Positions 1 through 64,000 of a DNA stretch of 64,000 bases are shown here, piece after piece; within the stretch, counting starts at the first letter, position 1; the number at the start of each line of letters is the position of its first letter. Under the pieces are notes generated by a model. The model made no database searches and was not told the DNA's origin. It worked only from the letters and a program-made list of their open reading frames with translations. The translations under genes and the position numbers were made by a program. Source of the stretch: Chiua virens (Eukaryota > Basidiomycota > Agaricomycetes > Boletales > Boletaceae); assembly GCA_019787685.1 (NCBI GenBank), contig JAHNUO010000010.1, forward strand, positions 1,426,001 to 1,490,000, in the 5' to 3' direction.

Positions 1-2010
1 GGAGACTTCAAGAGTCTTCATCCGAGTGCGAGAGGTTAGCTCTCGGAAAAATGAGGATCGGAACTCTTGCTCCTCCGAAACTTGAACTCCCTACAAGGAA
101 AATAAGTGATCTGAAATCATTGAACAACAATGTCAAACCTTCGTCAAGATCGATTGGAATGCCTTTGGCATCATGATGGCCCCTGATGGTTGAGTAAATC
201 GTGTGGCTTCTCGTTTCAGATGATCTGCACGAGAAGGAGTATACTCTGTGCAACATTCGACACCGTACGTGAACTTCGATGCCCGCGAGGTGACGAGCGG
301 ATCAATGTAGGAGGAGACAGCACCGTCCTGCGACGGCCTTGTTGCTGAAATGCAATGAGCACCGTCCTAAAACTCGTAGTGATGCAATACGTACACGTGA
401 GTCGATGGTCTGCATAACTGTACATCCGAGAACACAGGATGTTGTTGCAGACGATGATAGAGATAATCGCTGGCGGCATAGCCACCAACCAGGAAAGCAT
501 GCTTCAGAGTAAGATCAGGGTATGCATAGAGCAACGACACGATTCAATCCCACCTTAATTTGTATCTGCAACCCCATTCCTGTACTTGTCGCTGCTTCTC
601 AAATGCCTCAGCGATTGCCTCCACAGACGGCTCGAAGAATGTTGCGACATCTGCGCTACAGGAGTGCTTCGAAGGTCGATCTCAGGCTCGAAATTCAATG
701 TCAGAAGCCTGCTTACCCAGCTAGCTTGAGTTGGCCAGAACGTATATCATATTGTGGGTCCTTATCACGCACGGTTCCGAATCTGATGTATTGCGGATCA
801 TCTGCGTCACGGAACCTCAGTTTTGTAGTTTGGTCAAAAATCTCTTTCATCTGCTCGACAATGTCAGGGGATCCGTAACTCGAATTAGCGAGTTTGCCTG
901 TCATCGAACATGATCAAGGGAGGATAGTTGAGATGTCAGGAGCACACACTCTTCAGGAATGCGTGCGCTCTTTGTGTCACGAAGACAGACCCTTGGAGTC
1001 GACCTAATACAGCGAACGCGTTTGGAATTCAAAAAGGATAAATTAAGTTTAAAATAACCCACATTCCGCAGGTGCAATCTCCTTGAATTCTCTCGGAGAG
1101 GATAACTTGATGGAGTAAGCACTCAAGTCGATGGTGCCACCTCCAGCATCGATAATGACCACACCTTGATGTTCCGATTCTTCGTCACTCTGCTCTTCAG
1201 GATCGTCCGCGTTGACAATAGGGACTTTGGAGAGCGAGTCCGATGCCAGCACGTGGACGCAGAAGTGAAGACTAGCTTCACCTTCTGTCAATAGATGGAG
1301 TCGCTTCGCGTGCTTGTTTTTACCAGGGATCAGCCCTGCGATTTTCCCCGCATGGCGAATCTGCTGTTGTTGCAACCCTTCCCATCCGTTCGGATGCGTC
1401 AGAATAAACTCTATGTTACTCTCCATCGACTTCCACATAGAAACACCGCTAGCATGAGATTCGGTGATATAAGTGCGAGCGCAGTTGAACAGGTATTGCA
1501 TGAAATCGGCGAGGACCTGGACGGCGCTTTTGCCCTCAGGAAGTGGGGGGATGTCCTCGTCTTTGATGTGGGAGGATGCCAAATGTTTCGTTCGCAAATG
1601 AAGCTTCCACCTAGTGACAAATCTGTGAACAAAAGGAAAAAGAATCATCTCTCCGATTCAGACGTACCACTCGAGCTTAACCCAATTTTCCTCCTCCGCT
1701 TGATCAATGATGTGTTGCTGTAGCGCCTCAGCGCCTACCGCCTTTAGGACACCTTGACGATCATAGTACAAAATAGAGGGTATCTTGTTATCACCTCCGA
1801 CGTGCTCTTGAGCGGGATATCTGGACAGGTAATACGTCTATCAGCGTAGCTTCGTCCTTGACGAAAATTCACTCACCTCGACACTCCAAGAATCTTTGGA
1901 ACTTCTCCAGGATCAAGTATGCAGTACGAAACCCCGCTGTATGTCGTACCAACATCGAAAGCAAGCACCAGTTTGCGAGAACGCCCGCCGTATGGCTCAC
2001 GAGGAGACAT
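1..2010 (-). CDS. Hsp70-like (HSPA12-type) ATPase, copy 1, 3' end outside window
   Basis: Large Hsp70-like protein of the actin/Hsp70 ATPase superfamily, HSPA12-type; such proteins lack the canonical peptide-binding domain and their clients are unknown. The start ATG at 2010 opens an exon with the phosphate-1 motif AFDVGTTYSG. Exons follow at 1820-1668 and 1610-1063 (phosphate-2 motif VIIDAGGGTIDLS), then a short exon ending near 917, one from about 897 to 712, one at about 650-590, and the VGGYAAS adenosine-motif exon near 390-500. Introns are about 50-60 nt GT-AG. After the NKAVA exon one extra G (plus-strand 327-328) shifts the frame; the following sequence resumes the family in the +1 frame and reads on to base 1, so the C-terminus lies outside. 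The copy at 24998-27318 has the same exon pattern without the shift. Either a sequencing error or a young pseudogene. Confidence 0.85.
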
Positions 2011-2197
2011 GTTGTGAGCTCACAATGCTCTGCGAGGAGAATCTATGTGGGGAAACTTTGGCCCAGTTCGGAAAGGACTGCAGAAACCGGATGGTGTGTG
2101 GGGCAAGCTGCTGGTAAACGCGTCCCAGGCCTGGATGCGTTCGGCTTGTGTGACATAATATTCATACTAAGGAGAACCTTCAAAGAATTGTAATATC

Positions 2198-2337
2198 ACG
2201 ACGAATGGATCAAAATTTTGTACAACATTTAGGCCCGCCCGAAACGCGTTGACTAACATTTAGCACCGTACTAAATGTTGGTCAACACATTTAAATTAAC
2301 ATTTAGACCGGCCTAATATTTTGATCCATCCGTTGTG
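2198..2337. mobile_element. Short inverted-repeat element, MITE-like
   Basis: A 140-bp AT-rich palindromic unit. The left end begins CACGACGAATGGATCAAAAT and the right end is its near-perfect inverse, CACAACGGATGGATCAAAAT on the minus strand. A second nested inverted pair lies inside (GTTGACTAACATTTAG at about 2248 against CTAAATGTTGGTCAAC at about 2270). TAT flanks both outer ends, a possible 3-bp target-site duplication. No coding capacity. It lies just upstream of the Hsp70-like gene. A non-autonomous DNA transposon is the simplest reading; a transcription-coupled hairpin is an alternative. No second copy was seen in this window. Confidence 0.5.
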
Positions 2338-2596
2338 TATGTAGATATAAACCTTGCGACGCCACAGAATGTCCGTGGGATGTGAAATAGAAGGCGACAC
2401 GGCAATACGCCGTCTACTGCTCTTCGTCAGATAAGAGACACAACGAGAAAGGTGTGTGGTATGAGAGGGTCAATTTGGGTTCTGTTAAGAGCGTGGGAAT
2501 TTAAACTGGCCTCAGCCGTGAAATCGATGCACCTTCACGAACTCCTTACAACATGGTAAAACTTGTACCGATACCTCACCCTGCCTATTATCCACT

Positions 2597-2893
2597 CTAC
2601 TGTGGAAGGTTCTCTGAGGATTCGACGCGTCGACATTCTTGAAAATCGAAACCAAAAAGGGTGTCGTGCAATTTGACTTGTCCACCGATCAAGACCCCAC
2701 CGCGTTCTTTCTGAAGGGTGAGTACTTCGACGTTATGAAACTGATCATCCTCTTTGAATAGAACATCAAAATTTCCGCGGCCGAACATACTTTCTTTAGC
2801 AGAAGGTAACCTCAGTTGAATGTTTGTAACTTGCAGTCTACTCAACAACGGTTCAGCACCTCTCTGATACCATTCCCAGATGCCTGCATACAT
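2597..2893 (-). CDS. Hypothetical small ORF, possibly one exon of a larger gene
   Basis: ATG-initiated 98-codon frame with balanced composition and no low-complexity bias. The C-terminal half carries alternating charged and hydrophobic residues (KEDDQFHNVEVLTLQKERGG) as in a beta-rich fold. No family recognised. It lies between the MITE-like element and an Hsp70 relic, on the same strand as both Hsp70 loci. Flanking sequence was not assigned to further exons. It could be a chance frame. Confidence 0.3.
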   Translation of the reverse strand: MYAGIWEWYQRGAEPLLSRLQVTNIQLRLPSAKESMFGRGNFDVLFKEDDQFHNVEVLTLQKERGGVLIGGQVKLHDTLFGFDFQECRRVESSENLPQ

Positions 2894-3291
2894 TCACGCC
2901 GAAAGGAGATCCGGGAAGACTAGCAACTGTCATAGACGTAGAACATCTCGGGAAAAAATGTGCAGATGGTTGAGTCACTAATGGGGGTCAAATAAATGAG
3001 CACTGGAGAAACTTGCGCGATACGCTATGATCATTTTTCTGTGCATTCCGTGTGCTCGATTGAGCATGGGGAAACAAGCACCCAGCAGCCAGAAGTGATA
3101 TTCAGAAAATATAGATGAAACACGGTGCATGATGAGATTCCGCCTAGTCTCGGAGAACATTACTATGACATCTTGCCGGGAACCTCAGATCAAGGTTGCT
3201 TCAAAAACATGGTATTCTCGGACACCATCGACGCAAGACTCCTGTAAGCATCGGGCGAGAGATTTGCATAATCTTTAGATGGGATGCACGA

Positions 3292-3695
3292 TTATATGGT
3301 TACTCGCCCCATCTCCATGCCCTGAAGAGACATGGGAAGCACGATCAGTATGAATGACGTTTATAACGAGTAGGTCAATACAAAGACATACGTTGTCGTA
3401 CCAACTGATCTGAGTCTTGAGTTCTGTCACACAAAAAAACGACGAAGGTGATGGGGCTGCATACTTCGGGCTAGCTTTGACGTGTCCGCGCGCACAGAAC
3501 ACAGGGTCGAAAACGCATCTGACACAACCAGAGATGGGTCAGTGCGACAGTCCATGAATGCGCATGTACCAACTCACTGCGTTCCGTGTCCACTCGAGAT
3601 AGATTCAGAAGCTTGGCCCTGTATGCAACGATGTCGACGCGGATATTACCATAGTGAGAAAGGTCAAACTATTGTTCCTCGGATACCCTGCGCGT
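3292..3695 (-). pseudogene. Truncated Hsp70-like C-terminus
   Basis: C-terminal third of an Hsp70-like gene only, without the ATPase-domain exons. After an acceptor near 3691 the frame reads VSEEQ, then TAG where the paralogues have GAG (Glu), then FDLS and a stretch ending VDTERS. This aligns with the intact copy's ITITSYRG...VDNERG region. A GT-AG intron follows, then an exon reading DAFSTLCSVRADTSKLA, with a length change in a T-run before LKTQISWYDN. A last intron and a short terminal exon (GMEMGRVTI, stop at 3292-3294) match the intact copy's layout. One nonsense codon, one frameshift and the missing N-terminus make this a relic. Confidence 0.75.
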
Positions 3696-3699
3696 AGCA

Positions 3700-5412
3700 A
3701 ACAGGATATATCTGTAAAAGCGTCGAGTGTGGATGGTGATGCGCGTGCGCGGTTAGCGACGTACCGCCGCTGAGCGTGTTGGGCAAGTGTGGAAGGCCAG
3801 AGGGACGCCTGATGGGGGACGACGTGGCAGTCCCAGCAGTCGTCGTTTGACCCTGATGGCTTGAAGGCCGCGACACAGTAAGGATTGCGAAGGGCGTGAT
3901 ACCAGAATTCGCCGCCACCACCCCCTCACTTCTCTCCGGACCAATCGGTTTATCTGTCCACTACACTGAAGCACTGTGAACAACGCGTGTCCGAGCCCGA
4001 TGTCGCTCCAGCGTTCTTCCCTCCCGACGCAGACAAACCAATCTCAGAAGACTTGACACTCGTCGCTTGACTCTGCTGAGTCTTTGCCAGGTCAGATACC
4101 ACCTCTCAGGCTGGCGTCACATCCAAGCCGGTCTTGGATGGTGGCGATGGCAGTCGTAACACCGTTCACAGCAGCATAGTCTGATCCAGGTGACCACTGC
4201 TGACCACACTCTCCATCTCTCCATTGGCGCTCGAACTGGCCCGCCAACCCGAACCCTCCAATCCCACACCATCCTTACCAGCGTCAACCGAACTCGATCT
4301 CAATTGATCCACAATCTCCCTCGTCCTCGACGTCATCTTCCACTTCGCATTCGTCGTCGGATTCGCAGGCCATTCAGACGCCCCATTCGGAGATGGCGAG
4401 CAAAGATGTGAGCTGCCAAACACGGACCCAGTCGCGGGCGGAGACAGGGAGCTTTGTCTCGAACTTGAAGATGGCGGCGATTCGTCGCCGTTGATGCGGT
4501 TTGAACCAGGGGAGGACGATCCAGTCTTGGCAGATGAAGTGAATTGGAAATTGCCGTGTTTTTCTCACCAATCCATCCGACTGCTGCAAGTCTCGACCCC
4601 ATCTTTTCCTCAGTCGGTGACAGGGGAAGCGAGGAGGAAGATGAGGACGGCAAGACGGGGTTCAGATTCCCAAAACCCTCAGGAATCTTTGCGGAGCCCG
4701 CTGTCAGGACTCGTCGGTGGCGAGCAGAGCAGAGCAGCATCCTCGAAAGTGGGAGAGTTCGATTCGGCCATCTTGAAGTTCACCTTTGGGTTGCCTTGGT
4801 CACCCAGGCTGAGATCCTTTCCAGACGACATAGATACCACGTGACCATCCCCGCAAGCATGGTTTGCGCACCTCACTGGATGAGGAGATAGATAGCCGTG
4901 ACAATGACCCTGACGGAAAGACCCACTCAGTGAAGGGAACACCACAGCCTTTGAGGATCCAGGACGGGAGTCCGACGAGGTGGATGACAGAGGGGGAAAC
5001 AGACGCGGAGAATCGATCGAGGAGTTTGAGTCTGTTTGACTGGCATGGTGAGATCCGACATACCAATTGCGACAGCTGCAGCCGCGTGCGCATCATCAAT
5101 CTCGATGTTATCCACGTCTACTTCATCGTCTCCGTGGACTTGTAATCCTTCTACACAATGCGACGTCGTGCTCGCTCTGATGGGTGTATGCGACGGCGGA
5201 TCCAAGTCCGTCGTTGTCGTTGTCGATTCATGATTATGATCCTCCGTCTCTTTGTCGCGGTCATGGCTCAGTTCGTGCTCGTCCCGAGCTAACAGCGACT
5301 TGGTGTGCTGTCGAGAAGACTGAGATGGACGGACGGAGGTAGGGGTGACAGGAGAAGGGAAACGGTGTGAATGAGGCGCGAGCGACTTGCCATGATTCAG
5401 GTCACAATTCAT
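3700..5412 (-). CDS. Ser/Pro-rich hypothetical protein, exon structure unresolved
   Basis: Minus-strand frames from an ATG at 5412 down to about 3700 give a chain of low-complexity coding-like segments. They are an acidic N-terminal part with DDEVDVDNIEIDD, a segment rich in SNSSIDSPRL and SSTSSDSRPG, SSSSSSLPLSPTEE, then SSSSRQSSLSPPATG, a more ordered stretch around TSRTREIVDQLRSS, and AAVNGVTTAIATIQDRLG near 4140. The segments change frame repeatedly, some by possible introns and some by apparent single-base shifts, for example near 3960 where a stop interrupts a continuous Ser-rich segment. This composition is typical of disordered fungal regulatory proteins; no domain recognised. The 3' part stops abruptly against the Hsp70 relic at about 3700 with no convincing stop codon. 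Confidence 0.35.
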
Positions 5413-6987
5413 GGACGGAGGCGCACCTGAGAGCACATAGCATACAATACATCAGCATCCTACTGAAAGATCACGGACGACACAGAGACGAATACATTCG
5501 AAGAAACGAAAGGACAATCAACGTCGAAAAGCATAAACCGATCGAACATTTATGACAAGGCAATGCGCAAAGGTCCAACCAAGATACGAAAACACGCCTG
5601 GGTGGAGCACCATACCAATATCAATATCCATGTCCCTGTGACGACGCAACACGACCACCCGGAAACCATGGTGGGAACTGTATCGGTGGATGGCCATACT
5701 GTATCCCAGGGCATCTCGTGGCGGCTGGAGAAAGTTGACGATGAGGCATACGCATCAACGCCATTTCTATGCGCGAAATCCAAAGGTACGACGTGTCCTC
5801 CTCGACGGTCCATCGGGGTCAACCAGTTCTTCCGCCGTGCGTGCCCAGCACACCTTTCCCTCATCCATCGTGGCCTCGTCAATCTCAAGTCGCAGATCCA
5901 ATGCATTGCCCTGAGTCGACCCAGGCCCACATCGGCATCCTTCTCAGTCCTTCTATACGCCGAGTGACGTCAAGTGCAACGCCGTACCACGCAGAAAAGC
6001 CGACCGCCGCTTCGTATGGCTCCAGTACCGATTCGGCGACATGGCAGCGGAGATGCATACATGTCAGTGACGCGTTCCTGACACGGCAGATAGGAGGAGG
6101 ATATCCCACTGAGGACTTCCCCCTTCGACGAGGAAGAGGGGAATAGAGCAGCGAGGCATGGTAGTGAGGTTTCGTCACTTCAGAGTGTGCTGGCGGGAGA
6201 TGGAATCGGTGGCTTTTCTGTTCCCACGACTAGCGCTCAAGCACGTTCAGACCTTGTCACGCACCTAAGTAGGTCACGATCCAGACATTACCAAGACGCA
6301 TATACAACCTTCAAGCTTCATGGTCATGTTTAACTCTATTGTCGTTCCCCCCCGTCGAATGAAGCGATGGGCGGAAACCTAAGGTGCTCGCGGATACCAT
6401 CAACTTCAAGGCCACACTGGAACAACTGTTCAAGAACTCATGTGCTTTCCAGATCACGAAACTCTACAACGAGCATGCGCTGTTTTGCCGACTTTTCGCG
6501 AGGCTTGGGCATTGGCGAGGAGACATTCGAGTATTAGAGCGAGCTGGATGGCACACCAGTGGGTTCTCATCGTGCATCACGTCATGACTGCTCTGCTCAC
6601 GAACTTTCAGGCACCGCGTGTTTGCCGTCTCTAGCACGGATCTTGTGCTACAGGGCACCGGGCGCGTTGCCCGTGTCTAGCGGTCAGTCAGAACCGTACA
6701 CTACTCGACATGAATGCTGTCCGGACGCTTGGGTCGAATTCGAACCATGACTGCAACATCCGGGCTACTATTATTACATCGCCGCGTGTTGCACCGAAGT
6801 CAGACCCCAGCGGTTTCTGGCGAGTGAGACGTCGCAAGCGCCTAGCTACGCGAATGAGAACAAAATGGATCATATCTGAAGATCATATCGGAGGTATGTG
6901 ACCCTTATTGACCGCACCGGCGTACAGCTGATAATCGGTGCAGCTCTACACGAAATCATATGAACTGTTCAAAAAGTACAGTTCGAC
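5413..6987. other. Unassigned region
   Basis: About 1.6 kb with frames on both strands of up to about 130 codons (5563-5967 plus, 5550-5930 minus) that overlap each other and have no recognised domain, splice pattern or initiation context. No repeat, RNA gene or mobile-element feature was seen. Confidence 0.3.
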
Positions 6988-7480
6988 GACGAGTCAGCGC
7001 AGGACTATTTCCGACGTGATATTCGTGTAGGCGAGGTGGAGCTGACGGCGAGGTTGTTGGTAGAGATGATTGGGTATGGTACATGGACGGATGAATTTAT
7101 GTCGCCTACTGATCTTCCCCACGATAGGCGATATTGACGAGCCCGGGGTGCTGAAAAAGGATCTACAAGTCCTTCTCAGGGTAAGATACGAGTCAAAGTG
7201 TACGAGCATACCACTCAATATTCAAGGTCAGAACTCTGTTCCATCTCCCATAGAGGACAACATAGTCATCGACCTCAAACCAATCTGTTACGTGCTACTA
7301 TGATAACCAACAACCTTTTTGTAGTGAAACCCGCGGCGGTATCTTGGAAACCTGAGTGGGAGAAGAGGTTACCTTCAGGTTTCGCTGTTCATACCGCCGG
7401 AGGCGATGATCTCTCGGCTTCCGATCGACTCTATTATAATTCTGTTCTCAGACAACGTCAATAATCCTCCACCATGACGT
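6988..7480 (+). CDS. Coding-like islands, unknown product
   Basis: Three consecutive plus-strand segments look protein-coding although no family is recognised. About 6983-7137 is an acidic, well-mixed frame containing ESAQDYFRRDIRVGEVELTA, ending in TGA after HDRRY. Overlapping and following it is GDIDEPGVLKKDLQVLL, with a possible intron (GTAAGATACG to TTCAAG, about 7180-7227) before SPIEDNIVIDLKP. About 7318-7464 reads KPAAVSWKPEWEKRLPSGF, ending with TAA. Frame changes between islands need introns or indels. Start and end are not defined; the coordinates only mark the densest part. Confidence 0.3.
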
Positions 7481-8531
7481 GTCTCTACATTCGAACCCGG
7501 TGTGGTCCGTGCCGCTGGGTCAGACACGGGGCGAGAAACTGATCGAGGTTGGGGTACACTCGAGGTGGCGACACACCAGGTTGTCTTGACAAGCACGCTT
7601 GTCTCGGACGTCTCCAGGGACGTCAGCGTAGGTGTTCTCGCCATCGCTTGAGTTGCGTCGTCGCGCAAGTCGAGTGTCGCCATACCTCGATAGCGAGCTG
7701 CGTGAATATCTGAGCTCTGGCGAGGGTTCGTTACTGACACATGGGTGACCTTCGGTGTGCGACAACCTGTCTAGCTGTCGGCTTCGTTTTCGCACCAAGA
7801 CCTGGTAGTGTTGGACCAGACGTACGTCATCGCGGCCCGGGTCAAGATCACGAATACAGACAATCGCACGCGTGACGTGGTCGTCGACGTGCTCTTGCGG
7901 CTATTTCCATGGTCGTACCGGTGATCCGATCCCGATCGCTGACCGCGCACACCAGAGATCGTCGGGCTTGATCAAGGGTGTTCAGTTTGGGATGGTGCAA
8001 CCGATGGTCTCTGTTGTGCAGACTACGGTGTTTCCGGACAGTGGTGCGCCGGGGAATCAGATGGACGTTTCTGTCCAGTCGAGTATGACCGGCCGGGGGT
8101 CTGGAGACACTGAGGAGATTTTGAGGACTTGTTGGTGCCTGATGTCGAGTGCGTGCGTTTCTAGTTATGGATACATACATTCTTTCGCAGCGGGAGTACT
8201 AGTACGCGCGCGAGGTGACGACTGATTCAGATCAGACGGGGTGAGCCCTTGCGAGGGTCGGGGACGACGACTATGAATTAGGATCCCCTGATACAGGTCG
8301 ACATTTTATATACCCTACTGCTATTGTCTCCGGACGACTCAGATGTGTAATCTGTGGTCTTTGTCTCGACACAGTGAGGCCGAGCTTGGTTGGCTCGTGT
8401 TTATACTAATCCTCGATCCTCGATCTCTAACACATTCAAGTTGACTAACCTAAGCTGCTTCTACACGGACATCATGCACCGTAGCATATACTCGGTGCTT
8501 TGCTCTCAACTCGTGAATGACTGGCAAATAT
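7481..8531. other. Unassigned region downstream of the first 7TM gene
   Basis: One plus-strand island near 7800-7915 reads TYVIAARVKITNTDNRTRD and then breaks. The remainder has overlapping short frames on both strands without domains. It may be the 3' part of the same decayed or misassembled gene as the islands at 6988-7480. Confidence 0.25.
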
Positions 8532-9770
8532 CTATATCATGTGTGAGCTTGAACCCAATGGCCCCTGTTGCTGTGATTTGTGCGTAACAATCGTGTTCGA
8601 TCCACTGGCACCATTGTCGTAGAACACTGGCCTCGATAGCGTGGAAGTGAGCTTGGTAGATGTCGTCTCCTCCCACGCCGTTCCTCTAGACACCCTGTAG
8701 ACGATCAAAATGGGTGCTATAACCTGTCGATTCCAATGTTCCAGGACCTCCAGATGATACAATCCATCGTGACGCAGACACACCTGAATATTACCAAGCG
8801 TGATAAACACGACGATGTGACCCGGACTGGACACGGCGTATACGATGATGAACACTAGCGACCACGTTGCATACAGAGCTGACGACTCTATGAGCATCGT
8901 TGCGGTACCCGTGTAAGGGCATTGCTGGGCTTCCTTCTTTCCTATAATGATGTTCAGCTAACGCGAAAATAACCGATGGGAACAAGAATACCTAAGCTTC
9001 GTTCCAAGAGCCTCTTGAATGCCAACAATCGAATTGTGATCAAGGCCGTCGCAAAGACATTCAAAGTCACAGATAAGGTAAAAAATGGAACAATAGCTTT
9101 CTCCGCAAGAACGGGAAAGAGCGTTTGATCGTTATGGTTCAGCGCGAAGATTGTGAAGCACCCAGTACCTTGAAGCAAGTTGGAACTGTCGGCTTGGTGT
9201 CGTAGACGCAAAGATCTCGAGGGGCTTACCAACTGCACCAATGTAGATCAGGAACATGATCGAAAGAATCAAGCCGCGTGCGAGTGAATGTACGCTGTTG
9301 TAAAAGATTACAAGCCGCCATAGCTATCCACGTTTGTCAGATGGATGTCCGAGGGTGAATGAACCAAAACTCGCCATCACAGCATCCGCAAACCACATCG
9401 CGAGGACAAAAGCTGTATACGTCAGGGTAGGGACGGGCTGACCCCATGCATCGGCTAGGTAGGCACTCGGTCCTCCAGGGTAGTCTAGCTCCCAGGAATA
9501 CGCATAGATCCTGCAATAGGCATTTGCGAACGAGGAAAGGCTCGACAAAATCCATAATATAGTGACCCATGCGGTCAATAGGACAGTCTTCCTCGAGGAA
9601 TAACTTCTCGAACGAAGGTTACGGATAAGATTGTGCATGCAAACCGCATAAAAAGACGTCATGATGCCCCACGAGATGCCCGACACGAACGTGGTGGCGA
9701 CGAGGTCGATACTCCCGCCATACAGGACTTCGTATGATGGTGTTGCGGTTTCATTGGCGGGCGCTGACAT
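8532..9770 (-). CDS. Orphan seven-transmembrane protein, array copy 1
   Basis: Basidiomycete GPCR-like 7TM protein; ligand and coupling unknown. The start ATG at 9770 (MSAPANETAT) is chosen because all paralogues begin MSxPxxxT. Hydrophobic segments in order: LVATTFVSGISWG, LLTAWVTILWILSS, a third spanning the first intron (FVLAMWFADAVM then LWRLVIFY), LILSIMFLIYIG, FFTLSVTLNVFATAL, the sixth around LYATWSLVFIIVYAV, and VIAPILIVYRV, followed by a Ser/Thr-rich tail. The loop between TM2 and TM3 carries DYPGGP. Four introns are inferred. The first has a GC donor (ATG|GCGAGT), shared with copy 2. The last, before TM7, is 60 nt with no stop in frame, so retention would give a longer loop. No frameshift seen. 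Confidence 0.82.
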
Positions 9771-11183
9771 TGGACTCTGGAAGCGAACGGATTTCTGGTC
9801 GTACCTTCTACGGCTTCTTATGAGCTCTATCTGCCCGTGGTACATAATGGATTTGTCAATCCAAGCAACATGCTCTCATGAATTGTGTGAACCTTCCATA
9901 ATCAGCTAGTATCGGGAAGCAAATGAGTTACGCTGCACTGCACCAATGCCATCCATCAGGACACGGTCATATCGTATATGGCCGATAGGCGTCGCCAGGT
10001 TCGCTTCGTTGCGGAGTCATTGACGAGGAAATGCGCTCCCCGGTATCTCCGCGTGTGTACTTTGCCCGGAATGGGTGCACCCGCCATATTGCGCCGTACT
10101 GGTAGTATCGCCAATTACGAACTTACGGTGCACGGCAACTTCACTAGATGCCTGGCGTTTCTAGAAGCCAAAGTCGAGTTCACCTCGAACTTGGATCAAG
10201 CCCTCGAAGCCTCGTGACGTGACGACACAGTGACCGCTCAGCGCCTCCAGGCGTCGGACCAGTACATCTGTTAGATTACGGACCAATTAATGCCTTCGTG
10301 GTCGCGCAGAGATGCCATTGTTACACGCTCCATTGTACTTGATTCCCATTCTAAACTTGATTGTGCTGATTTTCGGCCTCCCTCCTTTCTGCAACATTGT
10401 TGTCCTTGACGATGTCCCACATAGTTGTAAGCAGATGCCTCGAGGTAGAGAGCTACGTCTCTGCACAGTTGAATAGTAGGCGGCGGCACCCGACGGACGG
10501 TCAGCTTAAGTGTCCCGCCGGATGCATATCTTAAAGAAAACATATTAGTTTTCCGTAGAATATTAGAGGTACGACTCATTTCTGAACCAGCCAATTAGCA
10601 ATTTCTTGTAAAACCTCGGTGCGAGTCTGACAAAACGCATTGTCGAACCCAAGTGGGTCGACCAGCACAACGCGCCTACCATCATCTCGCGAAACAATAC
10701 ATGGCGCTTGTCAGACCGGAGGTGACCCGCTCTACGCTGTTCCATGTTCCTGGCGATGTTGAAGTTACCGCTGTTAAACCTCATGTTGGTCTTCCTGGAC
10801 TCCGTTGGTCCCATAAGGCTGTTTTATGGGCCTTTTCAGAGCGAGTAATATAAGAATATACAACAACACCTACGCAATCGCGTTGCAATGACGGCTGGCT
10901 GGAAACGGTATTTGGTCATATTTGATCATATCATAACTTTTTCATGGCCTCGATGCATTCAAATTGTCGTGGCAAGCAATAGCGTATACATTGCGTCGTC
11001 AGCAGGCCCATAAGTATCATAGTGTCAGTTTTGGATGCAGTAACACATGAATAGATTGGTTCTCCCATCGAGCGCGTTGGCACTGTTTGGCCCACCTGAG
11101 TTATATCGGCAAATCACGACATCCAGAATTTACGCGATGTCCCGCCCGCTCACTACTGCGACAATGTAAGTGTAGTTCTCCAT
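9771..11183. repeat. Upstream flank of 7TM copy 1, duplicated at copy 2
   Basis: About 9950-10310 resembles 15235-15530 upstream of copy 2. Both contain ATCAGGACACGRTCATA, a CGTACTRGTA block, a GACCGCTC/GACTGCTC stretch followed by GTCGGACCAG, and a common tail ending near GAGATGCCATTG/GAAATGTGGATAC. The copies have diverged with indels. The region therefore holds duplicated promoter-side DNA rather than a gene. From 10320 to 11183 only short, unsupported frames are seen. Confidence 0.55.
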
Positions 11184-11963
11184 ATGACGCTGTGGCCGTT
11201 CTCATGTCCAACGACTGCCCGGAATCTTCAAGACGACCTCGTGGACCTCCGGCGCCGGTACAAGGTGCAGTCGCGTAGGCCTGCCCATGTCCGCCAAATC
11301 GCCGCTCTCACTGCTGAACTGGACTACCGGGGCCCGGAAGCGTTCAGTTGCCATCAAACGGACAAACTTCCTACTGTGCGCCGAGAACTTGACCATCTCC
11401 TTTCCCTGATTTATTGCATGAGCTTGTTTTCACGCGCAATGAGCTCAGATGGCCCGAAGCTTGACTACACGACAATGGTACAGCTGCCAGACTGAGGGAT
11501 GTCGCCTTTACTGTCACAGATAGTCAAACTAACTCATCTACCATTTACCAATGTACCACCAACTCGGACGCGATCATCGATGATCCGCATTCTCGAGGAG
11601 TTCGATGGAAGTATTCAAAGAACTTCAGTGGCCGTATCAACGTATTTCATCCACCACATCAAGTCTCCTGACGCCAAGGAACAAACATCTCCCGGTGCAC
11701 GACCGTCACGACGTGTCTCAAAGTCTATCCTTCAATCATTGCTGGACCGTTTACGGACAACGCCACACCAAAACCTACCTTCGCACCTCTCAATCGCACT
11801 TCAGCCCTACCTCACCTCTCACTTACTATACTCAATCATTTATTCGTGGATGATGGACAGAGGGACAGACAAGCCCGTTGAGATGCATGAACGAGTGCGT
11901 AAATTTGTCAGTTCTAACCGCTATCTATGGTTTGTTGACCAGCGCCAATCTCTCTTCCAGTGA
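11184..11963 (+). CDS. Hypothetical protein with a possible 42-nt intron
   Basis: Two ATG-initiated frames, 11184-11495 and 11499-11963, share one phase and are separated only by a TGA. A candidate intron from GTACAGCTGC (about 11475) to GTCACAG (about 11516) is 42 nt, removes the stop and keeps phase, giving about 246 residues. The product is Arg/Leu-rich, with a helical stretch LQDDLVDLRRRY near the N-terminus and a hydrophobic SHLLYSIIYSWMM segment late in the protein. No family recognised. It stands in accessory sequence between two 7TM genes and may be a relic. Confidence 0.3.
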
Positions 11964-13733
11964 CACTGACCCATGTATCGTGCATGTCATGCGAGGCCTG
12001 TCCGACAGCGTTGTCGCAGCTGGTTGTACTTCTGACACAGAAACGAAGATGTCGTAAAAGCTCTGGCGCAACATCTCAACTGTCGTCTCAGCCTTAATTG
12101 GAGGCACGCCCGCGGCTGACTTCAAAGTCGTACTCGTTCACCCCGGACAAATATTCTTCTATAAAAACACCATGGCAATGGTGGATTTCCAAACAGATCC
12201 GGCAGCGCTAGCAAGAAGAAAGGTCCTCTGTACGACTCGTTTGGGATTGATCAAGTCGTCAGGAGGTCCCCATATCCAGGGCAGAATAGTTCCTTGACGA
12301 CGTCGATGTTGGTCAAGGTAGCCGTTGTTCACCAGGAATACAAGCAGGATACGGGGTCATTGACCACGCCGAGGAATTCGTGTCTTTGCGTCGAATCATT
12401 ATCGTATCCTATATCAATTATGTAGGTTTATATGTTGGTTCTTTGAATCTGATCTGCTCTGGCGATGTCCCTTCAATGCTCAAGCGCTCAAGTCACTGCT
12501 TCCTGCATTCTCGTTGTTCGTTGACCATCCATCCTCAGACTCGATGGTGACAAAGCTGACCAGTCGTTCGTTTCGGGGCCACTTGTATCTTGTGTCCCAC
12601 GTCATTCTGTCCCACGTCACCCGGTCGCTGTCATTCGGAATGAAGTAGTTTCGACAAACTTGATATCAATTTCCTCTCCCTCTACCCTTATGGGTCTCGC
12701 ATTCTCGCAAGCGCATCCGAGGATGGAACGATTCGCTTCTGGGGTGTAGTGTTTGGTCGTCACATTAGCCGGCACATCTGGTACAGTAAATGCTCGTCAG
12801 GTACGGCAGTCATTATTGTAAATATTCTTACACACCGAGATCTCGCAATTTCTAGGGGCTTTGTGTCCCTCAAATCGGTCATGGCTGGGAAATTTGACCT
12901 CACGACAGTTTTGGTTTGCTATAGATGTCCTGGTCCCAATGCCAGTGAGCCATTCACATCAGTCTTTCGTTGTACATCAAACCGGACTCAAAGAAGGTGT
13001 CGCAAGATCGACAGATTCGAAGAAAAACTTGCACATACGTTTCCTGTGCCATTTCCTTGCACGACAAATGTTCAATTCGTTGACCACCTCATGCACGACC
13101 AAGGTCGAGTTCAGATTACTGAACGATCGTCTCCCATGGTCCATGCTCGAAGCTGACCTACAGAAATAGTCAATGGGTACATGATCCATGATGACGTGTT
13201 ACGGGAGAGAGATAAAAGGATATCTGGTTTGAGTGCAGAGGATGCTGACAAGCTGTATGACGGTGCACTTTTATCGACGAGAAACGGTTGCAGTTCGCCG
13301 AATGCATTGATGGTAACTTGAAGTTGATGGATGTAGGTGGCACATGTGCTCAAGCTTCCTGAATTAATGCCAAGATATCAAGATACTAATGACTTGAACG
13401 GTGGAGATACTTTGCTCACTAATACGTCAGGTGTCAGGCTTGAAGGGCTTAGAGCTCGCAAGAATCGACGTTCAACTGCAGGAAAGAAAGCGCAGTTCAA
13501 CGTTCAGACTCGGTCACTCGGTGTGACCACTGGCACGGCCGAGACGTCTGGAAAACACATTTATAGGAGGCGGCGCGTACAGTGGGCTTTTTTTCAGTAC
13601 ATGTACGATTAAATTACTATGGCTTCATACTGATACACCTTTAGTACACCTCTCCGAAACGTTCCGTACGTAAGATACGACGACCTTACACGTACTAGCC
13701 CTCTGCACGGCAATCATTTGCCGTAGCACACAC
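11964..13733. other. Decayed or unassigned sequence between 7TM copies 1 and 2
   Basis: Apart from one WD40-like fragment, the region has only short discontinuous frames. A plus-strand stretch near 12058-12297 (with DFKVVLVHPGQIFFYKN) is open for about 80 codons but competes with an equally open minus frame. Nothing else could be assigned. Confidence 0.3.
12674..12748 (+). pseudogene. Single WD40-repeat fragment
   Basis: The frame reads YGSRILASASEDGTIRFW, a textbook C-terminal half of a WD40 blade (G-S-R-I-L-x-S-x-S-x-D-x-T-I-R-x-W). No second blade was found on either side and both flanks contain stops, so this looks like the remnant of a WD40-repeat gene, a class often fused to NACHT ATPases in Agaricomycetes. 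The NACHT part was not seen. Confidence 0.45.
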
Positions 13734-15018
13734 TCATTCAAGTTGCTTGGTCTCGACTTGCGAAGGACTGGCAAATATCATTTGCGGGGTCGGATCTGAT
13801 AGCTCCTCATGCTCTGAGTTGTGCTCAATAATCGTGTCTGATCCACCCTGACTGTCGTAGCCTGAGAACACTAGTCTCGATCGCGTAGAACTTGAAGTGA
13901 ACTTCGCGGATGTCGTCTCTTCCCATGCCGTTCCTCTGGACACCCTGTAGACGATCAGAAGTGGCGCTATTACCTATCAATTCAAATATCTCAGGGCCCG
14001 AATGCATGCGATCCATCATGGCGTAAACATACCTGAACATTGCCAAGGGTCATAAGCATGATATTTTGACCTGGATTGGACACTGCGTATACAATGATGT
14101 ACACAAGAGACCACGTTGCATAGAGAGCTGACGACTCTATGAGCATCGTTGCGATACTCGTGTAAGGGGATTTCTGAGTTGCTTTTGTTCCTAGTACGAA
14201 GATATTCAGATAACGCAAAATCAACTGATGGGAACAATAATACCTAGGCTTCGTTCCATGAGCCTCTTGAACGTCAGCAGCCGGATTGCGATAAAGGCTG
14301 TCGCAAGGACATTCAAGGTCACGGATAGGGTAAAAAACGGGATGACAGCTTTTTCGGCGAGGTTCGAATAGAGTGTCTGATTGGAACTGTTCAACACGAA
14401 TGTAAGGCTCCCAGTGACTCCGAATTGGAACTGTCAGCTTAGTTTTACAAATGCAAAGATCCTGAGAACTTACCAACCACAGAGATGTAGATCACGAACA
14501 TGAACGAAAGAATCAAATAGCGGGCGAGTGAAGGAACGCCGCTGTAAAGCATCACAAGACGCCATAGCTATCCTGGATCGGTCAGATGGATGGCCGAAAA
14601 TGAACGCATTGAAACTCGCCATTAGTGCATCTGCAAACCACATCGTCAAGACATAGGTTGTAAACGCCAGGGTAGGGACGGGCTGGCTCCATTCGTTACC
14701 CAAGTAGACAAATGGTCCTCCAGGGTAGTCCAGTTGCCAGGAATATGCATAGAGCGTGCAATATGCATTTGCAAATGAGGAGAGGCTGGACAGAACCCAT
14801 AATACGGAGACCCATGCGGTCAACAAGACATTCTTTCTTGATGCGTTTCTCGAGCGGAGGTTACAGATAAGACTGTGCACGCAAACCGCATACAGAGAAG
14901 TCATGAAGCCCCATGAAATGCCTGACACGAAAGTGGTGGCCACAAGGTTGATACTCCCGCCATACAGGACATCGTGCGATGGTGTCACAGTTCCATTCAA
15001 GTTGGCGGGAGCTGACAT
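13734..15018 (-). CDS. Orphan seven-transmembrane protein, array copy 2
   Basis: Closest relative of array copy 1. The start ATG at 15018 gives MSAPANLNGT. It keeps YGGSINLVATTFVSG in TM1, the DYPGGP loop motif, TLSVTLNVLATAF in TM5 and LYATWSLVYIIVYAV in TM6, and ends in a Ser/Thr/Glu-rich tail after SRGTAWEETTS. The first intron again starts with GC (CTAATG|GCGAGT) and ends GGATAG, as in copy 1 and unlike copies 3-5. The third intron has a normal GTATTATTG donor. Splice sites and reading frame are otherwise intact. Upstream DNA resembles that of copy 1. Membrane location is predicted; function unknown. Confidence 0.82.
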
Positions 15019-15639
15019 TGGAAGCGGATGAAGTTTTGATGTCCTACAACTTCTTATGAGCTCTGAATCTGTCCCTGCCAGTGACATGCTATGCGCACGA
15101 GGGAAGAATAACTCTATTCCTGATGTCAGTCGTTATCCTGATCATGAATTCTTTGATATCAGTGCCAGTGATCCTACCGAATTAATTAGTAATAAAGCAA
15201 ATAAGTTGTGCCGTACTGTCATTGTACCCAATGTCACCCATCAGGACACGATCATACGGCCAATGCGGCATCGCATGCCAGTGGCTGGCCTTCGCGGAAC
15301 CATTTGGGAGAAAATGTTCTCGCTATTTCCGCATGGTGGCTTGTAACTTGAATTTGCGCACCTGCCATCACATTATGCCGTACTAGTATTCATGATGCAA
15401 TTTGGAAGTCCTCAAACTTGAAGCTTTGAAGTCTCGCAACAGGCAACCGTGACTGCTCGCCTCCCTGACGTCGGACCAGCACAGACGCTGTATTACACAG
15501 TCATTGTCTTCGCGTAGAAATGTGGATACAAAGTCTACTGCACATTATTTCCCATATCAAAGATCGCCGAGTTCAACGTTCAAGTTATGGAGCCGCAGAA
15601 GCTGAGTCGTTTAGTATGGTTCTTTGACCTAGTTACCCA

Positions 15640-16000
15640 TTGGCATCCCCAACACGCAAACTGATTTCCATAACTTCTCTTGTGCACCGGCACTCAAATT
15701 GTGATCAATTCTCTTGCAAAGTCGTTCAACGTCACAGACAACTTGAATGCTAAACACGGAGTTCTTTGCAAGTTCTGCCAGTGGATAGCATACAGTATAA
15801 TATGGTCGGAAAAATTTGAAGCAACTCTGTGAAACATCCAGGGCCTTTGAATAGGTGGATAAGCTTCGTTTTCTAAGATACACGAGTCAAAGAGAACAGA
15901 CCAATTGCAACAGAGCAGATCAGAGACATGAACTTGAAATCAAGAATCTAACCGCGAATCGGAGTATGAATGTTTGAACCCTTTGTAGGGAGGCACCACG
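15640..16000 (-). pseudogene. Relic of a sixth 7TM gene (exon 2-3 region)
   Basis: Nucleotide similarity to the paralogues is clear at 15715-15745 (TTGCAAAGTCGTTCAACGTC against CGCAAAGACGTTCAACGTC in copy 3), at GTGAAACATCCAGG (about 15830) against GTGAAACATCCGG, and at CAGAGACATGAACTTGAAAT (about 15920) against CAGAGACATGAAGGATAAAA. The order and minus orientation match TM5 back to TM4 of the family. The translated frame is broken and exon 1 and TM6-TM7 are missing. Confidence 0.7.
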
Positions 16001-16109
16001 TTACATAAACTGTCCCACACTGATCAGACAAACAAAGTTGAGCGCAAGATGAACTGTAACCCACCAGCAGGACATGTCCATTAATATCCATCTTTTTAAG
16101 TGCGAAGCA

Positions 16110-17355
16110 TCATACACTCTCGCCCTTGCACTCCGAATTGGCCTGGGAAGAATCGGAAGATTCCAACGATACCTGTTGCTCTGATCTGTGCATGATGACC
16201 GATCCACCCTGATTGTCGTAGTACACTGGCTCCGTAAGTGTAGAATTTAAATTCGTAGATGTCGTCTCCCCCCAAGCTGTTCCTTTGGACACCCGGTAGA
16301 CAATCAAAAGGGGTGCAATAACCTATCAATGAAAAATTTGGGCATATCGACAACATTCAGGATAACGTAGATGTACCTGAACATTGCGAAGCATCTGGAT
16401 CATTATATATTGACCTGGGTCGGACAATGCATATAGAACGATGAACACGAGTGACCACGTTGCATACAGAGCTGATGATTCTATAAGCATGGTTGCAATG
16501 CTCGTATATGGAGATTTTCGAGCTTGCTTTTTCCCTGACATGGCAGAGTTCGATATAACGCAGCTGGATACTAGTAGTGATGACGTGCCTAGGCTTTGTT
16601 CCGTGAACCGCTTGTACATTAGTAATCGAATCGCGATGAAGGCCGTCGCAAAGACGTTCAACGTCACAGATAAGGTAAAACACGGAATGGCAACCTTCCT
16701 GGAGAGGGTCGAATATAGTGTTTGATTGAAACTGCTTAACATTATTGTGAAACATCCGGTGCCTGGGAATGGTTGGTGAACTTCATCCTGCAGGTGCAAA
16801 ACCCAGAGAGACTGACCCAGAGAGCCAATGTAGAGCAGAGACATGAAGGATAAAATCAGACCACGGGCCAGAGCATTAACATCCGTGTAAAACACGACAA
16901 GCCGCCATAACTATCACAGTCTATTGGTCAGTCGTCTGGGCCAAAGACTAATGAAAACTTACCATCATAGCATCCGCAACCCACATCGTCAACAAATAAG
17001 TTGCATATGACAGGGCTGGAACGGGCTGACCCTGTATGCTATCCAAGTAGAGAATAGGTCCTCCAGGGAAGTCCAGCTGCCAGGAATATGCATAAAGGGT
17101 GCAATATGCGTCTGCTACCGTGGAGATGGTTGACAGGATCCATAAAATGGTGGCCCATGCAGTCAACGAGGTAGTCTTTCCTGACGACCGTGCCGAACAA
17201 AAATTACGGATGAGGCTCTGCACACAAACCACATACATAGAGGTCATGAAACCCCAGGAGATCCCTGTTACTAATGTGCAGGCGACGAGGGAGATACTTC
17301 CGCCATACAGCACCTCGTATGACAGCGTCACAGTTCCACTGACGGGAGATGACAT
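16110..17355 (-). CDS. Orphan seven-transmembrane protein, array copy 3
   Basis: Start ATG at 17355 (MSSPVSGTVT), stop at 16110 after CKGESV. The five exons encode the common 7TM layout: TM1 YGGSISLVACTLVTG, TM2 WATILWILSTISTVADA, the DFPGGP loop motif, TM3 split by the first intron (ADAMM then LWRLVVFY), TM5 CFTLSVTLNVFATAF, TM6 LYATWSLVFIVLYAL and TM7 VIAPLLIVYRV. The first intron donor is GTAAGT. The donor after AEQSLG-like residues is GCACGT, where all other copies have GT, and that 54-nt intron has no stop in frame. The gene and about 0.9 kb upstream are duplicated as copy 4. No frameshift seen. Confidence 0.82.
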
Positions 17356-17389
17356 GGGCTCCGATTGTTGTCTGATGTCATACCCTGCG

Positions 17390-18270
17390 CAGGTCCTTAT
17401 GACTGCATCAATAATGGCATGCGACTCCCGGCAGTGCCAAGCATTTTAAAAAAGTTGATCCCAAATATTACTCACCGATTATAATGGGTTGCTACATAGA
17501 CTCGGAGTGGCAGAGAAGTTGCGCCACACTGCGCCCATAATTACACTATGATTCATATATGATGGCGGACGCATGTAACCAGGTTCGATTTGATCGGGTG
17601 TGGATTTGAGCACCTCAAGTTGACAAGAAAAAACGAACATTGAACACACATAGTAATTCTCAGTTCTGCTAGATCGAAAAAAAGTGCATCTCCTACAACC
17701 CATACTAGTAGCACCAAATCATGATAACCACGACCTTCCGCCAGATACATTACGACTTAGTTAGGTCATACTAACGTGAAAGTGATCAAAGTATTTTTAC
17801 CTCTCACTCTTATCTGCCGCTCGCATCCACCGGTGGCAATTACAACTTGGATACCCTTTGGGGTCGATTCAGAAGTCTCTCAACATACATGATATTTACT
17901 AGCACCAGCGCTTTGACTGCATCGGAACAGTCACACAATCATGATAAGGACTTCTTGTCTCGATTAGAGGCTCGTGGAGGGTTGGACAAGGATTGTGCAC
18001 TGCCGCAGGACTCAGGAGTGGTCGAGAAGTCGACGGCGAGAACTTGAACCCCGCCTGACTCCCATCAGCGGCTGTGCCGACTTATCTGCAACTTTCTAAG
18101 GAGGTACCTAGGTAGATCGTCTGACAAATTTACTTAGATCATGTTAGATGTCGGACGACCGCATTGCAGGCGGGTTCCTTTCGCCAGGATGCAACTGTCC
18201 TCAGAAAACAGGAAATAGTATGTTTCCGCACGCAGCTTCTTGATATGTCACTGGTCAGAGAAATGTTTAA
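17390..18270. repeat. Duplicated upstream module of 7TM copy 3
   Basis: Counterpart of 19945-20900 and, more distantly, 23410-23960. Shared blocks in the same order include the ATGACTGCAT...TGGCATGCGACTCC segment, AGATCGAAAAA(AA)GTG (17671 and 20241), GTATTTTTACCTCTCA (17791 and 20341), a CTTATCT...CGCATCCA block, GGACAAGGATTGTGCA, and TTTCGCCAGGA...CAACCGTCC near 18180/20804. The order and spacing are conserved with indels, showing that gene and promoter were duplicated together. No gene is seen inside. Confidence 0.65.
17671..17693. promoter_or_regulatory. Conserved upstream block, candidate regulatory site
   Basis: AGATCGAAAAAAAGTGCATC lies about 316 bp upstream of the copy 3 start codon. 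The equivalent AGATCGAAAAAGTGTATATC lies about 323 bp upstream of copy 4. It is one of the best-conserved short stretches of the duplicated flank. Function is inferred from conservation only, and recent duplication alone could explain it. Confidence 0.3.
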
Positions 18271-18653
18271 CCATACCAACTGATGCATAGCCCAGGGTTC
18301 GTCGTGATTACAGTGATAGGGATTAGCAAAGTACTAGAGTAAATATTTATGTCATTAGCCTTGTCCAACATCACTCTGGCAGTGTGGGGGAATCGATTAG
18401 ATGCATGCATGCCACACCGTGGTCCCAAACGAGAAGGGAATCGTTAATGAGTCTACGGAGACCGTGACGAGTCGCTGCGCAGTTCGTACTTCATAGTCCG
18501 ACTCGGAGTCACTAGGACTACGTATAATCTCCATTGGCAGCCGCAAGACACATAAAATTCCGTAATTTACTACCACACAGCCCGATCGGAGGAGTTTTAT
18601 AACGGTTGAGCTGCTTGAGCATGTCCGTCAATCCTTTCCCATCTAGCTAAGTA

Positions 18654-19918
18654 TCATACACCCTCCTGCTTCCACTCCGAGTTGGCTTCGGAAGAACCAG
18701 AAGAATCCGTTGATACATGCTGCTCTGATCTGTGTACGATGACAATCGTGTCCGTTCCACCCTGATAGTCGTGGTACACTGGCTTCGTAAACGTAGAACT
18801 TAAATTTGCAGACGTCGTCTCCCCCCAAGCCGTTCCTTTGGACACCCGGTAGACAATCAGAAGGGGCGCAATGACCTGTCGATCAAACATCTTGGAAGAT
18901 CGTCAACACTCCGAATGACGTAGACGTACCTGGACGTTGCAAAGCGTCAGGAGCATTATATATTGACCCGGGTCGGACAACGCATATAGGATGATGAATA
19001 CGAGTGACCACGTTGCATACAGAGCAGATGACTCTACAAGCATAGTCGCGATGCTCGTGTATGGAGATTTTTGAGCTTGCTTTCTCCCTAACACGCGCTC
19101 AGATTCAATTTTAACGCACTATCTTACAGGATGGTGAAGACGTACCTAGGCTTCGTTCCATCTGCCTCTTGTACATTAGCAATCGGGTCGCGATGAAGGC
19201 CGTCGCAAAGACATTCAACGTCACAGATAGAGTGAAACACGGAATGGCAACCTTCCTGGAGAGGGTCGAATATAGTGTTTGATTGGAACTGCTTAATACT
19301 ATTGTGAAACATCCGGTACCTTGGAACAATGTGAAATGAGCTTCACCCCGCAAGTGTAAAATCCAGGAAGACTGACCGAGAGAACCGATGTAGAGTAGAA
19401 ACATGAAGGATAAAATCAAGCCACGGGCCAGAGCATGAACCCCCGTGTGAAAAATGACAAGCCGCCATAACTATTATTCAAATTGGATGGACATTCGAGC
19501 AAACCAGAGACTAATAAAAACTCACCATCATAGCATCCGCAACCCACATCGTCAACACATAGGTTGCATATGCCAGGGCAGGAATGGGCTGACCCTGTAT
19601 GCTATCCAAGTAGAGAATAGGTCCTCCAGGGTAGTCCAGCTGCCATGAATATGCGTAAAGGACGCAGAATGCATCTGCCATCGTGGAAATGCTCGATAGG
19701 ATCCATAATACGGTTACCCAGGCAGTCAACAAGACGGTCTTTCTTGACACCTGCGCAGAACGAAGATTATGGATAAGGCTGTGCATACAAACACCATACA
19801 CAAAGGTCATGACACCCCAGGAGATGCCTGATACAAATGTGCTGGCAACGAGGGATATACTTCCACCATACAGAACCTCGTATGGTAGAGTGATGGTTTC
19901 ACTGGCGGGAGATGACAT
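18654..19918 (-). CDS. Orphan seven-transmembrane protein, array copy 4
   Basis: Start ATG at 19918 (MSSPASETIT), stop at 18654 after WKQEGV. It carries the full family layout with the DYPGGP loop motif, IQGQPIPALAYATYVLTMW before the first intron, TLSVTLNVFATAF (TM5), LYATWSLVFIILYAL (TM6) and VIAPLLIVYRV (TM7). All four introns have GT donors (GTGAGT, GTCAGT, GTACGT, GTACGT). The GTCAGT intron is 54 nt and free of in-frame stops. It is the sister of copy 3: exon 2 is nearly identical and the upstream 0.9 kb is shared. No defects seen. Confidence 0.83.
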
Positions 19919-19944
19919 GGGATCTGAGCGTAGTCTGATGTCCC

Positions 19945-20900
19945 ATTTGTGCAGGTTCTTATGAACTGCATTCATGATGGCCTGCGACTCCTGGCTGTGT
20001 CATATTCTTGAGAAGATTGGTTCCAAAATATTACTTACCGCCTGAGTCCGCCTCGGATACTATGGGTTGCTAGGGCTCAAATATCAAGTGGCAGATCAGT
20101 TGCGCCACACTGTGACCATAATTACATGTGCATCATGCGCCAGTCATGGTGGCGGATGAACGGAACTTGGTTTGCTTCGATCGGGAGTAGATTTGAACTT
20201 AAACACCTAGACAAAAAGAACATATTCTCTCAGTTCCCCTAGATCGAAAAAGTGTATATCCTTCGTAACATCAAAAGACTGCAACTTTACCGGATGGCCG
20301 GTGGGTACAACGGCTGGTTGGGTCATATGGAAAATTGAAAGTATTTTTACCTCTCATAGTATATACTTATCTTCCATTCGCATCCATCATGATACCAATT
20401 GCTTGAACTTGGGTATCTGTTGAAATCGATTCAGAAGCTTGAGTCTCTCGACATTTTTTCCTACCACCACCTTGAGCGCATTGGCGAAATCGCACAATAA
20501 GGGTCTTCTTATCTCGATCAGAGCATGGGCCCGGGTGGGACAAGGATTGTGCAGACATGGGATTCGAAACCCCACGCCGTGGCTGTGGGCCGCCAGCCAA
20601 GCCAAGAGCTCTGGACTCATCCGTTTTAGGATTCCACGATCTAGCAAGACCAACGTACCGATCCATAGAACCACTTCAACCTTCCCCACAGGCAGTTTCA
20701 GGCACTATTTCCTTGAGTGAATACAGGTCGAAGATTATCTACCAGTAACAATTGAAAATTTTAATCTAGGACTACCACATTGACATTGTACGTGGGTTCC
20801 AGGCTTTCGCCAGGACCCAACCGTCCACAGAAAAACAGGAAGTACGTTCCTGCACGAAGGACCTCTTGACATATCACTGATAACTGACCTCTCCAAGTGC
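19945..20900. repeat. Duplicated upstream module of 7TM copy 4
   Basis: Counterpart of 17390-18270 (shared blocks are listed there). Within it, minus-strand 20387-20689 is open for 100 codons, but the frame is not kept in the homologous copies, so it is not called a gene. The remaining 20900-21714 holds no recognised gene; 21300-21714 resembles 24400-24960, which lies downstream of the intact Hsp70-like gene. Confidence 0.6.
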
Positions 20901-21714
20901 GGACTGTCGTACGGGCTAACCGTGTACAACCATGATAAGCGCATGCCAGTGAATGCGCTTCGTCGTCAGTGACTCAGTGGCATGTCATCATTGAATCTAA
21001 TTGACTGGTGCGCATTTCAGGTTGCCCCGAGTCTGCTGGTATCCAGGCACGTCACACACCCGTAATCTGAACAGGGAATGCAGGCCCCGGAGCCAATAAG
21101 AGAGCAATCAAGACCATCATCCGATGAAATGTCCAGATCTATCCACTTCGCAATCGGCATAGTGAGGCTGAAGATATAGGTAAGCACGTTACACGTATGC
21201 AGTATCCCTGACACTGGTCGTCTTCTGCTTGGAAATCCACTCTTTCATGCACCCTAGTGCGCTTAAGATAATTTATCTTAAGTTACAGACCCCCTTGGGG
21301 TGTGGACACTGTTGAATCCGGAGCTTCGACATTGTGCTATCAAGCCGACTAAGCCGACCGAAAAGAAATTCGCAGGTTTGAAGATGGCTCCATTTTGTCT
21401 CAGTGTTCGTGTCCCTTATCACGCTGTGCACGTTCTTGTCGGCTTGAGAGTGACAGACAGCCCACTGGCGCAGTATGGCTTTACATTTTGGGTTTTTCTT
21501 GGCGGTTCTAGTGCCTCGAAGAACGGGGTCGACGTTTTCACCGGTAGTACGGTCTTAGAAGGCGGAGGAGGCGAGAATAGACCATCAATCAAAGATGATT
21601 ATGAGAGTGCGGATACACTGCTACCACAATCTCACACCAATTTTAGTGTACTATACATACACATACACAGCCGGCCCCCCATCATACACCGCAGCGGCCG
21701 TGGCACTGTTTGAT

Positions 21715-22017
21715 CAGCCATACTCGAATTTGGAAACTTGAAGCTGACCGAACTTTTACCGGTTGGAGGTTGTGAGCACGAGTCGAGGTTCCCGACGATA
21801 CGGCGTACGTAGAGACTCACGTTTTCCTGCCAACTGACTTGTGTGATGACTTCGTCAAACCGAACCACACTGTGGATCTTTTTGATTCCCAGCACATGCA
21901 GTCAACAACCCTTTGGTAGGAGCGGTTCGGCCAGTCGGTAGTTTCCCCACGCAAAGCTTTGCAGTGTTTAGAATTGACTTGAGACATACCTCGATGGCGA
22001 CCTAGGGCACACGTCAA
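21715..22017 (-). pseudogene. Hsp70-like C-terminal relic
   Basis: Minus-strand sequence aligns with the last exons of the intact Hsp70-like gene. KHCKALRGETTD corresponds to TLCTVRADTTK, STVWFGLTK to ILLFGLTEL and, in another frame, VITQVSWQEN to LTAQVSWMEN, followed by a GTGAGTC donor. The frame change and the lack of any upstream Hsp70 exon mark it as a relic. It sits immediately downstream of 7TM copy 5 on the same strand. The adjoining 21300-21714 is also a duplicate of DNA downstream of the intact Hsp70 gene, which fixes the unit's origin. Confidence 0.65.
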
Positions 22018-22107
22018 TTTACTACTGCTACACCACCCAGAAGGGGTTGATACTGATTCCGGATATCAATAAGACATAAGTTTTCGTGCACCCATCATGC
22101 ATCATCA

Positions 22108-23386
22108 TCATACACTCGTCTCCTTGCACTCGGCTTGCAAAGGATCGGAAGACACCGTATTTAAACCCGAATCCCAGAACACCTGTTGCTCTGATCTACG
22201 CATGATGACAATCATTTCTGACCCACCATGACTGTCATAGTCTGAGCATACTGGCTTTGTACGCGTAGCGGATGACTCTGCAGACATTGTCTCCTCCAAA
22301 GCCATTCCTTTGGACACCCTGTAGACGATCAGAAGGGGCGCAATGACCTATCAATAAATTCTTAGCAGATTGTCCATATTCTAAATGAAGTAGACGTGCC
22401 TGAACGTTGCAGAGCGTTGTGAGCATGATGTATTGACCCGGGTTGCACAGCGCATATACAATGATGAACGCAAGCGACCACGTAGCATAGAGGGCTGAAG
22501 ACTCTACGAGCATTGCTGCGATGCTCATGTATGGAGATCCCTGAACTTGCATTTTACCTGACGACACGCTCAGCTCTAACACAATGTTCCTTTTGGCAGT
22601 GATGACGCACCTAAGTTTCTGTCCATCCGCCTCTTGTACAGCAGCAATCGAACCACGATGAAGGCCGTCGCAAAGACGTTCAACGTCACAGATAGGACGA
22701 TACACGGAATGGCACCTTTCCTGGAGAGGGGAGAAAACATCGTTTGACCGGAAGTGCTTGCCACCATTGTGAAACACCCAGCACCTTGAAATGGGGCTCA
22801 GCTTCACTCACAGATGTAAAACCCAGGAAGACCGACCGATTGAACAAATGTAGATAAGGAACATAAAACCAAATACTAAGCCACGAGTCAGAGAGGTAAC
22901 CCCTTTGAAGCAAACGACGAGCCGCCATAACTACCCGAGCCTAATGATTAGACAAGCAGGCTGAAATTTGATGGAACTCACCAGCATAGCATCTGCAATC
23001 CACATCGTCAAAAGATACGTTATATATGCCAAGACTGGAGCGGGGTGGTCCTGAATGGTAAGCAAGTAGACGAATGGACCTCCGGGGAAGTCCAGTTTCG
23101 AGGAATATGCATAGAGCGTGCAGAATGCATCTGCCATCGTTGAGATGGTCGAGAGGATCCATAAAATGGTGACCCAGATAACCAACAAGGCGGTCTTTCT
23201 GGACGCCTGTGTCGAACGAAGCCTACGGACGAGGCTATACATACAAACCCCATACATAAAGGTCATGAAACCCCATGAAATACCCGCCACGAATGTGCTG
23301 CCGGTAAGGGCAATGCTCCCGCCGTACTGGGGACTGTATGGTAACTTTGCTGGCTCACTGCCAGTGGCGGGGGACGACTCGGACAT
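22108..23386 (-). CDS. Orphan seven-transmembrane protein, array copy 5
   Basis: Start ATG at 23386 (MSESSPATGS), stop at 22108. It is the most diverged array member. TM1 is YGGSIALTGSTFVAG, the loop motif is DFPGGP, TM5 is CIVLSVTLNVFATAF, TM6 contains LYATWSLAFIIVYAL, and the tail begins SKGMALEETMSAES. Introns have GT donors (GTGAGT in the first; GTGCGT after the RNLG-like residues). An in-frame upstream start at 23473 would add about 29 residues with no similarity to the other copies, so the shorter start is preferred. The gene lies between an Hsp70 relic and the intact Hsp70-like gene. Confidence 0.8.
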
Positions 23387-23409
23387 AGGACGTGAAGGGA
23401 TTTCTTGAT

Positions 23410-24997
23410 GTCGTACCTCCAGGTTCTTATGAACTGCATGAGTGATGGTCTGTGCGACCCCTGGCAGTGCCAAACAAGTGAAGATGGCATTATTACTGGT
23501 CTGGGTTATCGGTTATCAGTAGTTGAGCCGCATTGCACCCACCTGTTACACCATCATGATATCGGAGACGAGCAATCGCCACTAGTAGGCTCGCTTTCGT
23601 CGGGTATGGACTTCCCGTAACTAGAGAACATTTGGAATATTCTCCCAGTTCCGTTGTAGGGAGGTTTATGAGCACCTACGGTGGTACACCAAATCATGTT
23701 GCACCCGAAGATGGTTGTGCCAGGCCAGTGGTCTCGACAGCCAGTTAGATCAAATGCTGTGTAATAAAAAAGCACAGCTAACGTCAATATTCATTTCACC
23801 TTCATATCTCCCATTCGCATCCAACTTTGATCCAGCTTTCTGGGTACCAAGCTGTTAACTTCGACTCAAACTCTCTCGATATGATTCTACCACCTGGGAA
23901 CCGCCTCGACTGTACAGGAGTGCAGTCACACAGATAGGTGACTGCTTTCTTCAATAAAGTTGTGGACGAAAGAAATTGCACCGTGGTTTGATGAAGTGGT
24001 AATAACAGAAGGCATGGTGACTCGGTGTCGAGAAGATGCATCACTTCGACGTGGGAATCCAGGGCGACAACGTTCCGAGTAACTTGAACGATTCCGTCAT
24101 TGATTACAAGTCCCTCGACTCATCATCACGAGTCCCTGCTGGCGCTCTCGAGTCGATTCAGGTTGTCGGGACTCACCGGGGTGCGACTAGACCCCATGGA
24201 CTCTATTCTGGAAAACCATCATTCGAATGCCAGTGACTGGAACCCATTTACCACTCAAGTACTCACCAACGAAGGTGAAGGGCTGCTGCTTGCTAGTGGG
24301 AACCCAGGAAACCAACATAAGAATGAAGTTTATCCTCCGATGAATTGTGCAGATCCCTTCACTGTGTACAATCAGCATGGCGACATTGGAGATCTCGGTA
24401 AGCATGCGTCTTCTCAGGCTACTTGGATACCCACGCTTCCAGAATAAGATGTCGACCGGAAGCAGAGGCATATTTCGCCCGTTCGCGTCCCTTATCACCC
24501 CTGTTCCTCTGAGATGTGCAGACAGATGAAGTCCCCGCAGGCCGTCCGACGTACCTTTTGTGCTCGCCGCTCCCCTCAAACGCCCTACTAATAGCGTGGT
24601 TATGGTGGCCTCGAGTGCCATTTAAATAAGTCACTACATAGTACCGAAATGAAGAGTCCCTGGTTGCTGCCTCCACCTCTCCGTCATTCTGATCCTCCTA
24701 ACCCACTCAACATCTCCATATCAACAGCGCCCATGAATAGAGACGAGGGGGAGTTCGACCGGCCATACGCTCCTGAAAAGTGGACATGAGGCCACAAACA
24801 GTGATCTATAATGATCATGGTGAAGCTACTGATACACTACTAGTACAATGTCACACTGATTACAGTGTGAATCAGCAGGTACGCCGCGCTATGTACACAT
24901 CCATTGTCCATCATGCTGTATCATCGTACACCACCACCGCTGGAGTCCTAGACACGTTTTGATCGGCCGCGCGACTCAAATTAGAGCGAGTAAAAGC
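23410..24997. repeat. Upstream flank of 7TM copy 5 and downstream flank of Hsp70 copy 2
   Basis: 23410-23960 is a diverged version of the upstream module of copies 3 and 4 (TTCTTATGAACTGCAT, a TCCCATTCGCATCCAAC block). 24400-24960 matches 21300-21714: both contain TTCG(T/C)GTCCCTTATCAC and GATACACT..TA and end at a GATC(A/G)GCC. Minus-strand 23802-24044 is open for 80 codons but not conserved between copies. No gene is called. Confidence 0.5.
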
Positions 24998-27318
24998 TTA
25001 CCGGACTTCTACTCCCTGTACGATTGGAGACGTGAGCCAAGAAATCCGATGATGCACAGGGACACGCACGTTCTCCATCCAGCTCACTTGTGCGGTGAGC
25101 TCCGTCAGACCGAACAACAAGATCACCTTGACTTCCAGCACGTAGTACAACGATCCTTCAGCGGATCGTCTCGGCGGGAGTAACTTGGCCAACTTGGTCG
25201 TGTCTGCGCGCACCGTACACAACGTCGAGAATTGATCTAACAACACGCCCGCTCAGACAACATGAATACACCATGAGTGACGACGTGCCTCGTTCGTTAT
25301 CCACCCATACCGGCTGGTCCGAGGGTCCTCTGTAGGACGTGATGGTAATATCCAACGAGTTGCATGCCACCTGGGTCGACCGACGAATCGCAAAAGTCTC
25401 TTGGAATTCTTGCTCCTCAGCAACACGTGTGCCCTGATATCTCCGAGTCAGTGCCAGGGGCCGCACCCGCCGTGACCATGCGCTTACCTTGGTGAGGATA
25501 GACGCAAAGGCGTTCGGAAAGGCCAGCTGCCCAGATGGCCCGCGATACATGTTCTTTTGTTTCGCACGATGTTCCAAGTCGGACGGGTTGTACGGTACGC
25601 TGCATTCGGTACCATACGTGATCTTTGCAACCCTAGAAGAGACAAGGTGGTCAAGATGGTAAGATATGGCACCATCCGCCACAGCTTTGTTCCTGATATC
25701 GAGGTCAGTCAACGTGACGGTTTGTGCATTGTCTTGGGAACATACACGTGGCTATCGGGTCGGCAGAGGGTGATGTTCATGGCATCGAAATGTCTTCGAA
25801 GACAGGTGAATAACCACTCGCTGGCGGCAAAACCCCCGACGAGGAAGACAGACTTAAAATGCGTCAAACGACAAATACGGTAAGCCAACGTCCTCGATCT
25901 TACCGTTATGGGAATCGGCGATGCCTGTTGCTGCTTTTTGAAGGCATCAGCGATCTCTCTGATAGATGGTTCGAAAAGGTCCGCGACGACCTTTCTGAAA
26001 CATCATCAATGTTGACACCTTGATCGGGGGAGACTGAACTTACCCGGATAGCCGAAGTTGGCCTGAACGTATGTCATACTGCGGATCTTTATCGCGGACG
26101 GTACCAAACTTGATGTATTGAGGATCCTCGACGTTTCGAAGACGGAGCTTGGTCGTCTTGTCAAAAATCTCAGTCATCTGTTTCAATATCTCTGGGTTGC
26201 CATATCTTGAACCCTCCAATCTCCCTGTAGATCATGAGTGCGAACATACCAGCAGACGGTTTTCGAACGTACGTTTGAGAAAACCAGCCGCTCTCCGTGT
26301 CACCATCACAGCTCCTTGCAAACGACCTAGTGATTCCAGCGTTAGACACAGTCCGAAGTATTGCCCGAGTACTTACATTCAGCAGGTGCGATCTCTTCAA
26401 ACGAGACCGGGGACAACCTCATCAAGTACGCACTCAAATCGATCGTCCCTCCTCCAGCATCAATAACAACGACGCCCCGTTGAGGTGGCTGCTCTTCCTC
26501 TTGCCCAGTATGGTTCGCTCGAATGATAGGCATCCTCGATAGCGCCTCCGACGCGACGATATTGGATACGCAAAAGTGCAAGCTCGCTTCGCCCTCGGTC
26601 AACAAACGCACCCGATCCTGTCCCTCGGGCGAATTCGACACGAGACCCGCCAACGCGGCAGCGCGTCGAATCTGTTTCTGCTGCAGTCCTTCCCACCCAT
26701 TCGGATGGGTGAGCACATACTCGATATGGTTCTCGACCGACTTCCACAAGTTGACGCCATGCGAGTCTTCGATGTACTTTTGCGTGCAATAGAACAAGTA
26801 CCGCATGAAATCCGCCAACACGTCCGCAGCCGATTTTCCAAATGGAATCGGAGGAAGGTCGTCGTCGGCGATATGAGACGCAGCGAGATGCTTTGCACGC
26901 AGGTGTAGCTTCCACCTAGGCAAGGTATCAATTTACCACACCAGATCGAACGCGACATCCAACACGCACCACTCGAGTTTCACCCATTGCTCGTCCTCGG
27001 CTTGTTCAGTGATGTGATCTTGCAGCGCCTCCGCACCAAAGGCACGAGGAGTACCGTGTTGATCGTAATACACGATAGACGGTATTTTACAATCCCCGCC
27101 TACATGCTCCTGTGCTGGATATCTGGAAGCGTTCACCTCCGTTAGCCTCGAGCGTGAACGTGGTGTAGCACGAGGACGGACCTTGTCACGCCTTGTATCT
27201 TTGGCACTTCGCCTGGGTCCAAAATGGCGTAGGACACACCACTGTAAGTTGTTCCGACATCAAAGGCCACCACGAGCCCACGTAAACGACCCTGGTAAAG
27301 TTTTCGGGAGAGCATCAT
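24998..27318 (-). CDS. Hsp70-like (HSPA12-type) ATPase, copy 2, intact
   Basis: Complete Hsp70-like gene. The start ATG at 27318 gives MMLSRKLYQG, followed by AFDVGTTYSG (phosphate-1), YPAQEHVGGD after the first intron, the long exon 26906-26357 with VVVIDAGGGTIDLSAY (phosphate-2), RLQGAVMVT, then SGQLRLSG, VFLVGGFAASEWLF (adenosine motif), NKAVADGAISYHLD, AFASILTK, a TCTVRADTT-like segment near the C-terminus, and a tiny last exon completing ENGVEVR with stop at 24998. Introns are 45-100 nt GT-AG. The frame is consistent throughout, so this copy is the reference for the broken copy 1 and the two relics. Expected cytosolic nucleotide-binding protein; client unknown. It is divergently arranged with the coiled-coil gene at 27780. 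Confidence 0.9.
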
Positions 27319-27779
27319 TGAAAGGGGGCGGCCAAGCTTTGTAACGTAAATTTGCCTGTTGGCGTCGCTAGTATGAGACGAATGCGACTCAGGCAGACGA
27401 AAAGTGGGCCACGTCCCACCGCGGCTTTTTATCTGACATCAACGCGTTGTAAACGCGAACATCAAGGTTCAGAGACGGCATTCATTATCGTCACAGCCAA
27501 CTCCAATCAAGTTGCGCTATCAAACAGCATGGTGACTGATGTGAGCAGAAGCGTTACGCCCGGGTACGCACCATGAAAATGAGTTCTGTGACGGATTCCG
27601 AATCCTCGCCGACGCAGCGTGTTAGTAGAAGGGCTGACCCGAGTCGGACACGAGGCGTATCAAACACACGCCTGTATAGCACCCCCGCCACATGGCCGCA
27701 CCAAATAACCCAAGCGCTTCAAATGCCCGACGATCGCTGCTACCACCTCGTCGCGAGCCTGAACTAACCAGGATTCGCT
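27319..27779. promoter_or_regulatory. Divergent intergenic promoter region
   Basis: 461 bp separate the start codons of the minus-strand Hsp70-like gene and the plus-strand coiled-coil gene, so both promoters must lie here or overlap. No clear TATA box, heat-shock element array (nGAAn repeats) or other named site was found by eye. Short plus-strand frames inside are not supported. Confidence 0.5.
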
Positions 27780-29245
27780 ATGAACTTGTCGACGTTTGCA
27801 TTTACACCATCAAAATACTGGGTCTTTCCTATCGCTTTCGCAGGTCTACCTTGGGTCTTTTGGCGCTTCATGTCACCTCACACGCTGCAGCGGTTCATTC
27901 GAGACTTTTTTTCTGGCGTTAGGTCAAAAGAGCGGGAGGAGAGGGAGAGAGCGCAAGAGGAGCGGATAAGAAAGCTCGAGGAGTCGTTGGACGGATCAGC
28001 GGAAGAAAACCGGCAGCTACAAGTGCAGGTCGCCCAGCTCAAAGCAGACCACCAGAAAGCCGTCGACGAGTCCACTAGCCTCTCGCTGTCACTCAAGCGG
28101 GAGAAGGAGGACAAGGCGACGGCGCAACAGGCACTGCGTCGGGAGGAGGAGGACAAGGGCAAAGCCCTCGCGCAGAACCAGCGTCAGAACGGGGAGCTCG
28201 TTGGGCTTCGACGTCAGCTGGAGACAAAGGACGCGGAGCTCAAGAACCTCCGGAACGAGCTCCAACACTCGCAGACAAAACACGACGAACTCACTACGCT
28301 CCTCGAGGCCCGCACCCGCGAACTGAAGGCCGCCCAGGTCTACCTCACCAAGGCGGACACGCTTTCTGGCGCTGAGGTCATTTCGCTGGTTGACGCGCTC
28401 AACGTCGAGATCCTCCAGACCTCCGCCTTCATTTCTGATTCGTTTGACTTTGCGCGACCACCAGTGCACCCAGACGAGATGAAGGAGGCCAGTAATCGCA
28501 TAACGGAGCTCATGGGCTCGACCCTGACCAACCTGCTCAGCTCTGTCTTGCACAGCGAAGATCCGCTCCTCGTGCAGATCGCACTTCAGGGTGCGACCGT
28601 CGAATTCTCACGTTGGATCATGATGACTTGGGATTTCGACGGTCTCCAAGCCGAGCAGCCTCTCGCAGAGATCTACAATGACATTCGTGAAACAGGTGAA
28701 TCCCATCCCTTCAACGCCTTGACCTACTCTAATTCCTACTAGAAACCCAGGCAGTGGGTGGTCGTTGGCGTGCCTTGACACGTGCACACGCACAAAAGGT
28801 GGCCCTGCAAGAAGCGGATCTCCACTCGACGATGGTGTCTCATATTTCCGACACCCTTGTCATCATCCTCGTTGCTGCGGGCTGCACCAAGAGCTATGAG
28901 GACACCTATCGCACGTTCACGCAAAAATTCGGCGAACGCGTCTCCAACATCGTCAAGATGGCCACTAGGTTGAACAAGGCGATGGGTGAAGAGGTGACAT
29001 CCGCCGATTTGTGGCCCATAAACGCGGCATCGGGCGACAAGTTCGACAAGATGCTTATGGACAACTTCGAGTCCAGCGGGCACGACTCTGGCGAGAACGT
29101 CGTCCTGTGCACCACCGCACTCGGTCTGCAACGGTCAGAGAAAGTGGTGCAAGGAGACGTGACCGACTACAAGAACACGACGCTATTGAAGCCCAAGGTC
29201 GCACTTGAATCGGTAGCTGACATGCTAGACCGGGATGAAGCTTGA
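27780..29245 (+). CDS. Membrane-anchored coiled-coil protein, function unknown
   Basis: Two exons, 27780-28695 and 28743-29245, with a 47-nt GT-AG intron; about 472 residues. Residues 12-30 are hydrophobic (WVFPIAFAGLPWVFW) and could be a signal anchor. Residues about 45-185 are a charged coiled coil with heptad-like EERERAQEERIRKLEESLDG and LRRQLETKDAELKNLRNEL. The C-terminal 280 residues form an ordered, mostly helical region (SLVDALNVEILQTSAF, ISDTLVIILVAAGCTKSYED). The start is fixed by an in-frame stop just upstream. GC content is higher than in the left accessory region. No named family recognised. No defects. Confidence 0.85.
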
Positions 29246-29434
29246 TTCTTCCCATCACAGTAGTCGTACCTCTTCGCAGGTAGAGTACGACGTTTTGATC
29301 TACGGTATCGCTTTATTATATTTACCCATAGTTTGTTTTTTTGTTGAATAATTTATATGGTGACAGTGTCACTCAGTGGCAGTGAGAGGTCTAGTAATGA
29401 GTCGTATGAAGATCGTAACAATTGCAAGTCCATG

Positions 29435-30909
29435 CTATCCAATCTGTTGAAACGAATGAACACGTGTGCTAAACCCAGTAAAAGAGTCATACCATGAGGT
29501 AGAAGGGGTATCCACGGATGGGATATCATTGCCAGCAGCATCCTTTTCAGACGGAACAGTCTTTTCCCACTCTTTCAGCGCAACCTCGAAAGACTCCCAG
29601 ATGGATTGCCCAAGATGCACGCCACCCAATTCTCTATCGTCTGGCATGAACCCGTCTTTCTGATCCTCACCGCTGGAAGGTGTCCCATCAGGCGTGGGTA
29701 TTCGTACATGGGCCACGGCGCATTCTCGGTACAAAGCACCTGCCTTGAGGACCTCCTCCGGAGTATTCTCAGTGGTTATCGTAGTAGCAGGCGTCGGCGA
29801 GCTCTTGAATGGCGTCGGAAGGAAGAGCACGTGCAGTATCGATTGTACAGTCGCCGTCTGCGATTTAGTCAATAATCTCAATAGCGGCTGCGCCATGAAG
29901 TAGCTAAAGTGGATTGTCAATATGGATGAATAAATAGACACAAGAGCTTACATGACTCTCCCGAGGATGGACCGTCGCGTGGTGCTGCTCGCATTGAGAA
30001 GAGCGGCAATCGTATCTGCGCGACTGATCCCGGGGCAAACAGAGACAGTAACTATGTTTGACTTTTGAACCTTGTCGCTCACGACGTGAATCGTCGTCTC
30101 GTCTGTTTTGGGTACTTGACCGCCACTCGGAAGGGCATCTAGCACACGCTGTAGGTGGCGCATGAAGATAACCGTCTCCAAAGACCGTCGGCCTTCCAGC
30201 TTGAACAGCGGTGCAGTTGGCGGAAACACTTCGGTTAACGAATACGTTATGGACGCAGCCGCATAAAAAGGGTTGACGACGTTGATGATGCGGATGTCAC
30301 GCTCCACGGGCGCGACCAAGAGGACGGGAAGTAGGAGCGTAATGATCAAGAACGTGGCTAGAGAGGATGCCCGTCGCAGCCTGGCAAGTTCTACGGGGTC
30401 GTCAGAGGCAAGGAGTGAGCCTATTAGCTGATATTCGTGTGCAAGGACAATCGCATCTACTCGGGTATCCTTCCCTGTGATGAACCCGGTGCAAAACGAG
30501 CGGACGGAGGCTGATGAAGACAGGTCGCATTCTTCTGCATAAATGTGCTCGTTCTTCGTTGTTGACCGCAGAAGCTCGACAAGAATCTCCACTTGCGGAT
30601 GGTCGATTGGTTTGGGGGAAAGGGCGATGATGTGTGCACCTCGTTGGGCTAGATTTTGAACGAGGGTCAACCCGAGAGGAGTGAAAGCGCCCTGAGAAAC
30701 CAGCATGAAAAGGTCACTGGGCGAAAAGTCGAATGTGGACTCACGGTAACGAGGACTACACGGGCATGCATGTCACGCTCGCGGTTGGTTGTACGTCCTT
30801 GTGCAAAGGCGTGAACGACGACGATCGCAAGGACGGATATAAAGACATGCACGTAATACGATGAGGGTAACAAGTTGTTGGCTACCGCTCCCAGAATTTT
30901 GAGGACCAT
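29435..30909 (-). CDS. Atypical short-chain dehydrogenase-like membrane protein
   Basis: Three exons: 30909-30745, 30691 to about 29957, and about 29888-29435. The N-terminus has one hydrophobic segment (YVHVFISVLAIVVVHAFAQG), followed by a Rossmann start reading VLVTGAFTPLGLTLVQNLAQ after the first intron, a TGxxxGxG-like nucleotide-binding turn in relaxed form. IRIINVVNPFYAAA corresponds to the SDR beta-5 region. Where an SDR has YxxxK the sequence reads EGRRSLETVIF, so the catalytic Tyr/Lys pair appears absent. About 165 C-terminal residues (AQPLLRLLTKSQTATVQSI, later WESFEVALKEWEK) lie beyond the SDR fold. Probable ER or other membrane protein; substrate unknown. Head to head with CCT8. 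Confidence 0.8.
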
Positions 30910-30987
30910 GGTAAGGTGTGAAGAGATTCGCGGAGTCTACGATCATCTTGACAAGTCGCGTCCAAGATTAGCATCTCTTACTCGACC
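30910..30987. promoter_or_regulatory. Very short bidirectional promoter (SDR-like / CCT8)
   Basis: Only 78 bp separate the two start codons (minus ATG at 30909, plus ATG at 30988). Both 5' UTRs and the shared core promoter must fit here or overlap coding sequence. No TATA box is evident. Confidence 0.55.
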
Positions 30988-32974
30988 ATGTCCCTCAAAG
31001 TCCCAAAAGCCAACAACCTCCAGCTATTCAAGGAGGGATACAAAGTATGACGACCCGATTGCTTATAGATCAGCTCGCCCATTGACCATTGCAGCATATA
31101 CAAGGGCTCGAGGACGCCGTTCTGCGCAACATCCAGGCTGTTTCGGAACTATCAGATCTCGTACGGACAAGTTTTGGACCAAACGGTGCGTTCGACGTCG
31201 TGCATGTTTCTGCGTGCCTCTGAATCGCGGTACAGGTCGCAATAAACTCTTGATTAATCATTTGGGTCGATTGTTCGTCACGTCCGATGCTGCGACCATC
31301 ATCAAAGAGGTCGAAGTCGTACATCCTGCCGCCAAACTACTCGTGATGGCATCGCAAGCCCAAGAGGCCGAGGTCCGTCTAGTCCATATTCTACCCCAAA
31401 GCTGCACCCTCACCGCGCACAGATGGGGGACGCAACCAACACCGTGATCATCTTTGCGGGCGAACTGCTCAAAAAGTCTGAACACCTCCTCATCATGGGT
31501 TTACATCCAAGCGAAATCATCAAAGGTTATGAACTCGCATGTACGAAAGCCCTCGCCGAACTGGAGAGTGCGTTGCATCTCTGCTCCAACGCGTGATCGG
31601 GGCGACTAACCGACCCCAAGATCTATCCACGTCTAGCCTTCCCTTACCCTTCACGCATGCCTCCCTTGCAGAGGCACTCAAACCTGCCATCGCATCAAAA
31701 CAGTATGGGTTCGAAGACACCCTATCCGCACTCGTCGCCGAAGCCGCGCTCGCCGTCATGCCAAATAACCCGAAAAACTTCAACGTGGACAACATCCGCG
31801 TTGTCAAAATCATGGGCGGAAACCTCGCCGGCAGCCGCGTCGTCCAAGGTATGGTCTTCGGCCGCGAACCCGAGGGCATCATCAAAAAGGTCTCCAAAGC
31901 CAAAGTCGCCGTCTTCACATCGGCACTCGACATCGCTCAAACCGAAACCAAGGGTACCGTCCTCATCAAGAGCGCAGACGAGATGCTCAACTTCACGCGC
32001 GGCGAGGAGAAGCACATGGAAAAGGTCCCTTTCCTGTTTTCCTCCATCCCTGCACTCACTCACCCGACACAAGATCTTCAAAGAGATCGCCGATGCAGGT
32101 GTCAAAGTCATCATCGCCGGCTCCTCCATCGGCGAACTCGCCCTCCACTACCTCGACCGATTCAACATCGCCGTCCTCAAAGTCCTCTCCAAATTCGACC
32201 TCCGCCGCGTCAGCCGCGTCGTCAACGCCACCCCCCTCGCCCGCATCGGCGCCCCCACCCCCGACGAAGTCGGCTACGTCGACGTTTTCGAGACCACCGA
32301 AATCGGCGGCGACCGCGTCACCGTGCTCAGGCAGCTCCGTCCGGACGAGCCCGGGTACGACCCCCGCACCGAAAAGACGCGCACGGCGACGATCGTGCTG
32401 CGGGGTGCGACCGCGAACCATTTGGACGACCTCGAGCGCGCGGTGGACGATGGTGCGAACGTGATCAAGGCGTTGCTAAAGGACCCAAGGCTCGTGCCCG
32501 GCGCAGGGGCGACGGAGCTCGCGCTCGGGAAACGTGTGGACGCGTATGGGAGCGGGCTCAAGGGCCTCTCGCAGCATGCCGTGAAGCGGTATGCGACCGC
32601 GCTCGAGGTCGTCCCGAGGACGCTTGCGGATAATGCGCTCGGTGGGGCAGAGGGCAACGAGGTGCTCAGTCGGCTGTGGGCAAAACACGAGCAAAAAGGC
32701 GGCGAGAGCTGGGGTGTCGACGTCGAGGTGATCGTCTTGCTTGGCTGGCATGTATGCGTCACTCATCACAGGGACACGCCAGAATGAACAAGACGGCACG
32801 CTGATAGCGACCGATTACAAGATCCTCGACTCCCTCGCTGCCAAGTCATGGGCTATAAAGCTTGGAACGGAAGCGGCGGTCTCGGTACTCAGTGTCGACA
32901 GCATTATCATGAGTAAGCCGGCTGGTGGACCAAAAGTACCTCAGCAAGCGGGCAACTGGGATGAGGATGATTAA
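30988..32974 (+). CDS. CCT8: T-complex protein 1 subunit theta (CCT8)
   Basis: Subunit of the cytosolic CCT/TRiC chaperonin that folds actin, tubulin and WD40 proteins. Start MSLKVPKANNLQLFKEGYK, then a 50-nt intron; seven exons are inferred with introns of about 50 nt (donors after YK, FGPN, AQEAE, LAELE, HMEK and VDVE). Group II chaperonin signatures: SFGPNGRNKLLINHLG, FVTSDAATIIKE, HPAAKLLVMASQAQEAE, GDATNTVIIFAGELL, IAGSSIGELALHYLDRF typical of theta, and RLVPGAGATELALGKR. The C-terminus ends in NWDEDD, as in theta subunits, with stop TAA at 32972-32974. The GDATN motif has Ala where GDGTN is usual. About 550 residues, normal for the family. Codons are strongly GC-biased between 32080 and 32700. 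No frameshift. Confidence 0.95.
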
Positions 32975-33265
32975 ACAGGTATCATGCTTGACGGGGCAGA
33001 TTTAGCTAGACTGCAGTACAATAATAAATTTTGTGCCAGTTCCGACTAATGGATGAGGACCAACGTAATAAAGAGAAAAGAGTAAGAAGGAAAGGGATCT
33101 AAAAAGAGAGTGCGTGTGGTTGGCAAGTGTACATGTCCATGATAAATGTGCCGCAGACTGACGGAGGAAGGACTATTAAAAAAAGTAACACAACACGAGT
33201 GTCCACCAATGTAGAAAGATGTGAAAGATACCTCCGAGTGTGTACAAAGCGCCACCGTTGGTGTA

Positions 33266-36200
33266 TTATTCTTCGTCCCCAGTGTGGGTCGATCGGGACG
33301 GAGGAATGTCTTCTTCCTCTTCTTCCTCCAAGATCGGCGCTTCCATCTCTTCTTCTGCATCATTTTCTGCCTCGTAATCTTCGTCAAATATGACATGGAA
33401 CTACATGTGCGAGTCGGTGTCACTTCGTATCCAGTTGTCTGGCCACGTACATGAGTAATAAGCGCCTTGACAAGCTTGTGCGTATATCCCATGTTGGAGA
33501 GGATGAGCGCAAAGTCATTTTGGGGTGCCCGTAGCAGGTTCGGACTAAAGACGATCGCGAGCGCCTCCGCCGTCATGTGATTCTGTTCTTCAAAGTCGGT
33601 GACTCTGGACGCAAGCATGAGATCAGTGTCTGTGAGGCCCCTCGAAAATGACAATGACGTACTTGTCCAGATGCTCAGCCACGCGCTTCAGCAGATCAAA
33701 GTGGGCTCTCGGAAGCGCATGGATGACGCCTCGAATACTCAATAACCGTGCATGCAGATTTTCCACTTCTGCAACGGAAACGAAAGATCAGGACAGGGAT
33801 ACATTGCGGAACGATCGACGTACTGATCGCTTCGATGATGGCATAATACGCCGACGAGGGAAACACAGGTTCAGGCAAAACCCTGAACCATGACTTGATC
33901 AAGTCACCAATCGCATATACATCCGTGCTCTCTGTAATCGGCATTTCACCTCTGTTGAACGCGTCGCGAAGGGCGTTGATCTCAAGCGCCGCTCCCGCAA
34001 TACGATCTAGGGAAAATTCACATCAAAACGAGTGCCACTAGGCGGAAAGCCAGACTTACAAATGCCAACTTCGCTCAGCCCGCGAGCCTCGACTTCCTCC
34101 AGACAGCTCGCAATCACAGAAGGAATCGTGCCATGTGGAACGTCTGCCCCACCAGCTTCACGTTCAAGCAGAAACTCCAGTTCCACACCAAATACTAGGA
34201 AACATTGCGTCAGTACGTTTTGTTGGCCGTAAGACGCCACAGAGCACCCACCAGCAGTAGGATCCCGAGAAGCCGACGGTACACCAACAGGATCGATGAT
34301 ATGATCCGACAATTGAGGCTTGGGAGAATTACCGAGGTACGTCAGCCGCCGCTTCGCAGCCACCTTGGACACGTTCGTGATCGTCTCTATCCATCGTGTC
34401 ATTTCCTGCCTCGAAAACGCCTGCAGCAAGTACTGCTCTCCCTCTTCCGTATCCAGCTGGAACATGTACGACCTCTCATTGTTGATGAACTGGGCCACTT
34501 TCGCGCCAACGATGGAGAGCACCAGCGACGGTTTCCCAGAAGCCGCGAAATCCAGCTCCGCAGGCGACTTTTTGGCAACCAAGGCATGGTCCGTAAACGC
34601 GCTCGAAATGGGCCGCATCAACTGGAAGAACGCAGACGAGTAGCTCTTCTTGAGACGATGCTGCTTCTGAGCCTGCGTCATCGGTTTCCGGGGCCGCATC
34701 ACCTTGTTCAGGTATTCGTCCCGCCGTTCCATTCGCAGCTGCTCCTGTTTCTTGTCTTTGCTCAGCCGATCGTACAGGTACTTGTCTCGTTTGCTCTTCT
34801 CGTGCTGAAGCGAGACGAGGCGCTGGAACGGTCGGATGACCTTTTTTGCGGAAGCAGAACCACTCGTCTGGGCTTGAAGGGCTTCTCGCTGTCCCTCCTC
34901 CTTGATACCCCGAAGATCAAAATGAATCGCGTTCACTTCCTTTTCGATGTTGTTAAGGCGCTCAAAGTCTCGTCGATCAACGTCATCCCTGGAACGACCA
35001 TGCTTGCTGAGTAACGTTGGGGTGTTGAGGATGATGTCGCACAAGTGCCTTGGAAAACTTGTCAGTGCATGGTACATCGATAACCTTGGAAACAAATCCT
35101 GACCTGCGTTTATCCAGGTTAATAATGGATTGTGGGTCTTCCAACGATAGTGCCACCGTATTCGGTACGCTGACAATCTCGAGCATACGTTCCAGAAGCC
35201 AGCTAATATCGACCACAAGTGGATCCCCATACAACTTGCTCGAAACCATCGGTCGTGATAGCAGAGCGCCGAGACTATCACATTGGGCCCCACGGACAGC
35301 AGCCACGTTTTGCCACGGTCGTTGATGCATCCGACTCTCAGGACTGATGATAGCAGCAGTGAGGACAGCCTCAACAAACGAACGTACAACCGGTCGTTCG
35401 TGTGGATCAACGAAACCAGAGCTTCCCTCGAGGCTGCGCATGCGTGCAATCTCGATGGCTCGCAGACACAAATCCGTACGTGCCTGCCGGCCGCGAATGC
35501 CAAGTTTCGGCCCGACAAGTTTCGAGATGATCCATTTGCGGAGGATGTTGTAAGCCCGTACACAGCTCCGAACGCTCGGTGGAAGAAGACGATAAACAGA
35601 ATCTTGAGAGTCAGTTATCATCGACGATGGTTCGACCTCCATGAGGTGAGAGTACATGGTCTGAATCTCGACATCATCCAACAAGTGGGCCTCCCGGGTA
35701 CAAAACCAGCCCGTCCGGTCGGCGCTTTGTACTTCAAGCAGATCAGCAGTGATGAACAAATCCTTTGATGAAGTCATCAGCAGTAATCGTATCCCAACGA
35801 AAAACACCTACTTCTTCCGTGACGTTGCTAAAGGCCGCGAATCCCATGGCGTCCAAGTTCTCCACTAAATCCTCGGCAGTAACCCGATCCAGATCGGGTG
35901 CTTGGTTCCCGAAATTTCGATTTTGTGAGACTATCGTCGATGACCGAAGGACAGCGACGCAAAGGGCTGGTGGCCGCAAGGTATGAGATATAAACGTCGA
36001 CAACGTGTCCTTCCTCGTCATATCCAATCCGTCCCAAGCTTGGTCAAGCTCAGCGTCATCGTCCGCCGGTGAACAGTCAGGGACCGAGCGATCTAACGGT
36101 GCCTCCAAGAAGGCTCTAACCAACTCGTAGAGCTGGGCATCGTCAAGACAGTCTTGTGCACCTCCACCAGCGGTAATCCACTCTCTAACAGCGCCAAAGA

Positions 36201-39200
36201 TTTCTGACCGGTACTGTACGACGTGAACCGGTGCATTCGTGGAGGTGGTAGTAGAAGGCCGACTCCCTACGAACCGCTTGCGCAAAAGCTGCATCACGTC
36301 AGCTACCAAGAAAGATGCTCCTCGAAGAAAATGACGGGCTCACTTCGAAAAATACAATTGGCGTCACAAAGCTTCGGAACACGTTCCACCAGACTCGAGC
36401 AAACTCGGAGTGGTCGACGATTAGATCCCTGGTATTCCCATCCCGTAGTGACGTTTCTCCGTTATCGTCCGCCACTGCAACTGAAACGCCCTTGAGACCG
36501 TGGATAAGTACATTTACCAGCCTATCCAGAGTTCCAGCTTGTACGAGCACCCGGATGGGTCGCTCCGTCGAGACCTCCGTTACGACGGGGGGACTGGGTC
36601 GTTGTGATATCGCAGGTAGGGAGTTCCTTCGTTGTACGCTAGACTTACGCTCCAGTCCCTGAGAAGAACTTGGCTTCACCCGAATAGACGGTGTACGGAC
36701 AATCGTTCTGTCGCCACCCGATGTTTCGATCGCTGAACTCGGCGGCCGCGACGGAGCACGTGATGCGGGTCGCGAAGCGGATCCCGGATCCTTGTCGGGA
36801 CGTGCGACGAGCAGCAACTCTCCGTCATATACAGGAATGGCTGTCCCTCGCAGATCGACGTCTCCAATCTTGAGTAGCTTCTCCTTACTTGCTGAAGCGT
36901 CGTTTTGCCCGAACGGACGCAGAGAGCTGTCGAGATTGCGAAGCTGTTGGAGCTCTTCTACGCTGAGTTTCGTCGGTCCGCTCTCAAGACGGCCCCTCCA
37001 CACCTGGCTCCGATCAAGAAGCGAGACAGTGGGCATAGGTTCCACAAAGAGAAGGGGAACCAAGGGATTACAGTGCGTGTGAGGGATCACACTGGTCTGA
37101 CTCCAAAACAATGGCTCGAATAGTCCTTTCCTCCGAGGTTCGGCAGCCAAGGAAAGGGACATAAATTGTTCAACGCTAGCATCGGAATCAATGAATCTCC
37201 TATCTCCCAGTGACGTGGGACGTACCGCTGGAATTTCGCAGCGAATGCATTGTGCGCGTTCTTTGCCTTCAAACAAGTCCCCCCAAAGCGATACCAACTT
37301 GGTGACGTCCTGAGAAAGCGAAGCGGTATCGACAGGCATCCTGGAACACAGCGCAAAGTGCGTCCTGAGACCTTCGAATATATCCTTGGCTTTCAAAAAC
37401 GGCTCGGTAGCCCAATGTTCGTCCACCTCATTTCGCGCACGTTCCAACTCGTAGCGTAACCGTTCTTTCGAATCTCCTCCCCAAGCAGTTATCATTGGCT
37501 CCCTTGCAGCGGCCACACGTCCATCGTTCTCGGGATATATCCATGACTCGACGGCGATGACACTTTGTCTATCGGCACGCCTCCAAGCCTTTGTCAACCT
37601 CGATACAGGACGAGAGCACAACGCAGCCAAGATAGCCTTCCAGGAACACTCATCTCCGGCGATTCGGCAGAGTTCACCGACTCTAGCCCAAATGGAGATG
37701 ACCTCGGAACGCGAATGCGTACGGGACGATCGGTCCAGATGCGAATTGTTCGTGTTGGATGAATCCGAGCCAAGGATTTGCATTAAAAGTAATTTTGTAA
37801 GCCAGTGAGGATGTTCATCGCTGCCGAAGAACGTGGCCGAACGTGTTGTCGACTCCGTCTGTGCCTCGTCGACATCTTCCGAAGCACCAGGAGGAGGGGA
37901 GTCCGGCCCGAGGACATAATCGACGGTCAAATTACCCGGAAGCTCTTGGAATACATTTCGGTGGAATGTTTGGAGACTGGTGGCGATTAACTGGATATCG
38001 AGTAACGACAGAACTTCGCGAGAGAAGCCGTCTTGTGAAAGCATCGCCCAGATTTTCTGTGGTCGTTCCACTGCGTCTGAAAATGGAACCTGGGGACGTT
38101 GCTGTCGTGGATTAAGCGGCTTCCCCGGAGCCTGTGGAACGCCAGTGGTTCCTAACGCGTCCATCAAAGAAACCATCTTGCCATCTTGAGGCCTTGGCGA
38201 GAAGGTCCCGAGATTCGGAGAAACTATACTTGCACCGTTGACTTGGGAACACGCCATGTTCGGGTTCGGAGACGGCGTAAAGATCGCTTGAGTAGAGACC
38301 GACTTGGGCACGCCACCGTTGATGGTGAGGGACATTATGTTGGAATTGGGAATAGTGCTGGATGTAAACTCTTGCCAATTAGGCTCGTCAGATGGGGTAC
38401 AGTAATATCGGACATATTCCTGGGCCATCCAAACCACTCTGGCGCGTTCGGCTTCTCTAACATCCTCGTTTGCTCCCCTGACCAAATTGGAGCAAAGGCG
38501 GGTGAATTCGTTTTCGAACTTTGACCGTTCGACCAAGTAAGGCAGACAAAGGATGATCGCAGAGGAAAAATCCTTCCACTCTGGAGTTCTTCCATCAGAT
38601 GAAGGCTCCTCGAAACCCGAATTCTCGTCCGCGGCATGAACAAACGTGGTTGCAAACACAGCTTCGTGCACAAGTGCTTCAAAAGTTCCCTTCACGATAT
38701 GACCTTCACTGAGCACGAGCTCGGGATGTGTTCTTCTTCCCCAGTATGCTCGCTTCTTCCTTCCAACGGACCCGAAACCATCTTCTCTGCCCCTCCCCGA
38801 TCGCGCGACCTCTTCAGAGGCTTCCGAATCTGCGACGATCACATCTTCGAGGCTGGGTGGGATCACCCCTGTAGGGAACAACTCCTTGATGGCAGCGCTT
38901 CTGTCGCTTGGGGGTTTGTAGAAATACAGCTTTGAACCTTTTAGCTCGGCTTTGAAAGGTTTCCAGCCCTTCGCTAATGGATAATTAGTAGCCGCGTTGT
39001 AGGATTTCTGATAAGCTTGTATCATGGGTGCAGGGTCTGTCAGACGATTGATGAATCCAGAGTTGTAGGTGATCTGAGAGGTTCGTTTTGAGACGGTGCC
39101 TTCGTCCACTTTTGGCGGCTCGTCGACGTTGGGTGGTGCAAGCAATGAAGAAGGTTGGTTCACGGAACCGTGCAGAGCCAGATTGGGAGCTGAGTTCTTG

Positions 39201-40265
39201 TGAGAAGGACCTGCGAGATTGAAAGGGAAGACACCACGACCCATCGAAACAGCTGAAGGTTTATCGATGTCGAGGTGCTTCATCGAGTCTCCCTGACCCT
39301 TTTCTTTTGGGAACGTTCGGCGAGAGGGCTATTTTGGAAGAAGAGAGCTTCGTCGGCAGTTTAGGTGCGAAGGTGAGTGCCCTAGCGTTTGGCATAGGTT
39401 GCAAATCGTCTGGTAAAACGAAGCCGTCTGATGTGGGAGAGGAGACGGATATGGAAATATTAGGCTCGTTCACAATAAAAGAGTCATCGGGAGGGGCATT
39501 GGATATATTCGCCGCTGCAGATGGAAGAGACTGCATCACTGGGCTGGGAGGAACATTACTACCGGAAGCAGCGGGGTGCAGTGTGGCACTACTATTGCTT
39601 CTATTACGATACTCTTGAATCCTGTGCTGAAAGGAAACGTCGACGCCGGAATGAGCTGGATCGGGGAAGCTCCTGAGGTCATCTGCGGACTTGGACCAGG
39701 TTCTGCGGGATATATGGCGAAGGTCACCAAGACCGCCGTCGATGTCGGGGGAATGTTGATGAGAAGAAGGGGGGTATACTGAAGTTAATTCGAACGACTT
39801 CTTCGGTTTACAGGTAAGTTCTGCGACTGGCCTGTAGGACGATGATGTCAGTATCACGGGAGAAAGACAAGACGTAATTCATTCGGATATGAGGCTCTGC
39901 ACGCGACCACAGCTAGCCGGGTGGGAGTGAAAAAGAAGACTCACTTGGTAGTATCCATAGCGAGAGGCTCTGACTGAAAGGAGGCGAGGATGGGGCGAGG
40001 ATCTGTGGGTCTGGAAATTTTTGGACGCCTGACAGAACTGATGCTTGCCCTTGGTTCGGAACCGATGGAGAGGGAACGGGGGTCTGATGTTTTTCTTCCA
40101 AACCATTTCGGAGGGTTTTGAAAGGAAATGAGAGATACCAGAAGGCGAGCTTGAGCGAGCCTGTGGAAAGACGACGTTGGCGGGGGAAGAGGGCATCGAT
40201 GAGGGGAGAATGGCATCCTGTGGACTGAGAGAGTTGACAGACTGGGGAGTGCGACGTGGAACCAT
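33266..40265 (-). CDS. BEM2: BEM2-type Rho GTPase-activating protein
   Basis: Large multidomain RhoGAP of about 2,000 residues, length and order as in yeast Bem2: disordered Ser/Pro-rich N-terminus, a PH-like segment (LAKGWKPFKAELKGSKLYFY), a central helical RasGEF-N-like region (RDLIVDHSEFARVWWNVFRS), a second PH region (SLVLSIVGAKVAQFINNERS), the RhoGAP domain with the arginine-finger loop GIYRIAG assembled across an intron, RVLPEPVFPS and MTAEALAIVFSPNLL, and an acidic tail. About 11 exons with 48-60-nt introns; stop TAA at 33266-33268. Expected role: down-regulation of Rho1/Cdc42-class GTPases in polarity and wall integrity. Two apparent +1 shifts occur, one at 40110 (SHFLSKPS in one frame, KWFGRKTS in the next) and one in a T-run at 39300-39303. 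An alternative start in the second frame is 40216. It is convergent with CCT8. Confidence 0.9.
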
Positions 40266-41350
40266 TGGAAGAGAAGGAAACGCGAAGGATTGGGGAGGAT
40301 TTACAAAGGGTATGGGCTACTGTTTAACAGTAAGATCGATGTACAAAACCAGACGCGTCTTGCACGTACCCAAGCGTGCTAGTAACGCAGAAAAAAAGCA
40401 GAAACAAGGTTCATATAGTAGTGGACGTGAAGCAAAGTCAAGGCTGGCTGGATCACGGCAGGCAATTGGGAAACCCCACGAAGTCACATTTTAGGAAACG
40501 TGTGGCGTTACACAAACAAGATCTACTCAACAACGACTCACACTACTTCCCACTCCTCTGCGTCATTCAGGTAGGGCTCACACGCACATTCTAGGGTCTC
40601 ATCATGCGCTCTTGCATTATATAGCATGCGCACCCAAATTTGAGTGTCATATCAGGCAAAAAAAGGTTTCATTGTTTCATCGGTGAGAATACATACTTAA
40701 CTTGGCCGCTCCTCTGAGAAAGCACCTAAAATCGCTATTCGGGTCTGGTATTATCGTCCCATCAAATATGTGGCGTACTGGATTCTACTGTCGTACGAGA
40801 CCAGCCGATCCGGTTGTATCCGTAGCGCCAAGTTATTTGGCAAGACCGCCTGTCCGAGGACCGCATGCACTGGATGAGCGACTTGTTTCACCATTCGCTC
40901 GATCTTCCCTCTTGCCAGCGTTACGACAGCCGATTAATCCACGTAAACTCGCATGATACGCAGGGGTCGAAAGCAACGTGCCTACTTATCCATGCAGGAC
41001 GGAAGATGTTTCTTCAAAGTCATTTCTCTGCACATATCATTTATTATCAAGCACAGCGTTTTGTACTCTCAATCGTAGATCGAATCATCGTATCGCTATG
41101 TCCCCGAATTTCTCGGACTCACGCATATGAGAACCGAAACTGAAGGGAAACCACGTCATGTGTCACATTTGGTCCACCATCAACGCGACCCTCATAGTTC
41201 TTAGCAGTGTCAAGGCACGGTAATCTTTTATTTAGAACACATCGGATACAAATACAGAACAGCTTAACACAGTTCCTACTGGAGCTCGGCGTTCTCCAGT
41301 CGAAGACGAACTTCCATGCAAATACCTTGTTTCAGTTACTGCGTCTTTAC
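40266..41350. other. Intergenic region upstream of BEM2 and downstream of GST A
   Basis: The right part (about 41040-41350) is duplicated at 44510-44788, sharing a stretch from AAGCACAGCGTTT through ...CTCTCAATCG and a TTATTTAGAACACATCGGATA block: shared 3' flank of the GST pair. 40266-40600 contains the promoter side of BEM2. No gene seen; frames such as 40702-40956 plus have no supporting features. Confidence 0.5.
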
Positions 41351-42146
41351 TTAAGCACCGTTCTTCACACTCTGCCAAGAAGGCCTGTTGAAGATGTCGT
41401 TCCACCACCTAGCAACGTTGGGCCTCGAGGTAAGCAAGTCACCATGTCCTGCAACGAAGAGCATGGTTCCATAAGGCAGATGTTGGAGGTCAGCGAGGGT
41501 CACGTTCTGTGCGCAGATGAGCTATCAGTACATCAAATCGAAAGAAGATCAATAGCATACGTCGCCAGCCAAGTACTTCTGCTTGCTGAGGATGATATCG
41601 TAGACATCGAGCTTGGCAGCGAGTTTCTTGAACAAATCATCCGCAACGGCTTGGTCAGTAACTCCACCATATTTACTGGTACATGGATCAGACTCATCAA
41701 ATGTTTGCGTAGATGAGTTATACGTACGGCTTGAACACCTTCTCAGCGACAAGAGGACCTGCAAGTGCGTTGAAGTTGGAGGTCTCGATGGAAGCAGCTT
41801 GCTCAAAGAGAGCCTCCGCCTTAGGATCGGTGGGGATGAGTCCCTGAGTGCCCTGGTTGGGATACTTCTTGATCAAGTAGCGCGAGACAGCGCGAGACTC
41901 GTAGAGGATGAAGCCCTCATCGTCCTTACGATCGGGTCAGTCTCGTCGCATCAGTAATTGGTGGCGTGCAACGTACGACGTAAGGGACCTGGCCGAATGG
42001 CTGGAACTTGAGGAATTCTGGGCTCTTGTGTTGACCCTTGGAGAAGTCGACGGAACGAGCTCATAGGGAATTTCCTTTTCCTTGCAGACCACAGCGATCA
42101 GGCGGGTGCAGGTGGAGACGGGGACACCGTGGAGTTTGAGAACCAT
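41351..42146 (-). CDS. Glutathione S-transferase A (phi-like), one apparent frameshift
   Basis: Cytosolic GST that conjugates glutathione to electrophiles. Start [20 protein letters not shown], with the Ser of STCTR in the position of the GSH-activating residue of phi/theta-like GSTs. Exon 1 is followed by introns after PYV, KVFKP and LAGD-like positions. The thioredoxin-fold part has PFGQVPYV and [17 protein letters not shown]; the helical domain has [15 protein letters not shown] and ends RPSWQSVKNGA, stop at 41351. Compared with GST B, one base is missing at about 42051-42054 (GTTCCGTCGAC versus GTCCCTGTCGAC), shifting the frame between VP and DFSKGQHKSPEF. Everything downstream is conserved, so it is either an assembly error or a recent inactivation. 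Confidence 0.85.
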
Positions 42147-42160
42147 GTTGAAAGTGAGAT

Positions 42161-42256
42161 GTGATGGATATGAGTGAGAATGTGCAGCGGATATCGATGC
42201 CTGCTTAAATACAGCGAGTCTGCGTGAGATGCAGTGATGGATATGGGTGAGGATGT
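42161..42256. repeat. Local tandem duplication inside the GST A promoter
   Basis: GTGATGGATATGAGTGAG at 42161 recurs as GTGATGGATATGGGTGAG at 42234, period about 73 bp. GST B has only one such copy. The inserted segment carries the TATA-like TATTTAA used as the best core-promoter candidate for GST A. Confidence 0.6.
42205..42211 (-). promoter_or_regulatory. TATA-like element of GST A
   Basis: TATTTAA on the minus strand, about 60 bp upstream of the ATG at 42146. At the position orthologous to the GST B TATA (near 42293) unit A has CTGTGCCCCGGG instead, so the original element seems lost and this one lies in newly duplicated DNA. Confidence 0.45.
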
Positions 42257-42460
42257 TGAGTGGACATCATTTGGATCAATTCGGCCTGTGCCCCGGGTGA
42301 ATATGCGTGGCCATATCGGAACGACTTGGCTTACGCACGAACGATGACTCCTCATTGGAACCGCAGTAAGGGGTGCACTGATGAGCGCTCGCCCGAGCGG
42401 GCAATAAGAATACAGCTTTGCAGCGCTTGTGGTGGCAACTAGACTCGGTGGAGACGGTGA

Positions 42461-42467
42461 TGACTCA
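42461..42467. promoter_or_regulatory. AP-1/Yap1-like site upstream of GST A
   Basis: TGACTCA, the consensus of AP-1/Gcn4/Yap-class bZIP factors, lies about 315 bp upstream of the GST A start. It is embedded in a 22-bp block conserved with GST B. Oxidative-stress control of GSTs by Yap1-type factors is established in other fungi; binding here is inferred. Confidence 0.45.
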
Positions 42468-42499
42468 GATGCTGATGAATTCCCGATAATTCTGGGAAC

Positions 42500-44788
42500 T
42501 GCCCGGACATCAGCTGGCGTCGCATAGTTCCGCGACCAGTACCACATTCAGATAATATTGGCCAGAGAACTTTTGAATCGCCATGCCGATTGCAGGGCCC
42601 AGCAACGGAATAACTTCCGAATAAGAAATGCAGTTGGTAATGCTAGTATTTGTTGACATGCAGGTAGTCTTTCACTCCGAAGATCGTCGTGATCGTATGA
42701 GACTTGTAGTAGATTGTTCAAGATCAAAGTACTTACTAGCATGGATGTAGTTGCATAGATAGCGCCGCAAGCCAATGTCCAAGTTATTGGGAATGCACAC
42801 GTGGTAATCTTCATACGTGGGTAGCCGTGCTTCGCCGGCAGAAACCTTACCACGTCCCAAACACCATTCGGTGGTTTGCGATGAGTCGATCACGTCGGAA
42901 TTTGAGTCCATCTGCAATGCGATCATCGGTTGCATTCACAAACGAGTCCCATCACACCAACCTTCAGGTTTTGGGAATGGTCCAAACGAAGTTAGATCAG
43001 ATGTGAATGTTTATAGGCAGCCAAGGGGTAGATGGATTTAAATTGCGTTCAGTAAGGCCGCTATTATGCAGATTGGCACACATGGATGAAGCCATAGTAT
43101 GATAAATTATGCAGTCAAGTACCCTCGGAAAATTTCGGATCCCCTAGGGAGATCCCGCGACAAATTTGTTATGATACCGTGATATTGAGTAATCATCACG
43201 GTCGAGCCAGGTTCTGCCTGATTTCAAGGCCTGATCGATGAAATTCAGCTTGCACATTGTAAGATGTCTCACAGCAGTAATATTGCTTGTTCGAAATACA
43301 TTTTTGATAGCTCAGGCTGTCAACGATCAGAAGTAGGCGCCAAGCTGACACAACAGTGTAAGAACTCACCAACAATCTTGCCCGGTGACCCCGCCGGGAC
43401 CGAACCTGTAGTCACGTTACTGAGTCGGAGAGTCCGAGACCAGATCGGAGGCCCTAAACTCGCTACACCCTATGTCAGCCAAAGATAGAAGTGGACCCGT
43501 TCAAGTTGACGATTTCGCAACGGAATAGTTGGAGCTGAAGCGGCTCTTGTGCAGTGTCCGGGAAAGTCACAGTTTACCAAGGCTCCCATGCGGCCACACT
43601 TACAGCCATGGGTGACCGGGTGACCAAGCATGTGAGTGGCACTTCCGTAGAATCGGATTTGACGTCACGCGTCACCAGTCGCGACATGGCCTATCCCAAA
43701 ATAGAAAGCCCTGATAAGGTTCAAATATTCAGACGTTTATCGCGGGAGCAAGTGGGATGATCACGTCGTGGGCGCGTTCAGAGAAACATGTTGGACTGAG
43801 CCGACTGGCCACGACATGCAGCCTGAGGGTCGTCATCGATCAAGATTACCCGTGACTCAAGTTACCTAGTATGCACACAAATGGCTTCAGGCGTCGCACG
43901 TACAACACTTTCCGAAGTCCGGACTGTTAGAGTAGAATCGTTCACGTTCACTATCCCGCGCTGCTTGCCTAATACAGTACTGTAGTGTTATCTCGTAGCG
44001 TAGATTTCATCTTTGTCCGTTATCACGAATAACACCTGCCGCCTCGTCACGCCTCGTCAGCCGGTTGCGTCCACGGCATACGACTTTTCAACACGGACAT
44101 GCATGTATTGCCCACAATTGGGCCACAAACAGTATTTGGCCTCTGAATGATCTGATCATGAACGGCCTTGACTCTGACTTCATGCCTAGCCTGGTTACTC
44201 CGGATCCGAGTCAGCCTGGCCAGGAAGTTATGGTTCCACTTGCAAAGTTCAAATCACCGCGAACGATCGGAATTGAATGCATTACCTCGTATTGTTCAAA
44301 AATCGAGTCCTATGATATATATAACAACAAGGGGATACGTTCTAGCTCGATATGTATTCGAGCGTGCGAGCCAATCGATTATCACTGGCTAAATCCGAGT
44401 CCACGTGAACTCGAATGATATCCACGCTTCCATGCAAGAGCGTACTGATTATCCGTACAAGTCGAACGGGGTCATCAAACTTGCTGGTCATTTCCCTACA
44501 AATAATATAGTTTTATTAAGCACAGCGTTTCTGTTCTCAATCGCAGATCTCCTTGATAAGTCCTGGACTTTACGGGTTGATAACCCACGTGGCATGATGC
44601 ACCATTAACTCGACCTTGTTTCACAATTCTTAGCAATACCGCCAAAGATCAAGCACGGTAATCTTCGTTTCTTTTATTTAGAACACATCGGATAGAAGTA
44701 CAGAACAGTATAACAGGCGGCGCTTTGCGATCAGGGACGAATCTCCGTGCAAGCACATTGTCCTTGTTTCAGTCACTGTTTCTTTACT
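42500..44788. other. Region between the GST genes
   Basis: 42500-43400 is the upstream part of GST unit A; two overlapping minus-strand frames (42548-42853 and 42672-42935) are not conserved in unit B and are not called. 43400-44500 has only short frames, no recognised gene, repeat or RNA. Confidence 0.4.
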
Positions 44789-45591
44789 TTAAGCACCATT
44801 CTTGATAGCCTGCCAAGAAGGCCTGTTAAAGATGTCGTTCCACCACCTAGCAACGTTGGGCCTCGAGGTAAGCAAGTCACCGTGTCCGGCAACAGAGAGC
44901 ATGGTTCCATAAGGCAGGTGCTGGAGGTCAGCGAGCGTCACGTTCTGTGCGCGGACGAGCAATCAGCACATCTCAAATCGAAAGAAGATCAACAACATAC
45001 GTCGCCAGCCAAGTATTTCTGCTTGCTGAGGATGATCTCATAGACATCGAGCTTGGCCGCGAGCTTGTTGAAAAGGTCGTCGGCAACGGCTTGGTCGGTA
45101 ACTCCACCAAATGCACTAGCATGGATGAGACTCATCAGATATTTGTGTGAATGAAGGTAAGTCTACACGTACGGCTTGAACACCTTCTCAAAGACAAGAG
45201 GACCAGCAAGCGCGTTGAAGTTGGAGGTCTCGATGGAAGCAGCTTGCTCAAAGAGAGCCTCCGCCTTGGGATCGGTGGGGATGAGTCCCTGAGTGCCCTG
45301 GTTGGGGTACTTCTTGATCAAGTAGCGCGAGACAGCGCGAGACTCGTAGAGGATGAAGCCCTCATCGTCCTTACGATCGGGTCAGTCTCGTCACATCAAA
45401 GTGAGTGACGTGGAACGTACAACGTAAGGGACCTGGCCGAATGGCTGGAACTTGACGAACTCGGGGCTCTTGTGTTCACCCTTGGAGAGGTCGACAGGGA
45501 CGAGCTCGTACGGGATCTCCTTTTCTTTGCAGACCAGAGCGATCAAGCGGGTGCAAGTGGAGATGGAGGCGCCGTGGAGTTTGAGAACCAT
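44789..45591 (-). CDS. Glutathione S-transferase B (phi-like), intact
   Basis: Intact tandem partner of GST A, about 217 residues. Start ATG at 45591: [20 protein letters not shown], with the candidate catalytic Ser in STCTR, then [23 protein letters not shown] at the first splice site, [63 protein letters not shown], and [15 protein letters not shown] after the last intron. It ends [11 protein letters not shown] with TAA at 44789-44791. Introns lie at the same positions as in copy A. Amino-acid identity to copy A is very high. Expected cytosolic detoxification enzyme, inducible by oxidative stress if the promoter AP-1-like site is used. Confidence 0.92.
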
Positions 45592-45665
45592 GTTGAAAGT
45601 GAGGTTGCGGTAATGGATATGAGTGAGGGTGGATGATTGGATATCGATTGGATTGATTCGGTCTG

Positions 45666-45673
45666 TTTAAATA
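45666..45673 (-). promoter_or_regulatory. TATA-like element of GST B
   Basis: TATTTAAA on the minus strand, about 75 bp upstream of the start at 45591, within CCCAGAGTATTTAAACAGAC. Confidence 0.5.
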
Positions 45674-45968
45674 CTCTGGGCGAATATGCGTGACCATATC
45701 TGAATATTGGGCCGAGATGTTGTGCCTGGCGTTGCACCGAGTTACTGAGATGCGGTCGGATGTCAGTGGGTAGACAAAAACCACCGCATCGCAACAGCTT
45801 ACCAATTGATTGTCTTACTCAGCTGCTAATTCTCGAGTCCTGAATGCCTGAACAGTAGGTCCACGACCATGGACGATGTCTCATAGGAACCACACCAGGC
45901 GGTGAGCGGGAAATGAGCATAGAATGCAGTACTTGTGGCGACGACTGGGCTCGCCGTGAATATTGCGC

Positions 45969-45975
45969 TGACTCA
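45969..45975. promoter_or_regulatory. AP-1/Yap1-like site upstream of GST B
   Basis: TGACTCA about 380 bp upstream of the GST B start, in the same conserved context (CTGACTCAGATGCTGATGAA) as in unit A. Confidence 0.45.
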
Positions 45976-46480
45976 GATGCTGATGAATTCCCGACTCGGA
46001 TAATTCTGGGGAATGTCCGACATTCAGCTGGCATCGCATAATTCCGTGATCATGGGTTTCGGATAATCTGGCCATACATACCAGCCAAGATCCCAGCAAC
46101 GAGATAAAAATGCGACAGCTAATGTGGACGTGCAAGTGGTCATCGACTCCGACGATTGTCATGATCGCACGAGACTGGTAGCAGAATGTTTGATAATCTA
46201 CTTACCAACATAGATCATCACATCGATAACACCGCAAGTCGATCATGTTGGGAATGAACCAACGTGGTGATCTCGATATCGCCGTGATCCCGGGTAATTT
46301 GTGCCCAGGCCCTGTCTGATCGATGAAATTGCTTTGCACAAAGGACTGTCAAGAGGTCTCGCAGTAGTTACCAAGAAATAGGTTTTCGAAATCACGTTTT
46401 TGATAGCTGTCAACAACCAGAGCCGGCGTTGTCACCAAGCGCTAAGCCGATACAACAGTGTGAGAACTAGCCAACAATCG

Positions 46481-48462
46481 ATCTTGACTTAAACGTTCTG
46501 GTGAACTTGACCAAGAGCGGAATTTTCCAGCAGACCACCCGGAGCTGAGGCGACTCTTGTGCAGCGGGAAAGTCATAAAGGCTACCATGCGCAATGCGGC
46601 TCGTCTGCAGCCCATGATGGGGGAAGATCTGGCATTTCCGTGGGATCGGACTTTGTGACACGCCTAACCCCGAATAGAAAACCCGATATGGTGGCTGGAC
46701 CATGTTACACTCAGGCTGGTGCATTCCAACAACACATCATCTCCCGCTCGTTTTTGTTAGTAACAGACACAGACACACGAAGATATGGATGATCCGAGAT
46801 GAAAGACGCACTTATGAAGCCACCTCGTTGTTGGTAGACATTGATCCGAGAATTCAGTCGGGAAGATCAAAACCCATCTTCATTCATCCGGGGTATTCAC
46901 CTCCCGGGCCACGCCAAATATACTGAAAAAACGTAACCCCTAATTTATATAAGTAAGACTATTACTCTTTTTGCGACCTGCAGACTCCGGTGGATTGTGG
47001 AGTGCTGGTATCGTGTCGACTGAGTACTGAGTCCCAAACCCACGCTAGGACCTGAAGGCGGTGGATCACTGTACAGGGAGAGGGGACAATAATGATCCCA
47101 GGTTGAACCTAGGCATCCTCCACTGATGGCTCGTCAGACCATGAATGCTCGGCGTTCCTTACGATGCCCCCGGGCCTGTGAGATGAGTTAGTCGTTTCGA
47201 TTCCAGGCACTCGAGGAAGAGGGAACCAAGACAGACCAGCAAGAGCGACGATATTGCAGTCAGATTCCATTTTCCGTGTCGATAGACAGCAAGGTATCTT
47301 GTATAATCTGAATTTAACCTTGCAGCGAAATCTGAAATTGAACCGCGATCTTCTCCGCTGGTGAGCTTGTTCTGTAGACTCGGAATTCACTGCTTCGCGA
47401 ACCTCCCGTCAGTTGTGAACATTTGGAGAGCTAGGTAGAGGACCGTTTACGCTCATTACATTCACGTTGAATTGGTCACCGCGGATATCGTTGAAGTTGC
47501 CGCGGATATCTGCAATTGCATTATTACCACTAGTAGTAGTACTTTCGAAGTGCTGTTCGATCGGCATCTTCTCTCGGCACTTTTGAAGTAGCACACTGTG
47601 AGGGGGTACAAAATAAGAAAACAAGAAACACTGATGATTGACTCAGGTTAGTCGCTCGGCGATCAACCCGGGGCTCTAATAGGCGAAAGGAGCAACGATT
47701 TGGACGAGAAATAGAGGTTCGTTTCGAAGGACGGGCGCCAGGGGGGCGATCAATTAGAGATATGAGTTGAAGGGTATGAATTGAGGCAGGCTCTTTAATA
47801 CTCAATATTATAAGCGCCAGGCGCCTCGCATTGCTTGATGATGATGATGAGAATCATTGACAACGTGAAGAGGAAAAGTGGGAAAATAATTACAATACTC
47901 AACGCTGACAAAGAGAGACTAACGCACGGGCCCTATGATACTCTGATAACACTGCTGATACTTGATCTCTGTACCGTCCTTGGCCAGTATACGAGTTGAA
48001 CCTCGTGTTCCATCGAACTGGCACATCTACAAATTCCGTCCAAGAATCTGAGACAAATTTCCTCCACGGTACGCGAACGCCACGATATTGTTGGGGTCCG
48101 CTGCGTCTATTTAGAATCCCTCGGGAGAGCGGCTCGTTGTAAGTGAGGCCTAGTGAGGGTCCGATACCGTGTTTTTTGTATCCCACGACAATCTCCCCAG
48201 CTTGCGAACATCTCCGCTAAGGCGGCGGTTTCAGCATCGTCGTGGCCTCAGCGTTGCCGTGCTGACCTTTGTTACGCTGAACGGTTTTAGCGAACTCGAC
48301 CATCAAGACGACCGCTGCTGCGAGCTAAGACTCTGTCAGAATGAAGACGGACGCGATAGGAACGGTAAGATGACTTCGTTAGCAGTGTCTTTACGGTCCT
48401 CACCGAGCCTTCACTGGCAGCTGGTACAAAAGGCATGCTCTGCTGAAGGCGCATGGTCCGCA
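46481..48462. other. Intergenic region between GST B and the fucosidase gene
   Basis: About 2 kb. The most coding-like element is a minus-strand exon candidate starting at an ATG at 47567 and ending at 47409 (MPIEQHFESTTTSG, then DIRGNFNDIRGDQFNVNV); its Asn/Gly/Asp-rich repeat-like style is known from leader exons of Agaricomycete accessory proteins, but no continuation was found. The rest, including 46920-47100 and 47800-48300, shows no supported gene. Confidence 0.35.
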
Positions 48463-51400
48463 ATGAAGGTCTTTTGTATCCCTGTGTTCTTCAGAGCCTT
48501 CCTTGCGTACTTTGAGACCCCATATCCCTCTCTTACCCCATTTCCCTCGACTTCCGTCTCGCTCTCGAGCCATTTCGATAACCAAGCCGCGTCCATAGAT
48601 GGCACCACTGGTAGCTTTAACATCATCGGATCAACATATGTCGCGGAATATCTCCCTGCAGGACCATGGACCTTCAATGGCGTCATGGTCAGTTTCTGGT
48701 TACTCCTCGAGCGTTCAGGGACTGCAATATGGTATCTCAGTATGATTTACCGGACTTCGTGGGGTCTAGGCTATGATAATGTCATTGCCCAAGGTCAAGT
48801 CGTAGAACTTCCCAGTCCGACCTATGTCCACCAAATTCACCTGGTTTACGCTGGAGATGGGGGTTATGGTAAGTAAGTGGATCCAGAGATTGATTCTGTT
48901 TGTGAATATTGCACGCCAGATCATTTTCATAACACATTCAATCTCAACTTCGAGGATGACTCTGTTTTGGACCTTCTCTGTGAGTTGGTCATCCCACGGT
49001 CTGCGTTTCATCATTTCAACGTCCTATTGAAGTGACAGCGAAGAACTGGTTTCGGTACCCGACCATAAATTGGGGGGACTATCCGAACGTGAGTTTACTT
49101 CGAAACGTCTGTCCCCTTGGCGTCATTTTGACTACGTTTCTGGGTTAGTCCCTATCACTTCGATGATCATGGCGCCTCCACCAATTGGAACACATCTTCC
49201 ATCTTCCAATACTCTGTCTCCGTTCCTTCTCGTGTCCCGTTGAAGAGCATCACGCTCCCGCAGACTGGGAACGATCCGAACAGGCTCCATGTCTTTGCGA
49301 TATCTGTCACGCCCTCCATCGTGCCGTCCACTGCACCTAAAGGTCACGAGCTCTCGATTCGCGATGTACACTTTAGCACGCGCTGGGAAAACATCGACGG
49401 GCAACGCGCACAAGCTGTCGCGATCACCTTGGCAAATCTCTTACCTGCATTCCTCTCGTCGTCCCCAGACACGTCCATTCACTCCAAATATGAGCTGGAG
49501 ATAACTGGGGAAGGCGTGACAACGGTGACACCAGGGATGATACACCGTCTCGTGGCAGCGGATCAAGTACGCTTTGACGTGATGGTCCTGAACGACAACG
49601 GTACTGGAAATGCAACAGTGCGAATCAAGGATGCTCATGGGAATGTGGTTGGAATCTCGAGTGGATGGCCCATCACTCCTCTGCGAAAGACCTGGACAGC
49701 CGAAGAGAGCGTGCTTGCTACGCACGAGCCGCCAAATTGGGTGGGGTTATTTGCTCCAACGTTGCATTATCGTACTGATTGTCGCTCAAGTGGGATCAAG
49801 GAAAATATGGCATATTGTGAGTATGACATGACATGATGCGGATAGAGAATGAAAGGCTGAGATGTGTCAGTGTCCATTGGGGCCTTTATAGTGTTCCCGC
49901 TTATGTGGGTTGAATGTCGACCTATAACCCCCATACAATGCTTACGTGTCTATAGGGTCCAGCATGGATATATTCGGAATGGTATGAGTGAGTGTTAGAG
50001 CAACGCAGATCACTCTTTCTCGAATTCAAACACATATATTCAGTTGGCACCTCCATAACCCACCGGATCAAAGCAATCTGAACTGGCAGTACCATCTGAA
50101 AAACTTTGGAACGGTGAGGAATCATACACCTAGCTTAGGACCACACCGCGATTGACATTCTTGTTGCCCAGGATGTGGTCTACGACGACTTTATCGCTAA
50201 TTTCACGGCAAAAAACTGGAATGCAAGCGCTTGGCTAGATTTGTTTGACGAAGCAGGTGCAAAATACTTTGTCATTGTCACGGTTCGTGAAATGCGTGGT
50301 GTTGTGAATGTCTCCTACTGACGTAATGTGCACTACAGAAACATCACGATGGGTATGGGTTATTCGATACCAAGAACACGACACATCGGAGCAGTGTTCA
50401 CCTCCACCCTCACCGCGACTTTGTCAAAGAGCTATTGGAAACTGCCAAAGCTGAAAAACCCCATCTGCATCGCGGGACGTACTATTCGCTTCCGGAATGG
50501 TATGTTATCTTTTGCTATACCAAGTAATTGACGAACATCGGGTTCTTCAAGGTTCAATCCCTACTATGCCCCATACGGGTTTGACAGGTTTCCAGGAGGG
50601 CTCGCACGCCATCCCTTCGACGACTCGCAGGTCGAACCCTACACCGGCATGCTCGAGATATCAGACTATATCCAAGATCTGGTTTACCCACAGATGCTGT
50701 CCCTTGCTCTCGATTATGAGAGTGAGATCATGGTGTGTCTGTACGGGAGCTGATTTTCCTCGATACTGACACTCGTTCAAGTGGTGTGACATTGGTGGTC
50801 CAAACAACACGCTCGAATTTGCTGCCCAATTCTATAACCATGCTATGGAAAACGGGTATCAGGTGACGATGAATGACCGTTCGTTATCTTAGTTGCGCTT
50901 GGACTGGAGTGGTTTGACTGACGCCTCTCAATAGGTTGCGCAGCTGTCCCTGACTTTGACACCCCTGAGTATGCGCTATTCGGGGCCCTCAATACGAGAC
51001 GCTGGGAAACGACGGAAGGCATGGACCCGTTTAGCTTCGGTTTCAACAATGCCACCGAACCATCGGACTACAGCAATGGGACTACCATCATTCGCACACT
51101 CGTCGACGTCGTGAGCAAGAATGGGAACTAGTAAGCCGCACTTCCTACCATTTCCAGCTGGTCAATCATCATCATCTTTAGTTTGTTAAATGTCGGCCCG
51201 ACCTGCAGAAGGTGACATCATCGAACCAATGGCAGAAAACCTGCTCGCTGCTGGGCAATGGCTCAAGTATGCGGGTGATTGCGTTTACGCAACGGTATGA
51301 ACGGTGTGCCTGTGATGAGACATGTTCTGAAGAGGGTTACAGAATTATTGGTACCAAGCCTCGCAGGACCCTACAGGATCCTACCGATTCTTGACGACGC

Positions 51401-51655
51401 CTGAAACGTTTTGTATCGTCGCGTTCAACAAGCCCGTGGATGGCTTCCGTCGTCGTCGACGCGAGTGGGATCGTGCTTCCTATTCAAAAGGGGGACACGA
51501 TTAAGTTGCTCGGGCCCGCAGATGGGGCGAACGACGTTGGACAGGAACTTGATTGGCATATGGACCTGAATGGGGTGTTGACGATCGACGTTCCACAAAG
51601 CCAAGTGGACCAAGTGGACCATGCATGGGCCTTCCAGGTTTCGTACGCGAATTGA
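48463..51655 (+). CDS. Secreted GH29 alpha-L-fucosidase, several apparent frameshifts
   Basis: Glycoside hydrolase family 29 enzyme that removes terminal alpha-L-fucose. The start MKVFCIPVFFRAFLAYF resembles a signal peptide. An N-terminal beta domain (STYVAEYLPAGPWTFNGV) precedes the catalytic barrel, with KYGIFVHWGLYSVPAYG assembled over an intron, IYSEWYDWHLHN, the hallmark KHHDGYGLFDTKNTTHRSS, GTYYSLPEW, and MWCDIGGPNN with the family's nucleophile Asp. LLNVGPT and a C-terminal VSYAN follow; stop at 51653-51655. About 10 short introns are inferred. Four +1 shifts are needed to follow the family: 48752-48753 (YDLP/TSWG), the G-run at 49072-49077, about 51202-51204 (LLNVGPT/AEGD), and 51447-51448. 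Either sequence errors or a pseudogene. Confidence 0.88.
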
Positions 51656-51960
51656 CCCAGGCGGTGTATTATATAAAGTGGACGATTGTGTATGATGAAA
51701 CATGCCAGTGTAATCTTTTTATCCGCCATCATAATGATGGAATGGACCACAAACACTTGTCAAATTCGGGCCGAGTACATATAGTCCTCGTGGCAAGCTC
51801 TGGTTGTCCGAGTCTCCGCTTTGTAAATTGACGCCGCATCAAGATGACGAAAAAAAAAGATTCTCTACCCATTCTTCAGGGAGTCCACCATCCATCACGC
51901 CTTTAAAGGGCTCCCGCTTTTTTTTTCAAGGCCTATCGCCTGAATCCCATCGTACCCAAC

Positions 51961-52608
51961 ATGACGACACCGCTCGTCCTCGCACCTCTTCCTCCCCCAT
52001 CGGACACCGCGCTTGACAATGCAGACTGCGAATTGACACGAAACGTCGTCCGCGTCGCGTTGACAGCGTTGGCACCGTCGATGCAGACGACCACCCTCCA
52101 AACCGCCACCGACCTCAGCTCTACCCACAACGCGTCGGACGGCGACGTTGACGCCGAATGCAAACCCGAACGGTCTCCATGGACCGGCACGCCCTTGCGC
52201 GCGATCGTGCCCCTCCCTCGGCGCAAGCGTGCATCCGCGACTGCGAACAGCGACAGCCCGTGTTTGACACGTGCTCACTGGGACGACGCGGTCGAGACGG
52301 ACTCGGAGGACGAGCACGCGCGGGACACCGTCAAGGACGGCGACGCGGACGATGCAGACACCTCGGGCCCGCGGTATTGCTCGTACGAGAGTATCACCGC
52401 CGCTGAGGGGCTTTCATTCTATAGCTTCGATGTACGTCCACGTTTTCTGCGAGGACATGCATTTATGTATTGACGGATGCTTCAGGAACTGCGTGTCGAA
52501 TGCTACGCCCAATCCCTCATCGCCAGAGGCACCAGACCCCCTTCCGTCGTCCAGCCTTCGCTTGCTATCCCACCTGCTTTCGTCCCCCGCATCATCTCAC
52601 GGTATTAG
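51961..52608 (+). CDS. Two-exon protein of unknown function
   Basis: Exon 1 (51961-52432) starts MTTPLVLAPLPPPSDTA. It is rich in Thr, Ala, Asp and basic patches (PLPRRKRAS) and ends YESITAAEGLSFYSFD. A 52-nt GT-AG intron leads to exon 2, which begins in frame ELRVECYAQSLIARGTRPPS and ends at TAG 52606-52608. The product is about 197 residues, mostly disordered, with one ordered-looking segment across the junction (SFYSFDELRVECYAQSL). High GC and a clean splice support a real gene. No family recognised with confidence. Confidence 0.7.
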
Positions 52609-52744
52609 ATCTCCTTCCGGTCCATTGTCTTATATAGTACATATAGTCTAAATACGATATCTATATGCTACGATGTCATCCTTGAATATATTGTACCATC
52701 TCCTGCCTTCACTGAACCAGACGGAACGACGTGGGGTCAAGGTT

Positions 52745-56844
<4,100 letters not shown>

Positions 56845-57222
56845 TCCTTCCTCGAAGCTAGTAACGCCTCGATACGACGTCCAAACGTTCAAGTCTACGA
56901 AAAGTCTTGTTCAGTTTGTCAGTAACGAATGGAGTCTGTATTGGTAGTGCATAGGATATTGTTGTTCCTTGTTTGGCTGACCTCCTTAACGCCGGACTTG
57001 ACTCCAACATAAGTTATGACCTGACAGACAAAGCAACAACTCTATTTAAAACTGCAAAGGACATCCGTCGAAAACCTACCATACAAGCACAATAAATCCT
57101 AAGCTACAGTTTGTACAAATAGGAACGGGGTATCATGCTAGTGGTGTTGTGCCACATACTGCGGTCATGTATACGACAACACACCGCCTAAAAAGATCGG
57201 CACATACCACTTGGAGCAGTGT
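56845..57222. other. Intergenic region between the ATPase and zinc-finger genes
   Basis: About 380 bp: promoter side of the ATPase gene and 3' flank of the zinc-finger gene. A TATTTAAA on the plus strand near 57042 could be a core promoter element on either strand. An upstream non-coding exon of the ATPase is possible. No gene seen. Confidence 0.4.
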
Positions 57223-58332
57223 CTAAGCAATGCGAGCCCTTTTGCACGGCGATTCAATTATGGCACGTGCCTCGCAACCTGGTACCACTTCGGCGTCAGT
57301 GACGTCCATGTCCGGAGCCATGCGTTCAATATGCCGATGCACAGCATCGTCACGCGAAAATAACCGTTTGCAATGCGGACATTTCCATTTCACGCCAAGA
57401 TGCATGACGACATGGCGGGAGAGGTTCTCCTGTTTCATCGGCCGTGAGTGTGTGCACTTTTCCCAACGACAGACGGCAGGTAGGGCAGGTCCGGTTTGGA
57501 GGTGGTGGTGATTGCGAAGGTGCCGGAGGACTCGGGTTCTATCGCCGACGATCCATTGATTGCATGGACTACCAGCGAGATCGAAGCGACACTGATAGAA
57601 GCAACGTTTGTTGCTGTAGCGGCGTCGAACGAAATCGATATCCGCTTGATCGACTGGAGGAGGTGGCGGTGGCGGCGTTTGGTATTCCAGAGGAAACATT
57701 TCCTCGGAAAACGTCTGACTGGCCGCGAATGTTGAAATAGTCTGATGCGTGTTGAGGGCAGCGGCGCTAGGTTGGGGCGCTAAGGCGGAGGCGGGGTATG
57801 GAGGGAAGTTCCATGATGGAGGTGAGGACTGGCTCAGGTCGTGGTAGAAATTATTTGAAGGATCACCAATTACCGCATCATAGGGGTTCATTGTACCCGA
57901 CGCTGGAGCGGGAGCTGAAACGGTTGCGGAAGGAGGCGGGTTCCATCTTTGGTATGGAACAGATGCGCGATGGCGCACTCTACCTTGGCGATGCGGGTGA
58001 CCAGGCAGAGATAAGGAAGAGCTGTCATATTCGCTTCTCACAGGAGGACGAAGTGGATGTGCGTAATTTGTCCCAGGGACCTGCGGCGTCAGGGACGTTG
58101 CCTGGTCATCAGGGACAGGGAACGAATACGATCGCTGGTACGCTGTCGAGAGGGGCTCCGACGCAGATGGGTGAAGTGAGGGGTGGACGCGAGAGTCGAG
58201 AACGATGCTAAAGCAGTTGGTGAGCAGACAGCTGCCTCATCGAAGAGAGCAGGCCTACCTCTGAGTCGTCTGGCTATATCGGACGCCCGATGCCTGAGAA
58301 CTAGGGGCGACGAAATTCGAATAGGGATCCAT
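57223..58332 (-). CDS. C2H2 zinc-finger transcription factor
   Basis: Exon 1 (58332-58259) encodes MDPYSNFVAPSSQASGVRYS; a 51-nt intron (donor GTAGGC, acceptor CTTTAG) leads in frame to the main exon, which ends at 57223; about 350 residues. The N-terminal 215 residues are Pro/Ser-rich and disordered, with a PPPPPPP run. The C-terminus carries zinc-binding units: an atypical one (FYQCRFDLAGSPCNQW ... HLRNHHH), CRWEKCTHSRPMKQENLSRH with a following H, and KCPHCKRLFSRDDAVHRHIE, with a basic end CKRARIA. Probable nuclear regulator; target genes unknown. The frame is intact. Confidence 0.82.
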
Positions 58333-59380
58333 GTCGAAAGAAGGTTAGATTGAATGCTTCTTTGATGGGGAGTTGTGAAGGATCAACTGAGATTATAAAC
58401 ATCGGTGTCTGCACTCTTTGCCTCATCTGCAAGCACCGCTCCCCGAATGGCAATGACGACAGTAGGTCGTGGTCGTGTAGTATGCGGTTTTCATCGCGCT
58501 GGCGGGGAGGGCGACAGCAGTCGATCAAGGACGTTAGGCGCAGTACCACGGGGCCATATTACATATGGATCATGTTCGCGGAGACCTACAAGACACGTGT
58601 GACGGCGCACCTGAGATGACAGCAGTGCTTTTTGGACCTAAATGAGGCATGGTTGCAAGGCGATGTACACGCCATGAACTTGAGTAGATGGTTAATGTCG
58701 AGCGAACGAGGATGAAGCAAGGCCATGATGACGCCGACGAGAAAGCTAGAGACTGAAAACGGACATAGTCGGCAAAAGGTCTGACGTGAGAGGGGATTCA
58801 AGTTGCCTTGGGTGTCATAATGATTACCTTCATGTTGTAGTGATGGTAATGCAGGAGAGCAGGGACATGTAACTTGACACCTCGGATCGCATGGGATTGG
58901 ACGAAGTAACTCAGGGATTCCCGAAAGGGTTCATCAGACCAAAAGATCCTATGCAGCCAGATAGGCTCGCTGACGCCGTTGGCAGTGGAATAGTGACGTC
59001 CGTGTCCGTCGGAGCGTGAATCCTTCAACTTCGAGGGAAACTTGTGGTCGGCTGCGAGAGCGCACATGAATATTTGGGCAACTCGTGTAAGGACATACCG
59101 CCAACAGTGCAATGCGTGAGCTACGGTGCGGATATTGCACATCAAATATCATGGTTTGGGGCCAACTTGCCAAGGCGCAATCACGTCGGCTAAGTTCGGG
59201 TCAATGTGGATCAAACGTAAATGTGTTTGTTTGGTAAAGGCTTTTGATCCAAACAACCACCTGGCAAGCAGTGAAATTCGGAGTCGGCTCGTCATCATTA
59301 TAGTACGCCGAGTTCAAACTGCAATGTTCTTTGCCCACGAGTGACCACAGGAATTTGTAGCTCTGAGTCAATCAGCCTCA
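58333..59380. other. Divergent intergenic region, zinc-finger gene / SCI1-like gene
   Basis: About 1 kb between two divergently transcribed starts. A minus-strand frame at 58798-59145 is open for about 115 codons but lacks an ATG at its start and any recognised domain. Overlapping short frames elsewhere are not supported. Confidence 0.4.
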
Positions 59381-60544
59381 ATGTCGTCTCTTCATCATCG
59401 TGGTCGAAGTCGCAGTCGGGATCGTTATCCACGGATGGACGACCGGGACAGGCAGGAACCACGCGACCGACGGTCACAACGATATAAGGATTCCAGAAGA
59501 ACCGAGCCCAACGACAAAGACCAGCCAACGCGGACCCGAGGGTACCAGTCGCGCACCCCTTCCCCTAGAAGACGCTCAAGGTCCCGATCGACTTCCCGCG
59601 GACCCGTATCCAGGAGACCAAGATCCTACTCACGCTCGCGCTCGCGTGAACGCAGACGTCGTTCCCGGTCAAGAGACAAACATGACCCCAGGAGTAAAAA
59701 GGACAGGCGGAAGAGATCTCGATCACCCGCAACCAGTTCCTCGGACTCGGACTCAGGGTCTGATCGTAAACGACACAAGAAGAAAAAACATCGCACACGC
59801 GAAGAAAAGGAGCGCAGGCGGAAAGAGAAGAAAGAGAAAAAGGTGTCATTTTATGGTCCTATACCCACTGGGTGACGCTCACTGGTTCTGCAGAAGAAAA
59901 AACACGGAGCTGGGAGTTCGAGTGCTCATTGGGGAAAATATGGAACCATCAGCGACTCCGAGTGAGACCCTGTTATTCTTGTTGAAGTCCATGAATTAAT
60001 ATAGTCATTAGCTTCTACAACAAAACCCAAGAATTCAGAACCTGGCTCCTTGAGGAACGCAAGCTCAATCCGGAATCCTTATCCAAAGATCAAGAGCGTA
60101 AAGAGTTTGCTGTGTTTGTAGAAGATTATAACACTGGTATCGATCTATTTCCTCAATCCATGTTGTTCTGAGCGATTTTAACAGCCACTTTACCCCACGA
60201 AAAGTACTATCATATGGAAGCATATGAACGCCGGATGGCCTCTCTCAGGTCAGGGGAGTTTGTTCCCCCCTCGGAGGACATATATGACCCTGCAGCGGAT
60301 ATGAAGGCGCATGCCACGAGACACAAGAAGGCTACTGTTGATCAAGAGAGCTATATGTCTCGAGACCAATTGATGGAATTGCGTAAGGTACAGAACGAGA
60401 GGGTCGAGGTAGGAATGTTCTGTGGAAATCAGCACAGATTCGCGTCTAACAACCAACCTATAGATTGGACGGATGAAACGTCTTGGGATGGACGTGAAAC
60501 AAAACATGGGCGTCAGAATGGACGGCAGTATGTTTGACGGATAA
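59381..60544 (+). CDS. RS-rich nuclear protein, SCI1-like
   Basis: Five exons: 59381-59842, 59894-59961, 60012-60136, 60185-60408 and a last exon from about 60476 to 60544. Residues 1-154 are an extreme Arg/Ser and Lys/Arg/Glu domain (SRSRDRYPRMDDRDR, then KERRRKEKKEKK), typical of splicing-associated nuclear proteins. The C-terminal part matches the conserved domain of plant style cell-cycle inhibitor 1 and its fungal and animal relatives: HWGKYGTISDSDFYNKTQEF, WLLEERKLNPESLSKDQ, FVEDYNTATLPHEKYY, AYERRMASLRSGEF, ending GMDVKQNMGVRMDGSMFDG. The introns join codons cleanly and the frame is intact. Likely nuclear or speckle localised; molecular role poorly known. Confidence 0.85.
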
Positions 60545-60786
60545 ATTCTTTGAAACGATTTCCTTCTCTGTACTTCAAACCGTTCTGTACCAATTAGATC
60601 TTGACACCGAATCTCTTGTCCGCATGATTAGGTTAGAGGAATCTCACAATCAGGTTTGTGACACGCACACGTCGCGAGGGATGCGTGCACGCTGGCAATC
60701 ACCACGCCTGCCGGTAATGGTGTGTCACGGTCCTGGTTCCGAAACAAGCTGATTTCCTTGGACCGTAACATTCAACATCGTTCGTT

Positions 60787-62460
60787 ATGCTCGATATTCT
60801 GCTCCTCGGTGCGACGGGTAAAGTGGTGCTCTGGTCCTATTTGTTTTCCTGCTCAAATGTCAACATGTTGTAGGCTACACTGGTCGCTTAATTACGCGCT
60901 ACCTGGCCACCCACCCACAACGAACGGCATTCTCTTTCGGCTTAGCTGCGCGCTCTCAATCAAAGCTCAAGGCACTCGTACGCGAGCATGCTACCCTCGC
61001 GGATGTTCCAACTTTCGTAGTCGACATCACAAACACCGATGACGTCGACAAAGTCGTACAACGTGCCCAAGTTATCATCAATGCCGTCGGGCCATATTGG
61101 TATTATGGAACGCCTGTCGTCAGGGCGTGTGTGCGCCACGAAAAGCACTACGTAGACCTCACAGGCGAGGCACCTTGGGTCAGGGATATCATTTTTGAGT
61201 GAGTGCCACGCAGTCTCCGTCCGTCGCACTACTACCTAACGTGACAACATGTGGCAGATTTGATTATCGCGCCAGCTGTTGCGGGTCAGTGATTGTTCCC
61301 TGTGCTGGGCTCGATTCCGTCCCTTCCGACATACTCGCATATCTGGGCAACAAGACACTCAAGGAGTTTGGGGGACCTTCTACCACAGTCTGTATGTCCA
61401 CGTCTGCATGGGAGCTGCACGGCACGGGGATATCGGGTGGAACGTTTTCGTCTATGCTCGCCCACTTGGAGGAAATTCCAAAGAATAAGCTCGAGGCAGC
61501 AAGGGAAGACTTTGCTCTCAGCCCAGGTGTGTTGCCCCATCCGACCAATGACTCGTGTACTGACCCTGCTAGCAAGTCCAAGGCGTAAGGAGCCCGCAGC
61601 CGAGGGCTTTTTACTCGCTTCCAATTTCAAACCCGCCAATCCAAGGTGCTTTGTATCCGATGGCAATCGTAAATTTGCAGGTCGTGCAGAGATCCTGGGG
61701 ACTATTCGAACTTGCGACGCGCAGTCCCGGCCTCGTGGTGACCACATCCCCGCAGTCCGGTGGGAAACACGAGGGTACGACCAAGTTATCCTATGGTCCG
61801 CAATTCAAGTATGAAGAATTCCTGGCACTTCCGAGTCGCCTTCACTCGCTGCTCGTAGTGCTATTCTTAGTTACCGTGGTACAGGCTTTGAGGTTATTTC
61901 CGCCCGTACGTGCAGTAATGGTGATTTCCTCGAACGAACCACTGATGTGGTCGTGGTTTAGGCTCGGTGGATAGCCCGGATGATCATGCCACAGTCAGGC
62001 GAGGGTCCCAATGAAGAGTAAGCGCCATTGTTGTCATGATGTATGATGTGGTTGGATCGTAACCGACTTTGACCTGTAGGCAGCTCGAAGCGGGTGCCCT
62101 CAAGATCACAAATATTACAACCTCACTCTCACTGCCAAATGCTCAGGGCCGCAGGACTACTGTACGGACGATACTCCGTGGTAAAGGTGATCCGGGCTAT
62201 CTTCTAGCATCGAGTAAGCATTCATTTGCGCCACACGGAACCTATGCTTTGACCAATGGTTTGTTTCAGTCATGATCGCGGAATGTGCTTTATCCCTCGT
62301 GTTAGAAACGGATCGTCTGCCTGCGTTCGCCAAACGCGGTGGCGTGCTGACGCCCATGACTGCGTTCGGCGATGTACTGATTGAGCGCCTGAAAGCTTCC
62401 GGACGCATCGCCATCGAGAGTGAGATAATCCTCGCAGATGCAAACCGAAAAAAGTTGTAG
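60787..62460 (+). CDS. Saccharopine dehydrogenase-like oxidoreductase
   Basis: NAD(P)-binding Rossmann protein of the saccharopine dehydrogenase / trans-acting enoyl reductase family; despite the name such proteins usually do not act in lysine synthesis. Start MLDILLLGATG, and after an intron YTGRLITRYLATHP completes the GxxGxxG nucleotide loop. VINAVGPYWYYGTPVVRAC, HYVDLTGEAPW, GLDSVPSDILAYLG, VVQRSWGLFELA and a hydrophobic LHSLLVVLFLVTVVQAL follow, a possible membrane or lipid-droplet hairpin. The C-terminus holds RGKGDPGYLLAS and GGVLTPMTAFGDVLIERL; stop TAG 62458-62460. About 430 residues and seven exons; the fourth exon uses an acceptor at CAAG. No frameshift. Confidence 0.88.
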
Positions 62461-64000
62461 GGCTGAGTCCTCTTTCGTCGAGATGATTGCAATATCAAGT
62501 TATACCTGTTTCGATTCTGCGACTCTCGTTCCGTACTTTCTATATTGTCATGTGGTTTAAATTTATTACTTACGCATGCAACGGTGGACAGTATCCTATG
62601 ACCTGTGGCTGAGATCAGAATCCAAATGGACTTCGAAATCCAAGCAATTATTCATGACGCCCAGGGCTGTGAACCATGTCCGGTCCTGCAACGCTGGTAT
62701 TGTGACCTTGCAATGAACAGCCGTCTCGGACTCGAGCGGGGATCTTGCAACCAATGACGTCTGGTAGCAATGGCGCGCCGTTGGTTTGAGCATTGCCTCC
62801 CCAACGACTTGTCCGAGTGTTCACGGCCCCGATCCTCTGTATTTCCGCAACTGCGCCGCCCCCCGACGCGACCCCACGATGCACGGAGAAGATTGTGGCA
62901 TTGCAAGGCAGTACAGCGGATCCGACGCATTTTATGACTATGGGCGGGGTTACAATATCCCCTTTAAGCCCCGTCGAAAATGACGTCGGTACTTGGTAAA
63001 TGAAACCGCGCGGTTCCGAAGCAAAAACGCTGATGCCAGGTGCAATCGACATTATAGTATGTATTGAACCCCCGTGGGTGGACACGTGTTGACCACAGTC
63101 TGACTGGTTTGGATCGGAGGGTGCCGATGGTATTATGTTCGCCGTTTGGACTCGGCAATCAGAGGACTGTTGGGTGTCTAGTGGCTAGGGTCAATCGATT
63201 GGACGGTTGGCATACCATCACGTCTGAGATTTTGTGTGGTGATGGGGGAGTCAAGATTCAGATAGATCGCAATTTTGTAGATTTTATGGCGAGGCTTGTT
63301 GAGACAGCGTGTATGTGAGACCATGATAGCAGGGCCTGGTGTTTTGCTGTCAGCGTAAAGACATGTTTTTCTTCTTGCGTGAACTGTATGACTCGGGATA
63401 AGGCGGGCCGGTATATTTTCATGTCCCGACACAGGCTCAAATGCTCCGCTTCGAAGTTGCCGTTGGCTGTGGACCATTCAACACATCTTGTACACGCGAC
63501 GACGACCTGCAAAGAAGATGGTATATCCCCATTTCGTTTTAACGCCCGTGTCGAATTGTATTGATGATTCAAAACGACGGCAGTCCTGAGGTACAGCGGG
63601 TTTACTGTACTTCCGGGAAACAAATGGAGCATGGACACCCGCGAAGCTTTGATCGACAGCTGATCGTCTCTACATACACAGCGTAAATCATTCTTTGTAA
63701 ACTTCTTGGTAGATCATCGAGACGGATTGCAGCGGGTGCGTACTGTGGTTATTGGATTTGCCGGTGTGAACCGTTTACAGACCATGGATTATAACAGCCA
63801 CCAAATGCGCATCGGAAAACATCCGATACTTAAACCAGACTTATGTCGCACAAGTGGAGCAGGATTGTTCCGAACTTCACGTCTGTTGATATGGTGCAAA
63901 ATCTGAGGTGGCCGTCACCACTTTGTTCGGTTCCAAACTGAACTATGGTTTTAGTAGACTCATAAACTTGATGAATGTGGGCAAACCTTCCGAATGCCGA
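62461..64000. other. Unassigned right end
   Basis: Contains a minus-strand frame (62648-63085) open for 145 codons with a mixed, non-repetitive composition (SVFASEPRGFIYQVPTS, VIGCKIPARVRDG), but no ATG at its 5' end, and a competing plus frame at 63064-63318. 63320-64000 has only short frames. No RNA gene, repeat or mobile element was recognised. Confidence 0.3.

What the first reader, a model, noticed from the sequence alone, without database searches (positions are those of the whole stretch)
8532..23386. Tandem array of five orphan 7TM receptor-like genes plus a decayed sixth
Five minus-strand paralogues (starts at 9770, 15018, 17355, 19918 and 23386) share one exon layout and a DYPGGP/DFPGGP loop motif. 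A relic at about 15640-16000 keeps only the TM4-TM5 region. Copies 1-2 and 3-4 form sister pairs by sequence and flanks. Such a local expansion of a basidiomycete-specific 7TM family suggests selection on sensing, and the ligand is unknown.
Basis: partly seen in the sequence, partly recalled or inferred. Interest (0 to 1): 0.75.

Follow-up and report, generated by a model that had tools for sequence, protein, structure and literature searches.

The report
Array of Ste2-shaped mushroom receptor genes
A bolete mushroom carries five intact neighbouring genes for seven-helix membrane proteins that match no known family model, and computer models of their relatives look most like the yeast mating receptor Ste2, so they are probably uncharacterised chemical sensors.

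The parts
8532..9770 (-). c1, 338 aa: exons 9770-9375, 9323-9230, 9168-8992, 8941-8784, 8723-8532; intron 1 modelled as GC-AG
   Evidence: public model P0004 (JVU11DRAFT_7578) lacks two residues at intron 1 and has 18 extra residues at intron 4
13734..15018 (-). c2, 354 aa: exons 15018-14620, 14567-14474, 14417-14244, 14190-14033, 13973-13734; intron 1 GC-AG
   Evidence: public model P0005 (JVU11DRAFT_7579) lacks the end of TM3
15676..15998 (-). decayed sixth copy, TM4-TM5 region only, with two stops
16110..17355 (-). c3, 343 aa: exons 17355-16963, 16910-16817, 16762-16589, 16534-16377, 16322-16110
   Evidence: public model P0001 (JVU11DRAFT_7580) is c3 without its first 36 residues
18654..19918 (-). 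c4, 346 aa: exons 19918-19526, 19470-19377, 19319-19146, 19087-18930, 18875-18654
   Evidence: best hit is 80% identical, so c4 itself is not among the 91
22108..23386 (-). c5, 356 aa: exons 23386-22982, 22930-22837, 22784-22611, 22557-22400, 22347-22108
   Evidence: the four hits named Chiua virens (P0001, P0004, P0005, P0019) are other proteins

Best explanation
Five working genes and one relic of an agaricomycete family of seven-helix receptors, multiplied by local duplication. Each protein sits in the plasma membrane with the N-terminus outside; a ligand enters between the outer halves of the helices and the loop with the PGGP motif; a conserved inner core (Asp126 and Arg132 in TM3, Glu237-Ser238 in TM6, Pro275 and Arg281 in TM7, numbering of P0002) passes the change to a heterotrimeric G protein; the Ser/Thr-rich tail allows desensitisation. 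The copies probably sense related but different chemicals. The helix arrangement resembles class D Ste2. Shown: gene models, seven helices, charge pattern, selection, fold match of relatives. Inferred: membrane place, ligand pocket, G-protein coupling, desensitisation, separate ligands.
Against: No G-protein coupling or ligand is shown. No Pfam receptor model matches. Foldseek E-values are weak (best 1.2e-3); for the second model Foldseek ranks Ste2 40th by E-value and lists the light-driven pump KR2 too, and only one Ste2 entry is among the 50 rows. Profile comparison with Ste2 is inconclusive against shuffled and reversed controls. No non-receptor or other fungal 7TM model was run as a control for the fold match. 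The folded proteins are relatives, not the window's own. Inner loops vary more than outer loops. Fold alone shows no function.
Confidence: 0.6

Rival explanations
1. Seven-helix membrane proteins that are not G-protein-coupled receptors, for example lipid-handling or transporter-like proteins of the RTA1 kind; the GPCR-like shape is a general seven-helix arrangement.
For: No receptor model in Pfam matches; one relative, P0032, is named RTA1-domain-containing by its source; KR2, a light-driven pump, appears in one Foldseek list; sequence homology to Ste2 unproven.
Against: No RTA1 match in any of the 91 at E 0.01; the 50 rows shown by VIA-align for each model are receptors apart from a designed GPCR-like fold, with Ste2 4.5 and 4.8 Z units above the best other row; conserved inner halves of the helices with variable outer halves fit receptors.
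Confidence: 0.27
2. Receptors kept in several copies for dosage or by drift; no difference in ligand between copies.
For: Purifying selection in all pairs; two decayed copies, the relic here and one beside an open gene at C3:699-702k, fit neutral birth and death; inner loops differ most.
Against: Outer TM halves differ more than inner ones, and tails have the highest dN/dS; all five have stayed open despite dS up to 1.16.
Confidence: 0.35
3. The array is an assembly artefact or mostly pseudogenes.
For: Some contigs of this assembly repeat each other (C16 and C71 encode the same protein).
Against: Copies are only 66-86% identical in coding DNA, a probe from the array matches once, and all five frames are open with splice sites.
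Confidence: 0.02

Closest known systems
Ste2, alpha-factor receptor (fungal class I, GPCR class D1; PF02116)
   Same: Best fold match (VIA-align) of two models built from different alignments; a short helix in ECL1 of both models (that Ste2 has one is recalled); Arg132 in TM3 paired with Ste2 Gln149 in one profile alignment; a conserved TM7 proline
   Different: No sequence family match; LPLSSMWA motif replaced by IAPLLIIxRV; Ste2 type is described as confined to Ascomycota (PMC12842992, PMC13308352), this family is found in Agaricomycetes; ligand and dimer state unknown
DUF6534 seven-helix family (PF20152), proposed as a new GPCR class (PMC12842992)
   Same: Large agaricomycete 7TM family of unknown ligand
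   Different: Model does not match the array or the 91 proteins found with c4; the DUF6534 places listed in this genome do not overlap the array
Ste3 pheromone receptors (fungal class II)
   Same: Seven-helix receptors present in Basidiomycota
   Different: No Pfam match
TAS2R14 and class A receptors
   Different: 4.6 Z units or more below Ste2

Membership tests
G-protein-coupled receptor (general) | Seven transmembrane helices, N-terminus out | tested here: met
   Seven peaks in 5 of 5 and K/R-rich ICL1 and ICL3; seven helices in two relatives' models. Orientation is inferred from charge.
G-protein-coupled receptor (general) | Couples to a heterotrimeric G protein on ligand binding | not testable with these tools
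   No assay and no complex prediction on hand.
Ste2 / class D1 | Class D helix arrangement | tested here: inconclusive
   Ste2 is the top VIA-align match of both models by a clear margin, but the shift of H4 could not be measured because no coordinates were available and no control model was run.
Ste2 / class D1 | Match to the PF02116 profile | tested here: not met
   0 of 5 array proteins and 0 of 91 proteins found with c4.
Ste2 / class D1 | Detectable profile-profile homology | tested here: inconclusive
   Scores 22.6-38.2 depending on alignment and direction; shuffled or reversed controls peak at 22.7-41.0.
Ste2 / class D1 | LPLSSMWA motif in TM7 | tested here: not met
   Family consensus is IAPLLIIxRVA; only a proline is shared.
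DUF6534 | Match to PF20152 | tested here: not met
   0 of 5, 0 of 91, listed genome places do not overlap the array.
Ste3, RTA1, Pth11-like, Git3, microbial opsin | Match to the family's Pfam model | tested here: not met
   0 of 5 (E up to 1) and 0 of 91 (E up to 0.01; two single matches to other families only). That the library holds a model for each of these is recalled.

The most novel reading that the evidence does not exclude
Agaricomycetes possess a large, unnamed branch of class D (Ste2-type) receptors, hidden from profile searches by divergence, that expands by tandem duplication and serves as a chemosensory repertoire, although Ste2-type receptors are said to be confined to Ascomycota.
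Probability: 0.25. Interest if true: 0.78.

Novelty: new variant of a known kind. Interest (0 to 1): 0.55.

Why it matters
Most fungal receptors have no known ligand (PMC13308352, abstract passage). A family spread over Agaricomycetes, without a Pfam model and with a Ste2-like fold, would enlarge the known sensing repertoire of mushrooms, give concrete receptors to test in the yeast pheromone pathway, and question the view that Ste2-type receptors are confined to Ascomycota.

Tried and rejected
Ste2 kinship by sequence: one run gave hhalign score 38.2, P 3.4e-4, probability 38%. With other trims and directions the score was 22.6-37.3. Six null sets of 50-60 runs had means of 16.1-18.9 and maxima of 22.7-41.0. 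One profile (A4, cropped) scored 25.7, above all 50 column shuffles (max 22.7) but not above the reversed-and-shuffled set (max 29.6). The nulls were not run in the swapped direction nor in the exact set-up. I therefore do not claim homology. That Glu237-Ser238 and Pro275 correspond to Ste2 Gln253-Ser254 and Pro290 rests on similar spacing only; hhalign pairs TM6 and TM7 differently. Asp126/Arg132 with Glu143/Gln149 is the pairing.

PDB sequence search: c4 gave only flagellar FliM at E 0.015; the 91-row profile gave nothing up to E 10. DUF6534 relationship: a homologue search from a genomic open frame gave 2 proteins, and frames read from 15 of the loci were too fragmentary for a profile, so it is open beyond the failed Pfam match. 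Bacteriorhodopsin (7 sequences) as a control profile scored 14.1 against the family and 15.4 against Ste2. Neighbouring frames: 20 of the 123 listed were scanned with Pfam; no pheromone or G-alpha model appeared; the frame 12644-13153 has a WD40 (G-beta repeat) match below the family cut-off (19.5 against 27 bits).

Literature: library searches. PMC12842992 was seen as passages and section 3.5; PMC13308352, PMC9220813, PMC8942848, PMC8955403, PMC12387923 and PMC9602373 as passages only. None of these nine searches showed a paper on this family; subscription papers are not held, and the family has no name to search by.

Full report
Identity of the window. The window is G000:C10:1426001-1490000 of a 48.3 Mb, 136-contig assembly. 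C10 is 1,937,614 bases long, the contig length given for three public Chiua virens proteins. P0001 (JVU11DRAFT_7580) is an exact suffix of my c3 model; P0004 (7578) and P0005 (7579) match c1 and c2 in long exact blocks with splicing differences. The organism is therefore Chiua virens, Boletales, Boletaceae (lineage).

Gene models. I spliced the five genes by hand from their conserved boundaries. All five are open, 338, 354, 343, 346 and 356 aa, with four introns of 50-61 bases each. Intron 1 of c1 and c2 is modelled with a GC donor. An aligner that charges extra for GC donors still chose it in c2. The public model of c2 lacks the end of TM3; that of c1 has two residues fewer there and 18 extra at intron 4. 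The GC donor gives the spacing ADAVMLWR / ADALMLWR seen in relatives (ADAMMLWR in P0002, ADALMLWR in P0006) and is shared by the c1-c2 pair. c3's public model lacks its first 36 residues. The best hit is 80% identical to c4, and the four hits named Chiua virens are not c4 or c5. No transcript data were available.

Relic and history. The relic is confirmed by short DNA and protein matches with two stops. In a tree of 15 rows the five copies form one group (98/98), with c1+c2 (97/96), c3+c4 (89/86) and c5 beside c3+c4 (99/97); the next relative is another Chiua gene at C3:37k (85/86). With distant outgroups (26 rows) c1 and c2 fell apart at a weak fork (86/64) and the five copies were not one group. 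Pairwise dN/dS is 0.20-0.33 in ten pairs; dS is 0.33 for c3-c4 and 0.59 for c1-c2. At C3:699-702k an open copy, whose ends I did not model, lies beside a decayed one, the same birth-and-death pattern.

Family. A search with c4 found 91 proteins at E up to 0.01 (2553 candidates scored). Three are the public models of c1, c2 and c3. By my count 75 of 91 carry an organism name, all agaricomycete genera as far as I recognise them (genus placement is recalled). Pfam matches none of the five at E up to 1 and none of the 91 at 0.01 except one But2 and one FtsK_4TM match, each in a single protein. In the own genome, by my count at E up to 1e-4, there are 37 places including the five. The count is loose: the tool calls such counts lower bounds, some places match only over part of the protein, some are broken (C3:699k, C1:3454k) and some may be allelic (C16 and C71 encode the same protein). 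Several lie in clusters, for example four on C10 at 305-337k and four on C19 at 379-421k.

Shape. In a 47-row alignment chosen from the 91, P95, P98, T200, E237, S238, P275, L277 and I278 (P0002 numbering) and the start Met are invariant, and G96, G97, W123, D126, R132, Y242, F249, R281 and others reach 90%. In the alignment of all 91, fragments included, only E237 and S238 are invariant, and R132 is not in the 90% list. The model of P0002, 64% identical to c4 over 95% of it, has pLDDT 85.2 and seven long helices, a short ECL1 helix, and a low-confidence helix after TM7. A second model, P0032 from Armillaria, 32% identical to c4 over 77% of it, from its own 71-row alignment, has pLDDT 83.7 and seven helices. 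The alignments A1 and A4 overlap in their members, so the models are not fully independent.

Sequence test of that match. Profile comparison with 39 of the 178 Ste2 hits (120 listed; the named ones are budding yeasts as far as I recognise them; alignment) gave scores of 22.6-38.2 depending on alignment and direction. Column-shuffled and reversed-and-shuffled controls had means of 16.1-18.9 and maxima of 22.7-41.0. The test is inconclusive. Passages of PMC8942848 state that Gln149 of Ste2 takes the place of Arg3.50 of class A and that Pro290 makes the TM7 kink; PMC9220813 lists Gln149, Gln253 and Ser254 as sites of activating mutations. One search pairs Arg132 with Gln149. The other pairings are spacing only.

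Where the copies differ. Among the five, mean pairwise difference is 0.326 in outer TM halves (93 sites) and 0.196 in inner halves (94 sites); 4 of 5000 shuffles reach this difference; the contrast comes from TM3, TM4, TM5 and TM7, with TM1, TM2 and TM6 nearly flat; dN/dS is 0.23 outside and 0.14 inside. Shuffles ignore correlation between neighbouring sites, and no control family was measured. Inner loops differ more than outer loops (0.451 and 0.394), which does not favour the sensing reading. Tails have the highest dN/dS, 0.37-0.68, against 0.17-0.30 for the rest.

What is known. PMC12842992 proposes DUF6534 7TM proteins as a possible new receptor class and calls Ste2-like class 1 receptors exclusive to Ascomycota (passages, section); PMC13308352 says class I is only in Ascomycota (passage). 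The present family is not covered by the DUF6534 model. Whether it was among that paper's clusters without Pfam domains I cannot tell.

Verdict. The proteins are most likely orphan G-protein-coupled chemoreceptors with a Ste2-like fold, belonging to a large agaricomycete family without a Pfam model. Common descent with Ste2, coupling and ligands are open.

Noticed in passing
712-1825 and 26039-27127: A second paralogous pair lies on either side of the array: minus-strand open frames 1052-1657 and 26345-26932 are 62% identical over 185 aa and have no Pfam match.
   Followed up: partly
41224-42198 and 44670-45648: Direct repeat of about 1 kb at 86% identity, with a shorter matching piece at 42395-42538 and 45904-46052.
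   Followed up: no
41-53 bases upstream of each of the five starts: TCATAAG is present upstream of 5 of 5 copies (sequence, alignment), a possible core promoter element.
   Followed up: no
L033 (G000:C3:697500-703500): An open family member at about 701k stands beside a decayed copy at about 699k.
   Followed up: partly
31533-39328: Neighbouring open frames match chaperonin TCP-1, RhoGAP, PH and RasGEF domains.
   Followed up: no
12644-13153: Plus-strand frame between c1 and c2 with a WD40 match below the family cut-off.
   Followed up: no
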